Assembly: GCF_000092405.1 (NCBI RefSeq)
Contig: NC_014220.1
Location: forward strand, 434,001 to 498,000
DNA from: Syntrophothermus lipocalidus DSM 12680
Lineage (GTDB): Bacteria > Bacillota > Syntrophomonadia > Syntrophomonadales > Syntrophothermaceae
Direction of reading: 5' to 3'
Length of the DNA: 64,000 bases
The notes below the pieces were generated by a model that saw only the letters and a program-made list of their open reading frames with translations, made no database searches and was not told the DNA's origin. This document shows positions 1-64,000 of this stretch, in pieces; the stretch's first letter is position 1, and each line of letters opens with the position of its first letter. Made by a program: the position numbers and the translations under genes.

Positions 1-16
1 AGGAGCAGGGTGAGGG

Positions 17-241
17 ATGGAAGAAATCGTAAGCTTTGAAATGGCTTTAACCCGTTTGGAGGAAATAGTATTGCGGTTGGAAGAAGGAAACTTGTCGCTG
101 GAAGAGAGCTTGACCATATTTCAAGAGGGGGTGGAGCTTCTGCGTTTCCTGGAGAAAAAGTTAAGGGAAGCAGAAGGAAGGGTGCTGAAACTTACGGCGG
201 ATCTAGATTCTGGGTGGAAGGTAGCTCCGCTCGAAGGATAG
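17..241 (+). CDS. xseB: Exodeoxyribonuclease VII small subunit
   Basis: A 74-residue acidic helical protein, the usual size for XseB, which with the large subunit XseA degrades single-stranded DNA in the cytoplasm. The N-terminal half carries the family pattern FEMALTRLEEIVLRLEEGNL followed by SLEESL, and the rest is rich in Glu, Lys and Leu as expected for a helical hairpin. The ATG follows an AGGAGCAGGGTGAGGG ribosome site. The gene sits 14 nt before ispA, the standard Firmicute order; xseA is presumably just upstream, outside the window. Confidence 0.93.
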   Translation: MEEIVSFEMALTRLEEIVLRLEEGNLSLEESLTIFQEGVELLRFLEKKLREAEGRVLKLTADLDSGWKVAPLEG

Positions 242-255
242 GAGAGGAATGAAGA

Positions 256-1161
256 GTGGGTTTCAATGTTGTAACGTTCGAGGGGGAACTGGCTGACAAG
301 AAGGCTTACGTAGAAAAGTTTATGCGTGAGTTTATGCCGCCCGAAAACGCATACCCCCAGGTAATTCACCGGGCTATGCACTACGCGGTTTTTAACGGTG
401 GTAAGCGCTTACGCCCGATTTTGGTTTTGGAGTCGGCCCAGGTTGTAGGGAAAGACCTGACCCGCGCGTTACCCGTTGCGTGTGCTATGGAGATGATCCA
501 TTCATATTCCTTGGTACACGATGACCTGCCGGCAATGGACGACGACGATTTGCGCCGGGGCAAGCCCACCTGTCATAAAGTGTTTGGCGAAGCCAATGCC
601 ATCCTGACTGGGGATGCGTTGCTAACTTTAGCCTTCGAGATAATGACCGCTTGTGCTGAGTTGCCGGGGATGGAACCCAGGTACGTGGCAAAGGTTGTTC
701 GGGAAACGGCCAGGGCGGTGGGCAGTTTAGGCATGGTGGGAGGGCAGGTATTGGACCTGGAGTTGGAAGGCAAAGATACTGACTTTTTTACCTTGAAAAC
801 CCTTCACAGCAAGAAAACCGGGGCTTTGTTCCGAGCTTGTCTGCGGGCTGGAGCTTTGCTGTTTGGAGTGGAGGACGAAAGATTGCAGGCCCTCACCCGT
901 TATGCCGAAAACTTCGGGCTCGCTTTTCAGATCACCGATGATATATTAGATGTTGAAGGCGATGAGAAGATAACAGGAAAACCGGTAGGTAGTGACGAGA
1001 AGAAGCAAAAGGTCACCTATCCTTCGTTATTAGGCATGGACGAGGCTAAGAAACTGGCAAAGTCGTCGGTAGAGGAAGCGGTCGAAAGCTTGAATGTTTT
1101 CGGAGCCGAAGCCGACTTCCTGCGCAACCTGGCCTTATACCTGCTTCATCGCAGGAGTTAG
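256..1161 (+). CDS. ispA: Polyprenyl (farnesyl) diphosphate synthase
   Basis: Trans-prenyltransferase of 301 residues that condenses isopentenyl diphosphate with allylic diphosphates to make C15 (or C20) precursors for quinones, undecaprenyl carriers and carotenoids. The first aspartate-rich motif DDLPAMD is at about residues 89-95 and the second, DDILD, at about 228-232; GGKRLRP, the diphosphate-binding segment, is near residue 48. Length fits IspA. The start is GTG, preceded by GGAGAGG at 8 nt. It lies between xseB and dxs, so two isoprenoid genes are adjacent. Chain length cannot be read reliably from sequence alone. Confidence 0.93.
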   Translation: MGFNVVTFEGELADKKAYVEKFMREFMPPENAYPQVIHRAMHYAVFNGGKRLRPILVLESAQVVGKDLTRALPVACAMEMIHSYSLVHDDLPAMDDDDLRRGKPTCHKVFGEANAILTGDALLTLAFEIMTACAELPGMEPRYVAKVVRETARAVGSLGMVGGQVLDLELEGKDTDFFTLKTLHSKKTGALFRACLRAGALLFGVEDERLQALTRYAENFGLAFQITDDILDVEGDEKITGKPVGSDEKKQKVTYPSLLGMDEAKKLAKSSVEEAVESLNVFGAEADFLRNLALYLLHRRS

Positions 1162-1454
1162 CCACTGATGAACACAGATTGTATAAGATACCCACAGATG
1201 TTGTTATCTTAATAGCTGATTCCTGGCTCTGGGAATAGTGATTTCTTACCAAATGCACAGTGACATCGTTATTTTTGATTAGTTTGAGGTGCACTTTCCT
1301 GTATCAAGCCGGTGTTATGGCTGAAGAGCTGATGACTATTTTCTTTCCTCAGCATCAAGAAAATCACCTGGTTTATAATAAAATCTGTGTATATCAGTGA
1401 AAATCTGTGTGCATCTGTGGCTATTTTCCAAGTTCTGCGTTAATCAGCGTCTAA
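1160..1454. repeat. Intergenic inverted repeat pair (CACAGATG family)
   Basis: The 331-nt gap between ispA and dxs holds two oppositely oriented copies of a short dispersed repeat. The left copy (about 1160-1199) contains CACTGATGAACACAGAT and CCACAGATG. The right copy (about 1382-1454) contains ATCTGTGTATATCAGTG, GCATCTGTGGCTA and CTGCGTTAATCAGCGTC. A third copy lies at 17329-17406 and shares AGCCACAGATGCACACA with the reverse complement of the right copy. The middle part (1200-1380) shows no gene that I can support. Confidence 0.7.
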
Positions 1455-1492
1455 ATCAAATAAGTTAAAGCTTCCTTAAGGGGGCGGAACTG

Positions 1493-3406
1493 TTGGGGCG
1501 TATTTTGGACACCATCGATTCCCCGTCTGACCTGAAAAATTTAAAAGTACCACAACTTGAAGAGCTGGCGGGTGAGATCCGAGAGATTCTAGTGAACACG
1601 GTAGCAGAAAATGGAGGGCATCTGGCAGCTAACCTGGGTGTGGTGGAGCTAACTTTGGCTCTCCATCACGTGCTCGATACGCCTAGGGATAAAATAATTT
1701 GGGATGTGGGGCACCAGTGCTACACTCACAAGGTAATTACTGGAAGAAAGAACGAGATTCACACCCTGCGTAGATTTAAAGGGTTGAGCGGTTTTCCTAA
1801 GGTGGAGGAAAGTATATACGATGTTTTCAATACCGGTCACAGCAGCACATCTATTTCTGCAGCCTTGGGAATGGCGTTGGCCCGAGACCTGCAACGGGAA
1901 AGGTTCAGGATCGTAGCGGTTATTGGGGATGGTGCTTTGACCGGGGGCATGGCTTTTGAAGCCTTGAACCACGCCGGGCACCAGGGATGTGACCTTACGG
2001 TTGTGCTGAACGACAACGAGATGTCGATCTCTCGAAATGTAGGGGCTTTATCCACTTATCTGAGTAATCTGCGGAGCGATCCCGCCTATTTTCGCCGCAA
2101 GGCAGAAATCGAAAGCTGGGTACAACGTATTCCGGGTATTGGACCGAACATCGTCCGAGTGGCAGAGAAACTCAAAGACTCTTTAAAGTACCTGATCGTT
2201 CCGGGAATGCTTTTTGAAGAGCTAGGATTTACCTATATCGGTCCGATTGACGGGCACAACCTGCAGGACTTGATTACTGTTTTGGGCAAAACCGGCGGAA
2301 TGAAGGGTCCGGTGCTTATTCATGTTATAACCCAGAAAGGAAGGGGATATGAGCCGGCTTTAGCCAAACCAGATGAATTTCACGGTATCGGGCCTTTTAA
2401 CGTTGATACCGGCTTACCGCTGAAACCGGCTTCTGTAACTTATACCCAGGTGTTCGGCGACTTCATGGTCCAGAGGGCGAGCCAAGATCCTCGGGTAGTG
2501 GCGATAACCGCAGCCATGACCAGCGGCACCGGATTGAGTGATTTTGCTCGTCGTTTTCCAGACCGGTTTTTTGATGTGGGTATATGTGAACAGCATGCTG
2601 TGACACTAGCTGCGGGGATGGCCCGCATGGGTTTGCGGCCGGTTGTGGCCATCTACTCGACGTTTTTACAAAGAGCTTATGACCAGATCGTCCACGACGT
2701 CTGTCTCCAAAACCTGCCGGTTGTATTCGCAGTTGATCGAGCAGGCTTGGTGGGGGAAGATGGGCCTACTCACCACGGGGTATTTGACCTGTCTTACCTG
2801 CGGCATGTTCCCAACCTGGTAGTTATGGCTCCCTCCGATGAAAACGAGTTAGCCGATATGCTCTATTCGGCTTTCAGTTATGACATGCCGGTGGCCGTGC
2901 GTTACCCGCGGGGAAGCGGGGAGGGCGTAGGAGTCAAGAAGGAAAGGAAGCTTATTCATCTGCCTCAAGCTCGCATCATTAGAGAGGGAAGAAATATGCT
3001 TTTTCTCGGTATTGGCCGGGGCGTGGGCTTGGCCCTTCGGGCGGCCGAGATATTACAGGAGCAAGGGATCGAGGCCTCAGTGGTAGATGCCCGGTTCGTC
3101 AAACCTCTTGACCGGGAATTGTTGGGAAGCCTGTTGCGACAATTCGAGAGAGTGGTTACGGTCGAGGATAACGTTCTTCATGGAGGATTCGGATCGGCTG
3201 TGCTTGAGATGGCTGCTGATCTGAGAAGGCACTGCAATATTCTGCGCGTAGGAGTGCCGGACCGGTTTATAGAACACGGCAGTGTGGATGCTCTTTTCGA
3301 CGAGTTAGGGATGGATGCAAGCGGTATAGTAGCCAAGGTGATGGAAACGTGGCCGGAACTGACGCGAACCGGAGGCTGGAGGATATTGAGATTTGGAGAA
3401 AAGTAG
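1493..3406 (+). CDS. dxs: 1-deoxy-D-xylulose-5-phosphate synthase
   Basis: Thiamine-diphosphate enzyme of 637 residues that joins pyruvate and glyceraldehyde 3-phosphate to form DXP, the entry step of the MEP isoprenoid pathway. Visible features are WDVGHQCYTHK near residue 73, the ThDP motif GDGALTGGMAFEALNHAG near 145 and the catalytic-glutamate segment GICEQHAV near 365, followed by the transketolase C-terminal domain. Length is normal for Dxs. The start is TTG with AAGGGGG 8 nt upstream. The gene follows ispA and overlaps tlyA by 14 nt, which suggests translational coupling. Confidence 0.95.
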   Translation: MGRILDTIDSPSDLKNLKVPQLEELAGEIREILVNTVAENGGHLAANLGVVELTLALHHVLDTPRDKIIWDVGHQCYTHKVITGRKNEIHTLRRFKGLSGFPKVEESIYDVFNTGHSSTSISAALGMALARDLQRERFRIVAVIGDGALTGGMAFEALNHAGHQGCDLTVVLNDNEMSISRNVGALSTYLSNLRSDPAYFRRKAEIESWVQRIPGIGPNIVRVAEKLKDSLKYLIVPGMLFEELGFTYIGPIDGHNLQDLITVLGKTGGMKGPVLIHVITQKGRGYEPALAKPDEFHGIGPFNVDTGLPLKPASVTYTQVFGDFMVQRASQDPRVVAITAAMTSGTGLSDFARRFPDRFFDVGICEQHAVTLAAGMARMGLRPVVAIYSTFLQRAYDQIVHDVCLQNLPVVFAVDRAGLVGEDGPTHHGVFDLSYLRHVPNLVVMAPSDENELADMLYSAFSYDMPVAVRYPRGSGEGVGVKKERKLIHLPQARIIREGRNMLFLGIGRGVGLALRAAEILQEQGIEASVVDARFVKPLDRELLGSLLRQFERVVTVEDNVLHGGFGSAVLEMAADLRRHCNILRVGVPDRFIEHGSVDALFDELGMDASGIVAKVMETWPELTRTGGWRILRFGEK

Positions 3407-4205
3407 GTTAGATACCCTTGTACATGACCGAGGACTAGCGCCCACCCGGGAGAAGGCTAGAGCCTTGATCCTAGCGGGGAAAGTAGTGGTAAACGGGAAC
3501 CGGGTAGATAAGCCTGGTACCAAGGTTCCGGTAGATGCCAACGTTGCAGTCCTGGAAGGTGGGCTTCCTTATGTGAGCCGCGGAGGGCTGAAGTTGGAAG
3601 GTGCGATCCGAGATTTCGGTCTTTCTTTTACGGGCAAAAGGGTTCTGGATGTTGGAGCTTCTACCGGCGGTTTTACGGATTGCGCACTACAGCACGGAGC
3701 CCTTTTGGTGGTTGCTCTGGATGTGGGCTACGGTCAGCTGGACTGGCGTTTACGCAACCACGAACGGGTACTGGTTAAGGAGAAGACGAATATAAGGAAT
3801 TTTTCCTTAGAAGACCTGGGAGAGCCGGTAGACATTGTCACCATAGACGTGTCTTTCATTTCTCTCGGGAAAGTTTTGCCGGCGGTATCTTCCCTGGTAC
3901 GCGAGGGAGGAGAAATAGTTGCCCTGGTGAAACCCCAATTCGAAGCTGGCCGTGACCAGGTGGGAAAAAAAGGGGTCGTTCGCTCGCGCGAAACCCATAA
4001 CCACGTGATATTAAAAGTCATTGAATCGGCGGTCGGGCTTGGGCTGTCGGTACGAGGGGTCACTTATTCCCCTTTAACTGGGCCGGAAGGAAACATCGAG
4101 TATTTTTTGTACCTCGTGAAAGACGGGCAAGGGCAAGCCGTTGCTGCCCGTGACATAGAAAGGGTTGTAGAGAATGCCCACAGGCAATTGGGGGACACAG
4201 GATGA
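3393..4205 (+). CDS. tlyA: TlyA-family rRNA 2'-O-methyltransferase (hemolysin A-like)
   Basis: A 270-residue protein with an N-terminal S4 RNA-binding domain (about residues 1-60, DTLVHDRGLAPTREKARALI) and an FtsJ-like SAM methyltransferase domain. The SAM motif VLDVGASTGGFTDCAL lies near residues 84-99 and DIVTIDVSFISL near 150. Characterised TlyA proteins methylate cytidines of 16S and 23S rRNA; the hemolysin label is historical. The TTG start lies inside the end of dxs, and the stop overlaps nadK by 4 nt (ATGA). The exact target nucleotide is not predictable here. Confidence 0.9.
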   Translation: MEKSRLDTLVHDRGLAPTREKARALILAGKVVVNGNRVDKPGTKVPVDANVAVLEGGLPYVSRGGLKLEGAIRDFGLSFTGKRVLDVGASTGGFTDCALQHGALLVVALDVGYGQLDWRLRNHERVLVKEKTNIRNFSLEDLGEPVDIVTIDVSFISLGKVLPAVSSLVREGGEIVALVKPQFEAGRDQVGKKGVVRSRETHNHVILKVIESAVGLGLSVRGVTYSPLTGPEGNIEYFLYLVKDGQGQAVAARDIERVVENAHRQLGDTG

Positions 4206-5023
4206 ATATAGAAATCGTTTTTAAGAGCACTAAAGAACAAGCACGTGTCTTAGCCCGCGATCTTGCGAACAGGTTACGCAGTTATGGGGCCGTGGCTTGG
4301 ACGGAAGATGAAGTCCCGCCCGATGCGGGTGCAAGGCCGGATGTGGTGGTGATACTGGGAGGTGACGGTACTATTCTGCGGGCAGCTCGCCAGTATGGGC
4401 CTCAAGAAATACCTATCCTCGGAGTTAACCTGGGGCAAGTCGGTTTCTTAGCGGAACTCCATGCTCAAGAGATAGAGCGGTATTTACCCCGTTTGTTGAA
4501 TCGGGATTATACAGTGCAAGAAAGACTCATGCTAAAGGTAACAATAATGCCGGCCGGGGGATCACCCGTCTCATACCTAGGGCTGAACGATGCGGTGCTG
4601 CGAGCGGAAACCGCCAGGGTGGTCGAGATATCGGTCGAAATAAATGGCGAACAGTTGGGCCCTTTTCGCGGAGACGGGCTTATAGTGGCGACACCAACAG
4701 GGTCTACCGGCTATTCGCTAGCAGCCGGTGGGCCGGTGATACTGCCGGAGGTGGAAGCCCTCCTTCTGACTCCCATTAATTCATTTTCACTGTCTAGTCG
4801 ACCGCTGGTTATGCCTGCGGACAGTGTTATCAGGATGCAGGTGACAGGTTTACGCAAAGCTGGTCTGACCGTGGACGGGCAGGTTGAGGTTTCGATGGAA
4901 CCGGGAGAGATGGTGGAGATAACCAGGGCCGATACGGTTGCCAGGCTGGTCAAGATGAAAGACAAGACCCTGGCAGAGGCGCTAGGGGCCCGACTCAGGC
5001 GGGGGGAAGGCAGTTTCGCATGA
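4202..5023 (+). CDS. nadK: NAD kinase
   Basis: ATP- (or polyphosphate-) NAD kinase of 273 residues, the sole source of NADP. It has the signature GGDGTILRAAR at about residues 53-63, LNDAVLRAE near 124 and the GDGLIVATPTGSTGYSLAAGGP segment near 158-179, all typical of NadK. The ATG overlaps the stop of tlyA and the gene overlaps the next methyltransferase gene by 4 nt, so it is translated within the compact ispA-to-recN array. Confidence 0.95.
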   Translation: MNIEIVFKSTKEQARVLARDLANRLRSYGAVAWTEDEVPPDAGARPDVVVILGGDGTILRAARQYGPQEIPILGVNLGQVGFLAELHAQEIERYLPRLLNRDYTVQERLMLKVTIMPAGGSPVSYLGLNDAVLRAETARVVEISVEINGEQLGPFRGDGLIVATPTGSTGYSLAAGGPVILPEVEALLLTPINSFSLSSRPLVMPADSVIRMQVTGLRKAGLTVDGQVEVSMEPGEMVEITRADTVARLVKMKDKTLAEALGARLRRGEGSFA

Positions 5024-5601
5024 AAAGCGGTTGGCCCAAAAACGCCGTAGAAATGGCTCACGTGTTGATACATACGGTGGTGGAACCGGGAGACTTTGTG
5101 GTGGACGCCACCTGCGGCAACGGGAAGGATACAGTCTTTTTGGCTCGTTTGGTTGGGGAAAAAGGAAAGGTTCTGGCTATAGACGTTCAGCCGCTGGCGG
5201 TGGAGCGCACCAAGAGTCTGCTGCAGAAGGAAGGCTTGGGGTCCAGGGTCACATTGGTTCGAGATGACCACTCTTTGATCCGCCATTATTTGAGAGAACC
5301 GGTAAAAGCGGCGATGTTTAATCTCGGTTATCTTCCGGGCGGGGATAAGCGGGTGGTTACCCGTCCCGAGACTACGATTGCAGCGATGCGGGAAATTCTG
5401 TCGGCAGTAGTCCCGGGAGGGCTGGTAACGGTAGTAGCTTACACAGGCCATCCTGGTGGGATCGAGGAGTTGGAAGCGCTGTTGCGTTATGTGCGAGGTT
5501 TGCCTCAACACGAGTTCAGCGTTATGCAAAGCTGTTACATCAATCAAGTCCACCATCCTCCCCAGCTTATCGCAGTTGGGAAGAACAGGGGTGACACCTG
5601 A
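5020..5601 (+). CDS. SAM-dependent methyltransferase, YtqB/MnmM-type
   Basis: A 193-residue class I methyltransferase of the family long annotated as putative rRNA methylase (PF06962). The SAM motif VVDATCGNGKDTVFLA is near residue 28, and NLGYLPGGDKRVVTRPETT near 100 is the characteristic second segment of this family. The Bacillus homologue YtqB has been linked to the last methylation of the wobble uridine modification mnm5s2U (MnmM). I infer the same role but cannot prove it from sequence. The gene overlaps nadK by 4 nt and argR by 1 nt. Confidence 0.85.
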   Translation: MKSGWPKNAVEMAHVLIHTVVEPGDFVVDATCGNGKDTVFLARLVGEKGKVLAIDVQPLAVERTKSLLQKEGLGSRVTLVRDDHSLIRHYLREPVKAAMFNLGYLPGGDKRVVTRPETTIAAMREILSAVVPGGLVTVVAYTGHPGGIEELEALLRYVRGLPQHEFSVMQSCYINQVHHPPQLIAVGKNRGDT

Positions 5602-6056
5602 TGAAAGCCAGGAGACATTTCGCGATCATCGACATCGTGTCCAACCAACGTATGGAGACGCAGGACGAGCTGTGCGAGGAACTGCGCCGTAGGGGGTTCG
5701 AAGTGACCCAGGCTACGGTTTCCCGGGATATTAAAGAACTAAAACTCATCAAGGTGCCGGATGAATGGGGCTATCGTTATGCTGTTCCCAAGTCGGCAGC
5801 CGGGCATTACTCGTACGACCGTATGAAACGCCTTTTTGCCGACGCTGTAGTAGCGGTAGAGCGAAATGAAAGCTTGATCGTCATCAAGACCTTGCCCGGC
5901 ACCGCGCAAGCGGTAGCCTCAGCTATCGATAACTCCGAAATCGAAGGTGTACTCGGTACTGTAGCTGGTGACGATACCATTTTGGTCGTAATGAAGGCGC
6001 GCAAGTATCTGAGACAGGTATTTGGCCGTTTCAAGGAACTCATCGGAGAAAAGTAG
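5601..6056 (+). CDS. argR: Arginine repressor
   Basis: A 151-residue ArgR/AhrC regulator. Residues 1-70 form the winged-helix DNA-binding domain (TQDELCEELRRRGFEVTQAT then VSRDIKELKL). The C-terminal hexamerisation and arginine-binding domain has GTAQAVASAIDNSEIEGVLG and the GDDT motif that contacts arginine. It would repress arginine synthesis and activate catabolism when arginine binds. The ATG overlaps the preceding stop by one base. ArgR directly before recN is a conserved Firmicute neighbourhood; no arginine genes lie in this window. Confidence 0.94.
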   Translation: MKARRHFAIIDIVSNQRMETQDELCEELRRRGFEVTQATVSRDIKELKLIKVPDEWGYRYAVPKSAAGHYSYDRMKRLFADAVVAVERNESLIVIKTLPGTAQAVASAIDNSEIEGVLGTVAGDDTILVVMKARKYLRQVFGRFKELIGEK

Positions 6057-6116
6057 TTCTGGATCAGTGGGGGCTCTTTTATAGTGGAGCGTTACTGGGA
6101 GGGTTTGAGTACGCCG

Positions 6117-7838
6117 ATGCTGCGCGAAATTTACATCAGGAATCTCGTACTCATTGAGGAATTGAGGCTGGAATTCGGCCCGGGGTTGAACGTGTTTACC
6201 GGAGAAACGGGGGCAGGCAAATCCATTGTCATCGACGCTTTGGGGCTTATCACCGGTGAGCGCATGAGCACTGATCTGGTGAGGGACCCGTCTCAAAAAG
6301 CGGTGGTAGAAGCTGTGTTCTCGTTAGAAAACTCTTCTTTGAAAGAATACCTTGGCCAGGAAGGGTTTATCGAAGAAGAGGACGATTATCTTGTTCTGAG
6401 ACGGGAAATAGGTGAGGCAGGACGTGGTACGGTCAGGATTAACGGGCGTACCGTAACTGTCAGCCGCTTGAAGTCCCTGGGCGAGTTTCTGGTAGATATT
6501 CACTTGCAACAAGCCAACCAACTGCTGCTTGAGCCCAGAATGTACCGGCACTACTTAGACCGGTTCGGTTCTTCAATCAACCCTCTATTGCAGGAGGTTC
6601 GGAGGCTTTACGACCGATGGCATGAGAAAAGAAAAGAACTTGATGAGCTGGTTGAAGGGAAAAAAGAAAGACTAAGAGAGCTCGATTTTCTTCAGTTCCA
6701 GATAAAAGAGATCGAGTCGGCGCAGCTGGCCAGGGGCGAAGATGCGGAATTAGAAGAAAGATATAGGCGCCTGCGCGATGCGGAAAGACTCCGTCGGGGA
6801 ACGGAAGATATTTACAGTTTTATATATGGAGGAGCAGGTTACCAATCAGCGTATGACCTGGTAGCGCTGGCTATAGAAAAGGCTCAAGAAGTCCGGGATG
6901 ATGCTTGTTTGGCGGAAGTTTATTCTTTGCTGGAAACTTGTCTTTATAACCTAGAGGATATCAAGGACAAGTTAGCGGCTTTTCAAAAGAACTTGGAAGC
7001 GGACCCGCAGGAGTTGGAACGCATCGAAGAGAGGTTGGAAACCATCAACCGCTTGAAGAAGAAGTACGGGAGCAGCATCGAGGAAATATTCGGTTTCTTA
7101 GAAGAAGCACGGCGCAAGAGCGAGCATCTGCAAGGCAGTGAGGCCAGGATTGAGGAGCTGGAAAACGATGTCCGGGACCTGGAGAAGGCTTATTTGCATC
7201 AAGCCCGACTACTATCAGAACAGAGGCAGAAGGCCGCGCAAAAGTTGCAGGTTCGGGTGTGCGAAGAGCTTTTGGAACTCGGTATGCCTGGGGTAAGACT
7301 GGAGGTAAAGGTTACTCCCGTCGAGACGTGGGGCCGAGAGGGGATCGACCAGGTAACCCTGATGTTTTCTGCTAACCCGGGAGAGGAACCTAAGCCCCTG
7401 GGGCGGGTGGTCTCGGGCGGGGAACTGTCCCGGCTGATACTGGCTCTGAAAAAGGTTTTGGCCGAAGCTTATGATGTTCCTACTTTGGTTTTTGACGAGA
7501 TCGACGTAGGGGTAGGAGGCAGTGCCCTCAACGCCATGGCCAAGAAACTGTTCGAGCTCTCTCTCTATCACCAGGTGTTGCTTGTCACTCATTCGCCCCA
7601 AATCGCAGGCTTGGCTGATGAGCACTTTCTTTTAGAAAAATCGGTAGAAAGAGGGGTAACCGTTACCCAAGCCCGGAAGCTCGATCAAGAGGAGAGGGTT
7701 TCGGAGATTGCCAGGATGTTATCGGGTGCCCCCCCATCCCTTGTGTCATTTCAACATGCCCGTGAGATTCTGACTTCGGGCATTGAGTTGAAAAGGAAAA
7801 TCCGCAAGGCGGGCATAGAACAAAGTCTAAAAGGATAA
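6117..7838 (+). CDS. recN: DNA repair protein RecN
   Basis: SMC-like ATPase for double-strand break repair. The N-terminal Walker A is GETGAGKSIVIDAL, a long coiled-coil region spans roughly residues 150-380, and the C-terminal half has the ABC signature VSGGELSRLILALKK and Walker B LVFDEIDVGVGG. I prefer the ATG at 6117 because RecN proteins begin with MLREIYIRNLVLIEEL-like sequence. A GTG at 6084 would add 11 residues and has a G-rich stretch upstream. Family length (about 560-580) fits. It lies between argR and spoIVB. Confidence 0.94.
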   Translation: MLREIYIRNLVLIEELRLEFGPGLNVFTGETGAGKSIVIDALGLITGERMSTDLVRDPSQKAVVEAVFSLENSSLKEYLGQEGFIEEEDDYLVLRREIGEAGRGTVRINGRTVTVSRLKSLGEFLVDIHLQQANQLLLEPRMYRHYLDRFGSSINPLLQEVRRLYDRWHEKRKELDELVEGKKERLRELDFLQFQIKEIESAQLARGEDAELEERYRRLRDAERLRRGTEDIYSFIYGGAGYQSAYDLVALAIEKAQEVRDDACLAEVYSLLETCLYNLEDIKDKLAAFQKNLEADPQELERIEERLETINRLKKKYGSSIEEIFGFLEEARRKSEHLQGSEARIEELENDVRDLEKAYLHQARLLSEQRQKAAQKLQVRVCEELLELGMPGVRLEVKVTPVETWGREGIDQVTLMFSANPGEEPKPLGRVVSGGELSRLILALKKVLAEAYDVPTLVFDEIDVGVGGSALNAMAKKLFELSLYHQVLLVTHSPQIAGLADEHFLLEKSVERGVTVTQARKLDQEERVSEIARMLSGAPPSLVSFQHAREILTSGIELKRKIRKAGIEQSLKG

Positions 7839-7876
7839 ATTAAACCTGTCGATAACCTCCCTAGGAGTGAAGTTGA

Positions 7877-9211
7877 GTGAGTCCAACTTATCGGCAGGTA
7901 TGCGGTATCCTGCTTGCACTAGCAGTAGCAGTGTGCTCGTTGTATCCCCCCGTTCGAACCATCCTTTCGTTACCTGATTCCCAAAGTATTGTAGTAGGAG
8001 AAAAACTTACTCTTCCTTTACAAGTACCGGCACGATTACGGAGTGCCTTTGAAGTGAGCGTGCGCGGACCTTCGCGCACCGTATTTTCGCCGCCTTCCGA
8101 CCAACCCGTGACGGTGGACCAAGAGGAAACAAGTTACGATATACTTGCCCTAAGGCCCGGACAAGCCGATGTAGAGCTCAAACTGGGGAACATACCTTTG
8201 AAGTCGATAAAAGTTGAATCCCTGGCCCCGCGACGGTTGGTGCCGGGAGGTCATTCAATAGGTGTGCTTCTCAAATCTCGAGGAATCATGGTAGTGGGCT
8301 ATGCACCTGTGCTAGACCAAAGCGGGGAGAAGGACTATCCGGCCAAGGAAGAAGGGGTTGAAATCGGGGATGTGATAATCGCCGTCAACGGACGTGCGGT
8401 TTATACCGAAACCGAACTGGCAGAACTCATAGATCAGGCGGGTAAGGAGAATCAGCCTCTAAACCTGACATTGAAGAGAGGCGAAAACCAAGTCAAAGTA
8501 GAAGTCTCCCCTAGCTTTTGTTCAGAAACCAACCGCTATCGCATTGGCCTGTACGTGCGAGACGGAGTCGCCGGGGTTGGAACTTTGAGCTTCTGGGATC
8601 CGCTTACCGGTAGATATGCGGCCTTAGGCCACATAATCGCCGACGTCGATACCAGAAAGGGAATCGATGTTCGCCAGGGCAAAATCGTAGGCGCTTCCGT
8701 TCAAACCATTCGCCCTGCTCAACCTGGTCGACCAGGAGAGAAGATAGGGCTCTTTGATCCCGAGAGTCTCTTGACAGGGGATATCGAAAAGAACACCTTT
8801 GCCGGGGTATTTGGGACAACGCAAGAAGTAAAGAACCCGCTCTTTGCTTATCCGCTCGAAGTCGGTTATGCTCATCAAGTCAGGGAGGGAAAGGCTTCAA
8901 TCCTCACGGTTATAAACGGGAACGAGATAGAGTCTTTTGACATTAGCATCGAAAAGGTATATCCGAGCCGACAGAACGGTAAAGGAATGGTGATTCGGAT
9001 CACAGACCCAAGACTGCTTTCGGTCACGGGTGGGATAGTCCAGGGAATGAGCGGCAGCCCGATTATTCAGGATAATCGTATCGTGGGAGTGGTGACGCAC
9101 GTATTCTTGAATGACCCTCAGCGCGGCTACGGAACGTTTATGGACAGCATGCTGAAGGAACTGGAAAGCATGGGGAGCGGGTTAAAAAATTTTCGACAAA
9201 ATGCGAGCTAG
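7877..9211 (+). CDS. spoIVB: SpoIVB serine peptidase (stage IV sporulation)
   Basis: S55-family signalling protease of 444 residues that is exported from the forespore and triggers pro-sigma-K processing. It has an N-terminal hydrophobic segment (GILLALAVAVCSLYPPV), a PDZ domain around residues 120-210 (EEGVEIGDVIIAVNGRAVYT) and the S55 catalytic domain with the histidine in AALGHIIADVDT and the serine in GIVQGMSGSPII. The GTG start follows AGGAGTGA. Its place just upstream of spo0A is a hallmark of endospore formers and is direct evidence of sporulation capacity. Confidence 0.95.
   Translation: MSPTYRQVCGILLALAVAVCSLYPPVRTILSLPDSQSIVVGEKLTLPLQVPARLRSAFEVSVRGPSRTVFSPPSDQPVTVDQEETSYDILALRPGQADVELKLGNIPLKSIKVESLAPRRLVPGGHSIGVLLKSRGIMVVGYAPVLDQSGEKDYPAKEEGVEIGDVIIAVNGRAVYTETELAELIDQAGKENQPLNLTLKRGENQVKVEVSPSFCSETNRYRIGLYVRDGVAGVGTLSFWDPLTGRYAALGHIIADVDTRKGIDVRQGKIVGASVQTIRPAQPGRPGEKIGLFDPESLLTGDIEKNTFAGVFGTTQEVKNPLFAYPLEVGYAHQVREGKASILTVINGNEIESFDISIEKVYPSRQNGKGMVIRITDPRLLSVTGGIVQGMSGSPIIQDNRIVGVVTHVFLNDPQRGYGTFMDSMLKELESMGSGLKNFRQNAS
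9192..9198 (-). promoter_or_regulatory. Candidate Spo0A box upstream of spo0A
   Basis: TTCGACA, exactly the reverse complement of the 0A-box core TGTCGAA, lies at the 3' end of spoIVB, about 250 nt before spo0A. A one-mismatch copy, CGTCGAA, lies near 9378-9384. Spo0A autoregulation is known in Bacillus. Seven-base matches also occur by chance, so this is only a candidate. I could not identify a convincing sigma-H promoter in the 236-nt gap. Confidence 0.35.
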
Positions 9212-9447
9212 TATAATCAAGAAGAAACCCAATAATTTCCAGCTCGGGCCTTTAATAAAGGCAGTTGAAACGTTTTTGTTGCAAGAATGCATGGCATTTA
9301 ATGGTATCGAGCTGCCTGTCATGTAGGATCCTGGGCGAATTTGCGGTAAGGATTGGAGAGGAAAGTTCGAGGCGGACGTCGAAGAACACAATAAACTTCG
9401 ATAGGTAAAATTATGAATATCTAATCTTAGAAAAAGGGAGGGGAAGA

Positions 9448-10233
9448 TTGGCTGTGAATATGTTAGATAATCCAATAAATGTCGTATTAGCCGACGACAA
9501 CAAAGAATTCTGCGGCATACTAAAAGATTTTTTTACAAGCGTTTCCGATTTTAATGTGGTGGATGTCTGTTCGAATGGCCTGGAAGTCTTGGAGGTCTTA
9601 GAACAGAAGCCGGTTGATGTTCTACTTTTAGATCTCATCATGCCTCACATGGACGGGATTGGGGTCTTAGAAAAGATGAGGGATTTCAAGGGGCGGCAGC
9701 GACCGAAGGTCATTATTCTCACCGCTTTTGGACAGGAAAACATAACTCAAAGAGCAGTACAGTTGGGTGCCGACTACTACATACTTAAGCCGTTCAACCT
9801 CCAGGTGTTGGGGGAACGGGTAAGGCAGGTGGCGAGGAACAGATCAGATTCTGTTCCCAAGCCGGTACCCGTAACCAAAAGAGATTTGGAGATCGAAATC
9901 ACCCGTATCATTCACGAGATAGGGGTTCCGGCGCACGTCAAAGGTTACCAATACTTGCGGGACGCGATAATATTGGTAGTGGATGAGATCAGTTACCTGG
10001 GAGCTATAACTAAGGAGCTTTATCCGGCAATCGCGATGAAGTACGGGACTACCCCTAGCAGGGTAGAGAGGGCTATACGCCATGCCATCGAGTTAGCTTG
10101 GGACCGGGGGGACATAGAAAAGCTGAACAAGCTTTTCGGATACACAGTTAACGGAGATCGTGGTAAACCGACTAACTCCGAGTTCATCGCCATCATCGCC
10201 GATCGGTTGAGACTGGAAACCAAGGTGAGCTGA
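9448..10233 (+). CDS. spo0A: Sporulation master regulator Spo0A
   Basis: Response regulator of 261 residues. The receiver domain has the acidic pocket ADDN, the phosphoacceptor Asp in [12 protein letters not shown], the Thr in ILTAFGQ and the Lys in YYILKPF. The C-terminal effector domain carries the near-invariant Spo0A recognition-helix region ([19 protein letters not shown]). The start is TTG after GGGAGGGGAAGA; an ATG four codons later is possible. It commits the cell to sporulation when phosphorylated through a phosphorelay. It is followed by a large palindrome. Confidence 0.97.
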
Positions 10234-10242
10234 AGGAGGGTA

Positions 10243-10306
10243 AACCAGGGGGACGGTTCCTGCGGTTTATTTTCGAAAATAAACCGCAGGAACCGTCCCC
10301 CTGGTT
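10243..10306. repeat. Perfect 64-bp palindrome (GGGGGACGGTTCC type)
   Basis: Two 32-nt arms are exactly complementary with no unpaired loop; the centre is TTTTCGAAAA at 10270-10279. Each arm contains GGGGGACGGTTCC. It begins 10 nt after the spo0A stop. As RNA it would form a very stable hairpin and could end spo0A transcription, although there is no long T run. Similar GGGGACGGTTC palindromes occur as dispersed repeats in other bacteria, so it may be a mobile-type repeat instead. Confidence 0.85.
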
Positions 10307-10399
10307 GATTGTTGCACTTATGGAGACTCTGGTTTATATTATTTTAAGCGTTGTTAAATATTAGCTACTGTCGAGAAAGAAACAGCTAGAGGTGGTATC

Positions 10400-11353
10400 A
10401 TGAGGATTTTAGTCTTCGGATTAGGGGCTTTGGGGACAGTTTACGCTTGTCTTCTAAAGAATGCCGGTCATTTCGTAGTTGGGATTGACCGGGAACCTGT
10501 GGTGTCGCGGGTTAAAACACAAGGGCTCGGAATCACCGGGATTTGGGGTGAGCACACGGCCTTTCTAGACGAAGTGGCGAGTACGGTAGATGAGGTTCAG
10601 GCGAGGAGTTTCGACTTGATAGTTCTAACCGTCAAGTCTTTCGATACGGCTGAGGCTGCGTCAAAGCTGGTTGGCCTGGCCGGGGCGGGCACGTACGTCG
10701 TACTGGCCCAGAACGGATACGGGAACTACGAGGCTGCTTCCGCTTTTCTTCCTCCCGAACAGCTCATCGTAGCCCGGGTGATATTTGGATCAGAAACATT
10801 AGAACCGGGGAAGGCCAAAGTTACCGTAATTGCGGACGACGTGGTTATTGGTTCACCTCAGAATCTGATCAGTGAAGAAGTTTTAGCTGAAATAGCAGAG
10901 CAGTTTTCGACCTGCGGTATCCCCACGCGGGCTTCGAACGAGGTCATGAAATATGTATGGGGGAAGATAATCTACAATTCGGCCTTGAACTCCTTGGGAG
11001 CTATCCTCGAAGTTCCTTATGGCAAGCTGGCAGAAAATAAGTACACTGCCGGATTGATGGATGCGATGATCGACGAGATTTTCGCTGTTCTGGAGGCTTC
11101 TGGGGAAACGACTTTGTGGGCTGATGCGGGTGCCTATCGTCAGGCTTTTTACGGGCAAATGGTGCCTTCGACTGCTCAGCATCATGCTTCTATGTTGCAG
11201 GACATACAGCGGGGACGGAAGACTGAAATCGATGCTCTCAACGGGGCGGTAGTGGAGTTGGGAATGAAGCTCGGCATCGATACCCCGGTCAACCGGGTTA
11301 TTGTTTCCCTGGTAAAGGCCAAGGAGGAATTGAGTAGGCAACGAGTCGAGTAA
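10400..11353 (+). CDS. panE: 2-dehydropantoate 2-reductase (ketopantoate reductase)
   Basis: A 317-residue NADPH-dependent reductase that makes pantoate for pantothenate and CoA. The N-terminal Rossmann motif is VFGLGALGTVYACLLKNAGH. The central region contains LTVKSFDT and AQNGYGN, and the C-terminal ketopantoate domain has the conserved lysine in YVWGKIIYNSALNSLGA. The ATG follows AGAGGTGG. It is a single gene with about 165-190 nt on each side. PanE-like proteins include paralogues with other 2-oxoacid substrates, so the pantothenate role is likely but not certain. Confidence 0.85.
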   Translation: MRILVFGLGALGTVYACLLKNAGHFVVGIDREPVVSRVKTQGLGITGIWGEHTAFLDEVASTVDEVQARSFDLIVLTVKSFDTAEAASKLVGLAGAGTYVVLAQNGYGNYEAASAFLPPEQLIVARVIFGSETLEPGKAKVTVIADDVVIGSPQNLISEEVLAEIAEQFSTCGIPTRASNEVMKYVWGKIIYNSALNSLGAILEVPYGKLAENKYTAGLMDAMIDEIFAVLEASGETTLWADAGAYRQAFYGQMVPSTAQHHASMLQDIQRGRKTEIDALNGAVVELGMKLGIDTPVNRVIVSLVKAKEELSRQRVE

Positions 11354-11460
11354 CAGTGAGCCTTACTTGGATTGCCAAAACATACCAAAGGGATGAGGTT
11401 GTCGGTCGTGTTTTTAGCAAGCCTACTGGAGAACGCTCTTTACCTTAAAGGGGTCGGATT

Positions 11461-11489
11461 TGGACAGGCGGGGGATAAGGTGCTATGAT
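11461..11489 (+). promoter_or_regulatory. Sigma-A-type promoter upstream of steA
   Basis: TGGACA (11461-11466) and TATGAT (11484-11489) are separated by 17 nt, each one base from consensus. Transcription would begin near 11496, about 60 nt before the chosen start of the SteA-like gene. Confidence 0.5.
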
Positions 11490-11556
11490 TTAGGCAAAGG
11501 ATTCGAGAAGCGAGGACCAGCCTGGCTACAGTACAGGCGAAGTGGAAGGTGATAGT

Positions 11557-12678
11557 TTGCACTTGAAAGGGAAAGCGCGTTTAGATAAAAGGACCAAGAA
11601 CCTGGTGAAGCGCCTGCGGAGGAATGAAATCGCGGTCATTGATCACGATGACATAGATGAGGTGGCGGCTGCAAGCCTCATAGAAGCTCATCCCCAGGCG
11701 GTGGTGAATGCTGACCTCTCAATCACCGGGAAATACCCGACCAACGGGGTTTTAAATATACTCAAAGCCGGTATTCCGGTCATCGACGGCGTAGGGCCTC
11801 GAGTCTTTGAAGAAGTTAAGGAAGGGGCTACTGTAGAGATACGGGACGGAGAGATTTACTGCAACCGGCGCTTTATTTGTAAGGGTAAGGTTCTCGGCAT
11901 AAAGGACGTGGAAGAAAAACTCAAAGAAGCCAGGCACAATTTGACCGAAGAACTGGATCGGTTTGTGGAAAACACCCTTGAGTATGCAAAGAAGGAAAAA
12001 GGTATCTTGCTCAACAACGTGACCTTGCCCCAGTTAAGAACCAGGATCAAAGGCAGGCACGTTTTGATAGTAGTGAGAGGCAAGAACTATAAGGAAGATC
12101 TAAAAGCCATTAGTACCTATATAGAAGAAGAAAAGCCGGTTCTCATCGGGGTGGATGGGGGAGCTGACGCCCTTTTAGAATCAGGTTACAAACCGGATAT
12201 TATTGTTGGGGATATGGACAGCGTATCGGATCAGGCCCTCAAGTGTGGAGCCGAACTGATAGTACATGCTTACCCTGACGGCCGGGCTCCGGGTTTGGAA
12301 AGGGTGCAAGGGATGGATTTGCCAGCCAAAATCTTGCCCATGCCCGGAACCAGTGAAGACGTAGCCATGATTTTGGCCTATGAAAACGGAGCTGAGCTTC
12401 TGGTAGCGGTCGGAACTCATTCCAATATGCTGGATTTCTTAGAAAAAGGCCGAAAAGGGATGGCCAGCACTTTTTTGGTACGGCTGAAGGTGGGCTCCAT
12501 TTTGGTGGATGCCAAGGGCGTGAGCCAGCTATACCGCCAGCATCTTCGGGTTAAATATCTTTTGCAATTACTGGTCGCTGCCTTTATACCGATTTTAGTC
12601 CTTATATGGGTATCGCCTTCTACCAAGCCTTTGTTGAGGCTGATCAGTCTGCAGTTGAAGCTACTGTTTAATTTGTAG
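11557..12678 (+). CDS. SteA-like putative cytokinetic ring protein
   Basis: A 373-residue protein of the SteA family (thiamin-pyrophosphokinase-like catalytic fold, related to DUF115-type proteins). Seen directly are ITGKYPTNGVLNILKAGIPV near residue 55, GVDGGADALLESGYKPDIIV near 205 followed by GDMDSV, and a C-terminal membrane segment (LLQLLVAAFIPILVLIWVSP). SteA of Corynebacterium was linked to cell division together with its partner SteB. I chose TTG 11557 because GGAAGGTG lies 5 nt before it; a GTG at 11542 is the upstream alternative. The next gene encodes the SteB/MctB-like partner. Confidence 0.75.
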   Translation: MHLKGKARLDKRTKNLVKRLRRNEIAVIDHDDIDEVAAASLIEAHPQAVVNADLSITGKYPTNGVLNILKAGIPVIDGVGPRVFEEVKEGATVEIRDGEIYCNRRFICKGKVLGIKDVEEKLKEARHNLTEELDRFVENTLEYAKKEKGILLNNVTLPQLRTRIKGRHVLIVVRGKNYKEDLKAISTYIEEEKPVLIGVDGGADALLESGYKPDIIVGDMDSVSDQALKCGAELIVHAYPDGRAPGLERVQGMDLPAKILPMPGTSEDVAMILAYENGAELLVAVGTHSNMLDFLEKGRKGMASTFLVRLKVGSILVDAKGVSQLYRQHLRVKYLLQLLVAAFIPILVLIWVSPSTKPLLRLISLQLKLLFNL

Positions 12679-12711
12679 CTCCTACAAAACATGCTGCATC
12701 AGGAGTGAAGT

Positions 12712-13617
12712 TTGTTTATGATGGACATACGGTACCACATAGCCACGTTGATAGCCATCTTTTTGGCGCTGGGAGTTGGCATACTTGTTGGGAGTACCGT
12801 GGTTGGCAGTGATGTTTTGAATGACCAGCAAAAAAAGATGATTGATCAACTGGAGAAACAATTTGAGGTCCTGAGACAAAAGGAAGAAGACCTCACAACC
12901 CGCGTCGAATTCATGAACGGGTTGCTCAGACATTACGAGGACTTCACCGAGGCGCTGCTTCCCTCTATCGTGGAGAACCGGCTGGCGGGTATGAAAGTGG
13001 CCTTAGTAGTTTCAGGGGGGCTTGATATTCCTTCGGGAGCTTTGAACTCGCTGTCCTTGGCCGGGGCTAGGATCGTTTCGACTACGGTGATCTTACCGGG
13101 GATTAACCTTTCCAGCGATTCTTTACGTTCGAAGCTGGCTGCTGCTTATGGAGTTGGAGACAAAACTTCGCCGGAAGAGTTGAGGATTCAGGTCGGAAAA
13201 ACCATAGGGGATATTATACTCAACCACGATGTTCAAGAGATTAAGCGCCTGTTGGAACAGAACGACCTGGTGAAATTTAACGGGGATTACAGTATCCTCC
13301 CGGACGCGGTAATCGTGATGGGAGGGGCTAGCAGCCTCGATTATTATTTCCCTGAAACTATAGACGTACCCATAATAAACAATGTATCGGGGGCGGGAGT
13401 CAGGGTTCTAGGGGTAGAAGTCTCGGATGTCAAGTACTCGTATATGCAAGTTTACCAGGCCCAGAAGATTACCACCGTGGATGACATTGACCTTATCCCG
13501 GGACAGGTGTCGCTGGTTCTGGCAATGGCAGGCGAATCCGGAGACTATGGGGTGAAACCCACTGCCAAGAAGTTCATGCCGTCTCTACCGCCGGGATACG
13601 CGGGAGGCAATCGATGA
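12712..13617 (+). CDS. MctB/SteB-like membrane-anchored protein (PF11382)
   Basis: A 301-residue protein with a single N-terminal membrane helix (ATLIAIFLALGVGILVGSTV, about residues 10-30), a short coiled coil (DQLEKQFEVLRQKEEDL) and a large outer domain. This layout matches the family called copper transporter MctB in mycobacteria and SteB in corynebacteria. No Cys- or Met-rich copper site is apparent, so the copper role is doubtful here; a partnership with the adjacent SteA-like protein is more likely. TTG 12712 or ATG 12718 could be the start, after AGGAGTGAAG. Confidence 0.7.
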   Translation: MFMMDIRYHIATLIAIFLALGVGILVGSTVVGSDVLNDQQKKMIDQLEKQFEVLRQKEEDLTTRVEFMNGLLRHYEDFTEALLPSIVENRLAGMKVALVVSGGLDIPSGALNSLSLAGARIVSTTVILPGINLSSDSLRSKLAAAYGVGDKTSPEELRIQVGKTIGDIILNHDVQEIKRLLEQNDLVKFNGDYSILPDAVIVMGGASSLDYYFPETIDVPIINNVSGAGVRVLGVEVSDVKYSYMQVYQAQKITTVDDIDLIPGQVSLVLAMAGESGDYGVKPTAKKFMPSLPPGYAGGNR

Positions 13618-14288
13618 AAACGGTTACGGTTGTAATACCTGCATACAACGAAGAAACGAGAATCGGGAGTACCGTGCGGGCGGTTAGGGAAAGCGAGTTT
13701 GCTGACCAGATATTGGTAATGGACGACGGGTCGCAAGACAAAACGGCGGTGATAGCCAGGGGGGAAGGAGCAGAAGTAATCGAACTCAAGCCTAACCGCG
13801 GCAAAGGGGAAGCCTTGAATCGGGCTGTGCCACACATAAAAGGGGACATCGTCTTGTTTCTGGATGCGGATCTCGGGGATTCGGCAAGGCAGGGCCAGCT
13901 ATTGGTCAAGCCGATACTGGAGGGTGAAGCAGATATAACTATCGCTCGTTTTCCACCCCCTAAGAAAAAAGGCGGGTTCGGGTTAGTAAAGGGATTGGCC
14001 GCCTGGGGGCTTAAGAGGGCGGGGATGGAGGCCCGAGAGCCCTTGAGCGGGCAAAGGGCTATGAGCAAGACTGTTCTTATGGACTTGTTGCCTTTTTCTC
14101 CTGGTTTTGGAGTGGAGCTGGGGATGTCATTGCGCGCTTTGGCACGGGGGTACAGGCTGCTAGAGGTTGATACCACTATGACCCATGCAGAAACCGGGAG
14201 AGATGTAAAAGGGTTTGTGCACCGAGGCAGGCAGTTTTGGGATGTACTGAAAGTGATTCTTAAGGAGGCAAAGGGGGGGCCTTGTTGA
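13614..14288 (+). CDS. Family 2 glycosyltransferase
   Basis: A 224-residue GT-A fold transferase. It starts with VTVVIPAYNEETRIGSTVRA, has the nucleotide-binding aspartate in MDDGSQDKT and the metal-binding DXD in FLDADLGD near residue 84. No membrane helices are seen, unlike dolichol-phosphate mannosyltransferases. The ATG overlaps the stop of the MctB/SteB-like gene by 4 nt. The acceptor is unknown; the next gene, a polyprenyl-phosphate sugar transferase relative, makes an envelope glycan plausible. Confidence 0.85.
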   Translation: MKTVTVVIPAYNEETRIGSTVRAVRESEFADQILVMDDGSQDKTAVIARGEGAEVIELKPNRGKGEALNRAVPHIKGDIVLFLDADLGDSARQGQLLVKPILEGEADITIARFPPPKKKGGFGLVKGLAAWGLKRAGMEAREPLSGQRAMSKTVLMDLLPFSPGFGVELGMSLRALARGYRLLEVDTTMTHAETGRDVKGFVHRGRQFWDVLKVILKEAKGGPC

Positions 14289-15121
14289 ATGCTACATCGT
14301 CGCTAGGGTTGGCGGCAGGGGCGGCTTTTGCGACCGAGTTATTGATATTGTTTTTTCTTTTGCGCTTTATGAGCAGGCACCGCGTGACTGCTCCGAACTA
14401 TCGGGGAATCGAGATTCCGATAGCGATCGGGGTTTCTTTCCCGGCCACCTTGTTTGTGGTGTTCATGGTAGAACGTATTCTCGGCGTCTATCCAGGAGGA
14501 GAGGCAGGCGTATACCTGGCTGCGGTAACCGGAATATCACTTCTGGGGTTCATAGATGACTTAATAGGTACCCGCGATACCTTGGGATTTCGGGGACACA
14601 TACGCAAACTATTCCACGGGGAGCTCACCACTGGCGGCCTGAAAGCGGTCGGAGGCGGGATTATCGCAGTTTACGCGTCTGCTCTACTCTTTAAGTCATG
14701 GCAGGATATACTGGTAAACGCCTTGGTAATGGCTCTTTTCGCTAACCTCATTAACCTTCTCGATTTAAGACCAGGGCGGGCTATCAAGGGGTTTCTGGTC
14801 CTATTTGTTATTTTATTTTTTGCAGCTAAATCCGACCTTTTTCTTTTTTTACCTCTACTTGCCGCAGTCCTCGCCTATTTTCCGTTTGACTTGAAGGCCA
14901 AGGCGATGATGGGTGATTCTGGGTCGAACGTTTTGGGGTTTACTCTGGGCCTGATGTGCGCTATGAGGATGAATATGCCTTTCCGACTAGGGTTTTTAGG
15001 ATTCCTTATTGTAGCCCATCTTTTTACGGAGCGGTATTCTCTTACGGAGATAATCGAACGGTGTGCGTTGTTGCGCTATTTAGACAACCTGGGAAGGGGT
15101 GGTGAACGGCGTGGCGAATAA
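14282..15121 (+). CDS. MraY/WecA-like phospho-sugar transferase
   Basis: A 279-residue polytopic membrane protein of the polyprenyl-phosphate N-acetylhexosamine-1-phosphate transferase superfamily. Family motifs are visible: GFIDDLIGTRDTLG (Asp pair near residue 97), the NLINLLDLRPGRAIKG segment and MMGDSGSNVLGF near 210. It is shorter than MraY (about 320), and the NLLDLRPGRA segment departs from the usual NLTDGLDGL. It may therefore be a divergent paralogue rather than the essential peptidoglycan enzyme. The TTG start overlaps the glycosyltransferase gene by 7 nt. Confidence 0.78.
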   Translation: MLNATSSLGLAAGAAFATELLILFFLLRFMSRHRVTAPNYRGIEIPIAIGVSFPATLFVVFMVERILGVYPGGEAGVYLAAVTGISLLGFIDDLIGTRDTLGFRGHIRKLFHGELTTGGLKAVGGGIIAVYASALLFKSWQDILVNALVMALFANLINLLDLRPGRAIKGFLVLFVILFFAAKSDLFLFLPLLAAVLAYFPFDLKAKAMMGDSGSNVLGFTLGLMCAMRMNMPFRLGFLGFLIVAHLFTERYSLTEIIERCALLRYLDNLGRGGERRGE

Positions 15122-16241
15122 AGAACGCATCCTGGCCGAGTTTTTAGAGCTCGTGCAGGTAGATTCGGAGTCGGGACGCGAGGGACGGTTGAAGGAGCTT
15201 TTGAAGGAAAAGCTCGGGGATTTAGGGCTGACGGTGATTGAAGATAAGGCTGGAAAAGAGACGGAGGGCGATTCGGGTAATCTCATCGCAAGCTTAGAAG
15301 GTACGACAAATAAGCCTGCTATACTGTTTTGCGCGCACATGGACACGGTTAAGCCGGGGGTTGGAGTAAAACCGGTCATCAGGGATGGTGCCGTATACTC
15401 CAGAGAAGGCACGGTTTTGGGGGCAGACGATAAAGCCGGCATTGCAGCTATTCTGGAAGGGCTGAGAGTGGCTGAGGAACAGGGCTTGGCCAGGCCTCCA
15501 ATCGAGGTCGTATTCACGGTTTCTGAAGAGCGGGGACTAATGGGTTCAAAACACCTCGATTTCTCCGTTCTCAAGGCTAGACAAGCGTACGTGCTGGACA
15601 GCGTGGGAGAACCGGGAACCATAGTAATTCGGGCTCCGCGCCAAAACGAGCTGGAATTCCGGGTTTACGGTAAAGCAGCCCATGCCGGTATCAATCCGGA
15701 AGACGGTATAAACGCTATTCACGTTGCCGCCAAAGCTTTGGCGGGAATGAGGATCGGCCGTATCGATGAAGAAACCACATGTAATCTGGGCACGGTTGAG
15801 GGCGGCAAAGCCCGAAACATCGTTGCCGATTACTGCTGTATCGGAGGAGAAGTGCGCAGCCTCTCACCGGAGAAACTGGAGCGGGTTACGGCGGAAATGG
15901 TCAAGCATTTCCAAGAGGAGGTCGGAAGGTACGGGGCCAGGAGTGAGGTTCGGGTGAATCTCTTGTATCCCGAAATGAACCTCGACCCGGAGGAGCCGGT
16001 AGTGGCATTGGCCAAGCAGGCAGCCCGGAACCTGGGCAAGGTACCGAATTTGATAAAGACCGGGGGAGGAAGTGATGCCAGCATTTTTAACGGTCACGGC
16101 ATCCGCTGCGTAAACCTCGGTATCGGTATGGAGGCAGTGCACACTGCCGAGGAACATATACGGATAGAGGACCTGGTAGATACTGCCCGCTTGGTGGTAG
16201 AGATTATAAGGGAAGCAGGGAGACGGGTTGATCCGGATTAA
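15111..16241 (+). CDS. M20 family peptidase (PepT-like)
   Basis: Cytoplasmic zinc metallopeptidase of about 376 residues. The metal ligands are seen in FCAHMDTV, LGADDKAGIAA and FTVSEERGLMGS, and the dimerisation domain insert (YGKAAHAGINPEDGINAIHV) follows. The last ligand is in MEAVHTAEEHI. This pattern matches tripeptidase-like M20 proteins. The start is uncertain: GTG at 15099, 15102 and 15111 share the GGGAAGGGG site, and 15111 leaves the best spacing. It overlaps the previous gene and is followed by DUF3866 with a 14-nt overlap. Confidence 0.85.
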   Translation: MANKERILAEFLELVQVDSESGREGRLKELLKEKLGDLGLTVIEDKAGKETEGDSGNLIASLEGTTNKPAILFCAHMDTVKPGVGVKPVIRDGAVYSREGTVLGADDKAGIAAILEGLRVAEEQGLARPPIEVVFTVSEERGLMGSKHLDFSVLKARQAYVLDSVGEPGTIVIRAPRQNELEFRVYGKAAHAGINPEDGINAIHVAAKALAGMRIGRIDEETTCNLGTVEGGKARNIVADYCCIGGEVRSLSPEKLERVTAEMVKHFQEEVGRYGARSEVRVNLLYPEMNLDPEEPVVALAKQAARNLGKVPNLIKTGGGSDASIFNGHGIRCVNLGIGMEAVHTAEEHIRIEDLVDTARLVVEIIREAGRRVDPD

Positions 16242-17322
16242 GAGGGGCACGGTTACAGAAGTCACAGGTAAGAGGAGAGGTATTACCGAACTTGTGGTCA
16301 TGGTCGAGGGGCGAAAAGAGCCGGCCGTCAGTTACGACGACCTGATCGGTGAGGTAACAATAGGAGACGAAGTATTGTTGAACACGACCGCAGTGAGTTT
16401 GGGCTTGGGAAGCGGCGGAGTTCATTTTGTCATGGCTTCTTTGGCTGGCGGGGAGAAAGAGTTGACAGGAAAAGGACACATTATGAAACTTCGTTACACC
16501 CCTTTGCAGGTGAAAGTTTTGGCGGTGGAAGAAGAAGACAGTCCCTACCGCGATATCATGGCCAGAGCCGACAGTCTGGAAGGATGTCCGGTGCTGGTGG
16601 GTACTCTTCATTCGGCTTTGGCACCGGTTTGTGCGGTCCTCAAGGCTACCGCGGACTTGAAGGTAGCCTATATTATGACGGACGGGGCTAGCTTGCCTCT
16701 CGTATTCAGCCGGAGCGTGGCCGAGCTGAAAGGAAAAGGACTATTGGACGGGACGGTGACCTGCGGTCACGCCTTTGGCGGCGACTTGGAGGCTGTTAAC
16801 TACTATTCCGGTTTGTTGGCGGCACGGTGGGTGTTGGGGGCCGATGTCATAGTAGTATCTATGGGACCTGGAATAGTCGGGACGGGAACAAAATGGGGAT
16901 ATACGGGTATAGAACAAGGCGAGATTCTGAATGCGGTTGCCACCCTGGGGGGGATACCGGTGGCCATACCCAGGATAGGTTTTGCCGATCCCCGGGCCCG
17001 TCATCGCGGCGTAAGCCACCATACCTTGACTGTTCTTTCCCGGGTGTGTAAGGTGGAATGCCTGGTCCCTCTGCCGGTACTGGACCAGGCCAAAATGGGG
17101 GAAATACTGAGCGTCATAGACAGAGAGAAACTGCGAGAGCGGCACCGGTTCGCGTTGGAAGACGGGAGCGTGGTGAAAGAAGCTGTTTCCAGGTTCGGGT
17201 TGAAGGTGAGCACGATGGGAAGGGACATGGAAAGTGACCCCGAGTTTTTCCTGGCTTGTGGAGCCTGTGCCCGGGCAGCTGTCAAGCTCCTTCGGGGCGA
17301 ACCTTTGAATTACGTAAGATAG
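16228..17322 (+). CDS. DUF3866 family protein
   Basis: A 364-residue protein of a conserved Gram-positive family without a defined activity. The N-terminal 90 residues are beta-rich (VTEVTGKRRGITELVVMVEG). A glycine-rich middle part contains SMGPGIVGTGTKWGYTGIEQ, IPRIGFADPRARHRGVSHHT and, at the end, CGACARAAVKLL. The repeated His and Arg near RARHRGVSHHT suggest a ligand or active site, but I cannot name a reaction. TTG start with AGGGAGACGGG just upstream. Neighbours (M20 peptidase, NUDIX) match those seen in other Clostridia. Confidence 0.75.
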   Translation: MIRIKRGTVTEVTGKRRGITELVVMVEGRKEPAVSYDDLIGEVTIGDEVLLNTTAVSLGLGSGGVHFVMASLAGGEKELTGKGHIMKLRYTPLQVKVLAVEEEDSPYRDIMARADSLEGCPVLVGTLHSALAPVCAVLKATADLKVAYIMTDGASLPLVFSRSVAELKGKGLLDGTVTCGHAFGGDLEAVNYYSGLLAARWVLGADVIVVSMGPGIVGTGTKWGYTGIEQGEILNAVATLGGIPVAIPRIGFADPRARHRGVSHHTLTVLSRVCKVECLVPLPVLDQAKMGEILSVIDREKLRERHRFALEDGSVVKEAVSRFGLKVSTMGRDMESDPEFFLACGACARAAVKLLRGEPLNYVR

Positions 17323-17328
17323 AGCCCC

Positions 17329-17406
17329 AGCCACAGATGCACACACGATAAACACTGATGAACACAGATGTAATTTTGACGCTGATTCACGCAGATAACG
17401 CGAATT
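17329..17406. repeat. Dispersed repeat, third copy (CACAGATG family)
   Basis: AGCCACAGATGCACACA, CACTGATGAACACAGATG and GACGCTGATTCACGCAGAT occur in order directly after the DUF3866 stop. The same elements in reverse order and orientation make up the repeat at 1382-1454. The following 17407-17516 stretch holds nothing I can support. Confidence 0.7.
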
Positions 17407-17516
17407 AAAACCGCTTTGACGAGGAGCAGAGCAGGGTCACGAAACGGAATCTGCCGTCGTCGCTTTTATGTTCTGCACGTAATGCCTTAGATCACATGGG
17501 TGTTTGGGGATGTCTC

Positions 17517-17642
17517 TCAATGCAGGGAGAATCGTATGTAATCGACAAGCTTCATGTCCGGGGGTAGCTTAGACAAGGTTTGCTTTAAATGTTTGACCTT
17601 TCCCACAAGTATAAAACCGTTTTTCAGGCTCACTGTTATCAT
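17517..17642 (-). CDS. Small conserved-looking 41-residue protein
   Basis: Minus-strand reading frame of 41 codons beginning MITVSLKNGFILVGKVKHLK and ending YIRFSLH. An excellent GGAGGTG ribosome site lies 5 nt before the ATG (17648-17654), which is why I report it despite its size. No transmembrane segment or cysteine motif. The pattern suggests a small beta-rich domain, but I do not recognise the family. It lies divergent to the NUDIX gene. Confidence 0.5.
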   Translation of the reverse strand: MITVSLKNGFILVGKVKHLKQTLSKLPPDMKLVDYIRFSLH

Positions 17643-17734
17643 GAGAACACCTCCGTTAGTATTGTTATTGCCTTGAGGAGTGTTTATGCGGGTAAAAAAG
17701 AAAGAATAGTGTTGTGATTTAAGGGGGTTTCGAA

Positions 17735-18304
17735 ATGGATTTTGTGGAAAAGACCCTGCACAGCGATAAGGTTTTTGCAGGGAAGATAATGTCAGTACGG
17801 GTGGATACGGTGCTTCTGCCTGATGGGAAGCAGTCAACGCGGGAGATTGTGGAGCATAACGGGGCGGTAGCGGTAGTGGCGGTTGATTCTGAAGGAGCGG
17901 TGTACCTGGTCAGGCAGTTTCGCAAGCCGGTAGAAGAGGTGTTGTTGGAGATCCCGGCGGGGAAGCTGGAGCCGGGGGAAGATCCCCTGGAATGCGCTCG
18001 TCGGGAGTTGCTGGAAGAAACGGGCCTAGTTGCCCGGGACTGGACGCGGGTTTTTAGATATTATTCGACTCCCGGCTTTACTAGCGAAGTCGTACACGTT
18101 TACGTAGCCAGGGATGTGGAACAGCATGCAGCCGCTCCCGAAAGCGATGAGTTTCTGGAAGTGGTGAAAATGCCTCTGGACGAGGCGTATGAGAAGGTAA
18201 TCGACGGGACCATCAAAGACGGAAAAAGTATAGTGGCCATCCAGCACTTGGTATTGGACGGTCGCAGGGAATCGGTTTCTAAGGACCGAGGGGAGGGTTT
18301 GTAG
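17735..18304 (+). CDS. NUDIX hydrolase, ADP-ribose pyrophosphatase type
   Basis: A 189-residue protein that would cleave ADP-ribose to AMP and ribose 5-phosphate. The complete Nudix box runs from GKLEPGEDPLECARREL into LEETGL near residues 72-94, and RQFRKPVEEVLLEIPAGKLE before it is typical of the ADP-ribose subfamily. The ATG follows AAGGGGG. It is commonly found near DUF3866 and spore-associated genes in Clostridia. Confidence 0.88.
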   Translation: MDFVEKTLHSDKVFAGKIMSVRVDTVLLPDGKQSTREIVEHNGAVAVVAVDSEGAVYLVRQFRKPVEEVLLEIPAGKLEPGEDPLECARRELLEETGLVARDWTRVFRYYSTPGFTSEVVHVYVARDVEQHAAAPESDEFLEVVKMPLDEAYEKVIDGTIKDGKSIVAIQHLVLDGRRESVSKDRGEGL

Positions 18305-18315
18305 GCCATCCTTGC

Positions 18316-18513
18316 TTATACATCGTTCCATACCGCATCGTCAATGTCATTATCCCAAAAACCTGTGCTACTCTCACTAGCTAGTGTCAAATCCTTAAAT
18401 ATTTGGTTATCTTTCTTGTTCTTTAGAAGAAGGATAAAATCGATGACCTCCTGCACTTGATTGTCTGGAATTTCATCGATTAATTTGATCAAAAATTTCT
18501 TGCATGTATTCAC
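18316..18513 (-). CDS. DUF2281-like small protein, possible orphan antitoxin
   Basis: A 65-residue acidic protein convergent with the NUDIX gene. The N-terminal helix-turn pattern LIDEIPDNQVQEVIDFILLL and the acidic tail FWDNDIDDAVWNDV resemble DUF2281-type antitoxins, in which the tail binds the toxin. No toxin gene (PIN, RelE or MazF type) lies beside it, so it may be an orphan. The GTG at 18513 has GAGGTGAG 6 nt upstream; a GTG at 18522 would add three residues. Confidence 0.6.
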   Translation of the reverse strand: MNTCKKFLIKLIDEIPDNQVQEVIDFILLLKNKKDNQIFKDLTLASESSTGFWDNDIDDAVWNDV

Positions 18514-18680
18514 AAAACTCACCTCACTTATTATCTTATCATATCACCAAAGTTTTCTTATCCAACTCTTCAACCGGTAGCCTAAACTAAAGGTCGGTTG
18601 AGAGAGAGACAACCAGTGACAATAAGGTAACCGGCTCTGAAGATACCATCGCAATTAGTTTGAGAAATGTAGAAGGTTGT

Positions 18681-19850
18681 ATGATGAGAAAATACTATGC
18701 GGATTTGCACGTTCATATAGGGCGGGCGGGCGAAAGACCGGTAAAAGTGACGGCTTCCAGCCAGCTTACCTTGAGTAACCTGATATTGTGGGGGGCCAGG
18801 CGCAAGGGGCTGGATGTCGTAGGCATAGTCGATGCGGCTAGTCCCCTGGTGATACAAGAATTAGAGACTATGCTGGAATCAGGGGCTCTCCTACCTGCAG
18901 CGGATGGAGGGCTTGCAAGCGGTAGTGGTCTTCTGCTGTTGTTGGGAGCCGAAGTGGAGACCGTGGAGGGGGCCCATTTTCTCTCTTATTTGCCCGACCT
19001 GACTGCGGTGAAAGAATTCCGAGTCTTTCTAGAATCTCGCGTCTCCAATTTGAACCTTTCTACACCCAAAGCCCGGGTCGCGGCCAAAGAGCTGTTGCGA
19101 GCAACTGTGGAACTCGGCGGCATTTTTTGCCCGGCCCACGCTTTTACCCCGCACAAAGGGGCGTACGGGTGCTGGATTGAACGGTTAGCAGTGGGGCTGG
19201 GGGATGACGTTGGGAAAGTAGAAGCTTTGGAACTCGGGCTCTCTGCCGATAGCAAAATGGCTCACATGATAAGTGAAACCGATGCTTTTTGCTTTCTGTC
19301 AAATTCGGATGCCCATTCTTTAGCCAGTTTGGGTAGGGAGTATAACTGCCTGTTGATGGAAAACCCCAGCTTTGCCGAAGTGCGGAGGGCTGTTCGCGGC
19401 GAGAAAGGAAGACAGGTTTTGGCGAACTACGGGATGCATCCGATGTTAGGCAAGTATCACCGCAGTTTCTGCCCACTATGCAGTGCTATCGCGACGGGCG
19501 AAGCGCCAGTGACGGTTTGCGACCGCTGCGGCAACAGGAAGATGGTTCTCGGGGTTTGGGATCGCATCTGCCAGATACGGGACAGGGTCGAAAACCCAAA
19601 AAGTTCTGAGACAGTTCCTTACCATTACCGGGTTCCCTTGGCCATGCTGCCGGGGGTCGGGCCTCGGACTGTAGAAAAACTGGTAGAACACTTTGAGAAC
19701 GAGATACATGTCATAGAGAATGCTGATCTGGATGAGATCAAGCAGGTGGCTGGGGCCGAGACGGCGACTGTTATCGGCCGCATGAGACGAGGGAAACTTT
19801 CTTTTGTGCCTGGAGGTGGAGGCAAATATGGTAAGGTACAAAAAGATTAG
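18681..19850 (+). CDS. Endonuclease Q-like PHP-domain protein
   Basis: A 389-residue protein with a polymerase-histidinol-phosphatase (PHP) metal centre: YYADLHVHIG, LLGAEVETVEGAHFLSYLPD, CPAHAFTPHKGAYG and SNSDAHSLASLG supply the His and Asp ligands. A zinc-finger-like CPLC and CDRC pair follows near residue 270, and a helix-hairpin-helix (MLPGVGPRTVEKLVEHF) near 325. This domain order matches the EndoQ family, which nicks DNA 5' to deaminated bases. ATG 18681 or 18684 are the likely starts. It overlaps the following gene by 23 nt. Confidence 0.8.
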   Translation: MMRKYYADLHVHIGRAGERPVKVTASSQLTLSNLILWGARRKGLDVVGIVDAASPLVIQELETMLESGALLPAADGGLASGSGLLLLLGAEVETVEGAHFLSYLPDLTAVKEFRVFLESRVSNLNLSTPKARVAAKELLRATVELGGIFCPAHAFTPHKGAYGCWIERLAVGLGDDVGKVEALELGLSADSKMAHMISETDAFCFLSNSDAHSLASLGREYNCLLMENPSFAEVRRAVRGEKGRQVLANYGMHPMLGKYHRSFCPLCSAIATGEAPVTVCDRCGNRKMVLGVWDRICQIRDRVENPKSSETVPYHYRVPLAMLPGVGPRTVEKLVEHFENEIHVIENADLDEIKQVAGAETATVIGRMRRGKLSFVPGGGGKYGKVQKD

Positions 19851-20490
19851 TGTTACCACCGATGCTAGCGGCGCGCAGCAGGCGGCGCGGGAAGGACTTG
19901 TAGTCATGATCGTAGATGTGATAGACATGTCCACTACCCTGGAAAGTGCACTGGATGCGGGGGCTGCTTTGGTACTGGGAGCTAGCCCGGACAACGTTCG
20001 GGTTCCGGTTTCAGTTTCGCCTGATCTGATCGGTCAGGAAGCGGCTAGAAAGGCTACAGAGGTTGGCACAGGGATAGTAATAGTGGCGGAACCGAGAGTG
20101 GGATCAGAACAAGAGAGATTATCGCGATGTCAGAAGCTTTTGGCTGGAATCTATGCCGCAGGCGGTAAGGTGGAGGCGGTGGTGCCCAACATGGGAGCTG
20201 AAACTCCCAAACTGGTAAGCATGGAAAACCGGGTGGTGGTCGCTGTTACCGATACCGGTGGAGTCGCTTTCGATGCCGCATTTCAAGAACAGGCTACCGT
20301 TATTACCGGCACTGTAGCCCGCACCTTGACCCAGAAAGGAATCCAGCCGGCTCTAACTGCGGTACGGCGAGCCCGTAAACACCTAGCTGACCACCGAGGC
20401 ATAGCGATTGTGGCCGCCAGCCGTAACTCACAGGAGGACATCCTCGCAGCCCAATTCATAGCCAGCCTCCTGATGGGGGATATAGAATGA
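19828..20490 (+). CDS. Conserved hypothetical protein
   Basis: A 220-residue protein I do not recognise firmly. GLVVMIVDVIDMSTTLESAL followed by DAGAA near the N-terminus and TDTGGVAFDAAF later recall the alpha/beta layout of ComB-like phosphosulfolactate phosphatases, which start with a comparable VVVIDVLRATTTI segment. The similarity is too weak to name a reaction. It is soluble and lacks cysteine motifs except one RCQK. The ATG at 19828 follows GGAGGTGGAGG, a very strong site inside the end of the EndoQ-like gene, so the two are translationally coupled. Confidence 0.6.
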   Translation: MVRYKKISVTTDASGAQQAAREGLVVMIVDVIDMSTTLESALDAGAALVLGASPDNVRVPVSVSPDLIGQEAARKATEVGTGIVIVAEPRVGSEQERLSRCQKLLAGIYAAGGKVEAVVPNMGAETPKLVSMENRVVVAVTDTGGVAFDAAFQEQATVITGTVARTLTQKGIQPALTAVRRARKHLADHRGIAIVAASRNSQEDILAAQFIASLLMGDIE

Positions 20491-20516
20491 TGTCGGTTAG
20501 GGAATCGGTTTTCGAC

Positions 20517-20948
20517 TTAGGCGTTTCTAAGACGTGTATCCATCAAGTCGAGTGAGTGACGAAAGATGTCTACGATGTTAGGGTCTACCGTATCTCTTAT
20601 ATACTCATTGAACTCGTTGGCCATCGGCACCAGTTTGGTCTCAGCTAGTTCGCGCCCTTTAGGAGTTAGGTATATCTTCAAACTTCTTCTGTCCTGAGGA
20701 TCTTCTTTCCTTTCAATCAAGTCTTCCTTAACCAACCTGTCAATCAACCCGGTGACCGCAGGACTGTCAAGTTGAATCCTTTCGGCAATGTCTTTGACGC
20801 TGGTTCCTTCATGATCCATAACATCAAAAATGACAAAAGACTGCGACGCTGTGACCCCGTGCTCCAGACACCTGTTGTTATAAAGGCGGCTTATTCTTCG
20901 CGACAAGGCGTTTATACGAAAACATAGAAAATTAGTAAAATCTAACAT
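20517..20948 (-). CDS. MarR family transcriptional regulator
   Basis: A 143-residue winged-helix regulator. The DNA-binding core is GTSVKDIAERIQLDSPAVTG plus LIDRLVKEDLIERKEDPQDR, with the wing RRSLKIYLTPKG. GGAGGTAAC precedes the ATG. It is divergent from the acyl-CoA dehydrogenase and FixABCX-type operon. MarR proteins often bind acyl-CoA or aromatic-CoA ligands, so control of that operon is a reasonable inference. It converges with the hypothetical gene ending at 20490. Confidence 0.88.
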   Translation of the reverse strand: MLDFTNFLCFRINALSRRISRLYNNRCLEHGVTASQSFVIFDVMDHEGTSVKDIAERIQLDSPAVTGLIDRLVKEDLIERKEDPQDRRSLKIYLTPKGRELAETKLVPMANEFNEYIRDTVDPNIVDIFRHSLDLMDTRLRNA

Positions 20949-21105
20949 AACTCAGTTACCTCCACGTAATCTTCTTGTTCTGGGAATTGTGCAGATGAAT
21001 ACTGCTAAAATGACAAGAACTATGGAGAACTCTACCCCTGTTTAGCCAGCACTGCGATAGTAGTCCTTTATATTTAAATCTGTTATTAGCATAATTGTCA
21101 AGTTT

Positions 21106-21120
21106 TTATTTTTAAAATAA
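21106..21120. promoter_or_regulatory. Candidate MarR operator palindrome
   Basis: TTATTTT and AAAATAA form perfect 7-nt arms around one T, ending 3 nt before a TTGACA -35 box. A related element, TTATTAGCATAA, lies near 21083-21094. A/T-rich palindromes overlapping a promoter are typical for MarR repressors. The link to the adjacent MarR gene is inference. Confidence 0.4.
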
Positions 21121-21123
21121 CCG

Positions 21124-21152
21124 TTGACAAGTTGCAGACCAGGTGATATTTA
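21124..21152 (+). promoter_or_regulatory. Sigma-A-type promoter with long leader to the acyl-CoA dehydrogenase operon
   Basis: TTGACA (21124-21129) and TATTTA (21147-21152) are spaced 17 nt apart. Transcription from here would leave a leader of about 410 nt before the first gene at 21568. The leader (about 21160-21550) is G/C-rich around 21340-21480, but I do not recognise a riboswitch class or a terminator in it. Confidence 0.45.
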
Positions 21153-21567
21153 TTAAGACAGAAATAGATCACATGCAAAGAAATAACTCTATACATAAAC
21201 TCACGGGCCTATAATAAAAGTAAAAACGCGCGTTAGAAATAGCGTGGATGATAGGCTACGGCAAAGCGGACGATAAAACTTAATTTAATAAACAGTGAAT
21301 AATGTGGATATTAATGCATGGGCTGTTAAGAGCAGGGGGTAGTAAGAGGAGGTGGGGCCCCGGAACACTAGTGAAGGGTAGTCGCTTGCTGCTCCGAGAA
21401 TGTTCGCTATTGTAAGCAGAGTAACGGTTTTAGTCCTCTCGGGTAAAATCACCACATACCTTCGGGGCGTTCTCGTTGTTTAGCAGCAACCGAGGAATTT
21501 TTGTGCACCATCGGGTCAACGAGAGTCTGAATTGGTCAACAGGAGGAAAAAGGAGGAAAGAACAGAG

Positions 21568-23394
21568 ATGCCGTCAACATTCATGAACACCACCAGGGAC
21601 CAGAAGTTTATTCTCAAAGAATGGTTGGACATGAACAAAGTATTTGAGACCGAGCGCTTCAAGGACACCTACACGGTAGACGATTTGGATTTTATCTTGG
21701 AAAATGCCCTTAAAGGTGCCAAAGAGATGGTTGCACCGTCCTGTAAAGACTCGGACGAAATAGGGTGCAAGTTCGAGAACGGTAAAGTCATCACCCCCCA
21801 GTCAACCAAGGATGCCTACTACTTCATCGTTAACAACGGGTTTGCAGCTACTAACGTGGATCCGGATGACGAGTCGGCTCTACCCCAGGCCGTAGTTTGG
21901 ACTTTGAACGAGTACTTTATCGCTGCCAACCCATCTATCCAAACCCTGTGGTTGGCCAACTCGGGAGCTGCCGGCCTCATCCGTGATTTCGGTAGCGAAG
22001 AGCTAAAGCGAATTTACCTGCCCAAGATGTACAGCGGGCAATGGGCAGGAACCATGGTCCTTACTGAACCCCAGGCCGGCTCTGACGTCGGGGATGCCAC
22101 GACTCGGGCGATACCTACCGATGAGCCGGGCGTTTATTTGATCAAAGGTACCAAATGCTTTATCAGCGGTGGCGAGCAGGATGTAACAGAAAACATCGTT
22201 CATCTAGTCTTGGCCCGCATCGAAGGGGCTGCCTCAGGAACCCGGGGTTTGTCGTTGTTTGTGGTACCGAAGTACCTGCCGAATGCTGACGGGAATCCGG
22301 GAGAATGGAACGACATTACTTGCGTTGGCATCGAGCACAAGTTAGGGCACCGGGGCTCACCCACTTGCGTGCTCAACTTCGGTGAGGAGGGAAAATGCAA
22401 GGGCTTCTTGCTGGGTGACCCTCCAGGCGAAGACGGCAGCGGACAGGGTATGGCCCAGATGTTCCGGATGATGAACGAGGAGCGTTTAATGTCCGGTCTT
22501 TCAGGGTGTGCCCTGGCAGCCTCAGCCTATCACAACGCGGTGAAGTATTGTCAGGAACGGATACAAGGTCGTGCTGCTACCAATCCGAAAGCCGGACGGT
22601 GCGCGATTATTAAACACGAAGACGTAAAAAGGATGCTGATGTTCCAGAAAGCTCATGTCGAAGCCTTCCGGGCAATGGCTATCCAGACTTATTACTGGGT
22701 GGACATCGAAAAGTACAGCTCCGACCCGGACCTGGTCCAGCAAGCCAAGGTCTTCTTAGAGGTAAACACTCCCATCGTGAAAGCCTATTGTTCTGACGTG
22801 GCTTTACAGTGCATATCTGAAGCCTTGCAGTGCTATGGAGGTTACGGTTTTTCTGAAGAATATCCCATTGCCGAAATTTACCGGGACGCCAGGATATATC
22901 CCATCTGGGAAGGAACCAACTACATCCAGGCGTTGGACCTGGTCGGTCGGAAGATGACCATGAAGAAGGGGCAGGTCTTTGCGGCTTGGCTCAAACACAT
23001 CCAAGACTTTATCGAAGCTAACAAGAAGGCTCCCGGGTTTGAAAAAGAGTTTGAGGTCTACATCGATGGCTGGAACAAGTACAACGAACTACTGAAAGTC
23101 CTGCAGAAACTCTTTGCCACTCCCGGAATGGCCCAGCTGTATGCCACCAGGCTCTTGCACGCTACCGGCAAGCTCTGGGCCGGCAAACTCCTCCTGGAGA
23201 TGGCTCTGATTGCCCAGAAAAAGATTGACGAACTAGGGCGAGACCACTACGATTATCATTTCTATCTCGGGAAGGTGGCATCAGCCCGGTTCTTTGTCCA
23301 GAATATCATTCCGGAAATTGGAGCTTTCCTGGAAGTGGCCAAGAACGCCGACGCGACGTGTATCGAGGTTCCGGAAGAAATCTTCGGCATCTAG
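21568..23394 (+). CDS. Acyl-CoA dehydrogenase, long DmdC-like form
   Basis: A 608-residue flavoprotein. The conserved acyl-CoA dehydrogenase parts are MVLTEPQAGSDVGDATTRA (FAD and substrate contacts), the middle beta domain and CYGGYGFSEEYPIAEIYRDA. The catalytic glutamate is in IWEGTNYIQALDL. It is about 220 residues longer than short-chain acyl-CoA dehydrogenases, with a C-terminal extension as in the DmdC-like group. The ATG at 21568 follows AAAGGAGGAAAG; an upstream TTG at 21532 is less likely. It heads the FixABCX-type operon and has a paralogue at 52989. The acyl chain length it uses is unknown. Confidence 0.9.
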   Translation: MPSTFMNTTRDQKFILKEWLDMNKVFETERFKDTYTVDDLDFILENALKGAKEMVAPSCKDSDEIGCKFENGKVITPQSTKDAYYFIVNNGFAATNVDPDDESALPQAVVWTLNEYFIAANPSIQTLWLANSGAAGLIRDFGSEELKRIYLPKMYSGQWAGTMVLTEPQAGSDVGDATTRAIPTDEPGVYLIKGTKCFISGGEQDVTENIVHLVLARIEGAASGTRGLSLFVVPKYLPNADGNPGEWNDITCVGIEHKLGHRGSPTCVLNFGEEGKCKGFLLGDPPGEDGSGQGMAQMFRMMNEERLMSGLSGCALAASAYHNAVKYCQERIQGRAATNPKAGRCAIIKHEDVKRMLMFQKAHVEAFRAMAIQTYYWVDIEKYSSDPDLVQQAKVFLEVNTPIVKAYCSDVALQCISEALQCYGGYGFSEEYPIAEIYRDARIYPIWEGTNYIQALDLVGRKMTMKKGQVFAAWLKHIQDFIEANKKAPGFEKEFEVYIDGWNKYNELLKVLQKLFATPGMAQLYATRLLHATGKLWAGKLLLEMALIAQKKIDELGRDHYDYHFYLGKVASARFFVQNIIPEIGAFLEVAKNADATCIEVPEEIFGI

Positions 23395-23449
23395 TGAACA
23401 AGAAAGGCCGACTAGGTTTTAGGCAATCAGCTCGGGTTAATCGAGGCGT

Positions 23450-23492
23450 GGTCTCTGGCAATCCCGGCACCAGGAGGTGCCGGGACGAGACC
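23450..23492 (+). other. Intercistronic hairpin between the two acyl-CoA dehydrogenase genes
   Basis: GGTCTC pairs with GAGACC and TCCCGGCACC pairs exactly with GGTGCCGGGA around a 4-nt AGGA loop. No T run follows, so an RNA-processing or stability hairpin is more likely than a terminator. Confidence 0.6.
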
Positions 23493-23544
23493 ATGCGTAA
23501 TCATCACTCATATTCCCCGACAAACTGGAGAAGGAGGAGGCTTT

Positions 23545-24684
23545 ATGGACTTTACTCTTACCAAGGAACAACTACTGATTCAAAAGATGGCCAGGGACTA
23601 CGCCGAACAGTACATTCAGCCTTTGGTAGAGCGGATTGAGAGTGAAAATGCGGTACCCAAAGAGGTCATCGAAGGGTTAGCTGAACTCGACCTTTTCGGG
23701 ATGCCTATGCCTGAAGCATACGGGGGTGCGGGAGCAGGGTACGACACTTATGTTGTGGCCTTGGAACAAATTGCCAGGATTTCGTGCGGTCCAGCTATGA
23801 TTATTTCGGCGCACACCCTGGGGCTGGGGGCTATCAATAATTTCGGGACTGAAGAACAGAAGCAAAGATACATGCCAAAGTGTTGCCGCGGGGAGCATAT
23901 AGCTTCTTTCGCTTTTACCGAGCCCGGCACCGGATCGGATCCCAAGCAGATCACAACCACCGCGGTAAGGGACGGAAACCACTTTGTTATCAACGGAACC
24001 AAAAGATTCATTTCTAACGGAACTTACCCCGGCCCCGTGGTGCTTTTTGCCCGCGACCAGGAAAACGGCAAGATAACCGCTTTTATAGTAGAGAAGTTCT
24101 GTGAAGGGTACAGTGTATCCAAGCCTTGGGAAAAAGTGGGCTGGCACGGAGGGGACCTGGTCGACATTTACCTGAAAAACGTTCGGATCCCTGCGGAAAA
24201 CGTCTTGGGGGAACGCGGCTACGGCTACCCGATACTACAGTACGGTATCGCTTTTGGGAAAATCGGCATGAATGCGATTGCTTTGGGGACCCTACTTGCT
24301 GCCTACGAAGAAGCGGTGACTTACGCCAAAGAAAAGACCCACCGGGGGGAACCTATAGCCAAGTTTCAGACCATACAGTTACGGATAGCCGATATAGCCA
24401 TGAAGTATGAAGCTTCCCGCTGGGTGGCTTACCGCCTAGGGTGTCTGGCTAACCAAACTAAGGACTACGCCGACTTTGCCCGTGAAGCAGCAATGGCCAA
24501 GGTTATTGTGGCCGAGAACGCTTTTTCTGCGACCCGAATTGCCCTAGACATACACGGTTCATACGGGCTGATGACAGACTACAAAATATCCCGACTTTAT
24601 CGCGATGCCGTGATGGGTCCGCAGATTGAAGGGGTTATTGACATGCAAAAGATAATCGTGGCCGGAAGTATCTTGTTCAAATAA
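23545..24684 (+). CDS. Acyl-CoA dehydrogenase, short-chain type
   Basis: A 379-residue flavoenzyme of normal butyryl-CoA dehydrogenase length. It shows SFAFTEPGTGSDPKQITTTA near residues 115-135, the HGSYGLMTDYKISRLYRDA segment, and EGVIDMQKII in place of the usual EGTxxIQ, keeping the catalytic Glu. Start ATG after GGAGAAGGAGGAGG. It is the second gene of the operon with fixC, fixX and etfBA, so its electrons most likely pass to that ETF. Substrate is not certain; butyryl-CoA or a branched acyl-CoA are options. Confidence 0.92.
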   Translation: MDFTLTKEQLLIQKMARDYAEQYIQPLVERIESENAVPKEVIEGLAELDLFGMPMPEAYGGAGAGYDTYVVALEQIARISCGPAMIISAHTLGLGAINNFGTEEQKQRYMPKCCRGEHIASFAFTEPGTGSDPKQITTTAVRDGNHFVINGTKRFISNGTYPGPVVLFARDQENGKITAFIVEKFCEGYSVSKPWEKVGWHGGDLVDIYLKNVRIPAENVLGERGYGYPILQYGIAFGKIGMNAIALGTLLAAYEEAVTYAKEKTHRGEPIAKFQTIQLRIADIAMKYEASRWVAYRLGCLANQTKDYADFAREAAMAKVIVAENAFSATRIALDIHGSYGLMTDYKISRLYRDAVMGPQIEGVIDMQKIIVAGSILFK

Positions 24685-24726
24685 TGAAGGAAGACATACT
24701 TAGTTGAGAAAAGGGGTTAAGAGTTG

Positions 24727-26031
24727 ATGCCGAACCAGGAAGCAAACGAGGGATTTGAGGTAATCGTGGTCGGTGGTGGACTCGCCGGGTTAGCCGCCGC
24801 CTACACCCTGGCCGACCGGGGTGTAGAAGTTTTGGTTTTAGAACGTGGAGATTATTGCGGTGCCAAGAACGTAACCGGCGGCCGGATTTACTTGAATCCG
24901 ATACGAGACCTTTTTCCACAGCTTTGGAAGGATGCGCCTTTCGAACGGTATATCGCGCACGAGGAAGTCAGCCTCTTCGCCTCAACCCGCTCCATCACCT
25001 TGAGATATGATGGGAACGAACTGGGAGAGCCCCCCTACCAGAGCTACAGCGTCCTTCGGGCCAAGTTTGACCGGTGGTTGGCCCGGCAAGTGGAACAAAA
25101 GGGAGCTATGCTGGTGACCAAGAGTCGGGTAGATGACGTGATCCTGGAAAACGGAGCAGTAAAGGGCGTAAGGGCAGGTGGAGAAGAACTGCGAGCCAAC
25201 GTGGTCATAGCCTGCGATGGGGTATTGTCTCTCGTCAGTGAGAAAGCTGGCTTGAGGAAGGATATGCGGCCCCAAAACTACGCTGTCGGTATTAAAGAAG
25301 TAATAGAAATGGATAGAGCGACTATTGAAAACCGTTTCAACCTGGAAGGGGAAGAAGGAGCGGCAAGGCTCTTCATGGGAGACGTAACTGCTGGAATGTT
25401 TGGAGGAGGTTTTCTTTATACCAACCTGGAGAGCATCAGCCTGGGCTTGGTAGTAAGCATCGAAGCCCTGTCGGAAAACCAAAGGGAGCTTACCGCACCG
25501 GAGTTGCTGGAGCGGTTCAAAGAAAGACCGGAGGTCGCCCGTCTCGTCAGGGGGGGAGAAACAGTAGAGTACTCGGCTCACGTCATACCAGAAGGCGGGT
25601 TTGACGCCCTTAACTCCCTGTACGGAGATGGCATTCTGGTAGCAGGAGATGCGGCAGGATTCGCTTTAAATATTGGAGTGACCGTAAGAGGAATGGAATA
25701 CGCCATGGCTAGCGGTTACTACGCGGCTGAGACCGTGTTGCGAGCCCGCGAAAAGGGAGACTACAGTCGGGCTACGCTCAGCCAGTACCAGCGGTTACTG
25801 GAGGATTCGTTTGTGCTCAAGGATTTCAGGAACTTTCGTGACGCCTTGTCTGTGCTCGACAATCACCGGTTCTTTCAGTACTACCCCGAACTGCTAGGAA
25901 ACATATTAAAGGACTTGTACCAGGTCCCGCCAGGTCCGAAAGATAGGTTATACAGTACTATTCGCCGTTATCTAGGGGTAAGAGAGGCTTGCAAGATTCT
26001 GGGCGATGTCAGGAGGATGAGGAAGATATGA
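24727..26031 (+). CDS. fixC: FixC-like electron-transfer flavoprotein dehydrogenase
   Basis: A 434-residue FAD protein of the ETF:quinone oxidoreductase/FixC family. The N-terminal dinucleotide motif VVGGGLAGLAAAYTLADRGV is near residue 16. The FAD-binding GDAAGFALNIGVTVRGMEYA segment is near 303. With FixX it should pass electrons between EtfAB and the membrane quinone pool or a partner. TTG 24724 or ATG 24727 is the start. The gene overlaps fixX by 4 nt (ATGA). In a fatty-acid oxidiser this route would help drain electrons from acyl-CoA. Confidence 0.9.
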   Translation: MPNQEANEGFEVIVVGGGLAGLAAAYTLADRGVEVLVLERGDYCGAKNVTGGRIYLNPIRDLFPQLWKDAPFERYIAHEEVSLFASTRSITLRYDGNELGEPPYQSYSVLRAKFDRWLARQVEQKGAMLVTKSRVDDVILENGAVKGVRAGGEELRANVVIACDGVLSLVSEKAGLRKDMRPQNYAVGIKEVIEMDRATIENRFNLEGEEGAARLFMGDVTAGMFGGGFLYTNLESISLGLVVSIEALSENQRELTAPELLERFKERPEVARLVRGGETVEYSAHVIPEGGFDALNSLYGDGILVAGDAAGFALNIGVTVRGMEYAMASGYYAAETVLRAREKGDYSRATLSQYQRLLEDSFVLKDFRNFRDALSVLDNHRFFQYYPELLGNILKDLYQVPPGPKDRLYSTIRRYLGVREACKILGDVRRMRKI

Positions 26032-26312
26032 GCTCAACCCCGGGACTGAAGGGTAAACTTGGGCTTAACGTATTCAAGGAGAGCGGTAAGTCTCACATCC
26101 GGATTAGAGAAGGAAAGGAAAAGCATCCGCAGTTAGCAAAGGCAGTATTGGTTTGTCCAGCGGGTCTGTACAGCCAAAACTCCAAAGGAGAGGTAACCCT
26201 CAGCTCTGATGGCTGCCTGGAGTGTGGAACTTGCCTCATAGCATGCGGACGGGAGCTGCTTGACTGGGAGTACCCGGAAGGGGGGGCTGGAGTTCAGTTC
26301 CGGTTCGGCTAA
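26028..26312 (+). CDS. fixX: FixX-like ferredoxin
   Basis: A 94-residue ferredoxin-like protein. CLECGTCLIAC near residue 65, with an upstream cysteine in LVCPAGLY, gives the four ligands expected for one [4Fe-4S] cluster as in FixX and the C-terminus of ETF:quinone oxidoreductase. I use the ATG at 26028, which overlaps the fixC stop and follows GGAGGATGAGGAAG. It would be the electron relay between FixC and the acceptor. Confidence 0.9.
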   Translation: MSSTPGLKGKLGLNVFKESGKSHIRIREGKEKHPQLAKAVLVCPAGLYSQNSKGEVTLSSDGCLECGTCLIACGRELLDWEYPEGGAGVQFRFG

Positions 26313-26364
26313 AGGCTGGTTTCAATGGGAACAGGACAGTTGAGTTTTGCAGGGAGGTTAAAGG

Positions 26365-27120
26365 ATGAACATTGTGGTGGCAATGAAGCAGATACCTGAT
26401 TTACAGCAGATACGGATAAGGAACAAAAAGCCGCTCTTGGAAGACGTTCCTCAGACTTTCGGTAATATAGATCGAAACGCTCTGGAAGCAGCAGTTCTCA
26501 TAAAAGAAGAGGTTGGAGGCAGCGTTACGGTAGTGGCGGTAGGTAAGGAAGGTCTCGAGGATACGGTGAAAGAAGCTCTAGCTGCTGGAGCCGACCAAGC
26601 TTATCTGATTATTCACGACGAGCGGGAAGGGTTTGAGAGTTCAATTAATGCCAGGTTGATAGCTGAGGCCATTAAGCAACTCGGTTCAGTTGACCTGGTA
26701 CTGTTCGGCGAAGGTAGCGGGGACAATTATTCTTCACAGGTGGGTTCTAGAGTAGCGGAACTCCTCGACCTGCCGCAGGTAGGGTATGTGGAAAGGATAG
26801 AGCTGGCCGAAGGCAAGGTGCTGGTCACGCGTTCGTTGGAAGACGGGCAGGAAGTATTGGAAGTGACTCTACCTGCGGTATTGACGGTCGTGGCTGACCT
26901 AAACCAGCCGCGTATACCTTCAGTAACCCAGATACTTAAGGCAGGCAAAAAGCCCAAGAAGACAGTATCCCCTCAGGAGCTGGCAGGTGTGCTTCCTCCG
27001 CCCAAGATCAATACCATAAGCAATCTGGCTCCGGAAATCGAGCGCAAGAAGATTCGAGTCAAAAGTGTAGCCGAACTGGTGGAAAAACTGCGGGCCGAGG
27101 GCCTGTTGGGGAGGGCGTAA
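26365..27120 (+). CDS. etfB: Electron transfer flavoprotein beta subunit (FixA type)
   Basis: A 251-residue ETF beta subunit. It starts MNIVVAMKQIPD as usual, followed by NRNALEAAVLIKEE-type segments, the nucleotide-binding GEGSGDNYSSQVGSRVAELL and the signature VLTVVADLNQPRIPSVTQIL near residue 175. It pairs with etfA, which starts 1 nt after its stop. It would take electrons from the acyl-CoA dehydrogenases encoded just upstream. ATG after GGGAGGTTAAAGG. Confidence 0.93.
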   Translation: MNIVVAMKQIPDLQQIRIRNKKPLLEDVPQTFGNIDRNALEAAVLIKEEVGGSVTVVAVGKEGLEDTVKEALAAGADQAYLIIHDEREGFESSINARLIAEAIKQLGSVDLVLFGEGSGDNYSSQVGSRVAELLDLPQVGYVERIELAEGKVLVTRSLEDGQEVLEVTLPAVLTVVADLNQPRIPSVTQILKAGKKPKKTVSPQELAGVLPPPKINTISNLAPEIERKKIRVKSVAELVEKLRAEGLLGRA

Positions 27121-27121
27121 C

Positions 27122-28063
27122 ATGGCAGGTACACTCGTGTACAGTCAAAAGACCGAGTTGGCCTTGGAACTGATAGAGGCGGCGCGAGCCTTGTGCCGGG
27201 CAGGGCTCGGTAATGAAGTCAAGGCTATAAGTATCAACAACCGCGCTCAAGCTGAAGAACTGGCATCCAGAGGAGTCAACGTGTGGTCGATTAAGGGCGA
27301 AGGGGTTGCGATTGCTGATACTGCCGCCTTGGCCTCGGTTATCGCTCAGGTGGCGAAGGAATTAGAGGGCGATGCTATCGTATTGTCCTCGGATCGCAGG
27401 GGCAAGGAACTGGCAGGTAGACTGGCGGCAAAGCTCGATGCCGGCTGTTTGACCGACGTTAAAGCAGTGGAGACTGCGGGACAGGAGGTAGGTCTGGTGC
27501 GAAATGCCCTGGGGGGGGCTACGGTGGCGGTGCAGACTATAACTAGTTCTCTGAAAGTGGTTGCGTTTGCACCCGGGGCTTTTCCATGCGCGGAGAAGGT
27601 TTCGGACAGCGGGATAGTGAACGAACTTGAAATAACTGGGACAAAGGCCACTGTACGGATGATAGAGACCAGACCCAAAGATGCTGAGAGCACGGATATT
27701 AGGAAGGCCAAGACCCTGGTGGTGGTGGGACAAGGAGTAGAAGACAAGGAGGACCTGCCGCTCGTAGAAGAGCTGGCCAGCGTTTTGGGGGCCGAAATCG
27801 GCTGTTCCAAACCCGTCGCGACGGATAAGAAATGGCTTTCGGAAGATAGGGTGATAGGACTCTCGGGAAAGACATGTCAACCGGAGCTAGCGTTGATCCT
27901 TGGGGTGTCGGGCCAGGTTCAGTTTACGGTCGGAATAAGGGAAGCCAAGGTGATAGTCTCAGTCAACAAAGACGAGAACGCCTACATGAACCAGATGGCC
28001 GACTACGTACTCGTTACCGATATCAAAAAGGCTTTGCCAGAATTTTTGCAGGCTTTGAGGTAG
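27122..28063 (+). CDS. etfA: Electron transfer flavoprotein alpha subunit (FixB type)
   Basis: A 313-residue ETF alpha subunit. The N-terminal domain binds nucleotide and the C-terminal half carries the FAD domain, with KTCQPELALILGVSGQVQFT near 250 and KVIVSVNKDENAYMNQMADY near 280, close to the ETF alpha signature. GQGVEDKEDLPLVEELASVL marks the start of the FAD domain. The gene follows etfB with a 1-nt gap, so the subunits are probably made in equal amounts. Confidence 0.93.
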   Translation: MAGTLVYSQKTELALELIEAARALCRAGLGNEVKAISINNRAQAEELASRGVNVWSIKGEGVAIADTAALASVIAQVAKELEGDAIVLSSDRRGKELAGRLAAKLDAGCLTDVKAVETAGQEVGLVRNALGGATVAVQTITSSLKVVAFAPGAFPCAEKVSDSGIVNELEITGTKATVRMIETRPKDAESTDIRKAKTLVVVGQGVEDKEDLPLVEELASVLGAEIGCSKPVATDKKWLSEDRVIGLSGKTCQPELALILGVSGQVQFTVGIREAKVIVSVNKDENAYMNQMADYVLVTDIKKALPEFLQALR

Positions 28064-28182
28064 GGGGTGAGATAACGGTCACTTGCGAAAAGAGGTACGG
28101 GCTGTCAGGGGGTTTTATACGGCTGGAACGGATGTAACCGGCCGTGGAGGGAGACCAAGTATTATCACAGGAGGGATTTTCC

Positions 28183-28974
28183 ATGGCGAATGAAGCTGTA
28201 GTGTGGAAAAAAGAAGACGGCATCTGTACAATAACGCTTAACCGGCCCCAGGCTATGAACGCCTTGAATGGCGATATGGTCAACGGAATGGTTGCCGCGT
28301 TTCAAGACTGCTACGACGAGAGCGTTCGGGCCGTAATCCTTACCGGGGCAGGAAAGGCCTTTTGCCTCGGGGGAGACATCGCTGAAGCTAGCAAATACGG
28401 CAATGGGGATTTACAAGCGTTTTTCCGGGATTTCACGGTTCCTTTGGCCAGGGTGATATCTGACATGAGAAAACTTCCCAAACCCATCATCGCTAGCATT
28501 AACGGAATATGCGCCGGGGTGGGGATGAGTTTTGCCGCGGCTTGTGACCTGCGGATTTGCCACAATAAAGTGGTTTTCAAGCAGGCATATACCAGCGTGG
28601 GGATAAGCCAGGACGCCGGTTTTACTCAGATGATACCGCTCCTCGTGGGTTTCGGCCGGGTTAGTGAAATGATATTCCTGGACGAGGTTATAACGGCAGA
28701 TAAGGCTTTAGCCTGGGGCTTTGTTAACAAGGTGGTTGCACTGGAAGAGCTCGAACAGGAGACCTTGAAAATAGCCCGGCAGTTAGCCAACGGGCCTACC
28801 AAGGCATTTGGGATGTCCAAGGCTTTGATAAACAAGAGTATGCTACCGTTCCTGGAGTGCCAGCTCGAAGCCGAGCGCCACGGGGTCATGACAACTTCTC
28901 TTACTGAGGATTACAAGGAAGGCATCGCGGTGTTTACGAGGCAAAAAGCAGCTCCTGAATTCAGAGGGAGATAA
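28183..28974 (+). CDS. Enoyl-CoA hydratase/isomerase family protein, PaaG-like
   Basis: A 263-residue crotonase-fold protein. The oxyanion-hole segments are GAGKAFCLGGDI and NGICAGVGMSFAAACDLRIC. The two catalytic glutamates of true enoyl-CoA hydratases are missing (Ser and Tyr at the aligned positions), whereas the aspartate in GISQDAGFTQ resembles that of PaaG-type isomerases. A double-bond isomerase is therefore more likely than a hydratase. The ATG at 28183 follows GGAGGG; an upstream GTG at 28144 is unlikely. It is the seventh gene of the operon, after etfA. Confidence 0.82.
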   Translation: MANEAVVWKKEDGICTITLNRPQAMNALNGDMVNGMVAAFQDCYDESVRAVILTGAGKAFCLGGDIAEASKYGNGDLQAFFRDFTVPLARVISDMRKLPKPIIASINGICAGVGMSFAAACDLRICHNKVVFKQAYTSVGISQDAGFTQMIPLLVGFGRVSEMIFLDEVITADKALAWGFVNKVVALEELEQETLKIARQLANGPTKAFGMSKALINKSMLPFLECQLEAERHGVMTTSLTEDYKEGIAVFTRQKAAPEFRGR

Positions 28975-28997
28975 GGCAAGGGAGGTAGTCTAGGAAC

Positions 28998-30338
28998 ATG
29001 AATTGGCAGGAAGATTACAAAAGAAAGCTTACAACTTACGAAGAGGCTGCCAAGGTTGTGAAATCGGGTGACGTAGTAGGAACTGCCTTAGGGACGGGAT
29101 CCTGTTCCGATAAGATGTTGGACGCGATCCTAGATCGCCATGAAGAACTGGAAAACGTGAAGATTACGGATTCGATTCAAGTTTATCCTTCCAAACTGTA
29201 TGACCCCAAATTCATGGCTCAGTTGGAGGGTAGGATCACGCACACTCCTATTTTTGCTATAGCTACTGTGAGGAAAATGTACCAGGCCCAACTCTCTGAT
29301 TTCTGGCCAGCTACCACGATGGACGCGGGGGATAAGTACGGAGAGAGGGTTACTGTATTTGCCCTAATGGTGAGCAAACCTAACAAACAGGGGTACGTGA
29401 ACCTAGGTCCGACTTGTTTCTACACAGCAGAAAGCATAAGGCTGGGAAGAAAAAGGGGACAGTTGCGCACCGTCATAGCCGAGGTCAACGACCAGATGCC
29501 GATCGTCTTCGGCGACAACTGGATGCACATCTCGGAGTTCGATTACATCATCGAACGGTCGGCCCCTATACCGACTTTTAAACGAGGAGAACCAAGCGAA
29601 GTTGAACAGCGCATAGGAGAATACGTGCTGGAACTGATAAACGACGGGGATACGGTCCAGATGGGACTGGGAGGTATATCCGAGGCCGTGGCCGCCGGAT
29701 TGAGGGGCAAACGAGATCTCGGCATCTTGACCGAGATGTTACCACTGGCTCTTCCGCAGCTGGTCGAAGCCGGTATAGTCAACAATTCTCGCAAGCCTTT
29801 ATTCAAGGGAATCAGTATAGCGTCATTTGTACTCGGCGACCAGGCCTTATATGATTATATCAGCGAAAACCCTAGTTGTCAGCTTTACCCGGCTTCGTAC
29901 ACCAATGATCCAAGGTTTATTTCCCAACACCCTAATATGGTGGCTATGAATACTTCTCTAATGATAGACCTCACCGGGCAGAGCACGTGCGAAGGGATAG
30001 GTCATACCATGGTTAGCGGTGTCGGAGGCCAGTTAGACTTCTTGATCGGAGCCTATTGGTCGGAAGGCGGAAAAGGCATCAACATGTTAAGCGCTGCTCG
30101 TACCATGCCTGACGGCAGACTGGTTTCCAGCATTGTTCCGGAATTACCGCCGGGTACGCCGGTGAGTGTACCCCGGACTTTCACCAATTATGTTATCACC
30201 GAATACGGGATTGCCAAGCTTAAGTATAAGAGTAGAAGGGAACGAGCACTGGAATTGATATCCATTGCTCATCCCGATTTGAGAGGAGAACTGATGGACA
30301 GTCTCAGAACCAAGTTCTACATGAGTTCTGGGAAATAA
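28998..30338 (+). CDS. Acetyl-CoA hydrolase/CoA-transferase family protein
   Basis: A 446-residue class I CoA-transferase of the acetyl-CoA hydrolase/4-hydroxybutyrate CoA-transferase family. The two halves are visible: the N-terminal CoA-binding part, and the C-terminal part with MGLGGISEAV, GILTEMLPLALPQLV (likely catalytic Glu) and GVGGQLDFLIGAYWSEGGKG, then YVITEYGIAKLKYKSRRERA. It could exchange CoA between acyl-CoA and acetate, activating a fatty acid or saving the thioester bond. It is the last gene of the FixABCX-type operon, 23 nt after the crotonase. No clear terminator follows. Confidence 0.88.
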   Translation: MNWQEDYKRKLTTYEEAAKVVKSGDVVGTALGTGSCSDKMLDAILDRHEELENVKITDSIQVYPSKLYDPKFMAQLEGRITHTPIFAIATVRKMYQAQLSDFWPATTMDAGDKYGERVTVFALMVSKPNKQGYVNLGPTCFYTAESIRLGRKRGQLRTVIAEVNDQMPIVFGDNWMHISEFDYIIERSAPIPTFKRGEPSEVEQRIGEYVLELINDGDTVQMGLGGISEAVAAGLRGKRDLGILTEMLPLALPQLVEAGIVNNSRKPLFKGISIASFVLGDQALYDYISENPSCQLYPASYTNDPRFISQHPNMVAMNTSLMIDLTGQSTCEGIGHTMVSGVGGQLDFLIGAYWSEGGKGINMLSAARTMPDGRLVSSIVPELPPGTPVSVPRTFTNYVITEYGIAKLKYKSRRERALELISIAHPDLRGELMDSLRTKFYMSSGK

Positions 30339-30344
30339 GGCTAG

Positions 30345-30844
30345 TCAAGGCAATTTAATAGGTGAGCGTTTATTGACGCTGGCGGTTCAGTTACCTGGCT
30401 TTATATGAGGATACTTCCCCCTCCTTTTCAGCCATTAGCCAACAATCGGCTATGATACCGCCAGCGCTTTATTTTGGCGATTGGCTTAAGGTATGACCCA
30501 TGAAACGCGTAACCCAATGACGCTAACCGCTTTCCGTTGTTAATATTGGCATTTTCTACCTGCCTCAGATGGTTTAACAACTTGTAAAAAAGTTCAGCCC
30601 TAGGGAAGGACAGTAGGATAAGGGCTGCCACAAATGCAATGATTCATGATAAGTCAAAACAAGAACTCTTTTACAGAACAAAGAGAGAAATACTCGGTTT
30701 CAGCAAGGACGACACTGTTCAGACTCTATTACTAGTAGTCCGCGTATACCCGCATTCATAATAGTGCGTTCCCCGCTTTTTCGCATGCAAATACCTATGA
30801 TAACGCGATGGTAAAGGATCCCAGTTTCGATCTTGTGACCTTGC
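30345..30844. other. Gene-poor spacer with inverted repeats
   Basis: Between the CoA-transferase gene and the promoter of the next cluster I see no supportable gene. GCTGGCGGT (30378-30386) is complementary to ACCGCCAGC (30455-30463), and TTAGCCAA (30433-30440) to TTGGCTTAA (30479-30487), so the first part could fold. The minus-strand reading frames here have no ribosome site or recognisable motif. Confidence 0.4.
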
Positions 30845-30860
30845 GTTTCGAAAACGAAAC
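30845..30860. promoter_or_regulatory. Candidate enhancer (UAS) for sigma-54 activator
   Basis: GTTTCG-AAAA-CGAAAC: 6-nt arms around 4 nt. It matches the spacing and most bases of inverted repeats found before three other sigma-54 promoter regions in this window. It lies about 150 nt upstream of the -24 box at 31010, a usual enhancer distance. Confidence 0.55.
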
Positions 30861-31009
30861 TATTTCGCTTATGATGGTAAAGAATTCTCCGCTCTTTGGT
30901 CATCCAATGCCTTGTCGTAACCTGATCCCGTTCCCAAAACAGGGCTTCTCGCAGCACATCCATGTCTGAATTCCGACGGTTCAAACTAGATATTCAACTC
31001 CGACTAGGT

Positions 31010-31025
31010 TGGCACATTTATTGCA
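31010..31025 (+). promoter_or_regulatory. Sigma-54 promoter (-24/-12)
   Basis: TGGCAC-ATTTA-TTGCA matches the consensus TGGCAC-N5-TTGCA exactly. Start of transcription would be about 31037, leaving a leader of about 160 nt before the thiolase-like gene at 31198. Confidence 0.85.
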
Positions 31026-31197
31026 TGACCGATATCTGAAGATGTTTTGTAGTAGTACACGCTAGACTGTCACAGGGAGGGGAGATATGCAATATCTAGC
31101 TTGAGCCGTATAAGAATAACTGTGAACGGCTAAGATACGCCTTTTGAATTGGTCATCGTAATGCCCAACTTTTGTAAGAAAAGGAGGTACAAGCAAA

Positions 31198-32430
31198 ATG
31201 CAAGACGTTTATATCATTGGGGTAGGAATACTTCGTTTCGGCAAACACAAGAATGAAACCGTACGTTCCATGGCAGAAAAAGTCATAATCAACGCACTAG
31301 AAGACGCTGGCATTGATAAAAAAGACCTGCAGGCAGGCTATTTTTCAAACTCGTTTTGGGGCTTGTTTGACGGGCAACACTCCATTCGGGGACAGGTAGT
31401 TTTCAGAGGCATGGGCATCGATAAAATCCCGGTAGTCAACGTTGAGAACGCATGTGCGGGGGCTTCTTCAGCGCTTCACCTTGCCTATACGGCGGTGAGG
31501 GCAGGTATGGTTGATGTGGCTATCGCTGTGGGTTCGGAGAAACTGACGAGTTCAGACAAAGCCAAGTCTCTCCAGTCTTATTCTGCTTGTATGGACGTGA
31601 CTAATATCGAAGGTACTCTCAATGGTCTAATGGGATATGGTCGAAACCTTACGATAGAGCTGCCGCCCGAAGACGAAAATGCACAGCGTAGCGTCTTCAT
31701 GGACATTTACGGAATGATGGCAAGGTGGCACATGAACAAGTATGGGACGACCCAAAGGCACTTGGCAGTTGTGGCATCCAAGAACCATTTCCACGCTTCG
31801 CTCAATCCATATGCACAATATCAGAACGTGATGTCAGTTGAAGAAGTAATGAACGACGTTCCCGTCATTTACCCGTTGACTCGGGCGATGTGTGCCCCGG
31901 TAGGAGATGGCGCAGCCGCTGCAATCGTGTGTTCCGAGAACTTCTTAAAGAAACATGGAAAGGGAAGAGCGGTTAGAATCCGGGCATCGGTTTTGGTTCA
32001 AGGCTCGGACCGAGATTACGACGGAGAAGATATCGGCGAGCGGGTTGGTAAGCTTGCGTATAATGCAGCCGGAGTTGGTCCTGAAGACATTGACACCGCA
32101 GAGCTGCATGACGCTACCGCCTATGGAGAACTGCACCAATGTGAGTGTATGGGGTTTTGCCCGCCTGGGGAAGGGGGGCCGTATGCAGAATCTGGCGCTA
32201 CTAAGCTAGGTGGAGACAGGCCTATCAATACTAGCGGTGGCCTGGAGGGTAGAGGACATCCAATCGGCGCTTCTGGACTTGCCCAAATTCACGAGCTTGT
32301 GACTCAGCTTCGGGGAGAAGCAGGGCCCAGACAGGTAGAAGGTGCGAGAATCGCCTTAGCACAGAATGGCGGAGGCAGCATAGGAATTGAGGAAGCGGCA
32401 ATGTGCATCCATGTTCTGGAAAGAGTATAG
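31198..32430 (+). CDS. SCP2-type thiolase family protein
   Basis: A 410-residue thiolase-fold protein. The nucleophilic cysteine is in ENACAGASSALHLAY, and HDATAYGELHQCECMGF and GLEGRGHPIGASGLAQIHEL are present as in SCP2-type thiolases. The second catalytic cysteine of biosynthetic thiolases (CxG near the end) is replaced by AQNGGGSIG, which is usual in the SCP2 group. It may cleave a branched or ring-derived 3-oxoacyl-CoA, or accept substrates from the dehydratase encoded downstream. ATG after AAAAGGAGG. First gene after the sigma-54 promoter. Confidence 0.85.
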   Translation: MQDVYIIGVGILRFGKHKNETVRSMAEKVIINALEDAGIDKKDLQAGYFSNSFWGLFDGQHSIRGQVVFRGMGIDKIPVVNVENACAGASSALHLAYTAVRAGMVDVAIAVGSEKLTSSDKAKSLQSYSACMDVTNIEGTLNGLMGYGRNLTIELPPEDENAQRSVFMDIYGMMARWHMNKYGTTQRHLAVVASKNHFHASLNPYAQYQNVMSVEEVMNDVPVIYPLTRAMCAPVGDGAAAAIVCSENFLKKHGKGRAVRIRASVLVQGSDRDYDGEDIGERVGKLAYNAAGVGPEDIDTAELHDATAYGELHQCECMGFCPPGEGGPYAESGATKLGGDRPINTSGGLEGRGHPIGASGLAQIHELVTQLRGEAGPRQVEGARIALAQNGGGSIGIEEAAMCIHVLERV

Positions 32431-32443
32431 CTGTGAACAGTGT

Positions 32444-32474
32444 CCATCTCGCCGCGTAAACTGCGGCGAGGTGG
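32444..32474 (+). other. Intercistronic hairpin
   Basis: CTCGCCGC (32448-32455) pairs with GCGGCGAG (32463-32470) around 7 nt, with extra pairing outside. No T run follows, so transcription probably continues into the next thiolase gene. Confidence 0.6.
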
Positions 32475-32520
32475 CGATGAAGTAAGCGGTTAGCGTAGCC
32501 CGAACGAAAGGAGGAATAAG

Positions 32521-33774
32521 ATGAAAGACGTGGTCATAGTGTCCGCCTGCCGGACAGCTATAGGAACCTTTGGGGGTTCGTTGAAGGACCTAAATGCTCC
32601 GACCCTGGCGAAGGTAGCCATGCGGGGAGCAATCGAGAGGGCAGGGATAGATCCGGGGCTAATTAATGATGTGCGCTTTGGTTGTGCGTTTGAACATCCT
32701 GACAGCAATAACGTAGCTCGTGTCGCAGCGCTGTTAGCAGGAGTACCTGCTGAGACATCGACTGCGGTGACGATAAACAGGGTTTGTGTGTCGGGAATGG
32801 AAGCGGTTGTATCGGGTATGGCCATGATCCAGGCAGGCCTTGTCGATGTGGTTTTGGCCGGTGGGGTGGAGCACATGTCAGGTGTCCCGTTTAGCGTTCT
32901 AAATGCCAGGTGGGGCTGTCGCCTTCAGGATTCGGTTTTTGTCGATAACCTGATTCACGGGTTATACGGCGGGTCAAAGTTTTTGCCAGGGCCGGAAAAC
33001 GGTCCGGTCAAGGAAGGTCCCATTCTGGAGGCGGGTCGAGGTAAGCCTTATATTATGGGTTACACGGCGGAGTTATTAGCCCAATACTGCAATATCAGTC
33101 GCGAAGCGATGGATGAAGTTGCCCTGCGGAGCCATAACAACGCAGAGCGCGCCACAAAGGATGGATCGTTTCGAGAGGAGATTGTTCCAGTTGAAATCCC
33201 ACAGAAAAAGGGGAAGGCTCCCTTAGTGTTTGACAAGGATGAGCATTTTAGACCAGGCGTTACTATGGAACAACTTGCTGCTTTACCGCCGGCTTTTGTC
33301 CCCAAGATCGGAAAAGTAACGGCAGGCAATGCTTCCGGGATGAATGACGGAGCCGCAGCTATGGTAATAATGTCGGCTGATAAGGCTAGAGAATTAGGGA
33401 TGAAACCAATTGCCAGAATTAAGGCGGTCGGCTACGGAGGATGCCATCCATCTATCATGGGATTGAGCCCGGTTCCGGCTATAAAGAATCTGCTGTCAAA
33501 ATCGGGGCTTAAATTAGAAGATTTTGAACTCATAGAAATTAATGAAGCATTTGCGGCTCAGTATCTCGCCGTTGAGCAGGAATTGGGCTTAAATCGCGAG
33601 ATTACCAACGTCAATGGATCTGGGATCGGTTTGGGGCACCCGGTTGGAGCTACCGGATGCCGGATTATGGTGACGCTGCTGTATGCGATGAAAAAGAGAG
33701 GCAAGACACTGGGGTTAGCAAGCCTGTGCGGCGGCGGCGGAGTATCGATGGCGGTCGCTTTGGAGATGGTTTAA
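32521..33774 (+). CDS. Acetyl-CoA acetyltransferase (thiolase II type)
   Basis: A 417-residue thiolase. All catalytic parts are present: the nucleophile Cys in NRVCVSGMEAVVSG, NEAFAAQYLAVEQEL, the His in GLGHPVGATGCR and the second Cys in CGGGGVSMAVALEM. It is about 25 residues longer than typical thiolases because of an insert around residues 140-175 (LIHGLYGGSKFLPGPENG). It should split 3-oxoacyl-CoA with CoA to release acetyl-CoA. ATG after AAAGGAGGAATAAG. Second of two adjacent thiolase genes. Confidence 0.92.
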   Translation: MKDVVIVSACRTAIGTFGGSLKDLNAPTLAKVAMRGAIERAGIDPGLINDVRFGCAFEHPDSNNVARVAALLAGVPAETSTAVTINRVCVSGMEAVVSGMAMIQAGLVDVVLAGGVEHMSGVPFSVLNARWGCRLQDSVFVDNLIHGLYGGSKFLPGPENGPVKEGPILEAGRGKPYIMGYTAELLAQYCNISREAMDEVALRSHNNAERATKDGSFREEIVPVEIPQKKGKAPLVFDKDEHFRPGVTMEQLAALPPAFVPKIGKVTAGNASGMNDGAAAMVIMSADKARELGMKPIARIKAVGYGGCHPSIMGLSPVPAIKNLLSKSGLKLEDFELIEINEAFAAQYLAVEQELGLNREITNVNGSGIGLGHPVGATGCRIMVTLLYAMKKRGKTLGLASLCGGGGVSMAVALEMV

Positions 33775-33837
33775 AGAAGTAGAAACAGGCGGCGGCGTTG
33801 AAAGAGTTAGAATTAAGCATAGGGAGGTGAATGCCTA

Positions 33838-34608
33838 ATGCTGAGTGATTTAAAGGGAAAAGTCGCAGTGGTAACCGGTGGTGCGGATGGAATTGGAAAG
33901 GCGTCGGCACTGAAGCTGGCCCAAAGCGGAGCTGACATAGTTATTGCGGACAAAAACCTGGATGGGGCTACCAGGGTGGCAACAGACATTAGAGGTATGG
34001 GCAGGAGAGCCACGGCAATAGAATGTGATCTATGGGAATATGATTCGGTTAAGAATATGGCAGATAAGGCGATTGCCGAGATGGGGAAAGTAGATATCTT
34101 GGTTGCCAGCGGGGCTACTACTGTAAAATACGCGAAGTTCTTCAGAGACCTCGATCCTCATGACTATGCAGGTTGTCTTAATTCACAGCAGTTTGCGCGC
34201 TTATATGCTATCCGGGCTTTGTTAGATCACATGATAGAGCAGAACTACGGCAAGATCGTGATCGTTACCAGCGACGCGGGGAGAACTCCAACGCCGAGAG
34301 AATCGATGATAGGTTCGGCTGCGGCAGGTTTGATACTGGTGACAAAGGCGTTAGCAAAAGAATTTAGCAGCTGGAATATACGCGTAAATGGAGTGTGCTT
34401 GACGGTGATTCAAGGGACTCCGGCCTTTGATGCGGTGATGGGAACCGATGCCAAACATGTTTTTCAAAAGGCTGTAGAGCGAGCTCCTTTCGGTATCCCA
34501 ACTGCGGAAGATGTAGCTGAGGCCGTATTGTTCATGGCTTCGCCTGAGACAGATGTAATTACAGGTCAGGTTATCAGCGTAAACGGGGGACTGTCCTTCG
34601 GAGGGTAA
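33838..34608 (+). CDS. SDR-fold protein lacking the catalytic Tyr and Lys
   Basis: A 256-residue short-chain dehydrogenase/reductase fold. The cofactor motif VVTGGADGIGKASALKLAQ is intact. The YxxxK active-site pair, however, is replaced: in the segment aligned to YxxxK, residues 158-162 read IGSAA, directly before AGLILVTKALAKE. The NNAG structural motif is also changed (DILVASGA). By family knowledge such a protein should not perform normal SDR redox chemistry. It may be a structural partner, a sensor or an enzyme with another reaction. It sits between the thiolase and dehydratase genes. ATG after GGGAGGTG. Confidence 0.85.
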   Translation: MLSDLKGKVAVVTGGADGIGKASALKLAQSGADIVIADKNLDGATRVATDIRGMGRRATAIECDLWEYDSVKNMADKAIAEMGKVDILVASGATTVKYAKFFRDLDPHDYAGCLNSQQFARLYAIRALLDHMIEQNYGKIVIVTSDAGRTPTPRESMIGSAAAGLILVTKALAKEFSSWNIRVNGVCLTVIQGTPAFDAVMGTDAKHVFQKAVERAPFGIPTAEDVAEAVLFMASPETDVITGQVISVNGGLSFGG

Positions 34609-34710
34609 AAGGCATAGAGGTTTACAGGGCCAAAACTTAAGAGTTGCCTCATACACACCATAGGTGGAAGTGATATTGATGCAGCCGTATCTAAGGAGGT
34701 GCTTGAATGT

Positions 34711-35898
34711 ATGAGTTTTAGCGAAATTCTCTCCAATTTGTCAAAGATAGCGGAACAGGCCTATGAAAAGGCGAAGCAGTGGAAGGCGGAGCATGGCGGT
34801 AAAGTAGTGGGTTTGTGCGGGATGCACTATCCCGAAGAGTTGGTTCACGCGTCAGGGGCTCTCCCAATCATACTTCAAGAGATTGACGAGCCGGTAACGA
34901 CGGGGCATGCTTATTATTATCCCTTCTTCTGTGGCTTTAGCCGCAGTATTATCGACCAGGCGGCAAAAGGGTATTTAGATTTCTTGGATGGCTTCATATC
35001 GGGTGACTACTGCATTCAGGTTGTCGGGGCAGGGGAGGCCTTGGGCGTTGTTCTTCGCAAAGCCAGCAATATGTTCTTCCGGTTTCCTGTAGGTAACCAG
35101 CCTTGGACACAGGCTGATATAAAGGAAGGTTTGCAAGAACTGAAACGCGACCTAGAAAAGTTCGTAGGTCACGAAATCACGGATGAGTCTATTCGGGAAA
35201 GTATTCGTGTCTATAACAGGAACCGTTCCCTTATGAGGGAGATATACAGAATTAGGGCGTCCAATCCTGAGGCCCTGAGTGCGAAGGACTTGGTGACAAT
35301 AGTAAAGACCAGCATGATTATGCCGAAGGAGGAGCATAACGCAATTTTGCAGGAGCTTTTGAAAGACTTGCCCAGCAGGGAAACCCGTGCGGACCAGGAA
35401 GGATTACGTGTATTCGTATCGGGCAGCCTGTGTGGGGCTCCCAAAGTCGATATACTAACCATGCTGGAACAGACTGGTGCTGTAGTTGTGGATGACGATC
35501 TCTTCCACGGATACAGGTATATCAACACCGACATCGATATTGATGGAAATACGGATCCGCTAAAAGCTATTGCATCTTTCTATATCGCAAAGAACGCCAA
35601 GGTACCATGCCCGACCCGGGTTGATCCTACGACCAGTTGGCAGCAGTATTTGGTAAACGCGGCGAAAGAGCACGGAGCTGGTGCGATTATCATCTTGATG
35701 GCAAAATACTGTGAACCGCATATGTTCTTCTATCCTGATATCAAAGAAACATTGGAAGAAGCGGGGATTCCTCATCTCTTAATTGAGGTGGAACATGAAG
35801 TTGTGTCACTGGAAAGTCTGAGGACGAGGATAGAGGCCTTTGTGGAGATAGTCGAAATTGAGGCTCTTAAGAAGGGCAAGGCTGAGGCTTCTAGGTAG
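34711..35898 (+). CDS. 2-hydroxyacyl-CoA dehydratase subunit (HgdB/HadC-like)
   Basis: A 395-residue subunit of the 2-hydroxyacyl-CoA dehydratase/benzoyl-CoA reductase family (HGD-D). Candidate iron-sulfur ligands are in GLCGMHYPEELVHASGALP, FFCGFSRSII and AKYCEPHMFFYPD. SGSLCGAPKVDIL lies in the second Rossmann-like half. ATG 34711 has AAGGAGGTG at 9 nt; GTG 34699 is an alternative. It would form a heterodimer with the next gene's product, holding [4Fe-4S] clusters and receiving electrons from the activator. Whether it dehydrates a hydroxyacyl-CoA or reduces an aryl-CoA cannot be told from sequence. Confidence 0.88.
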   Translation: MSFSEILSNLSKIAEQAYEKAKQWKAEHGGKVVGLCGMHYPEELVHASGALPIILQEIDEPVTTGHAYYYPFFCGFSRSIIDQAAKGYLDFLDGFISGDYCIQVVGAGEALGVVLRKASNMFFRFPVGNQPWTQADIKEGLQELKRDLEKFVGHEITDESIRESIRVYNRNRSLMREIYRIRASNPEALSAKDLVTIVKTSMIMPKEEHNAILQELLKDLPSRETRADQEGLRVFVSGSLCGAPKVDILTMLEQTGAVVVDDDLFHGYRYINTDIDIDGNTDPLKAIASFYIAKNAKVPCPTRVDPTTSWQQYLVNAAKEHGAGAIIILMAKYCEPHMFFYPDIKETLEEAGIPHLLIEVEHEVVSLESLRTRIEAFVEIVEIEALKKGKAEASR

Positions 35899-35913
35899 GA
35901 GGGAGTGAGACGA

Positions 35914-37221
35914 ATGAGTACGGCAGAACCGAAGAAGGCTAATCGCGTAAAATCGGGCAAGCTGGTTAACAAGCTCGTAAACGAATACTGGGAAGACCTG
36001 ATACATGCCAAAGAAGCGGGCAAACTAGTGGTCTACACTACAGGACTACCTATCGGCCCGTTCATGGCAGCACAAGACATGGCCTGGATACATGGCGAGG
36101 GTTACGGGGCCCGCGTTGCCGCCAGGCATGAGGAGAAGGAACCGCAGATTTATGCTGAGAGACGGGGATATAACCGGGAGATCTGTTCATATGCCCGAAC
36201 CCAGCTAGGCTGTGTGATGTTCGCCGAAAGAGGTATTCCTGAGGATCTACCTGCGGGTCCCATCGCAGCTCAGATACCTCCGCCGGACGCTATCGTTACT
36301 TGTTATCCCGGCTGTTCCAGCGGACCACAGTGGGACTGGTCTATTGAACGGCTATGGGGGAAGAAAATACCATGGTTCAACGTTGTTATACCGTATCACA
36401 TGGGGCGCAACGGCTCCGGCTACATGAGCGGTCAGGAGTTCCAGGACGAGGTTGCATATATAGTGAGGCAGTTCAAGGATCTCATCCGGTGGTTGGAAGA
36501 GCTCAGCGGTCGTCCATACAACTGGGACAAGTTCTGTGAACTGATGGCGGTCACTAAGAAAGTTGGAAAGCTCCGCATGGAAGCCATGGAGCTAGCAGGT
36601 AAGACCGTCCCTTCACCCGCGAGTTTCTTCGATTGGAGTCAATTCATCGCTCCAGTGAATTACCTTACAGCGTGGCCGGGGACAATAGAGTGTATGCAAG
36701 CAGTTAAAGAAGAAGTTCAGGAAAGGATAGCCAATGGAGTAACGGCGGTTCCGAATGAAAAGTACCGGCTCTTCTGGGAAGGAATAATGAACTGGAACAA
36801 GCTAGGGTGGATGGCGAACAAGTTTGCGAATTACGATGCGTGCGTGGTGGCTGGCCGGTATACTCATATGGCTTTCTGGCAGGAGCCCGACGTGATTGAT
36901 CCAGAGGATCCCCTCGAAGGGATAGCTATTAACCACCTGGAATGCCAGCTTAACCTAGGATATCCTATCACTATCGAGAGGATGAAGAAGCTCTGCCGGG
37001 AATATGCCATCGATGGGGTGATTCTCCACGGGGCTAGAACTTGCCGTTCCTTCGCCCGGTCACATTATTTGATGGCCGAGGAATTGATGAGGACTATGGG
37101 GATACCCAGCACCATGTTCGAGGGCGATATGGTTGATGAGTCGTTCTACATCGACGAACTCGTCAACACGCGTATTGAGGCGTTACTCGAAACACTCGAA
37201 GCCAAGAAGAGCAGGAACTAA
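35914..37221 (+). CDS. 2-hydroxyacyl-CoA dehydratase subunit (HgdA/HadB-like)
   Basis: A 435-residue partner subunit of the same family, 15 nt downstream of the first. Cysteines likely to bind a cluster are in CSYARTQLGCVMF, TCYPGCSSGPQWDW and HGARTCRSFARSHYLMAEEL. The N-terminal segment AGKLVVYTTGLPIGPFMAAQ matches the usual YTxxxxP beginning. Start ATG 35914 after GGAGGGAGTGAG. Two subunits plus one activator argues for a 2-hydroxyacyl-CoA dehydratase rather than the four-gene class I benzoyl-CoA reductase. Confidence 0.88.
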   Translation: MSTAEPKKANRVKSGKLVNKLVNEYWEDLIHAKEAGKLVVYTTGLPIGPFMAAQDMAWIHGEGYGARVAARHEEKEPQIYAERRGYNREICSYARTQLGCVMFAERGIPEDLPAGPIAAQIPPPDAIVTCYPGCSSGPQWDWSIERLWGKKIPWFNVVIPYHMGRNGSGYMSGQEFQDEVAYIVRQFKDLIRWLEELSGRPYNWDKFCELMAVTKKVGKLRMEAMELAGKTVPSPASFFDWSQFIAPVNYLTAWPGTIECMQAVKEEVQERIANGVTAVPNEKYRLFWEGIMNWNKLGWMANKFANYDACVVAGRYTHMAFWQEPDVIDPEDPLEGIAINHLECQLNLGYPITIERMKKLCREYAIDGVILHGARTCRSFARSHYLMAEELMRTMGIPSTMFEGDMVDESFYIDELVNTRIEALLETLEAKKSRN

Positions 37222-37252
37222 TAAACACACAATTAGCTAACCCCCCCTTAAA

Positions 37253-37299
37253 TCCATGAATTTGTCCGGGGTTCCTTCTCGCCCCGGATGAATTCTGGA
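37253..37299 (+). other. Hairpin between dehydratase and activator genes
   Basis: CCGGGG pairs with CCCCGG, extended by GAATT/AATTC and TCC/GGA outside with small bulges. It is not followed by a T run. It may tune the ratio between the dehydratase, needed in bulk, and its activator, needed in catalytic amounts. Confidence 0.55.
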
Positions 37300-37379
37300 T
37301 TAACAAATAGATTTACGGGTGGCGGAAGAAGATTAGACCTTCGAGCAGACAAATTTGTTTTAACGAAGGAAGGAACAGC

Positions 37380-38237
37380 ATGGAAAGTAGCCAGGATGCG
37401 ATTAATATGGATAAGGGGCATGATGTACGCGAAGGCGCTTATGTCCTAGGAGTGGATAGCGGTTCTTTGACGGCCAAGGCTGTAATAATGAACCGGGATA
37501 GGGAGATTGTTGCGCATAGCGTGGTGCAGCTAGAAATCGTCAGCCTAGAGGCAGTGAAGGAAGCAGTGAACAACGTATTGAGTTCGGCCGGTTTGGATAT
37601 GAGCGATATCGCCTATGTGGTAGCTACAGGCTACGGGCGGCGCAGATATGATTTTGCCGATAAGACCGTAACCGAGATAGGCTGTCACGCCAAAGGGGCA
37701 CACTACCTGCTTCCGGAGGTTAGAACTGTTATCGACATCGGGGGACAGGACAGCAAAGTGATAGCCGTTGACGAAGAAGGGAACCCAACTCACTTTGCGA
37801 TGAATGACAGGTGCGCCGCTGGTACCGGAAGGTTTCTGGAGGTAATGGCGAGTGCTCTTCGTGTGCCGCTGGAAGCGATTGGGGAGATGTCCTTGAAGGC
37901 GCGGCAGAAGCTGACGATAAGCAGTATCTGCACGGTTTTTGCGGAAACGGAAGTAATATCGTTGGTGGCAGAAGGGCACAGCAAAGAAGATATACTTGGA
38001 GCCCTTCACGCATCTATCGCTAGCCGGATTGCCGGGTTGGTTGCCCGGGTTGGGCTGCGGGAACCGGTGATGATGACGGGAGGAGTCGCCAAGAACGTCG
38101 GTGCCGTTCGAGCTATAGAAGGGGAGTTAGGGGTGTCGATAACTGTCGCCAGGGATCCCCAGATAGTTGGAGCGCTCGGAGCGGCGCTTTTTGCATTGGA
38201 TTTTGTGGAAGGGATGTCCGGGTTAAAACTCAGGTAG
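37380..38237 (+). CDS. 2-hydroxyacyl-CoA dehydratase activator (BadF/BcrA-type ATPase)
   Basis: A 285-residue ASKHA-fold ATPase that drives electrons into the dehydratase with ATP hydrolysis. GVDSGSLTAKAVIMN is the phosphate-binding loop, VIDIGGQDSKVIAVDEEG the second, and MTGGVAKNVGAVRAIEGELG the adenosine motif. The cysteines in NDRCAAGTGRFLEVM and SSICTVFAETEV would bind the bridging [4Fe-4S] cluster of the homodimer. ATG after AAGGAAGGAA. It lies after both dehydratase subunits, as expected for a single activator. Confidence 0.93.
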   Translation: MESSQDAINMDKGHDVREGAYVLGVDSGSLTAKAVIMNRDREIVAHSVVQLEIVSLEAVKEAVNNVLSSAGLDMSDIAYVVATGYGRRRYDFADKTVTEIGCHAKGAHYLLPEVRTVIDIGGQDSKVIAVDEEGNPTHFAMNDRCAAGTGRFLEVMASALRVPLEAIGEMSLKARQKLTISSICTVFAETEVISLVAEGHSKEDILGALHASIASRIAGLVARVGLREPVMMTGGVAKNVGAVRAIEGELGVSITVARDPQIVGALGAALFALDFVEGMSGLKLR

Positions 38238-38386
38238 ACGTTAATAAAAGCCACGAGTGATGTTTAGATGCCTGGTGAAGTCTTTATTAAGTGAGGTAAG
38301 CTTACACTGTAACGAGGACTAGAACGTATGATTAGAAAGAGCAGCGTTCGATGAAATATATGGATTGTCGGAAAGGGGTCGATAGA

Positions 38387-39577
38387 ATGGCCGGGCCTTT
38401 GAGCGGCTTAAAAATCCTTGATTTTACGACATTGCTACCCGGGCCTTACGCTACGATGAACTTGGCAGACATGGGGGCAGAGGTGCTGAGAATAGTCTCA
38501 GGTTCGAGGCCTGATCTGGTTGATTTAATGCCCCCATTTGTTCCGGGGACTAAATTATCAGCTGCATCATGTCAGTTAGGAAGAAACAAGAAGGTTATGA
38601 CCTTGAATTTGAAGGACGAACGGGCAGTGCAAGTGATCCACAAGCTTATAACTGACGCTGGTTACGATATCGTAATCGAACAATTTCGCCCGGGAGTGAT
38701 GGAGAAGTTCGGGCTTGACTATAAAAACCTCAGGGCAGTAAACGAACGGTTGATATACTGTTCATTGACCGGTTACGGGCAGACGGGTTCCATGAGGGAT
38801 AAGGCTGGCCACGACCTTAACTATGTGGCCCTTTCAGGCATAGCGTCTTACTCCGGGAAGAAGGATTCGGGGCCACCGGTTTTGGGTATTCAGATAGCGG
38901 ACGTTGCTTCTGGAGCAAACAATGCTATAATCGGAATTCTGGCGGCCGTGATACACAGGCAAAACACCGGGCGTGGCCAGTACATTGATGTATCGATGAC
39001 CGACGCGTTAATCGCCTTCCACGCTATGCAGGGTGCTGCTTTCCTGGTGGACGGCAAAGACATCGGGAGAGAGGAAACGTTTACGAACGGCGGTGGCCTT
39101 TATGACTATTACGAGACCAAAGATGGCCGGTATTTGGCCTTCGGAGGCGCTGAGCCGCAGTTTATTAGAGCCTTCTTGGAGGCTATAGGGAGACCGGATT
39201 TAGTTGAAGAGGGGCTCAACATGCAGACTGGTGCCCAGGTAAAGGGAGAAGTGAGAGAGGTAATAAAGACTAAGACACTTGACGAGTGGAAGGCCGTATT
39301 CGATTCGGTTGATGCCTGCTGCGTGCCGGTGCTTACTTTATCGGAAGTGTTTGCAAGCGACCTAGTTAAAGGTCGAAACATGGTGGTCGAAGTACCCGGC
39401 CCCAATGGTATCACAATTAAGCAGATCGCTTGTCCTATTAAGTTTTCAGAGTCATGTCCCGAATACCACCATTGTGGGGTGCCGAAAGATCAAGCCAATA
39501 CCGCGGAAATAATGCAGAATCTAGGGTACTCTTTGCAGGAAATTGAGGAATTTACCAAGACGGGTTTGTTTAGCTAA
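38387..39577 (+). CDS. CaiB/BaiF family CoA-transferase or racemase
   Basis: A 396-residue class III CoA-transferase fold. AGPLSGLKILDFTTLLPGPY starts the protein, and KAGHDLNYVALSGI and IADVASGANNAIIGILAAVI follow. The HD of GHDLNY and the Asp of IADVASG align with the His/Asp pair of alpha-methylacyl-CoA racemases, so a 2-methylacyl-CoA racemase is as likely as a CoA-transferase. I chose ATG 38387 by family alignment and the GGAAAGGGG before it; 38351 would add 12 residues. It follows the activator gene. Confidence 0.82.
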   Translation: MAGPLSGLKILDFTTLLPGPYATMNLADMGAEVLRIVSGSRPDLVDLMPPFVPGTKLSAASCQLGRNKKVMTLNLKDERAVQVIHKLITDAGYDIVIEQFRPGVMEKFGLDYKNLRAVNERLIYCSLTGYGQTGSMRDKAGHDLNYVALSGIASYSGKKDSGPPVLGIQIADVASGANNAIIGILAAVIHRQNTGRGQYIDVSMTDALIAFHAMQGAAFLVDGKDIGREETFTNGGGLYDYYETKDGRYLAFGGAEPQFIRAFLEAIGRPDLVEEGLNMQTGAQVKGEVREVIKTKTLDEWKAVFDSVDACCVPVLTLSEVFASDLVKGRNMVVEVPGPNGITIKQIACPIKFSESCPEYHHCGVPKDQANTAEIMQNLGYSLQEIEEFTKTGLFS

Positions 39578-39693
39578 GCGACTCTCATTGACCAGATAGG
39601 CTACAGTTCTTGCGCGCGTGGGTTGGGAACGTGGAAGGCGGTAAACAGAGGAGCAACACGTTCAACTCTGAACTGATTGGAGGGGTCTGCGGA

Positions 39694-40146
39694 GTGCAGT
39701 ATGAGGAAACTGAAAATCGCGGGCTCGAGGAGAGGTTATTTAGTCTTGTAATGGACCGATGTAATCGGGTAAGGGGATTGAATACCTTCGGTTTAAAAAT
39801 GACCTATCTAGGTAATGGAACGGCTGGATTGAAAATGGTGGTGGGAACAGAGTTTTCCAATGCCCATGGGAGAACTCACGGGGGATTAGTAGCAGCCGCT
39901 CTTGACACGGCGATTGGAGTGGCTGTATGGACGCTTGGTTATGATGTGGTTACCTTAGAGATGAATCTGAACTATATTGCTCCCGTGGAGGTAGGCGATG
40001 TCGTTACCTGCGACGGATGGGTGATTCATAAAGGAAAGACCGTCGTAGTTGGCGAGGGAGAAATGCGCGACGGAAACGGCAAACTAATGGCTAAGAGTCG
40101 TATGACGTTTTATAGAGTGGGTGAATTGGCAGGTGAAGATTATTAG
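39694..40146 (+). CDS. PaaI-like hotdog thioesterase
   Basis: A 150-residue hotdog-fold protein. NAHGRTHGGLVAAALDTAIG gives the family signature with its HGG catalytic segment. VTLEMNLNYIAPVEVGDVVT is the usual strand that follows. It would release CoA from a stalled or unusual acyl-CoA of this cluster. I chose GTG 39694 with GGAGGGG at 8 nt; a TTG at 39610 would extend the N-terminus by 28 residues without family support. Confidence 0.8.
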   Translation: MQYEETENRGLEERLFSLVMDRCNRVRGLNTFGLKMTYLGNGTAGLKMVVGTEFSNAHGRTHGGLVAAALDTAIGVAVWTLGYDVVTLEMNLNYIAPVEVGDVVTCDGWVIHKGKTVVVGEGEMRDGNGKLMAKSRMTFYRVGELAGEDY

Positions 40147-40160
40147 GAGGGGACCAACAT

Positions 40161-41162
40161 ATGAACGAGCTGAGAAGGGACTACGTAAAAAACCGGTGGG
40201 TATCCATATCGTCGGCTCTAGGCTGGAAACCAAAGGATTTTCCAACGATGAAAGTAAGTGCCGAGGCAGGGCAGTCAGGGTTTTGCCCGTTCTGTGAGGG
40301 GAATGAAGAAGTAACCCCTCCCGAGATTGCAGCATTTCGAAAAGAGGATTCGCAAGTAAACGGCCCTGGTTGGTTGGTTCGGACTATTCCCAACAAATTT
40401 ACCGCTTTTTCCATGGAAGGCAGTTTGGAAGAAAGAAAGAGTGGGGTATTCCACAGATGCAATGGGCTTGGCAAGCACGAGGTGGTAATCGAAACACCGT
40501 TACATGGTATTGATTTCCACGATTTAGACATGGAGCACATGGAAATGACTGTGGCAATGTTCAAAATGCGTTATAACGACCTGGCTAAGGATGAACGGCT
40601 AAAGTATATTCAGATTTACAAGAATCGCGGGATGTTTGGGGGTGCTTCTCTCGGACATACCCATAGCCAGATAATAGGACTTCCCTTTGTTCCACAAGAA
40701 AACGCAGGTTTGATCCAATACTATAAAGACCATGGAGAATGCTTGATATGTACTATGTTGAAACAAGAACTGGAGGCCGAAGAGCGGATTGTCTATCAGG
40801 ACGAACATTTTGTGGTTTTCTGTCCCTATGCCTCACGGTTCGCCTATGAAACGTGGATTGTCCCGAAGCGCCACACGGAGCATTTTGGCGATATCGCTGA
40901 ACCGGAAGAAAAAGCTCTGGCGGTGCTGTGTAAGAGGATCAGCTTGGCTGTTGTAAGCAGTCTAAATAACGCTTCGTATAACTTTATTATCAACACGGCC
41001 CCTGTTGTGAAGTCGCCGTATGAACCTGGCTATCACTGGTATATGGAGTTCACTCCCCGCCTGTTGGTGTCACACGGTTTTGAGATAGCTACGGGGGTTT
41101 ATATGAATCCCGTTCCTCCGGAAACTGCAGCCTCGACCATAAGAGAGGCCTTGAGTGAGTAA
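40161..41162 (+). CDS. GalT-like nucleotidyltransferase (HIT superfamily)
   Basis: A 333-residue protein with the two-domain layout of galactose-1-phosphate uridylyltransferase. The zinc-site pair is CPFC in GFCPFCEGNEE, a second Cys pair is CLICTML, and the active histidines are in GGASLGHTHSQIIGLPF, where the first residue between the histidines is Thr instead of the usual Pro. Other features are PNKFTAF and HEVVIETP. No galactose genes are nearby. A different nucleotidyl transfer or a phosphorylase reaction is possible. It begins 14 nt after the thioesterase, so it belongs to this operon. Confidence 0.75.
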   Translation: MNELRRDYVKNRWVSISSALGWKPKDFPTMKVSAEAGQSGFCPFCEGNEEVTPPEIAAFRKEDSQVNGPGWLVRTIPNKFTAFSMEGSLEERKSGVFHRCNGLGKHEVVIETPLHGIDFHDLDMEHMEMTVAMFKMRYNDLAKDERLKYIQIYKNRGMFGGASLGHTHSQIIGLPFVPQENAGLIQYYKDHGECLICTMLKQELEAEERIVYQDEHFVVFCPYASRFAYETWIVPKRHTEHFGDIAEPEEKALAVLCKRISLAVVSSLNNASYNFIINTAPVVKSPYEPGYHWYMEFTPRLLVSHGFEIATGVYMNPVPPETAASTIREALSE

Positions 41163-41243
41163 GTTTCGGTGGTAGCGGAGACTTGGCACTGGCATAATCC
41201 TACGAACTCCCTGGGGTCTGGGCTGAGCAGGCGACCGTGATTA

Positions 41244-41283
41244 AGTCCCACCTTTCGCATCACAAGGGTGCGGAGGGTGGGCT
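41244..41283 (+). other. Hairpin upstream of the chemoreceptor gene
   Basis: CCCACC (41247-41252) pairs with GGTGGG (41276-41281), with CGCA/TGCG pairing inside. CTTTG follows, too short for a clear terminator. The 180-nt spacer around it carries no recognised RNA family. Confidence 0.45.
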
Positions 41284-41348
41284 TTGAATTGAGGGGTTTA
41301 ACGAAGCCAACGAGACAATCTGGTTACTTTATGTGAGGTGATTTAGGA

Positions 41349-42827
41349 ATGACGGGTATCGCCATCGTCGGAGGAGGAAAAGGTGGAACTTCAATTCTTA
41401 AGGCCTTTGATTGCATTGAGGGGTTTAGCATAGTCGGAATCTGTGATATAGATACGAACGCCCCAGCTATGCAACTGGCCCGAGACCGGGGAGTTCCTAC
41501 TTATTCGGAAGTGGAAACGCTTCTAAGACAGCCCGGTCTTGATGTTGTAATCGAAGCAACAGGCAGCGAAAAAGTGCAGCGATTAATATATGAGAAAAAG
41601 AGGGAGACGTGCTCGGTAATCGATGCCAAAGGGGCTGATTTCTTGATGACCTTGACGGCAGCCCACGAGAAAATGGTGAGGAAAGTTAACAGCAAGAAGG
41701 AGACCTTCGAGGGTTTAGCCTCCTTTTTGACACGAACCTACGAGGGCGGAGTGGTCTACTTTACGACAGACCTGGAACGATACGATTTCGTTGAGTCTAC
41801 AGATATCAATATTTCCAAAGTGAAGGTAGGAGAAAAGTTCCTGCGAGACGGATACATAGACCGGTGTATTAATACTAAAAAGCAGGTAAAGGGGGTTATA
41901 GACGCCAAGGTTTACGGGATACCGCTTAAGATATGGGTAAACCCGATTTTCGAGGACGACGGACAAGGCCAGGTACTCGGTACCTACGGGGTTATGGTTC
42001 CCAAAGTGCACCCGGTAGCCCGAGCCTTCGATGTATTTGCGCCCATCGTTATTCAGTCTAACGTTGAGGGAGCTCAGGTTATGGTAACCGACTTGGAAAA
42101 GGTTACGCACAGCATGTCTAGTAAAAAGTTCAGCATCGAGGAGATGTCGGTCGGAAACCCGATTAGAGAAGGAGATGCCGGATGGAGAGTCGTGACCACT
42201 GGGTCCACAATTGTGGACGATATTGAAAGCAAACGATATGGGGCTTTCCGCATGATTGGGATTCCTTTATTTGATGAGGAAACTGGTGATGTGGTAGGTG
42301 CTTTTGGCATTGCCACCCCGCGAATCCTGGCTAAAAACCTGAAGGAGATGGCTACGATATTGAAAACAAATGTTGAAGAGATTGCCCTGGCGATGGAAGA
42401 GATAGCAGCCTCGGCCAGCGAGATAAACGTTAATGAAAGCAACCTCGCAGACGTAATTAAGGAAGTTCAGGGGATTTCCAGCGAAATAAACGAGATACTC
42501 AACTTTATTCGTAGCGTGGCTGACCAGACCAAAATGCTGGGTTTGAACGCGGCCATCGAAGCCGCTCGGGCCGGAGAACACGGACGCGGGTTTGGAGTGG
42601 TGGCCGAGGAGATCCGAAACCTGTCTGATCAGTCAAAGGAAACGGCTGAACTAATTCGAAAGCTAACGCGGGAAATAGGAGAAAAGGTAAGCAAGGCAGG
42701 AGAGGCTTCGGTAAACAGCGTAAAACAGAGCCAGGAACAGGCAGCAGCTACACAACAGGTTACCGCCTCCGTTATGGAAATGGCCAATATGGCCGAGAGA
42801 CTAGCAGAAATGGCAAAATCACTATAG
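41349..42827 (+). CDS. Soluble chemoreceptor with N-terminal Rossmann domain
   Basis: A 492-residue fusion. Residues 1-110 form a Rossmann domain ([18 protein letters not shown] then [17 protein letters not shown]) as in NAD-dependent dehydrogenases. Two PAS-like repeats follow, about 139-222 and 246-326, recognisable by TTDLERYDF and VTDLEKVTH at their starts and by GTYGVMVPK and GAFGIATPR at their ends. Residues 335-492 are a methyl-accepting chemotaxis signalling domain with its hairpin tip ([18 protein letters not shown]). No membrane helix or signal peptide is seen, so it is cytoplasmic. It probably senses a nucleotide or redox state. ATG after GTGAGGTGATTTAGG. Confidence 0.85.
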
Positions 42828-43059
42828 AGCAAGACGTTGGCAATGTCCAGTTATCGGGTACCGCACTATTTATTTACTTTGATTAGGACTACGTTTATGC
42901 GGATAGCCTCACGGTCCGGAGTTCTCCGGTTTTTGTACCTGGCAGAAAGATTGGTTCGAAGTCGAAGATTCCAAGAGTTTTTCGAATCTAGATTTAGATT
43001 AATAGTGGTGATGGCGCCCACCTGAGCCTTTACAGGCTCAAACGGCTAAGTAGCTAATG

Positions 43060-43090
43060 GCTCCTGTTAGATTTGACAGGGGCTTTCTTT
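43060..43090 (+). terminator. Rho-independent terminator after the chemoreceptor region
   Basis: GCTCCTGT and ACAGGGGC form an 8-nt stem with one G-T pair, followed by TTTCTTTATT. It ends the transcript from the 31-43 kb cluster before the dynamin-like gene. The stretch 42828-43059 holds no gene that I can support. Confidence 0.6.
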
Positions 43091-43157
43091 ATTAGGGGAC
43101 GAGCCTTTTTGATGAAGTAGGAAGTTGCCAGAAGACATTTGGAGGTGAAAAACCGAG

Positions 43158-44879
43158 ATGCAGACGGAAAAGAAACTTCTGGAAGAGGCCCGAAAAATAC
43201 TGGATGAGGTGGAGTCTGCCTGTAAGGACTTCGGCTTGAGTTCTCTTAAGAAAACCGTGAAAAGTATACAAAACTTTACTGAACAGAACCAATACCTGGA
43301 TGTTGCGGTTTTGGGCTCATTCAAGGCGGGCAAAAGCTCGTTCTTGAACAGTCTTATCGGGCGTCCCATACTGCCGGTGGGCAATATCCCGGTCACGTCG
43401 GTGATAACCAGGATAAGATACGGGCGCCAGGAAAAGGTCACCGTTTCTTTCCTGGACGGAACCAGCCGAGAGATTCCAATCGATGAGATTCAGGACTTCG
43501 TTTCCGAATCGGGAAACCCGGGCAACGAGAGGGATGTCTTCTCGGTCGACATCGAGGTACCAACCCTGGAGGACTTCAAGGCCATAAGGCTGGTCGACAC
43601 CCCCGGGATCGGCAGCGTATGGCAGCACAACACGGAAACCACCACCGGGTGGTTCCCGGAAACGGGAGGGGTCTTGTTCCTGATCAGCGCCGAAAGGCCG
43701 ATATCGGAAAGCGAACTGAACTTCTTGAAAGAGACCTATTTGTATACCCCGGAAATCGCCGTGGTGATCACTAAGGTAGACCTTTTCGGCGAAGACCAGC
43801 TGAAGGACATCGAAACGTTCACCGCCGAGGTGCTGAAAAGGAACTTCGAAGGAGTTTTTCCCATCTACAGGCACTCGGCCTACCAGAACGCTGACCGCTA
43901 CAACCGGGAGTTGAAAGAGAAGGTGCTTTTCCCCCTGGCTCAGAACCGTATCCACGTCTTCTTCAAGATACTCTCGCATAAAATGTCTACGCTGGTCGAA
44001 GCCTGCATCTCTTATCTTGAGATAGCCTACGAGGCGTCGACCAAAATGGAGGCAGAAAAGCAGAAGATAAAAGAAATCATTCTAGACCAGCATCTCAACT
44101 CGCACTTCGTCCGCCGGGAGCTTACCTTGATCATCGCCAGCTACAAGGAAAAGACCAGGGAAAGCTTGAGGACCTACTTTGAGGCCTTCCGGAGCGGAAT
44201 AGAACTCAAGATAATCGATGAATACAACACTGCCTTCGAAACCTTTAAAGGGAACCTTTATGAGGTAACTAGGCAGTTTGAAAAATGGCTGGCTCAAGCC
44301 CTGCACACCGAACTCAGCGAGATCCTGGCCCAGGAAGAAAAGTCGTTCGAGCTGCTGAATGCCGTCAAGAAACACCTCTCGTTCTACCTCAAGTCTTTCC
44401 GGGAGAGGCTAAGCGAGAACCTGGAACGGGTTTTGGGGGTCAAAATGCGGGCCGAAGAATGGGAGATGACGCTGGGCGAAATGAAAAAGCCCAACATCTC
44501 CATCAGCAGGTCTTTCGACTTCCACCTGGACCTGCTCTGGTTCTTCTTCCCCATGTTCATCTTCAAAAACGTTTTCCGCCGGTACTTCTTGAAACAGATA
44601 CCGTATGAGGTTGAAAAGAACATCCACCGCCTCACTTCGAACCTAACCGAAAGGATCAACAAGGAGATGGATAACCTTTTGAACCAGGCACTTGCCTACA
44701 TCAACGAAGAGCTGCGGATGGTCGAAAGCCTGCTGTCAGAAGGCAAAGGCGACAGTAGCTATATCAGGGAAAGGATAAACCGTCTTAAGGCAACCAATTA
44801 TCGCCTTTATGACCTGTACGCGCACTTGACACTAGCTAGTGGTGAGGGGGCCAGGGAGCCTAGTGCCCGTTCAAAATAA
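43158..44879 (+). CDS. Bacterial dynamin-like GTPase
   Basis: A 573-residue large GTPase. The P-loop is GSFKAGKSSFLNSL near residue 57, the switch threonine is in IPVTSVITRI, DTPG is in RLVDTPGIGSV and the specificity motif is TKVD near 205. The C-terminal half is helical with a hydrophobic paddle-like segment (LDLLWFFFPMFIFKNVFRRY, about residues 453-473) that could insert in membranes. Such proteins remodel or protect membranes. ATG after TGGAGGTG. Codons ending in C are more frequent than in its neighbours, a possible sign of transfer. It stands alone between two terminators. Confidence 0.85.
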   Translation: MQTEKKLLEEARKILDEVESACKDFGLSSLKKTVKSIQNFTEQNQYLDVAVLGSFKAGKSSFLNSLIGRPILPVGNIPVTSVITRIRYGRQEKVTVSFLDGTSREIPIDEIQDFVSESGNPGNERDVFSVDIEVPTLEDFKAIRLVDTPGIGSVWQHNTETTTGWFPETGGVLFLISAERPISESELNFLKETYLYTPEIAVVITKVDLFGEDQLKDIETFTAEVLKRNFEGVFPIYRHSAYQNADRYNRELKEKVLFPLAQNRIHVFFKILSHKMSTLVEACISYLEIAYEASTKMEAEKQKIKEIILDQHLNSHFVRRELTLIIASYKEKTRESLRTYFEAFRSGIELKIIDEYNTAFETFKGNLYEVTRQFEKWLAQALHTELSEILAQEEKSFELLNAVKKHLSFYLKSFRERLSENLERVLGVKMRAEEWEMTLGEMKKPNISISRSFDFHLDLLWFFFPMFIFKNVFRRYFLKQIPYEVEKNIHRLTSNLTERINKEMDNLLNQALAYINEELRMVESLLSEGKGDSSYIRERINRLKATNYRLYDLYAHLTLASGEGAREPSARSK

Positions 44880-44961
44880 TTATCGTGACCATCTTTACCT
44901 TGATGGAGTTCTTATGTTAGGATTCAATCTGCCGACGGGATTTTGATATAGAAAACTACGA

Positions 44962-45002
44962 AACCGCTGCCAGCTCGCATACTCAGGCAGCGGTTCATTT
45001 TT
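44962..45002 (+). terminator. Rho-independent terminator after the dynamin-like gene
   Basis: AACCGCTGCC (44962-44971) and GGCAGCGGTT (44986-44995) form a perfect 10-nt stem, followed by CATTTTTG. Confidence 0.85.
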
Positions 45003-45012
45003 GCAATGATGG

Positions 45013-45028
45013 GTTACACGAGTGAAAC
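45013..45028. promoter_or_regulatory. Candidate enhancer (UAS) for sigma-54 activator
   Basis: GTTACA-CGAG-TGAAAC, one mismatch from a perfect inverted repeat and nearly identical to the element at 52403-52418. It lies about 100 nt before the -24 box at 45126. Confidence 0.55.
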
Positions 45029-45125
45029 TTCCTAGCCTGATTATGAAGCGAAAACAGGCCGGATATCAATAATGCCCCGCTCGGTGAAGTGATATCAGAA
45101 GCTAGAGTTTGAGCCGGGGAAGCAT

Positions 45126-45141
45126 TGGCACCGTTCTTGCA
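45126..45141 (+). promoter_or_regulatory. Sigma-54 promoter (-24/-12)
   Basis: TGGCAC-CGTTC-TTGCA matches the consensus exactly. The gene it should serve, the acyl-CoA synthetase, begins at 45363, giving a leader of about 210 nt. Confidence 0.85.
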
Positions 45142-45362
45142 TAAGCATCGAAATGAAACGACGCAATTAGACATTTTGGGACTGAGGAATCTAAAAGGAG
45201 CTCCTTTAAACCAGGCTGTGTGAGGAGGCTGAGAGCGGATCATAATAACTAGAAACAAAGAGCACGGTGAAGCAAAGGAGATACAGGAAGTTTGTGAATC
45301 CCCACTTAGTGAATGATCGTTGACAGGGCCATCGCCAAAAAGTTTCTTGAGGAGGGAATAAT

Positions 45363-47057
45363 GTGAGCGAATTTCAGGGAGAAATTATTGCTAACGGTAT
45401 TCTTCAGAGAAAGTCCGCATTATATCGCGAAAGACGTTTAACCGAATCATTTTGGTCGGGAGAAACTCATCATGTGCTGTATCATACTACCATTCCGTTC
45501 TGGCTAAGAAAGAATGCATTTGAAGTTCCGGATCGCCTGGCACTGATCGAGGGCATTCCTGATGCGAGCAAACGCAGGACCTGGACATATGCTGAACTCC
45601 TAAGGGACGCCGAGCGCATAGCCCATGCGTTGCTCAACAAGTATAAGCCCGGAGACCGAATTGCCATCATGGCGCCCAATATTGTGGAATGGGCCTTAAT
45701 GCAATACGGTATTGCCATGGCGGGTATGGTTAGGGTCACGGTTAACCCGGCTTATCATGCTCGGGAAATCGAGCACATCCTGAAGACGGCTGGAGTATCA
45801 GCAATCTTTACTATGGAAGAGTATCGCGGGAACCGAATGATGGACACCATTGAATCTATACGGGAATCATTACCTTCTTTACAAGACGTGTATGATCTGC
45901 AGAAGTTGGATGAGTTCATGAACACCGGTAAACCGGTAGGACTGCCTGAGGTCAAACCGGAAGACCTGGATGTAATCATGTTTACATCAGGTACTACCGG
46001 GACCCCGAAGGGAGCCATGCTAAACCACTTTGGCATGACCAACAGCATTAGATTCATGGCTATACGTGCGGGCTTGGAAGTTGGTGGTGTGTGGGTTAAC
46101 GTGATGCCCATGTTTTTTATGGGAGGAAATGGATTCGCGGCTCTGGGAACGCTGCAGCAGCAAGCCACACACGTGCTGGTTGTAGAATTTGACGTGCCTC
46201 TATTCCTGTCTCTGATGGAAGAGTATAAGGGAACGTTTTCACTGCTCGTTCCGACGATGATGGAAGCTATATTGGCCTACCCCGACCTGGGCAAATACGA
46301 TCTTTCTTCTTGGAAGTATATACTTTCCGGGGCCTCCAAAGTCGAGGCAGACCTGGTGCGACGCCTTAAAAGTATCTTAAACTGCGATATTTCCATCGTC
46401 TGTGGCCAGACCGAGGCACATGGCGGTTATACCCAAACCTTCCGTGATGATTCACCCGAAGACCAGGCTGAAACCATCGGGCAACCCTATCCTATGATAG
46501 ACTTCAAAATCGCAGACAAGGAAACCGGTGCAGTTGTTCGGATCGGAGAAGAGGGAGAAATCTGTATTCGCGGTTACCAGGTAATGCAGGGTTATTACAA
46601 CGACCCACAGGCTACAGCAGCTGCGATTGATGAGGAAGGATGGCTACACAGCGGAGATTTGGGCGTCATGGACGAACGCGGCTTCGTCAGATTTACTGGC
46701 CGTTTAAAGGACATGCTCATTCGTGGCGGGGTAAATATCTATCCGGCGGAAATCGAGAACCTGCTGAAAGAGCACCCGAAAGTGGATAAGGTGGCTGTAA
46801 TAGGTGTACCCGATGAGTATTGGGGCGAGCAAGTTGCGGCGATAATCATTCCAAAATCCTTCGACGACCTGCCAACGTTAGAGGAGCTGGACAAGTTCTG
46901 CCTGGACAATATAGCCCGTTTCAAAAGGCCGCGTTATTACGCATTCGTAAAAGAGTTTCCTATGACGGCAACCGGTAAGCTTCGCAAGTTCAAGCTTAAA
47001 GAAGACGTAGCGAGCGGTGCGATACAGCTTGAATCACTCGCGAACGCCCAAGAATAA
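45363..47057 (+). CDS. AMP-forming acyl-CoA synthetase (FadD type)
   Basis: A 564-residue ANL-superfamily ligase that activates a fatty acid with ATP and CoA, releasing AMP and PPi. FTSGTTGTPKGAML is the phosphate loop near residues 202-216, CGQTEAHGGYTQ is the A5 region, and HSGDLGVMDERGF, GRLKDMLIRGGVNIYPAEIE and the catalytic Lys in TATGKLRKF complete the family set. The GTG start follows GAGGAGGG. Downstream genes for an acetate carrier and a pyrophosphatase fit a role in substrate uptake and PPi use. Chain length is unknown. Confidence 0.9.
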   Translation: MSEFQGEIIANGILQRKSALYRERRLTESFWSGETHHVLYHTTIPFWLRKNAFEVPDRLALIEGIPDASKRRTWTYAELLRDAERIAHALLNKYKPGDRIAIMAPNIVEWALMQYGIAMAGMVRVTVNPAYHAREIEHILKTAGVSAIFTMEEYRGNRMMDTIESIRESLPSLQDVYDLQKLDEFMNTGKPVGLPEVKPEDLDVIMFTSGTTGTPKGAMLNHFGMTNSIRFMAIRAGLEVGGVWVNVMPMFFMGGNGFAALGTLQQQATHVLVVEFDVPLFLSLMEEYKGTFSLLVPTMMEAILAYPDLGKYDLSSWKYILSGASKVEADLVRRLKSILNCDISIVCGQTEAHGGYTQTFRDDSPEDQAETIGQPYPMIDFKIADKETGAVVRIGEEGEICIRGYQVMQGYYNDPQATAAAIDEEGWLHSGDLGVMDERGFVRFTGRLKDMLIRGGVNIYPAEIENLLKEHPKVDKVAVIGVPDEYWGEQVAAIIIPKSFDDLPTLEELDKFCLDNIARFKRPRYYAFVKEFPMTATGKLRKFKLKEDVASGAIQLESLANAQE

Positions 47058-47125
47058 CAAATGAAGAATGTTTCATCTAGCTTGACATCATGCGATTTTC
47101 ATACGTGAGAGAGGAGGAGTAAAAA

Positions 47126-47725
47126 ATGTCACAACAAGGATGGGCATCTCCAGGACCGGCTGCGATGGCGGCTCTAGGCGTAGCAGCGATAGGATTTGGG
47201 TTTTCTTTCTTGGGTAAAGTCCCATTAGAAGGTGTCCCTTTATTAGCAGGCTGGTTAGTAGCAGCGTTCATCGTACAACTCTTGACAGCAATAGTTGAAT
47301 TGAAGGAAGGGCACATGACCGGAGGCAATGTGATGTTGTTTTTCTCAGCTTTCTTCATGCTGGCAACAGGTATAGGAATGTACGTCAAGTATCTGATGAT
47401 TGGGAAGGGTGTAATCCCTTATACCGTGGTAGAAGGCTACCTGTGGATGTCGGGAGCATTATTCCTGACTCTGCTTACGCCGGCTTATGCGAGAGGAAGC
47501 AGCGCCCTCATGTTTATCATGGTATGCTTGGTTGACGTTGCACTGTGGATGATAGTCGGGATGGATACGAAATGGTTCGGAAATCCTGAGATTCTGAAAC
47601 CGCTTGCAGGGTATCTGTTGATTCTGGTAGGTTTGTGCGGCAATTATCTCGGAGCAGCGGCTATAGTAAACGGGGCTTTCGGCAAGGTGCTTTTACCAGT
47701 ACCGGGCCCGGTGGTAAAAGGATAG
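47126..47725 (+). CDS. GPR1/FUN34/YaaH (SatP)-family acetate transporter
   Basis: A 199-residue protein with six hydrophobic helices. SPGPAAMAALGVAAIGFGF resembles the NPAPLGL start motif of the acetate channel family, and GYLLILVGLCGNYLGAAAIV resembles its last helix. AmiS/UreI-like channels are an alternative of similar size. In an organism oxidising fatty acids to acetate, export of acetate is the sensible role. ATG after GAGAGGAGGAG. It follows the acyl-CoA synthetase by 68 nt and probably shares its promoter. Confidence 0.72.
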   Translation: MSQQGWASPGPAAMAALGVAAIGFGFSFLGKVPLEGVPLLAGWLVAAFIVQLLTAIVELKEGHMTGGNVMLFFSAFFMLATGIGMYVKYLMIGKGVIPYTVVEGYLWMSGALFLTLLTPAYARGSSALMFIMVCLVDVALWMIVGMDTKWFGNPEILKPLAGYLLILVGLCGNYLGAAAIVNGAFGKVLLPVPGPVVKG

Positions 47726-47778
47726 ATATTTACGTGATGCCGCTTCTATTATAGTAAGTAACGGTTCTTCCCGGTTGT

Positions 47779-47828
47779 GAGAGTCTATCCAGGGATACCA
47801 GTTATCCCTGGGTGACTCTCGATTTTTG
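47779..47828 (+). terminator. Rho-independent terminator after the acetate-transporter gene
   Basis: GAGAGTC pairs with GACTCTC and CCAGGGAT with ATCCCTGG, followed by GATTTTTG. It separates hppA from the upstream pair, at least partly. Confidence 0.8.
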
Positions 47829-47922
47829 ACCAGGTGTACTTAGTGTGGTGCAACCGGCCACGCACAAAGTAAGAATTTGCTTGTTTCGCGGATATCAATT
47901 TTAACTGAAAGGTGGAATCATC

Positions 47923-50355
47923 GTGTTAAATAACAAACTAGCGACGCTAATGCGTAGCGGCCTACTCAGCCTTATGTTCGTATTGTTTTCGCCGGCAGTA
48001 GCGTTTGCAAGTGAAGCCAATTTGAAGATACCGCACTTGAGCCAATCGCAAAACCATCTTCTGCTGGGCGGGATTCTGGTGTGCGTTTTAGGGATGCTTT
48101 TTGGCTTGTACCAGTTTATGAAGGTCAAGCAGTATAAGGCCCATCAGTCTATGCTGGATGTGGCTAACACCATCTATGAGACCTGTAAGACCTACCTCAT
48201 TCAGCAGGGTAAATTCTTGGTTATACTTTTTGCCTTTATAGGCTTTTGTATAGCCTTCTACTTTGGCTTCCTGCAGAATACACCAATTAGTGGGGTATTG
48301 CTTATACTGGGTTGGACTATAATAGGCATTCTTGGTTCCTACAGCGTGGCCTGGTATGGCATTCGTATGAACACACTGGCTAACAGCAGGACAGCTTTTG
48401 CCGCACTGGAGAGAAAGCCGCTTAAGGTCTTGAACATTGCTCTCGACGCAGGAATGAGTATCGGGGTGCTTCTGGTCTGCGTCGAGCTGATTATGATGTT
48501 GATTATCCTGCTGTTCGTCCCTCGGGAATTGGCAGGGGCCAGCTTTATCGGCTTTGCAGTGGGTGAGTCCCTAGGGGCCAGTGCCCTGAGAATTGCTGGC
48601 GGGATTTTCACCAAGATTGCCGACATCGGTTCTGACTTGATGAAGATTGTGTTTGGGATTAAAGAAGACGACCCCCGTAATCCAGGGGTAATTGCCGACT
48701 GTACCGGGGATAATGCAGGTGACAGTGTAGGACCTACCGCGGATGGATTCGAGACTTATGGGGTCACAGGCGTAGCGCTGGTCACATTCATCGTCCTGGC
48801 GGTGGCACCCGCACTACAGACTACCCTTCTTACCTGGATATTTGTAATGCGTGTTTTGATGGTTATTACCTCAGTGGCTTCGTTCTACCTTAACAGAGCT
48901 ATGAGCCAGGCGAAATACGCCAACAAAGATGAGATCGACTTTGAACAACCGCTGACCAGTCTGGTATGGATTACCTCAATCTTGTCTATCGTTGGTACGT
49001 TTGCTGCCAGCTATTACATTTTGGGACCGGGGTCAGGAGCGGCTCCTGAGCTACAGCGACTGTGGGCGGTGTTGGCCGTTATCATCAGCTGTGGTACCCT
49101 GGGGGCAGCTCTCATACCTGAATTTACCAAAATTTTTACCAGTCCCAAGTCAAAGCACGTAGCAGAGGTCGTAAAAGCTTCCAGGGAAGGAGGCCCGTCA
49201 TTGAATATCCTTTCGGGCCTGGTTGCTGGCAATTTCAGCGCGTTTTGGATCGGCATGGTGTTCTTAGTGCTTATGTACATTGCCTACTATGCAAGCGGTC
49301 AGGGGTTAAACGAGATTATGATCTATCCCTCCATATTCGCTTTTGGTCTGGTGGCCTTTGGAATGCTGGGCATGGGTCCGGTCACCATTGCGGTTGATAG
49401 TTATGGCCCCGTTACCGATAACGCGCAGTCTATCTACGAGCTTTCTCTGATTGAAGCTATTCCCGACGTGGAGAAAGAAATTGAAAGAGATTTCGGTTTC
49501 GCTCCGGATTTCGACAAGGCAAAATACTACCTCGAAGCTAACGATGGCGCGGGCAATACCTTTAAGGCAACCGCCAAGCCAGTGCTAATAGGTACGGCTG
49601 TGGTCGGTGCCACGACCATGATATTCTCCTTAATTTTGGTTATTCAGAGCGTACTAGGCGTAAAGCCGGAAAGCATTCTTACCATACTGAATCCTTACTG
49701 TATCTTAGGGTTCATATGCGGAGGAGCTGTGATCTACTGGTTTACTGGTGCGTCAACGCAGGCAGTCACTACTGGCGCTTACAGGGCGGTCGCATACATT
49801 AAGAGAAACATCAGTCTTGATGAAAACGCTAGCCAAAAAGCGGCCACAGAAAAGTCTAAAGAAGTGGTAAGAATATGTACCCAGTATGCTCAATCCGGGA
49901 TGTTCAACATCTTTATAGCCATATTCTCCTTTGCCCTGGCATTTGCATGTCTGTCAGCGCCGAAGAACTATGAAGCACCGGTAGCGCTGTTCGTGTCCTA
50001 CTTGATTTCAATCGCAGTATTCGGTTTATTCCAGGCAGTTTTCATGGCTAATGCCGGTGGGTGTTGGGACAACGCGAAAAAGGTTGTAGAAGTCGACCTG
50101 CAGGAAAAGGGAACTGAGTTGCATGACGCTACCGTAGTCGGCGATACCGTAGGCGACCCTTTCAAGGATACTTCGGCAGTAGCACTGAACCCGATTATCA
50201 AGTTTACGACTTTATTCGGTTTATTGGCCATGGAAATAGCCATATCCGAGTCCTTTAGAGGGGTAGCGCCCGTAGCTGGCGGTGTGTTCTTGATCATAGC
50301 TCTAATCTTCGTATGGCGTTCATTCTATGGGATGAGGATACCCACAGAAGGTTAA
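47923..50355 (+). CDS. hppA: Membrane-bound proton-translocating pyrophosphatase
   Basis: An 810-residue polytopic pump that couples PPi hydrolysis to ion export. The catalytic-loop segment is IADCTGDNAGDSVGPTADGF near residue 260, a variant of the common DNVGDNVGDCAGMAADLFE, and GPVTDNAQSIYELS and KAKYYLEANDGAGNTFKATA are also present. The Lys in GNTFKA marks the K+-independent subgroup, which pumps H+. The length exceeds the usual 650-770 because of an N-terminal signal-like segment. The GTG start follows GAAAGGTGG. It could recover energy from the PPi made by the acyl-CoA synthetase upstream. Confidence 0.93.
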   Translation: MLNNKLATLMRSGLLSLMFVLFSPAVAFASEANLKIPHLSQSQNHLLLGGILVCVLGMLFGLYQFMKVKQYKAHQSMLDVANTIYETCKTYLIQQGKFLVILFAFIGFCIAFYFGFLQNTPISGVLLILGWTIIGILGSYSVAWYGIRMNTLANSRTAFAALERKPLKVLNIALDAGMSIGVLLVCVELIMMLIILLFVPRELAGASFIGFAVGESLGASALRIAGGIFTKIADIGSDLMKIVFGIKEDDPRNPGVIADCTGDNAGDSVGPTADGFETYGVTGVALVTFIVLAVAPALQTTLLTWIFVMRVLMVITSVASFYLNRAMSQAKYANKDEIDFEQPLTSLVWITSILSIVGTFAASYYILGPGSGAAPELQRLWAVLAVIISCGTLGAALIPEFTKIFTSPKSKHVAEVVKASREGGPSLNILSGLVAGNFSAFWIGMVFLVLMYIAYYASGQGLNEIMIYPSIFAFGLVAFGMLGMGPVTIAVDSYGPVTDNAQSIYELSLIEAIPDVEKEIERDFGFAPDFDKAKYYLEANDGAGNTFKATAKPVLIGTAVVGATTMIFSLILVIQSVLGVKPESILTILNPYCILGFICGGAVIYWFTGASTQAVTTGAYRAVAYIKRNISLDENASQKAATEKSKEVVRICTQYAQSGMFNIFIAIFSFALAFACLSAPKNYEAPVALFVSYLISIAVFGLFQAVFMANAGGCWDNAKKVVEVDLQEKGTELHDATVVGDTVGDPFKDTSAVALNPIIKFTTLFGLLAMEIAISESFRGVAPVAGGVFLIIALIFVWRSFYGMRIPTEG

Positions 50356-50387
50356 GGTTCGATTTCTTATAACCGCCAAATAAAAAC

Positions 50388-50420
50388 GAGAAAGCCCGCA
50401 GGTATACTGCGGGCTTTCTC
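50388..50420. terminator. Bidirectional terminator between hppA and the transposase fragment
   Basis: GAGAAAGCCCGCAG and CTGCGGGCTTTCTC form a perfect 14-nt stem with a GTATA loop. On the minus strand CTCGTTTTTATTT follows, so it stops that direction well; on the plus strand the T run is short. Confidence 0.8.
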
Positions 50421-50487
50421 CGTTTGGGGGGGAGGGACACCAAAGGGATAAAGGGATGTGTTATAAGAAAATAAAGGTATTTTCTAT

Positions 50488-50784
50488 CTAAATGTTCTCC
50501 CTCAAAAAGCGCAAGGCCGTTTTCAAGGAGATATTTTCCAATTCCAGTCCTTCGACTTTTGCTTCTAACTGGCGCACTCGCTTGCGATAGTTTTCAACGG
50601 TTACACTTCCATAACGAAAGTAATCTCTGGCTCCTTTCACCAGCTGAGCTTTCCACTCGCGGAGTTCCGGTTCTGACAATCCATACTGACGACAGTACTC
50701 AGACACTGGTTTTCCGGACTTAATAAAATCGATCACTATTTTTACCTTATCTTCGGCAGTGTAATTGTATCCGCTGGTTTTCAT
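50488..50784 (-). pseudogene. IS3-family OrfA-like transposase fragment
   Basis: A 98-residue helix-turn-helix protein beginning MKTSGYNYTAEDKVKIVIDF, with CRQYGLSEPELREWKAQLV and a leucine-zipper tail (RQLEAKVEGLELENISLKTA). It matches OrfA of IS3/IS911 elements, but no OrfB (DDE integrase) and no terminal repeats are found around it, so it is a remnant or a retained DNA-binding protein. GAGTGAGGA precedes the ATG. It is not part of either fatty-acid operon. Confidence 0.65.
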
Positions 50785-50940
50785 GGTTTGATTCCTCACT
50801 CGGGGTTCTTATCCAGGTCATACTGTACAAATTCAGACCAATTACCTCTTATAGATGGGCTATAAGCAAAAATCATGCCAACATCCTCTCGGATCTTCCA
50901 TTGACCTAGTCTTTGGTACTTACACTACTGGTGCCCAAAT

Positions 50941-50980
50941 GGTTGGGGATACAATGCCCCCGTTAGAGGGCTCCCCAACC
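50941..50980. other. Hairpin downstream of the minus-strand thiolase gene
   Basis: GGTTGGGGA (50941-50949) and TCCCCAACC (50972-50980) pair exactly, with a partial inner stem of GCCC and GGGC. On the minus strand it comes 50-90 nt after the thiolase stop and may end that transcript, although the T run is weak. I see no gene in the 50785-51032 spacer. Confidence 0.5.
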
Positions 50981-51032
50981 TGGCTTCTTCAGGCTGACTG
51001 TGTATCAACCTTTCAGTCTATAGAGGTATTAC

Positions 51033-52211
51033 CTAGAGAACTTCGATAATGGTTGCCATGGCAGGGCCTCCACCCGCGCAGAGGGCTGCACACCCGTATC
51101 TCAGGTTCCGGCGTTTCATCTCGTTTATAAGGGTAATTACTAAACGAAGTCCGGTACACCCTACGGGATGCCCCAGGGAGATCCCAGACCCGTTTACGTT
51201 AATCTTTTCCGTATCGAGCTTCAATTCACGGTTGCACGCAAGGAACTGGGCAGCAAACGCCTCATTGATCTCCCAAAGCTGAACATCATCTAAGCTCATT
51301 CCTGCAAATTTGAGGGCCCGTTTGACCGCCGGGACCACGCCGATGCCCATAATGCGCGGTTCAACAGCCGCCGAAGCCGTGGCCACTATGCGGGCGAGCG
51401 GTTTGATTCCTAATTCCACTGCCTTGTCGTGAGCCATAACCACGGCTGCACACGCCGCATCATTAATTGACGACGCGTTTCCGGCAGTGACGGTTCCGTC
51501 CTTCTTAAAAGCAGGCTTGAGTTTAGCCAAGCTTTCTAGCGTGGTGTCCGGATTAGGATGTTCGTCGGTGTCAAACAGGAAAGTCTCTTTCTTAGTCTTT
51601 ACTTCGACGGGCACTATTTCGTCTTTAAACTTGCCCTCCTTGATAGCCTGGCAGGCACGCTGGTGGCTTATGAAGGCCCACTCGTCCTGTTCTTCTCGGC
51701 TGATATTGTACATTTCTGCCAGGTTCTCAGCGGTAATTCCTTGATGACCGTTTCCGAACGCGTCTATCAACGCATCGTAGAGCATGCCGTCAACAAGCTC
51801 TCCATTTCCCATGCGGTAACCAGTGCGAGCTTTGAGCAAGAGATAAGGGACATTACTCATGCTTTCTATGCCTACGGCAGCACCCGCGTCGATCTTGCCT
51901 AGCATGATTTCCTGGCTAATAATTTCGAGGGCCCGCATGGCCGAAGGGCATTGCTGATTGACAGTAACCGAAACCGTTTCCACCGGGCAGCCAGCGCCGA
52001 TGGTGATTTGCCTTGCTGGATTTCCCTTACAACCGGCCTGGTATACATGCCCGGCGGCGACTTCTTCTACGGTATCCGGGCTAATGCCAGCACTATTAAT
52101 GGCAGCTTTGAGCGCAATTGTTCCTAGATCAACTGCAGAAAAATCTTTAAGCGCTCCTAAAAAATTGCCGATTGCGGTCCTCTTCCCACTTACTATTACG
52201 ACATCGCGCAT
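51033..52211 (-). CDS. Acetyl-CoA acetyltransferase (thiolase)
   Basis: A 392-residue thiolase of standard length, read leftward. Nucleophile Cys in NQQCPSAMRALEIIS, NEAFAAQFLACNREL, His in SLGHPVGCTGLRLVI and second Cys in ALCAGGGPAMATIIEV. It begins MRDVVIVSGKRTAIGNFLGA. It would complete the beta-oxidation cycle with the divergent gene set at 52989-59482, and it has its own sigma-54 promoter at 52316-52331. The ATG follows an AAAGGAGTAG site. Confidence 0.93.
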   Translation of the reverse strand: MRDVVIVSGKRTAIGNFLGALKDFSAVDLGTIALKAAINSAGISPDTVEEVAAGHVYQAGCKGNPARQITIGAGCPVETVSVTVNQQCPSAMRALEIISQEIMLGKIDAGAAVGIESMSNVPYLLLKARTGYRMGNGELVDGMLYDALIDAFGNGHQGITAENLAEMYNISREEQDEWAFISHQRACQAIKEGKFKDEIVPVEVKTKKETFLFDTDEHPNPDTTLESLAKLKPAFKKDGTVTAGNASSINDAACAAVVMAHDKAVELGIKPLARIVATASAAVEPRIMGIGVVPAVKRALKFAGMSLDDVQLWEINEAFAAQFLACNRELKLDTEKINVNGSGISLGHPVGCTGLRLVITLINEMKRRNLRYGCAALCAGGGPAMATIIEVL

Positions 52212-52315
52212 TTCGAAACTACTCCTTTCGTCTCTAAAAATGATCGGTTTAATCTGATACGCTTAACTTCCGATTCCACCCCCAGTTCTACTTAGCTTGT
52301 TCTCAAGGTATGCAA

Positions 52316-52331
52316 TGCAAATAACATGCCA
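52316..52331 (-). promoter_or_regulatory. Sigma-54 promoter for the minus-strand thiolase gene
   Basis: On the minus strand TGGCAT-GTTAT-TTGCA has the invariant GG and GC at the right spacing, with one mismatch in the -24 box. It lies about 105 nt before the thiolase start. Confidence 0.7.
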
Positions 52332-52402
52332 AGAGCCGCAACGCGCCCATCAAACATTTGTGGGCTATGCGTGCTGACGGATTTATAAAGAAGTGGTGAA
52401 CT

Positions 52403-52460
52403 GTTTCACGATTGAAACTGCTCCCAAAACAGTGAAACCATGCAATTTCACGAATGAACC
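52403..52460. promoter_or_regulatory. Two candidate enhancers between divergent sigma-54 promoters
   Basis: GTTTCA-CGAT-TGAAAC (52403-52418) is a perfect inverted repeat. ATTTCA-CGAA-TGAACC (52445-52460) is a weaker second copy 26 nt on. They lie about 70-130 nt from the minus-strand -24 box and about 160-220 nt from the plus-strand one, so a bound activator could serve both. Confidence 0.65.
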
Positions 52461-52620
52461 TAAAATAACAAACAAGCAAACTCAGCGCGGAGATGACTTA
52501 CCGTGCTAGGGGCGCGGCATGCTGCAGAATTCTATGACCATTCGCACGGCTTCGCCTACCTCCTGCTTACAAGAGCTGTGTTGATTCCTGGCTATCCAGA
52601 CCTTTTGCTTGTTACACCTT

Positions 52621-52636
52621 TGGCACAGAAATTGCA
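52621..52636 (+). promoter_or_regulatory. Sigma-54 promoter for the second beta-oxidation cluster
   Basis: TGGCAC-AGAAA-TTGCA, an exact consensus match. A leader of about 340 nt precedes the acyl-CoA dehydrogenase at 52989. The remaining 52212-52988 spacer contains no gene I can support. Confidence 0.85.
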
Positions 52637-52988
52637 CGACACTGTGACAACGGGGTCTGAAAGGTCTATTAAATTGAACTCCGGACCTGAACGGATATTT
52701 CCCCACGGCGCCATGTTTTTGCACATCTGTTGAGAACGAATAAATCGATCGCCTAGGGAAAGCGAAGGTGTCGGGGCTCAAGCAAAACCCGGTAAGGGTC
52801 AGTAACTAATCGCCGGTAGACTTGTAGGACAGGGCAGATAAGAGAGGAGGGATGCTATATTGGCCTTTGTTCAAGTGGGGGGTCGTTGCAGAGCAGATTT
52901 GATAACTGCACCTCCATGAGAACACTTAGCCAACCTAATGAGGAAAGGGATTGAGACCAACAAGTGGAAAGGCAGGTTGTTTGGAGAC

Positions 52989-54809
52989 ATGTCGTATAAT
53001 TACGCGTACAAGACAAGAGAGCACAAATTCATATTGAAAGAATGGCTCCCGCTTAGCCAGATATTCGCTTATGACAGGTTTAAAGACTACTACACTGTGG
53101 ATGACGTAGACCCGATATTGGACCAGATATACAAGATTGCGAAAGAAGTAGTCGCTCCAGCTGCTAACGATGGGGTCAACAATCCTGTCTATTTAAAAGA
53201 CGGAGAGGTGTTTGTCCCTGAGTCTTTCAAGGGGCTATTCAAGTACGTTCAGGAAAACGGGTGGGGTACAAGCAACCTCGATCAACACGGAGAGGGTGCA
53301 CTCCCGCTAACGCTTCTGAACGTTGTAAACGAGCTACTGATAGCCGCTAACCCTTCGTTGATGAGCTACGTTGTTTTAACAACCGGAGCAGCGGGACTTA
53401 TCGAATCCTTCGGCGATGAACGCTTGAAGAACATGTTTCTCCCTAAAATGTTCGACGGGTCATGGTCAGGCACCATGTGTTTAACTGAGCCTAGTGCCGG
53501 TTCTGATGTGGGCGATATACTTTCAAAGGCTTATCCCACAGATAATCCGCGTATTTACAAGATTAGGGGCAACAAAATATTCATCACCGGTGGTGACGGA
53601 AATCACGTAGAAAACGTTGTCCATCTTTTTTTGGCCCGCATCGATGGGGCTGCGTCCGGCACTAAGGGTTTGTCCCTATTCGTAGTTCCTAAATACTGGG
53701 TCAACGAGGATGGCAGTCTGGAGCCGAATGACGTCAAGGCTGTCGGAGTTGAGCACAAAATGGGTCTAGAGGGGTCTTCTACAGTAGCACTTGCGTTTGG
53801 CGAGAATGACGGCTGCCGTGGCTGGCTGTTAGGGTCGTATAACGCGGAGACGGGTGAGGGACAGGGTATAGCTCAAATGTTTCAAATGATGAACGAAGAG
53901 CGGCTTACTACCGGAATTTTTGCCCTAGCCTTGGCGGCAAACGCGTATTGGAACGCGGCGGAATACTGCAAAGAACGTATTCAAGGACGCAACCAGCAAG
54001 GAGAAAGAACTGCCATCATCAATCACGAAGACGTAAGGCGGATGCTACTTTTGAACAAGGCTACGTCTGAAGCATGCCGCGCTATTATTATGAAAACCTC
54101 CTACTACATGGATGTAGCTAAACATGATATGGACAACGGTCGCAGAAAGGCTGCAGCGGCAATGGTTGACTGCCTTATTCCTTTGGCCAAGGCGTACCCG
54201 TCAGACGAAGCTTGGACTCTTATTGCCGAGTCTATTCAAGCACACGGGGGATACGGATATTGCGAAGAGTACCCAGTGGCGCAGGCAGCTCGCGATTGTA
54301 AAGTCCTTTCTATTTGGGAAGGAACTAACTTTATTCAGGGAATGGATCTCGTAGGGCGGAAGTGGAACCTCGGAAAAGGTTCTGTTTTCAATGCATTTCT
54401 AAAGAGTATAGAAGATTTCATCGAGGCCAACAAAACCGAGGAGACATTGAAAAAGGAGCTAGCTAATCTGGCAAGGGCATTGGATTCCTACAAAGACCTC
54501 ATGAACGTGATGAGAGGCTATCTCAGCACAGGAAAGCCTGGTATGATGCCCACGTTTGCCCGGCGGATTCTAACTGCGACAGCCCAGCTCTATGGCGGGA
54601 TGTGTCTCTTGGAGCAGGCCTTAATAGCGCAGCGAAGGATAGGAGAAATAGGGACCGATCACTACGATTACCAGTTCTACAACGCCAAGATTCTGTCAGC
54701 GAGGTACTATTTAAGGAATGTGGTTCCGAATGTATGGAGCCTGACGGAGATATTACGCGATGGCGATACTTCTGTTCTGGACTCGAGTCCTGAGAGTTTT
54801 GACTATTAA
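52989..54809 (+). CDS. Acyl-CoA dehydrogenase, long DmdC-like form (paralogue)
   Basis: A 606-residue flavoenzyme, clearly a paralogue of the protein at 21568 (both have KFILKEWL near the N-terminus, QMFxMMNEERLxxG in the middle and a matching C-terminal extension). Signature segments are MCLTEPSAGSDVGDILSKA, HGGYGYCEEYPVAQAARDC and the catalytic-Glu segment IWEGTNFIQGMDLVG. I place the start at ATG 52989 by alignment with the paralogue; ATG 52938 would add 17 residues. It leads the sigma-54-controlled set with a hydroxyacyl-CoA dehydrogenase behind it. Confidence 0.9.
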   Translation: MSYNYAYKTREHKFILKEWLPLSQIFAYDRFKDYYTVDDVDPILDQIYKIAKEVVAPAANDGVNNPVYLKDGEVFVPESFKGLFKYVQENGWGTSNLDQHGEGALPLTLLNVVNELLIAANPSLMSYVVLTTGAAGLIESFGDERLKNMFLPKMFDGSWSGTMCLTEPSAGSDVGDILSKAYPTDNPRIYKIRGNKIFITGGDGNHVENVVHLFLARIDGAASGTKGLSLFVVPKYWVNEDGSLEPNDVKAVGVEHKMGLEGSSTVALAFGENDGCRGWLLGSYNAETGEGQGIAQMFQMMNEERLTTGIFALALAANAYWNAAEYCKERIQGRNQQGERTAIINHEDVRRMLLLNKATSEACRAIIMKTSYYMDVAKHDMDNGRRKAAAAMVDCLIPLAKAYPSDEAWTLIAESIQAHGGYGYCEEYPVAQAARDCKVLSIWEGTNFIQGMDLVGRKWNLGKGSVFNAFLKSIEDFIEANKTEETLKKELANLARALDSYKDLMNVMRGYLSTGKPGMMPTFARRILTATAQLYGGMCLLEQALIAQRRIGEIGTDHYDYQFYNAKILSARYYLRNVVPNVWSLTEILRDGDTSVLDSSPESFDY

Positions 54810-54869
54810 CATCAGATAGTACTAAGTTGGTAAAGGAAATAATTAGCTAAAATAAAGGAGGAAGAAGTA

Positions 54870-55718
54870 ATGGCAATCGAAACAGTTGCGGTAATCGGAG
54901 CTGGAACCATGGGGGCTGGAATAGCCCAAGTGGCTCTAACGGGCGGCTACAATGTTATTTTGACCGATGTATCGAAGGACTACGTGGACAAGGGAACAGA
55001 ACTCATTGCAAAGAACTTGAAACGGATGGAAGAAAAAGGACAGATTAAGGAATCAGCTGCCACGGTGATGGCAAGGCTGAAACCGTCCTTAGGCCTTGAA
55101 GACTTGGCACAGGCTGACATCGTCTTTGAAGCGATAATTGAAAACATGGACATCAAGAAGCAGCTTTTCCGTGATCTGGACGGAATTTGTCAGTCAAATA
55201 CTATCTTCTGCACCAATACTTCTGGGCTCAGCATCACCGAAATGGCATCGGCGACCCGTCGGCCATCCCAGGTTATCGGGACTCACTTTTTTAACCCGGT
55301 TCCAGTGATGCGCCTGGTGGAACTTATCAAGGGGTTTGAAACCTCGGATGAAACGTATAACATCGCGAAAGAGGTCTGCGAGAAATTTGGTAAAACGTGT
55401 ATCACCGTTCAGGAAGCACCGTTATTTGCGGTTAACCGAATCCTGGTGCCGATGATCGCCGAGGCTGTCAGAGTGCTTGAGGAAGGAATCGCGACCGCGG
55501 AGGATATCGATCAAGGCATGAAGCTGGGTGCCAATCATCCCATCGGCCCGCTGGCATTGGCTGATATGATAGGGCTGGACGTGTTACTGATGGTTATGAA
55601 CACCCTTTACAATGAAACCCAGGATTCAAAATATCGGGTACCTGGACTGTTGAAAAAACTGGTACGCGCTGGCCATTATGGCAGAAAGACCGGACGCGGA
55701 TTCTTCCAGTATAAGTAG
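54870..55718 (+). CDS. 3-hydroxyacyl-CoA (3-hydroxybutyryl-CoA) dehydrogenase
   Basis: A 282-residue NAD-dependent dehydrogenase of standard Hbd length. GAGTMGAGIAQVALTGGYNV is the NAD-binding motif, NTSGLSITEMASATRRPSQV holds the catalytic region, and GTHFFNPVPVMRLVELIKGF carries the catalytic His with its partner Glu. The C-terminal domain has GLGANHPIGPLALADMIGLD-like sequence (LGANHPIGPLALADMIGLDV). It oxidises 3-hydroxyacyl-CoA to 3-oxoacyl-CoA. ATG after AAAGGAGGAAGAAG. Confidence 0.94.
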   Translation: MAIETVAVIGAGTMGAGIAQVALTGGYNVILTDVSKDYVDKGTELIAKNLKRMEEKGQIKESAATVMARLKPSLGLEDLAQADIVFEAIIENMDIKKQLFRDLDGICQSNTIFCTNTSGLSITEMASATRRPSQVIGTHFFNPVPVMRLVELIKGFETSDETYNIAKEVCEKFGKTCITVQEAPLFAVNRILVPMIAEAVRVLEEGIATAEDIDQGMKLGANHPIGPLALADMIGLDVLLMVMNTLYNETQDSKYRVPGLLKKLVRAGHYGRKTGRGFFQYK

Positions 55719-55746
55719 ATCCTATTGAGACATTATCGATAGAGAC

Positions 55747-55791
55747 AGCTGGGGAGGGAGACATCTCTCCTCAGCTTTTAAGAATTTTTTT
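55747..55791 (+). terminator. Rho-independent terminator
   Basis: AGCTGGGGAGGGAGA and TCTCTCCTCAGCT form an imperfect stem, followed by TTTTAAGAATTTTTTT. It would end part of the transcripts after the hydroxyacyl-CoA dehydrogenase. Confidence 0.75.
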
Positions 55792-55896
55792 GGGCAGGCA
55801 GCTGAAAAATCATCCATGAGGGTCAAGTAGCCAGGTGGCTAGGCAGTATTGCTGCGCTGTGGCGGCGCGAACCGTCTAAAGGATCAGGAGGTCAAA

Positions 55897-56874
55897 ATGA
55901 TTGAAGAACTCCAAAAGGGACTATATAGGGTAGAAATCCCGCTTCCGGGTAACCCTCTAAAATCTGTGAATGGGTATTTTATTCGCGGTACGGATAGAAA
56001 CCTTTTAATCGACACCGGGTTTAACCATAACGCTTGTCAGGTAGCAGTGCAACGCGCGATGGAGGAGCTTGGCTTTTCTATGGACGATACTGACATATTT
56101 GTCACGCATGTGCACGCTGACCATAGTGGTTTAACAGGGTTTCTAGTAAGGCCCGAAACCGTGGTCTACACGGGGGAATACACTGCTTGGCTGTACCAAA
56201 CCAGGGACTTTACCACTTACTTCGACAATATAACGCAACAGAGTGGATTACTGGAATGGGTGACGGATGACACTTTGGATAACCTAGGCTATACCTACAT
56301 GAGCCAGCCATTTAACAACGTGTGTGTAGTTCACGACGGCACTCACATCAAGGTAGGGGAGTATGACTTGCGTTGTGTGGTGACGTCTGGGCATGCTCCT
56401 GACCATGTTTGCCTGTACGGGGAGGGAAAGGGATTACTCTTCAGCGGGGACCATATTCTCGGTACCATTACTCCCAACAACACGATATGGGAAGCGCCTT
56501 GGACAACGCAGAGAGACTACCTTGGCGAGTACCTTGAAAGCCTGGAGAAGGTTGATGCCCTGGACGTCAAACTGGTTTTCCCAGGACACGGCGCAGCGTT
56601 AACCGACTGTCATAAAAGGATTCAAGAATTGATGCTCCATCATCGGGTTCGCTTGAAGGAAATATTGGGAATACTTGCAGATCGCTTCATGACTGCAACG
56701 GAGGTAGCCAGCAAGATGACGTGGGATATGGAATACGAGACATGGGAAGAAGTTCCTATCACGCAAAAGGTATTTGCAGTCGGTGAAGCCTTGTCTCATC
56801 TGACCCACTTGGTCTTCAGGGGCGTCATAAGCAAGTGCCTGCAAGATGGAGTTATATATTACGGCAAGCTATAG
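55897..56874 (+). CDS. MBL-fold metallo-hydrolase
   Basis: A 325-residue metallo-beta-lactamase-fold protein. The metal motif THVHADHSGLTGFL is near residue 69, with later ligands in TSGHAPDHVCLY, FSGDHILG and FPGHGA. A helical C-terminal domain of about 90 residues (KRIQELMLHHRVRLKEILGI) resembles LACTB2-like hydrolases. It may be a thioesterase or nuclease; its place among beta-oxidation genes makes a CoA-thioester hydrolase plausible. ATG 55897 with AGGAGG before it is preferred to 55849. Confidence 0.85.
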   Translation: MIEELQKGLYRVEIPLPGNPLKSVNGYFIRGTDRNLLIDTGFNHNACQVAVQRAMEELGFSMDDTDIFVTHVHADHSGLTGFLVRPETVVYTGEYTAWLYQTRDFTTYFDNITQQSGLLEWVTDDTLDNLGYTYMSQPFNNVCVVHDGTHIKVGEYDLRCVVTSGHAPDHVCLYGEGKGLLFSGDHILGTITPNNTIWEAPWTTQRDYLGEYLESLEKVDALDVKLVFPGHGAALTDCHKRIQELMLHHRVRLKEILGILADRFMTATEVASKMTWDMEYETWEEVPITQKVFAVGEALSHLTHLVFRGVISKCLQDGVIYYGKL

Positions 56875-57014
56875 TGAGCGAATCGACATACAAAGCAGTG
56901 ATTTCCGTAAATTCGGCCAAAGGATATAAGGGATACAGTCTTGTTCGAAACCGAAATACTCAGTTATTCGTAGGAATCCGGGTTAGAGTATGATTTTGAA
57001 AGGGTGGTATGACG

Positions 57015-57764
57015 ATGACGGTGGAAGGCAGAGTAGCGTTGGTTACCGGAGGAGGAAGTGGCATCGGACAAGCAATTGCCATGAGTTTGGCCAAAAACGG
57101 CGCGAAAGTGGCGGTTGTGGATATTAGCAAAAAAAGCGCCGATAGCGTTGCTGATACAATTAGGCAGCTAGGAAGAGAGGCGATTTCCTTAGAATGTGAT
57201 GTGGCATCAAAGGAGAATTGCCAGAACGTAGTTCAGGCTACGGTGGAAAAGTGGGGTAAATTAGATATTTTGGTTAATTGTGCTGGAATTCTATTTGACG
57301 CTCCGCTTAAGAAGTTATCTGAAGAGGATTGGGACAGGGTTCACCGGGTGAATCTCAAAGGGACCTTATTTTGCATTCAGGCAGCCTTAGGCCCCATGTC
57401 TCAACAGAGATATGGAAGAATTGTCAACATCGGCTCGGCTGCTTATCTCGGAAATGCCTATCAGGCTGCTTACTCTACCGCAAAGGCTGGGGTGGCGAGC
57501 TTGACCAAGGTAGCTGCTTTGGAGTTGGCTAGAAACGGCATCACCGTAAATTGCGTCGCACCTGGCTTGGTGGAAACGCCTATGACCCAGGGCATGCCCA
57601 AGGAGGCAAAAGAAAAACTGGCAAAATCTATCCCGGGCGGCCGTTTGGGATTGCCCGAAGACATAGCTCACATCGTGCTGGCACTAGCGGCGGACGAAGC
57701 CGGCTATACTACTGGGCAGATAATCATCGTTGATGGCGGTTTAACCACCGCGTTGAGGGCTTAG
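57015..57764 (+). CDS. SDR oxidoreductase, FabG-like
   Basis: A 249-residue short-chain dehydrogenase with all catalytic parts. VALVTGGGSGIGQAIAMSLA binds the cofactor, VNCAGILFDAPLKKL includes the NAG motif, and the YxxxK pair is in AAYSTAKAGVASLTKVAALE. It probably oxidises or reduces a 3-hydroxy/3-oxoacyl-CoA. Contrast with the SDR at 33838, which has lost the same residues. ATG 57009 or 57015; GGGTGG suits 57015. Confidence 0.88.
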   Translation: MTVEGRVALVTGGGSGIGQAIAMSLAKNGAKVAVVDISKKSADSVADTIRQLGREAISLECDVASKENCQNVVQATVEKWGKLDILVNCAGILFDAPLKKLSEEDWDRVHRVNLKGTLFCIQAALGPMSQQRYGRIVNIGSAAYLGNAYQAAYSTAKAGVASLTKVAALELARNGITVNCVAPGLVETPMTQGMPKEAKEKLAKSIPGGRLGLPEDIAHIVLALAADEAGYTTGQIIIVDGGLTTALRA

Positions 57765-57796
57765 CCTGTACAGGATTTGTCAGGGGGAATGAAGAA

Positions 57797-58576
57797 ATGT
57801 ACGAGACCTTAAAACTGGATGTCGATGGTGCGGTTGCACTGGTCACGTTAAATAATCCTTCACAGATGAACGCCTTGAGTCATCAGATGCTGGCAGAGTT
57901 AAGTAAGTTGTTGGACGAACTCGAGAACGATAACAGTATCGGAGTGACTGTGTTCTGGGGAGGAGAAAGACTATTTGGGGCGGGGGCCAATATCAAGGAG
58001 GTCAGCCAAATTGAAAAATCGTATGATGCATTTGTCTGGTCTCGTGGGATTCAGAAAGTATTCAATCGCATCGAAAATAGTTCTAAGGCTACCATGGCTG
58101 CAATAGGTGGGATTGCCCTGGGCGGGTGTCTGGAACTGGCTTTGGCATGCGATCTCAGGATCGCATCCAGGAGCGCGAAAGTCGGCCTGCCCGAGATTAA
58201 CCTTGGCGTATTGCCCGGAGCAGGTGGGACTCAGAGGTTGCCGAGGTTAATCGGAGCATCAAAAGCCAAAGAAATGTTGTTGATAGGGGAGCCCGTCCCG
58301 GCCGAAGAGGCGTACCGGTTAGGGCTTGTAAACCGCGTAGTTGAGGATGGCAGCCTCTTAGAGGAATCGATGAAAATGGCGAAGCAGATTGCGGCAAAAG
58401 CGCCCTTGGCACGGGCTATGATAAAGAGCGCCGTAAACGTGGGCATAGGTTTAGATATAGAGAAGGGGCTCGAACACGAAGCCAAATGTTTCGCAATCTT
58501 GTTTAACACGGATGACCTCCGCGAAGGGACTAAAGCCTTCCTTGAAAAAAGGGCTGCAGACTTTCGCGGCAGGTAA
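57797..58576 (+). CDS. Enoyl-CoA hydratase
   Basis: A 259-residue crotonase. GAGANIKEVSQIE and GIALGGCLELALACDLRIAS form the oxyanion hole with the first catalytic Glu, and GLPEINLGVLPGAGGTQRLP carries the second. Both glutamates are kept, so hydration of trans-2-enoyl-CoA is the expected reaction. ATG after CAGGGGGAATG. It stands 32 nt after the SDR gene and belongs to the same block. Confidence 0.9.
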   Translation: MYETLKLDVDGAVALVTLNNPSQMNALSHQMLAELSKLLDELENDNSIGVTVFWGGERLFGAGANIKEVSQIEKSYDAFVWSRGIQKVFNRIENSSKATMAAIGGIALGGCLELALACDLRIASRSAKVGLPEINLGVLPGAGGTQRLPRLIGASKAKEMLLIGEPVPAEEAYRLGLVNRVVEDGSLLEESMKMAKQIAAKAPLARAMIKSAVNVGIGLDIEKGLEHEAKCFAILFNTDDLREGTKAFLEKRAADFRGR

Positions 58577-58702
58577 GCCTGGATGAGCGGGACGATTCTT
58601 GGCTTTGTGTAATGTGTAAGAAGTAACGTCTGCGACTTATTGGCTTGCTACGCCCCTGTCTCTGCATCCTGATGTGGGTGATAATAAAAAGGAGGTTACA
58701 TC

Positions 58703-59482
58703 ATGGAACTCAAAACAATGTTGTACGAAAAAGAGTCCGGTATCGGAATTATCACTTTTAACCGTCCCAAGGTGCTGAATGCAATCAGCCCAGATACTCT
58801 GGATGAGCTTATATACTTGATGTCTGAGATTGAATCAGATGATGAAGTCAAATGTGTCATCATAACCGGCGGATCAAGAGCGTTCGCGGCTGGAGCTGAC
58901 ATAGCCTACATGGCAAAGGTTGACCCTGTAGAATGCGAAAGGGTTATGGCGAAGTTTCACCAAGCCTTTGATAGTGTTGCTAATCTAAGTAAGCCAGTTA
59001 TCGCTGCGATAGCCGGGTTAGCCTTCGGTGGGGGCTGTGAGCTGGCTTTAGCATGCGACATCCGCATAGCGGCTGAAGGAACAAAACTGGGATTTCCGGA
59101 GGTTAACTTGGGGATTTTTCCTGCAGCCGGAGGAACTCAGAGGCTTACGAGGCTGGTAGGGATAGGATGGGCTAAGGACATGATAATGACTGGAGATCCT
59201 ATCGATGCGGAGACCGCCTTTAAAATAGGCTTAGTAACCAGGGTAGTGAAGCCGGAAGACCTGATGGACGAGGCCAAAAAATTGGCCATGAAGCTAGCCG
59301 CCAAGGCTCCGATTACTACCAGGGTGGCGAAACAATGTTTAAATAATTCTATCAGTACCGATATTGCTTCCGGACTTGCATTTGAGCAAAAAGCAGTCGC
59401 ATTTCTTTTCAGCACCGAAGATGCCAAGGAAGGGCTAAATGCTTTTATCGAAAAAAGGAAGGCGAATTTTAAGGGCCGTTAA
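58703..59482 (+). CDS. Enoyl-CoA hydratase (second copy)
   Basis: A 259-residue crotonase with GLAFGGGCELALACDIRIAA (first Glu) and GFPEVNLGIFPAAGGTQRLT (second Glu), so a true hydratase. It clearly resembles the previous gene product but differs throughout, so the pair is an old duplication, perhaps with different chain-length preference. ATG after AAAAAGGAGG. A 126-nt spacer precedes it, in which I see no promoter. Confidence 0.9.
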   Translation: MELKTMLYEKESGIGIITFNRPKVLNAISPDTLDELIYLMSEIESDDEVKCVIITGGSRAFAAGADIAYMAKVDPVECERVMAKFHQAFDSVANLSKPVIAAIAGLAFGGGCELALACDIRIAAEGTKLGFPEVNLGIFPAAGGTQRLTRLVGIGWAKDMIMTGDPIDAETAFKIGLVTRVVKPEDLMDEAKKLAMKLAAKAPITTRVAKQCLNNSISTDIASGLAFEQKAVAFLFSTEDAKEGLNAFIEKRKANFKGR

Positions 59483-59535
59483 AAGGGGCGAGCGGCAATA
59501 GACGTGTGGTTTCTGGGATTAAGGAGGAGCGGATT

Positions 59536-60069
59536 TTGCTGTATTTGTTTGATGGAAAACAGCCTGAAGTAGGGAAAGACAGCTATGTCAGCGAAACTGC
59601 CTTAGTAATTGGAGACGTGAAGATAGGAGATAACTGTTATATCGGTCATGGCGCGATTCTCCGCGGCGACTACGGTAGGATTGAAATAGGAACGGGAACG
59701 GCAGTCGAAGAAGGGGTTATTGTTCACGTCCCTCCTCAGCAGGTGGGCAAAATCGGGAACAAAGTCACGCTTGGGCATGGGGCTATTATCCATGCCCAAG
59801 AAATCGGTGACTTTGCGGTTGTCGGCATGGGAGCAGTTGTTAGCATTGGCGCCAAAATAGGTGCCGGAGCCATAGTGGCAGAAGGAGCTGTCGTTAAGAT
59901 GAACCAGGTAGTTCCCGAAAAAGTCGTAGTGGCTGGGAATCCAGCCAAAACAGTGCGCAGGATTGAGAAAAAAGACATAGACATGTGGTCCTGGGGAAAA
60001 CAATTGTATATCGATTTGGCGGCGAAGTACCTCAGGATTGGCATGCACCGTTTGCTGCCTGACAAGTAA
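59536..60069 (+). CDS. Gamma-carbonic anhydrase-like left-handed beta-helix protein
   Basis: A 177-residue hexapeptide-repeat protein. The repeat region includes IGDNCYIGHGAILRGDYGRI and IGNKVTLGHGAIIHAQEIGD, with the spaced histidines that bind metal in gamma-carbonic anhydrases. Related members (PaaY, CaiE) are thioesterases in CoA-dependent pathways, so either activity is possible. TTG 59536 with AAGGAGGAG at 6 nt is my start; 59506 would add ten residues. Confidence 0.82.
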   Translation: MLYLFDGKQPEVGKDSYVSETALVIGDVKIGDNCYIGHGAILRGDYGRIEIGTGTAVEEGVIVHVPPQQVGKIGNKVTLGHGAIIHAQEIGDFAVVGMGAVVSIGAKIGAGAIVAEGAVVKMNQVVPEKVVVAGNPAKTVRRIEKKDIDMWSWGKQLYIDLAAKYLRIGMHRLLPDK

Positions 60070-60225
60070 TTATCCGCGCAGGCAGGCCTAAGGGCAGGAT
60101 GGCAACCGACAAGCAGAGCTTTGCCGATTACAACCCGTAGGCCCAGTGCAAGCGTGGTAAATGACAGAGGCAGGGAACAGCAGGACACACAACAGTTATG
60201 CAGTGGAGAAGCGAGGGATGACGAA

Positions 60226-61044
60226 GTGGCTGAGCATTTCAATCTGGTTCAAAATGTGATTGTTAACCGGCTTGATGATAAAACGTTGCTATCCCAGTGT
60301 TCGTACTTAAGCAGTTTTCAAGAGGCATCAGCCTGGATAACAGCGAATGCGGCCGATTTTGTGATAAGGGGTGCTGGCCTCGAGGTATACCGCTCGACGG
60401 ATGAGCAGCCAGGCTATTACGGGTTTCCAGAATTAGCTGGTTTAGAGGCCTACCTCCACAGCGGATCGAACATCAAAAACATTATTGGGCGTGATCAGCA
60501 ACTTGCTCGGGAATTGATATCGGAGTGTGTTAAAGGAATAATTCAGGCCGAGTTTTTCTTATACGAAGAGCGTGGTTATCCGACTCAACAGGATTACTTC
60601 GATCACTGGTGTGCGATTAATGATAAGACCTGTTATACTTTCAGCCATCAAGATGAGGTCGAGGGCGACTGGTCTCAACACGCGACGGGGGTAAAACGCA
60701 AATGTAACCTATTTAATCGTAGCCACGTACTCAATTTCGAGAAAGGTGATAATGGAGGGATTGTCTCCGGGACATTTATAGACACGTATCACGAGATCAA
60801 CATACTACTGCGGCTGGATGAAAGAAATGTAGTGTTGGACGCGAGGGCAGCACATGTCCGCATTCCCGACAAGGTTTGCGTTAGCGGGGCGGCTGGCTTA
60901 CCGAAGTTAGTGGGACACAGCCTGGCAGAAATGAAGAAGAAAGAAATCATTTATCTCGTAGGGCACCGAGATGGGTGCATACATCTGTCAGAGCTGGTCT
61001 ACGATGCGTGTCGACTGATAAGGGCCGCGGGTGCCAACGGGTAG
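60226..61044 (+). CDS. DUF2889-like protein of unknown function
   Basis: About 272 residues from GTG 60226. The C-terminal half (RSHVLNFEKGDNGGIVSGTF, ARAAHVRIPDKVC, LVGHRDGCIHLSELVYDACR) looks like DUF2889. The N-terminal half is alpha-helical and unrecognised. No membrane segment or signal peptide. The start is uncertain (TTG 60121 and GTG 60157 are other options; GAGGGATGA precedes 60226). DUF2889 genes are often found beside CoA-dependent degradation genes, which fits here, but no reaction is known to me. It converges with the regulator at 61077. Confidence 0.6.
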   Translation: MAEHFNLVQNVIVNRLDDKTLLSQCSYLSSFQEASAWITANAADFVIRGAGLEVYRSTDEQPGYYGFPELAGLEAYLHSGSNIKNIIGRDQQLARELISECVKGIIQAEFFLYEERGYPTQQDYFDHWCAINDKTCYTFSHQDEVEGDWSQHATGVKRKCNLFNRSHVLNFEKGDNGGIVSGTFIDTYHEINILLRLDERNVVLDARAAHVRIPDKVCVSGAAGLPKLVGHSLAEMKKKEIIYLVGHRDGCIHLSELVYDACRLIRAAGANG

Positions 61045-61076
61045 CAAACGAACCCACTGGCAATCCGTTCAGTTTT

Positions 61077-62837
61077 TTACAATAGCCCGTGTTTTTTCAT
61101 CAGACGCCACAACGTGGCCTTCGATACTCCCAAAACCTCAGCCGCAACCTTGCGGTTGCCGTGACATTGCTCCAATACCGACACCAATTCCTTTTTCTCT
61201 GCATTGTCTATTCTTGCCTGGAGGTACGTTGCATCTTTATCTATATCAGCGGGTTCATCCTTATACGATTGAAGAAACGATGGCAAATCCTTGACGTCTA
61301 TGAGGGCACCTCCGCAAAAGTTCATGGCTGCTTCCAGAACGTTAATCAGTTCACGAACATTGCCCGGCCAGTTATGGCGCATCAACAAGTCCATGGCCTC
61401 TTCGGTGACGCCTATCACATTGCGGCGGAGTTTAGTATTCATAACGCTGATGATATAGTCTACCAAGTCCGGTAGGTCTTCTTTCCTCTCCCGTAGCGGT
61501 GGAATGTGGAGGGTAACGACGTTGAGCCGGTAATACAGGTCCGCGCGGAAAGAGCCTTCTTTAACTAATGTCGCTAGGTCTTTGTTAGTTGCTGATATGA
61601 CTCTGACATCTACCGGGACGGGACGTTCTCCTCCGACCCGTTCAATTTGCCGGTCCTGAAGCACTCGCAAAAGCTTAGCCTGCATAGACAAGGGCATGTC
61701 CCCGATTTCGTCCAAGAAAATTGTTCCTTGGTTTGCAAGCTCAAATTTCCCCAGCTTCCCACCTTTGCGAGCTCCTGTAAAAGCACCTTCAACATAACCA
61801 AAAAGCTCGGATTCTAGCAAGCTCTCAGGGATAGCAGCGCAGTTGACCATGACCAAAGGATGAGATGAACGGTCACTGTGAAAATGAATCGCCTGGGCAA
61901 ATAATTCTTTTCCCGTTCCACTCTCTCCCATTATTAAAACCGAAGACGGCGACTTAGATATCTTCAGTACTTTTCTCTTCAGGTCTTGCATCATGAAGCT
62001 TTTTCCCACAATGTTATCTACGCTAAAGCGGGCTGCATGTCGACGTTGGAATTCTTCTCTATATGAGTGCAGTTGCATCATAATCGCGTCAATATCAGCG
62101 ATAATCTCTCTGAGTTCCATGCTTGCCACCAAATTAAGGTATTCCCCGCCAAACTTGGTAATATCCTTAATGTCAATGCTAAAGTATCGACCCAATGCTC
62201 CGGCGAATCTCCCGTTGCGGTACACAGGTCGTATAGAACCTATAGCTCGCTTGTTGCCGACCCCTGTAACTACCCCTAACGGTTTGATCTCGCGCGTCTT
62301 CAACACCTGATCAAGGTTTTCATCCAGGGGAAAATCCTTGTGGTTGAGTCCCACTATCTGGTCCACACTGAGGTTGAAATACTTAGCCAAGGTATTATTC
62401 ACATAACGAATCACACCGTGCTCGTCCACATACGCATACCCTTCGTAAGGACTATCAAGTAAACCCTGCAATATCTCATAATGATCAATATAGAAACTCA
62501 AGCGCGCCTTCAAGACATCGATGTTCTCCAAGAGTACGACAGTCGTCTGTTGATCAATATCCGGGTAGCTGGTAAGCAGGTACTCGACCCCGTCTATATG
62601 AACCTTGACCTGCGCATTCGCCCCAAGAATATCATCTGTCGGTAGGTCAGGCACAACATCACTTATATTCCTGCCGACGGGGAGACAAGGAACATCGACA
62701 GAGCTGTTGCTCCACTCTATGATTCCATTTCTATTTATGACAGCTGCAGGAGTCAGATTGTCTACACTCAATCCCTGAGGGAGACTTGGACGCTCGGCTT
62801 TCAAAGATAACGCCACCTTTCGTAGCCCAAGTATCAA
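61077..62837 (-). CDS. PAS-domain sigma-54-dependent transcriptional activator
   Basis: A 586-residue NtrC-type activator. Two PAS-like sensor domains occupy about residues 25-110 and 118-225 (YVDEHGVIRYVNNTLAKYFN is in the second). The AAA+ domain (about 285-520) has GESGTGKELFAQAIHFHSDR, the sigma-54 contact motif GAFTGA and GTIFLDEIGDMPLSMQAKLL. A Fis-type helix-turn-helix (NRKVAAEVLGVSKATLWRLM) ends it. There is no receiver domain, so it probably senses a small molecule such as an acyl-CoA. TTG 62837 is the longest start; TTG 62804 after AAAGGTGG is possible. It is the only activator of this class here. Confidence 0.93.
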   Translation of the reverse strand: MILGLRKVALSLKAERPSLPQGLSVDNLTPAAVINRNGIIEWSNSSVDVPCLPVGRNISDVVPDLPTDDILGANAQVKVHIDGVEYLLTSYPDIDQQTTVVLLENIDVLKARLSFYIDHYEILQGLLDSPYEGYAYVDEHGVIRYVNNTLAKYFNLSVDQIVGLNHKDFPLDENLDQVLKTREIKPLGVVTGVGNKRAIGSIRPVYRNGRFAGALGRYFSIDIKDITKFGGEYLNLVASMELREIIADIDAIMMQLHSYREEFQRRHAARFSVDNIVGKSFMMQDLKRKVLKISKSPSSVLIMGESGTGKELFAQAIHFHSDRSSHPLVMVNCAAIPESLLESELFGYVEGAFTGARKGGKLGKFELANQGTIFLDEIGDMPLSMQAKLLRVLQDRQIERVGGERPVPVDVRVISATNKDLATLVKEGSFRADLYYRLNVVTLHIPPLRERKEDLPDLVDYIISVMNTKLRRNVIGVTEEAMDLLMRHNWPGNVRELINVLEAAMNFCGGALIDVKDLPSFLQSYKDEPADIDKDATYLQARIDNAEKKELVSVLEQCHGNRKVAAEVLGVSKATLWRLMKKHGLL

Positions 62838-62855
62838 TAAAATTATAACACACTG

Positions 62856-62871
62856 GTTTCAATTTTGAGAC
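62856..62871. promoter_or_regulatory. Candidate enhancer (UAS) beside the activator gene
   Basis: GTTTCA-ATTT-TGAGAC, one mismatch from perfect, lies between the activator start and the -24 box at 63012 (141 nt away). It could act on the crotonase promoter and also give feedback on the activator's own gene. Confidence 0.5.
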
Positions 62872-63011
62872 TGCCGATTGATGTGGTGAAACTTGATCTC
62901 AGCCGCGAATGATCAAAAGCCGTGACGATTTACTGCTACGGTGTTTTGGTATCCCGCCGCAGGCCCGAATTCTCCTTTGTTCGCTGTAATTACAAATACC
63001 TAAGACGGATA

Positions 63012-63027
63012 TGGCACGTTTCTTGTA
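63012..63027 (+). promoter_or_regulatory. Sigma-54 promoter before the last crotonase gene
   Basis: TGGCAC-GTTTC-TTGTA: a perfect -24 box, but the -12 box has T instead of C in GC, so it is the weakest of the plus-strand set. Confidence 0.55.
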
Positions 63028-63095
63028 ATGGGGTGGTTAGAGAATCGTTCTACTTTCATAAATACCGGTTGTAAATCATTACGAAAGAGGGATGG

Positions 63096-63896
63096 GTGAG
63101 AACAGTGGAATTCACCAAGGTGAAGTATAAGAAATCGGGTTGTGTGGCCGAAATTACCCTGGACAATCCCAAAAGGCTTAATTCGGTGGACCTCGCCATG
63201 CTGCAGGAGCTCCGTAGTATGCTAAGTGCATGCGAGGAAGACAAAGAAGTGAAAGTGATAGTGCTTTCTGGCGAAGGCAACTCTTTTTGTGCGGGAGCAG
63301 ATCTTCAAAGTATAATGGAAGCCGGCCCCGACGATATACCCTTCTTGATCAAGAACATGGCCCGGGTGGCAGGAGACGCTGCTATAAAGATACGACACAT
63401 TGAAAAGCCGGTAATCGCATCCTTGAAAGGAGTTGCAGCAGGTGCGGGACTTAATTTAGCTTTGGTAAGTGACTTTCGAATTGCCGCTGACAATTGTAGA
63501 TTTATCCAGGCCTTCGTTAATGTCGGGCTGATTCCAGATGCGGGTGGCACGTTCATTCTTAACCGTTTAATAGGAGTAGGGAAAGCGACGGAGCTCATCA
63601 TGACTGGAAGAACGATTACTTCTGAGGAAGCTAGGGCGATGGGGCTATTGACTAAAGTTGTACCTCTTGACGACCTGGAACATGAAACCCTGAAATTGGC
63701 CGAGGATTTGGCCAAGGCCCCCGGAGAAGCAATCAGAAGGATGAAAACCCTGATGAACCGATATGTCTTTTCAGATTTCGAAACTTACGTGGAAAACGAA
63801 GTCGAGTACCAATTTGAATGTGCCAAAACACAAGACTTCCTAGAAGGAGTCAACGCGTTCCTAGAGAAGAGAAAGCCAAGATTTGTGTCCAAGTGA
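63096..63896 (+). CDS. Enoyl-CoA hydratase/isomerase family protein, PaaG-like
   Basis: A 266-residue crotonase-fold protein. GEGNSFCAGADLQSI and GVAAGAGLNLALVSDFRIAA form the oxyanion hole. Both hydratase glutamates are replaced (Asn in GLNLAL, Val in AFVNVG), while the Asp in GLIPDAGGTFILNRL is kept, as in PaaG-type enoyl-CoA isomerases. An isomerase of an unusual double-bond position is therefore likely. GTG 63096 or GTG 63105 is the start, after AAAGAGGG. It is transcribed divergently from the sigma-54 activator gene. Confidence 0.82.
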   Translation: MRTVEFTKVKYKKSGCVAEITLDNPKRLNSVDLAMLQELRSMLSACEEDKEVKVIVLSGEGNSFCAGADLQSIMEAGPDDIPFLIKNMARVAGDAAIKIRHIEKPVIASLKGVAAGAGLNLALVSDFRIAADNCRFIQAFVNVGLIPDAGGTFILNRLIGVGKATELIMTGRTITSEEARAMGLLTKVVPLDDLEHETLKLAEDLAKAPGEAIRRMKTLMNRYVFSDFETYVENEVEYQFECAKTQDFLEGVNAFLEKRKPRFVSK

Positions 63897-64000
63897 TTTA
63901 CCTTATGTATTTATTAGCGGTTTAATTTCCCGGATTTCCCATTGTTATATTGTCGGAGTAGACAGACGAGCATCATTTGCCGACCTCAGGATGTTAAACC
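63897..64000. other. Spacer at the window end
   Basis: A/T-rich sequence after the crotonase stop (TGATTTACCTTATG and on). No gene start or stem-loop that I can support before the window ends. Confidence 0.4.

Follow-up and report, generated by a model that had tools for sequence, protein, structure and literature searches.

A soluble protein of Syntrophothermus lipocalidus DSM 12680, in which a Rossmann domain precedes two PAS-like repeats and the signaling hairpin of a methyl-accepting chemotaxis protein (MCP), is most likely a YfmS-like chemoreceptor fed by an NAD(H)-sensing input module, a reading in which we infer that the ligand binds, which way the signal runs and that motility is controlled. 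We give a probability of about 0.6 to its being a cytoplasmic receptor that reads the metabolic state of the cell, from an NAD(H)-binding Rossmann sensor through the PAS repeats and the MCP hairpin to CheW/CheA. Since the same Rossmann domain, with its binding motif intact, is found on several other kinds of signaling proteins, it is probably a reusable sensor of internal redox or metabolic state, and the protein is a known kind of receptor in a new variant form, with a broader unrecognized module behind it.

Architecture of the receptor

The window is the whole stretch of 64,000 nucleotides analyzed here (positions 434001-498000 of the single-contig genome, which has 2,405,559 bases), and the open reading frame of 492 amino acids, which starts with ATG, occupies exactly positions 41349-42827 of its forward strand. 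The features, in window coordinates, are as follows.

41349..42827, +, complete receptor gene, 492 aa, Rossmann-PAS-PAS-MCP, soluble (ORF, Pfam, AlphaFold2)
41349..41702, +, Rossmann domain, residues 1-118 (Pfam GFO_IDH_MocA, profile matches, AlphaFold2 beta-alpha-beta order)
41364..41390, +, dinucleotide-type glycine motif, residues 6-14, with G8, G10 and G13 (conservation in 138 distinct proteins)
41445..41447, +, Asp33 at the tip of beta2, predicted ribose-binding carboxylate (conservation; model strand 26-32; motif meaning from PMC4777477)
41553..41564, +, EATG loop after beta4, residues 69-72, putative lining of the cofactor site (conservation)
41625..41732, +, predicted long helix from the Rossmann domain to repeat 1, residues 93-128 (AlphaFold2, low confidence at about 100-125)
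41703..42005, +, PAS/Cache-like repeat 1, residues 119-219, containing C173 (alignment, HHalign, model, fold search)
42009..42323, +, PAS/Cache-like repeat 2, residues 221-325 (alignment, HHalign, model, fold search)
42324..42824, +, MCP signaling hairpin, residues 326-492 (PF00015; matches to 2ch7 and 1qu7)
42516..42617, +, hairpin tip, residues 390-423, expected CheA/CheW contact (invariant residues in the alignment)

The first-pass annotation had claimed an N-terminal Rossmann domain on an MCP, the absence of membrane helices and a tandem duplication of the middle segments. The first is borne out by Pfam, by PDB profile matches and by the AlphaFold2 fold, the second by hydropathy (the Kyte-Doolittle 19-residue mean peaks at 1.42) and by the AlphaFold2 model, in which no membrane helix appears either, and the third by the alignment of the two repeats with BLASTP (27% identity, 2e-7 in a small search space) and HHalign (97%). 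The fusion had also been called unusual, which holds for known architectures, among which it is uncommon, but not for genomes, in which it is not rare.

Residues 119-325 belong to no Pfam family and a PDB sequence-profile search with the repeats returned no match (E 0.63); fold search alone was informative, and the segment modeled by itself (pLDDT 91) matched Bacillus subtilis YfmS first and then dCache/PAS sensors. Within repeat 1, C173 is invariant in a 15-sequence alignment of homologues. The MCPsignal family PF00015 covers residues 328-489 (3.2e-26, 92.6 bits against a cut-off of 34.6), the hairpin helix spans residues 326-491 in the AlphaFold2 model, and the tip has the usual form for binding CheW/CheA. 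No HAMP domain was found in the receptor by the Pfam scan. The geometry between domains is uncertain in the whole-chain model, with a pTM of 0.45 and low confidence at residues 100-125. Neither promoter-like nor terminator-like sequences were in clear excess around the gene, where one of the former (2.3 expected from shuffles) and four of the latter (2.8 expected) were counted.

The Rossmann domain and its binding motif

The hallmarks of an NAD(P)-type Rossmann domain are present, namely a GxGxxG loop, an acidic residue ending beta2 and an alternating beta-alpha order. Two observations had been named beforehand as speaking against such a domain, a different fold for residues 1-110 and loss of the glycine motif in all homologues, and neither was made: AlphaFold2 predicts a Rossmann fold, with a beta-alpha-beta-alpha-beta block at residues 2-91 (pLDDT mostly 82-92) whose secondary structure (E2-7, H11-21, E26-32, H39-46, E64-69, H74-83, E89-91) has the small-Rossmann pattern, and G8, G10 and G13 are kept in 98-100% of 138 distinct homologous domains. 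In Pfam, GFO_IDH_MocA exceeds its cut-off at residues 4-74 (29.3 bits, cut-off 24) and NAD_binding_3 falls just under its own (23.0 against 24). A PDB search with a profile built from 19 homologues matched acetaldehyde dehydrogenases (1nvm, 2e-5) as well as Rex (5zz5, 0.002).

Position 33 is Asp in 95% of the 138 proteins and Asp or Glu in 97%, and a carboxylate at this place is known to bind the ribose in Rossmann proteins that use NAD, FAD or SAM (PMC4777477). The EATG loop is likewise conserved (E 89%, A 73%, T71 97%, G72 94%). The GxGxxG loop and the acidic tip of beta2, conserved subfamily-wide, point to NAD(H) as the most likely ligand, and CoA or acyl-CoA, judged from the motifs, appears less likely; among the ligands first suggested (NAD(H), an acyl-CoA or another nucleotide), it is thus NAD(H) that fares best. 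The C-terminal catalytic domain found in Gfo/Idh/MocA or acetaldehyde dehydrogenase enzymes is absent, residues 119-492 being PAS-like repeats and MCP hairpin, and because no catalytic domain lies behind it, the Rossmann domain would act as a sensor and not as an enzyme.

A subfamily with several signaling outputs

The subfamily was searched with a profile built on the Rossmann domain by itself, which succeeded where a single-protein contig scan with chosen peptides, probably too specific, had given no match. The profile matched in 110 of 398 genomes and 85 of 267 genera sampled across the phylum, and 138 distinct proteins were left after removal of duplicates. Carriers of the domain include Moorella mulderi, Thermosediminibacter, Clostridium homopropionicum, Desulfosporosinus, several Bacilli, Desulfogranum and Desulfuromonadales. 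MCP outputs account for 87 of the 138 (19 Rossmann-PAS-PAS-MCP and 68 Rossmann-MCP) and sigma-54 outputs for 45 (32 Rossmann-PAS-sigma54 proteins of 441-615 aa and 13 Rossmann-PAS-PAS-sigma54 proteins of 655-707 aa), the rest being four Rossmann-PAS-HTH proteins of 301 aa without an AAA+ domain, one GAF/PAS/HD protein of S. lipocalidus itself and one fragment. That the matches were ordinary oxidoreductases was rejected, the sole enzyme retrieved being a marginal match of 26 bits (L084); save for that one match, the members examined are signaling proteins and not enzymes. In most members examined the Pfam scores of the Rossmann domain are near or under the cut-off, which may be why the domain has gone unremarked so far, and no description of a Rossmann or NAD-binding input module on chemoreceptors was found in the literature searched, the coverage of which was partial.

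Several variants were also observed. The 301-aa proteins (L177-L180), with Rossmann, PAS and Fis-type HTH domains, resemble a sigma-54 activator minus its ATPase. Very short receptors, mostly of 216-254 aa, in Desulfuromonadales and Desulfogranum (L069, L075-L078, L080-L082) consist of the Rossmann domain and a stub of the MCP hairpin; those inspected have a changed tip, AGAHGRSF or AGDFGRSF, and perhaps cannot bind CheA normally. The GAF/PAS/HD-type protein (G000:C1:749739, L087) carries the third Rossmann copy of the S. lipocalidus genome, and its reading frame runs past the locus examined.

Neighborhoods of the sigma-54 relatives

BkdR, which adjoins ptb-bcd-buk, is a sigma-54 activator that in Bacilli acts on the branched-chain keto acid operon. 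In the 655-707 aa class, a leucine-dehydrogenase-type bcd lies nearby in 13 of 13 cases, with ptb and buk in most, and in the class of about 570 aa (441-615 aa) at least two methylmalonyl-CoA or C4-dicarboxylate genes are near 20 of the 32 members, the neighbors assigned by Pfam being fumarase, succinyl-CoA ligase, methylmalonyl-CoA mutase, MeaB and fumarate reductase/succinate dehydrogenase; neighbor clusters outside the Pfam scan (e.g., bcd, buk and PCC) were named by reading sequences. The sigma-54 relatives presumably regulate the adjoining catabolic genes. The proteins L067, L068, L071, L074, L083 and L131-L136 are BkdR-like activators adjoining ptb-bcd-buk with an N-terminal Rossmann domain, an assignment made by synteny and size and not by sequence comparison with the B. 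subtilis protein. In Clostridia, the Rossmann-PAS-sigma54 proteins of about 565-575 aa (L101-L130) that adjoin methylmalonyl-CoA/C4 genes are candidate regulators of propionate metabolism whose input domain is unreported.

Distribution and origin of the full-length receptor

Searching other genomes for the domain order, as the first-pass annotation had suggested, recovered full-length homologues across the order. S. lipocalidus has a second full copy at 1088183 (75% identical), and among 61 genomes of the order the full architecture occurs in at least 12 besides that of S. lipocalidus, in several copies in some. The order also has MCPs of about 390 aa that contain two repeats but lack a Rossmann domain, receptors of about 285 aa with the Rossmann domain fused directly to the MCP hairpin, and receptors of about 273 aa with one repeat.

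In the tree of the Rossmann domain, output labels change nine times against at least 63 in shuffles, and the fusions were therefore few. Proteins with the full architecture group in a single clade (support 0.956) that lies within the short Rossmann-MCPs, and their MCP hairpin scores at most 104 bits against these and 180 bits against L018, a two-repeat relative without a Rossmann domain in the same genome. A further copy, L073, scored 187 bits in the hairpin comparison, and was excluded as evidence on grafting because it is a broken full-length copy. As the hairpin is closer to that of L018 than to those of the short Rossmann-MCPs, the full form probably arose by grafting of a Rossmann domain onto a YfmS-like receptor that already had two PAS repeats. 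L018 itself (G000:C1:1333326-1334420, minus strand) is split by an in-frame TAA and is likely a pseudogene, and L073 (G007:C27), from a Syntrophomonas MAG, lies in overlapping frames, by frameshift or assembly error.

It had further been suggested that the receptor could respond to the metabolism encoded around it. Clustering of neighborhoods found few recurring neighbors of the full-length receptor genes between genomes, so that their context is not conserved; the idea gains indirect support in that sigma-54 activators with the same Rossmann domain adjoin acyl-CoA/NADH-linked operons. A tie of the receptor to the beta-oxidation island of the window was unsupported on the same neighborhood data. 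The island itself is dense in fatty-acid catabolism genes (21532-40146 and 51033-63896), comprising acyl-CoA dehydrogenases, ETF, thiolases, crotonases, CoA transferases and 2-hydroxyacyl-CoA dehydratase-like genes with their activator, and a sigma-54 regulator lies within it at 61077-62837 on the minus strand, all these identities having been read from the sequence.

Discussion

In the mechanism that we favor, the Rossmann domain would bind NAD(H), and its occupancy or the NADH/NAD+ ratio would alter the packing of the domain on helix 93-128, which would relay the change to the two PAS-like repeats and on to the MCP hairpin, whose tip would engage CheW/CheA and so change CheA activity and flagellar rotation. 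The PAS-like repeats, probably derived from a YfmS-like receptor, may relay the signal or bind a second ligand. Bacteria have attached the same Rossmann module to MCPs, sigma-54 activators, Rossmann-PAS-HTH proteins and a GAF/PAS/HD protein. With seven CheW-domain matches, two CheR genes and flagellin, the genome holds CheW/CheA-type genes and a swimming response is possible, as are coupling of the receptor to CheA/CheW and its methylation by CheR, judging from the gene content.

A different adenosine-type ligand, such as an acyl-CoA, SAM or FAD, would make the receptor a reporter of a pathway intermediate instead of the pyridine nucleotide pool. The sigma-54 relatives do adjoin acyl-CoA pathways (ptb-bcd-buk and methylmalonyl-CoA), the Pfam family CoA_binding gives a weak match (12.7 bits, under the cut-off), and a beta2 Asp with a glycine loop is common to FAD and SAM binders (PMC4777477); we nevertheless consider such a ligand unlikely, because the GxGxxG spacing with a beta2 Asp is the NAD/FAD pattern and the top Pfam and PDB profile matches come from NAD-binding dehydrogenases and from Rex, which senses NADH. 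Even less probable is a degenerate, ligand-free Rossmann domain that serves as a dimerization or protein-docking unit and leaves sensing to the PAS-like repeats. Rossmann folds can be structural, this one lacks a catalytic partner, and the order has many two-repeat MCPs that do without it, but conservation is highest at the residues of the cofactor site, which are retained whether the output is an MCP or a sigma-54 activator, and this argues that the ligand site, and not the output, is under selection; moreover, in the short receptors of 285 aa the Rossmann domain is the sole input.

The output, too, could be other than swimming, with the receptor feeding a chemosensory array that controls pili or c-di-GMP, for example. 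The several CheW-domain genes and the presence of the same Rossmann subfamily on a GAF/PAS/HD protein of this genome would suit that arrangement, which is nonetheless improbable given flagellin, CheR and a tip of the ordinary type.

The usual explanations of energy taxis invoke either transport or the redox state of the membrane, the latter through FAD-PAS receptors of which Aer is an example; a soluble receptor that carries an NAD-type domain of its own would sense the central electron carrier directly. For syntrophs, H2 and NADH set the thermodynamic limit at which they live, an ecology that an NAD-type sensor would fit. We propose, tentatively and with less than even odds, that the domain defines an unnamed family of NAD(H)-sensing modules in Bacillota and Desulfuromonadales that links the NADH/NAD+ state directly to chemotaxis, to the regulation by sigma-54 activators, BkdR among them, of propionate and branched-chain acid catabolism, and possibly to c-di-GMP signaling; in syntrophic fatty-acid oxidizers it would let cells swim depending on whether a partner keeps NADH re-oxidation feasible. 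For the BkdR-like and propionate-pathway activators, the module is a concrete and testable candidate for the signal input.

Among known systems, the acylating acetaldehyde dehydrogenases and the NAD-binding domains of Gfo/Idh/MocA proteins share fold and glycine motif with the receptor, but they are enzymes with a catalytic second domain, which the receptor lacks. Rex, an NADH-sensing repressor, has an N-terminal winged helix and acts on DNA directly; it resembles the receptor in its small NAD-binding Rossmann sensor, by a weak profile match, and full-length similarity between the two was not seen. The BkdR-like proteins of 655-707 aa have an N-terminal Rossmann domain of the receptor's subfamily with the motif intact, and differ in output, which is PAS-PAS-AAA-HTH in place of the MCP hairpin. 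For BkdR, published descriptions report only a pair of PAS/PAC domains (PMC4428206), and neither a Rossmann nor an NAD-binding input is listed in a survey of sigma-54 activators from Clostridiales (PMC6615313). For the part of the receptor outside the Rossmann domain, the closest known relative is YfmS of B. subtilis, a soluble protein of 286 aa listed as an orphan chemoreceptor (PMC5137498) and the best structural match of the full model (9a72, modeled with CheW; TM 0.79 on YfmS, 32% identity over 270 columns). In YfmS one PAS-like repeat runs straight into the MCP hairpin, without a membrane helix, and the receptor shares this PAS/Cache-like domain leading directly into the hairpin with no HAMP; whereas YfmS-type receptors have just one sensor domain and nothing further at the N-terminus, this one has two repeats and an extra N-terminal Rossmann domain.
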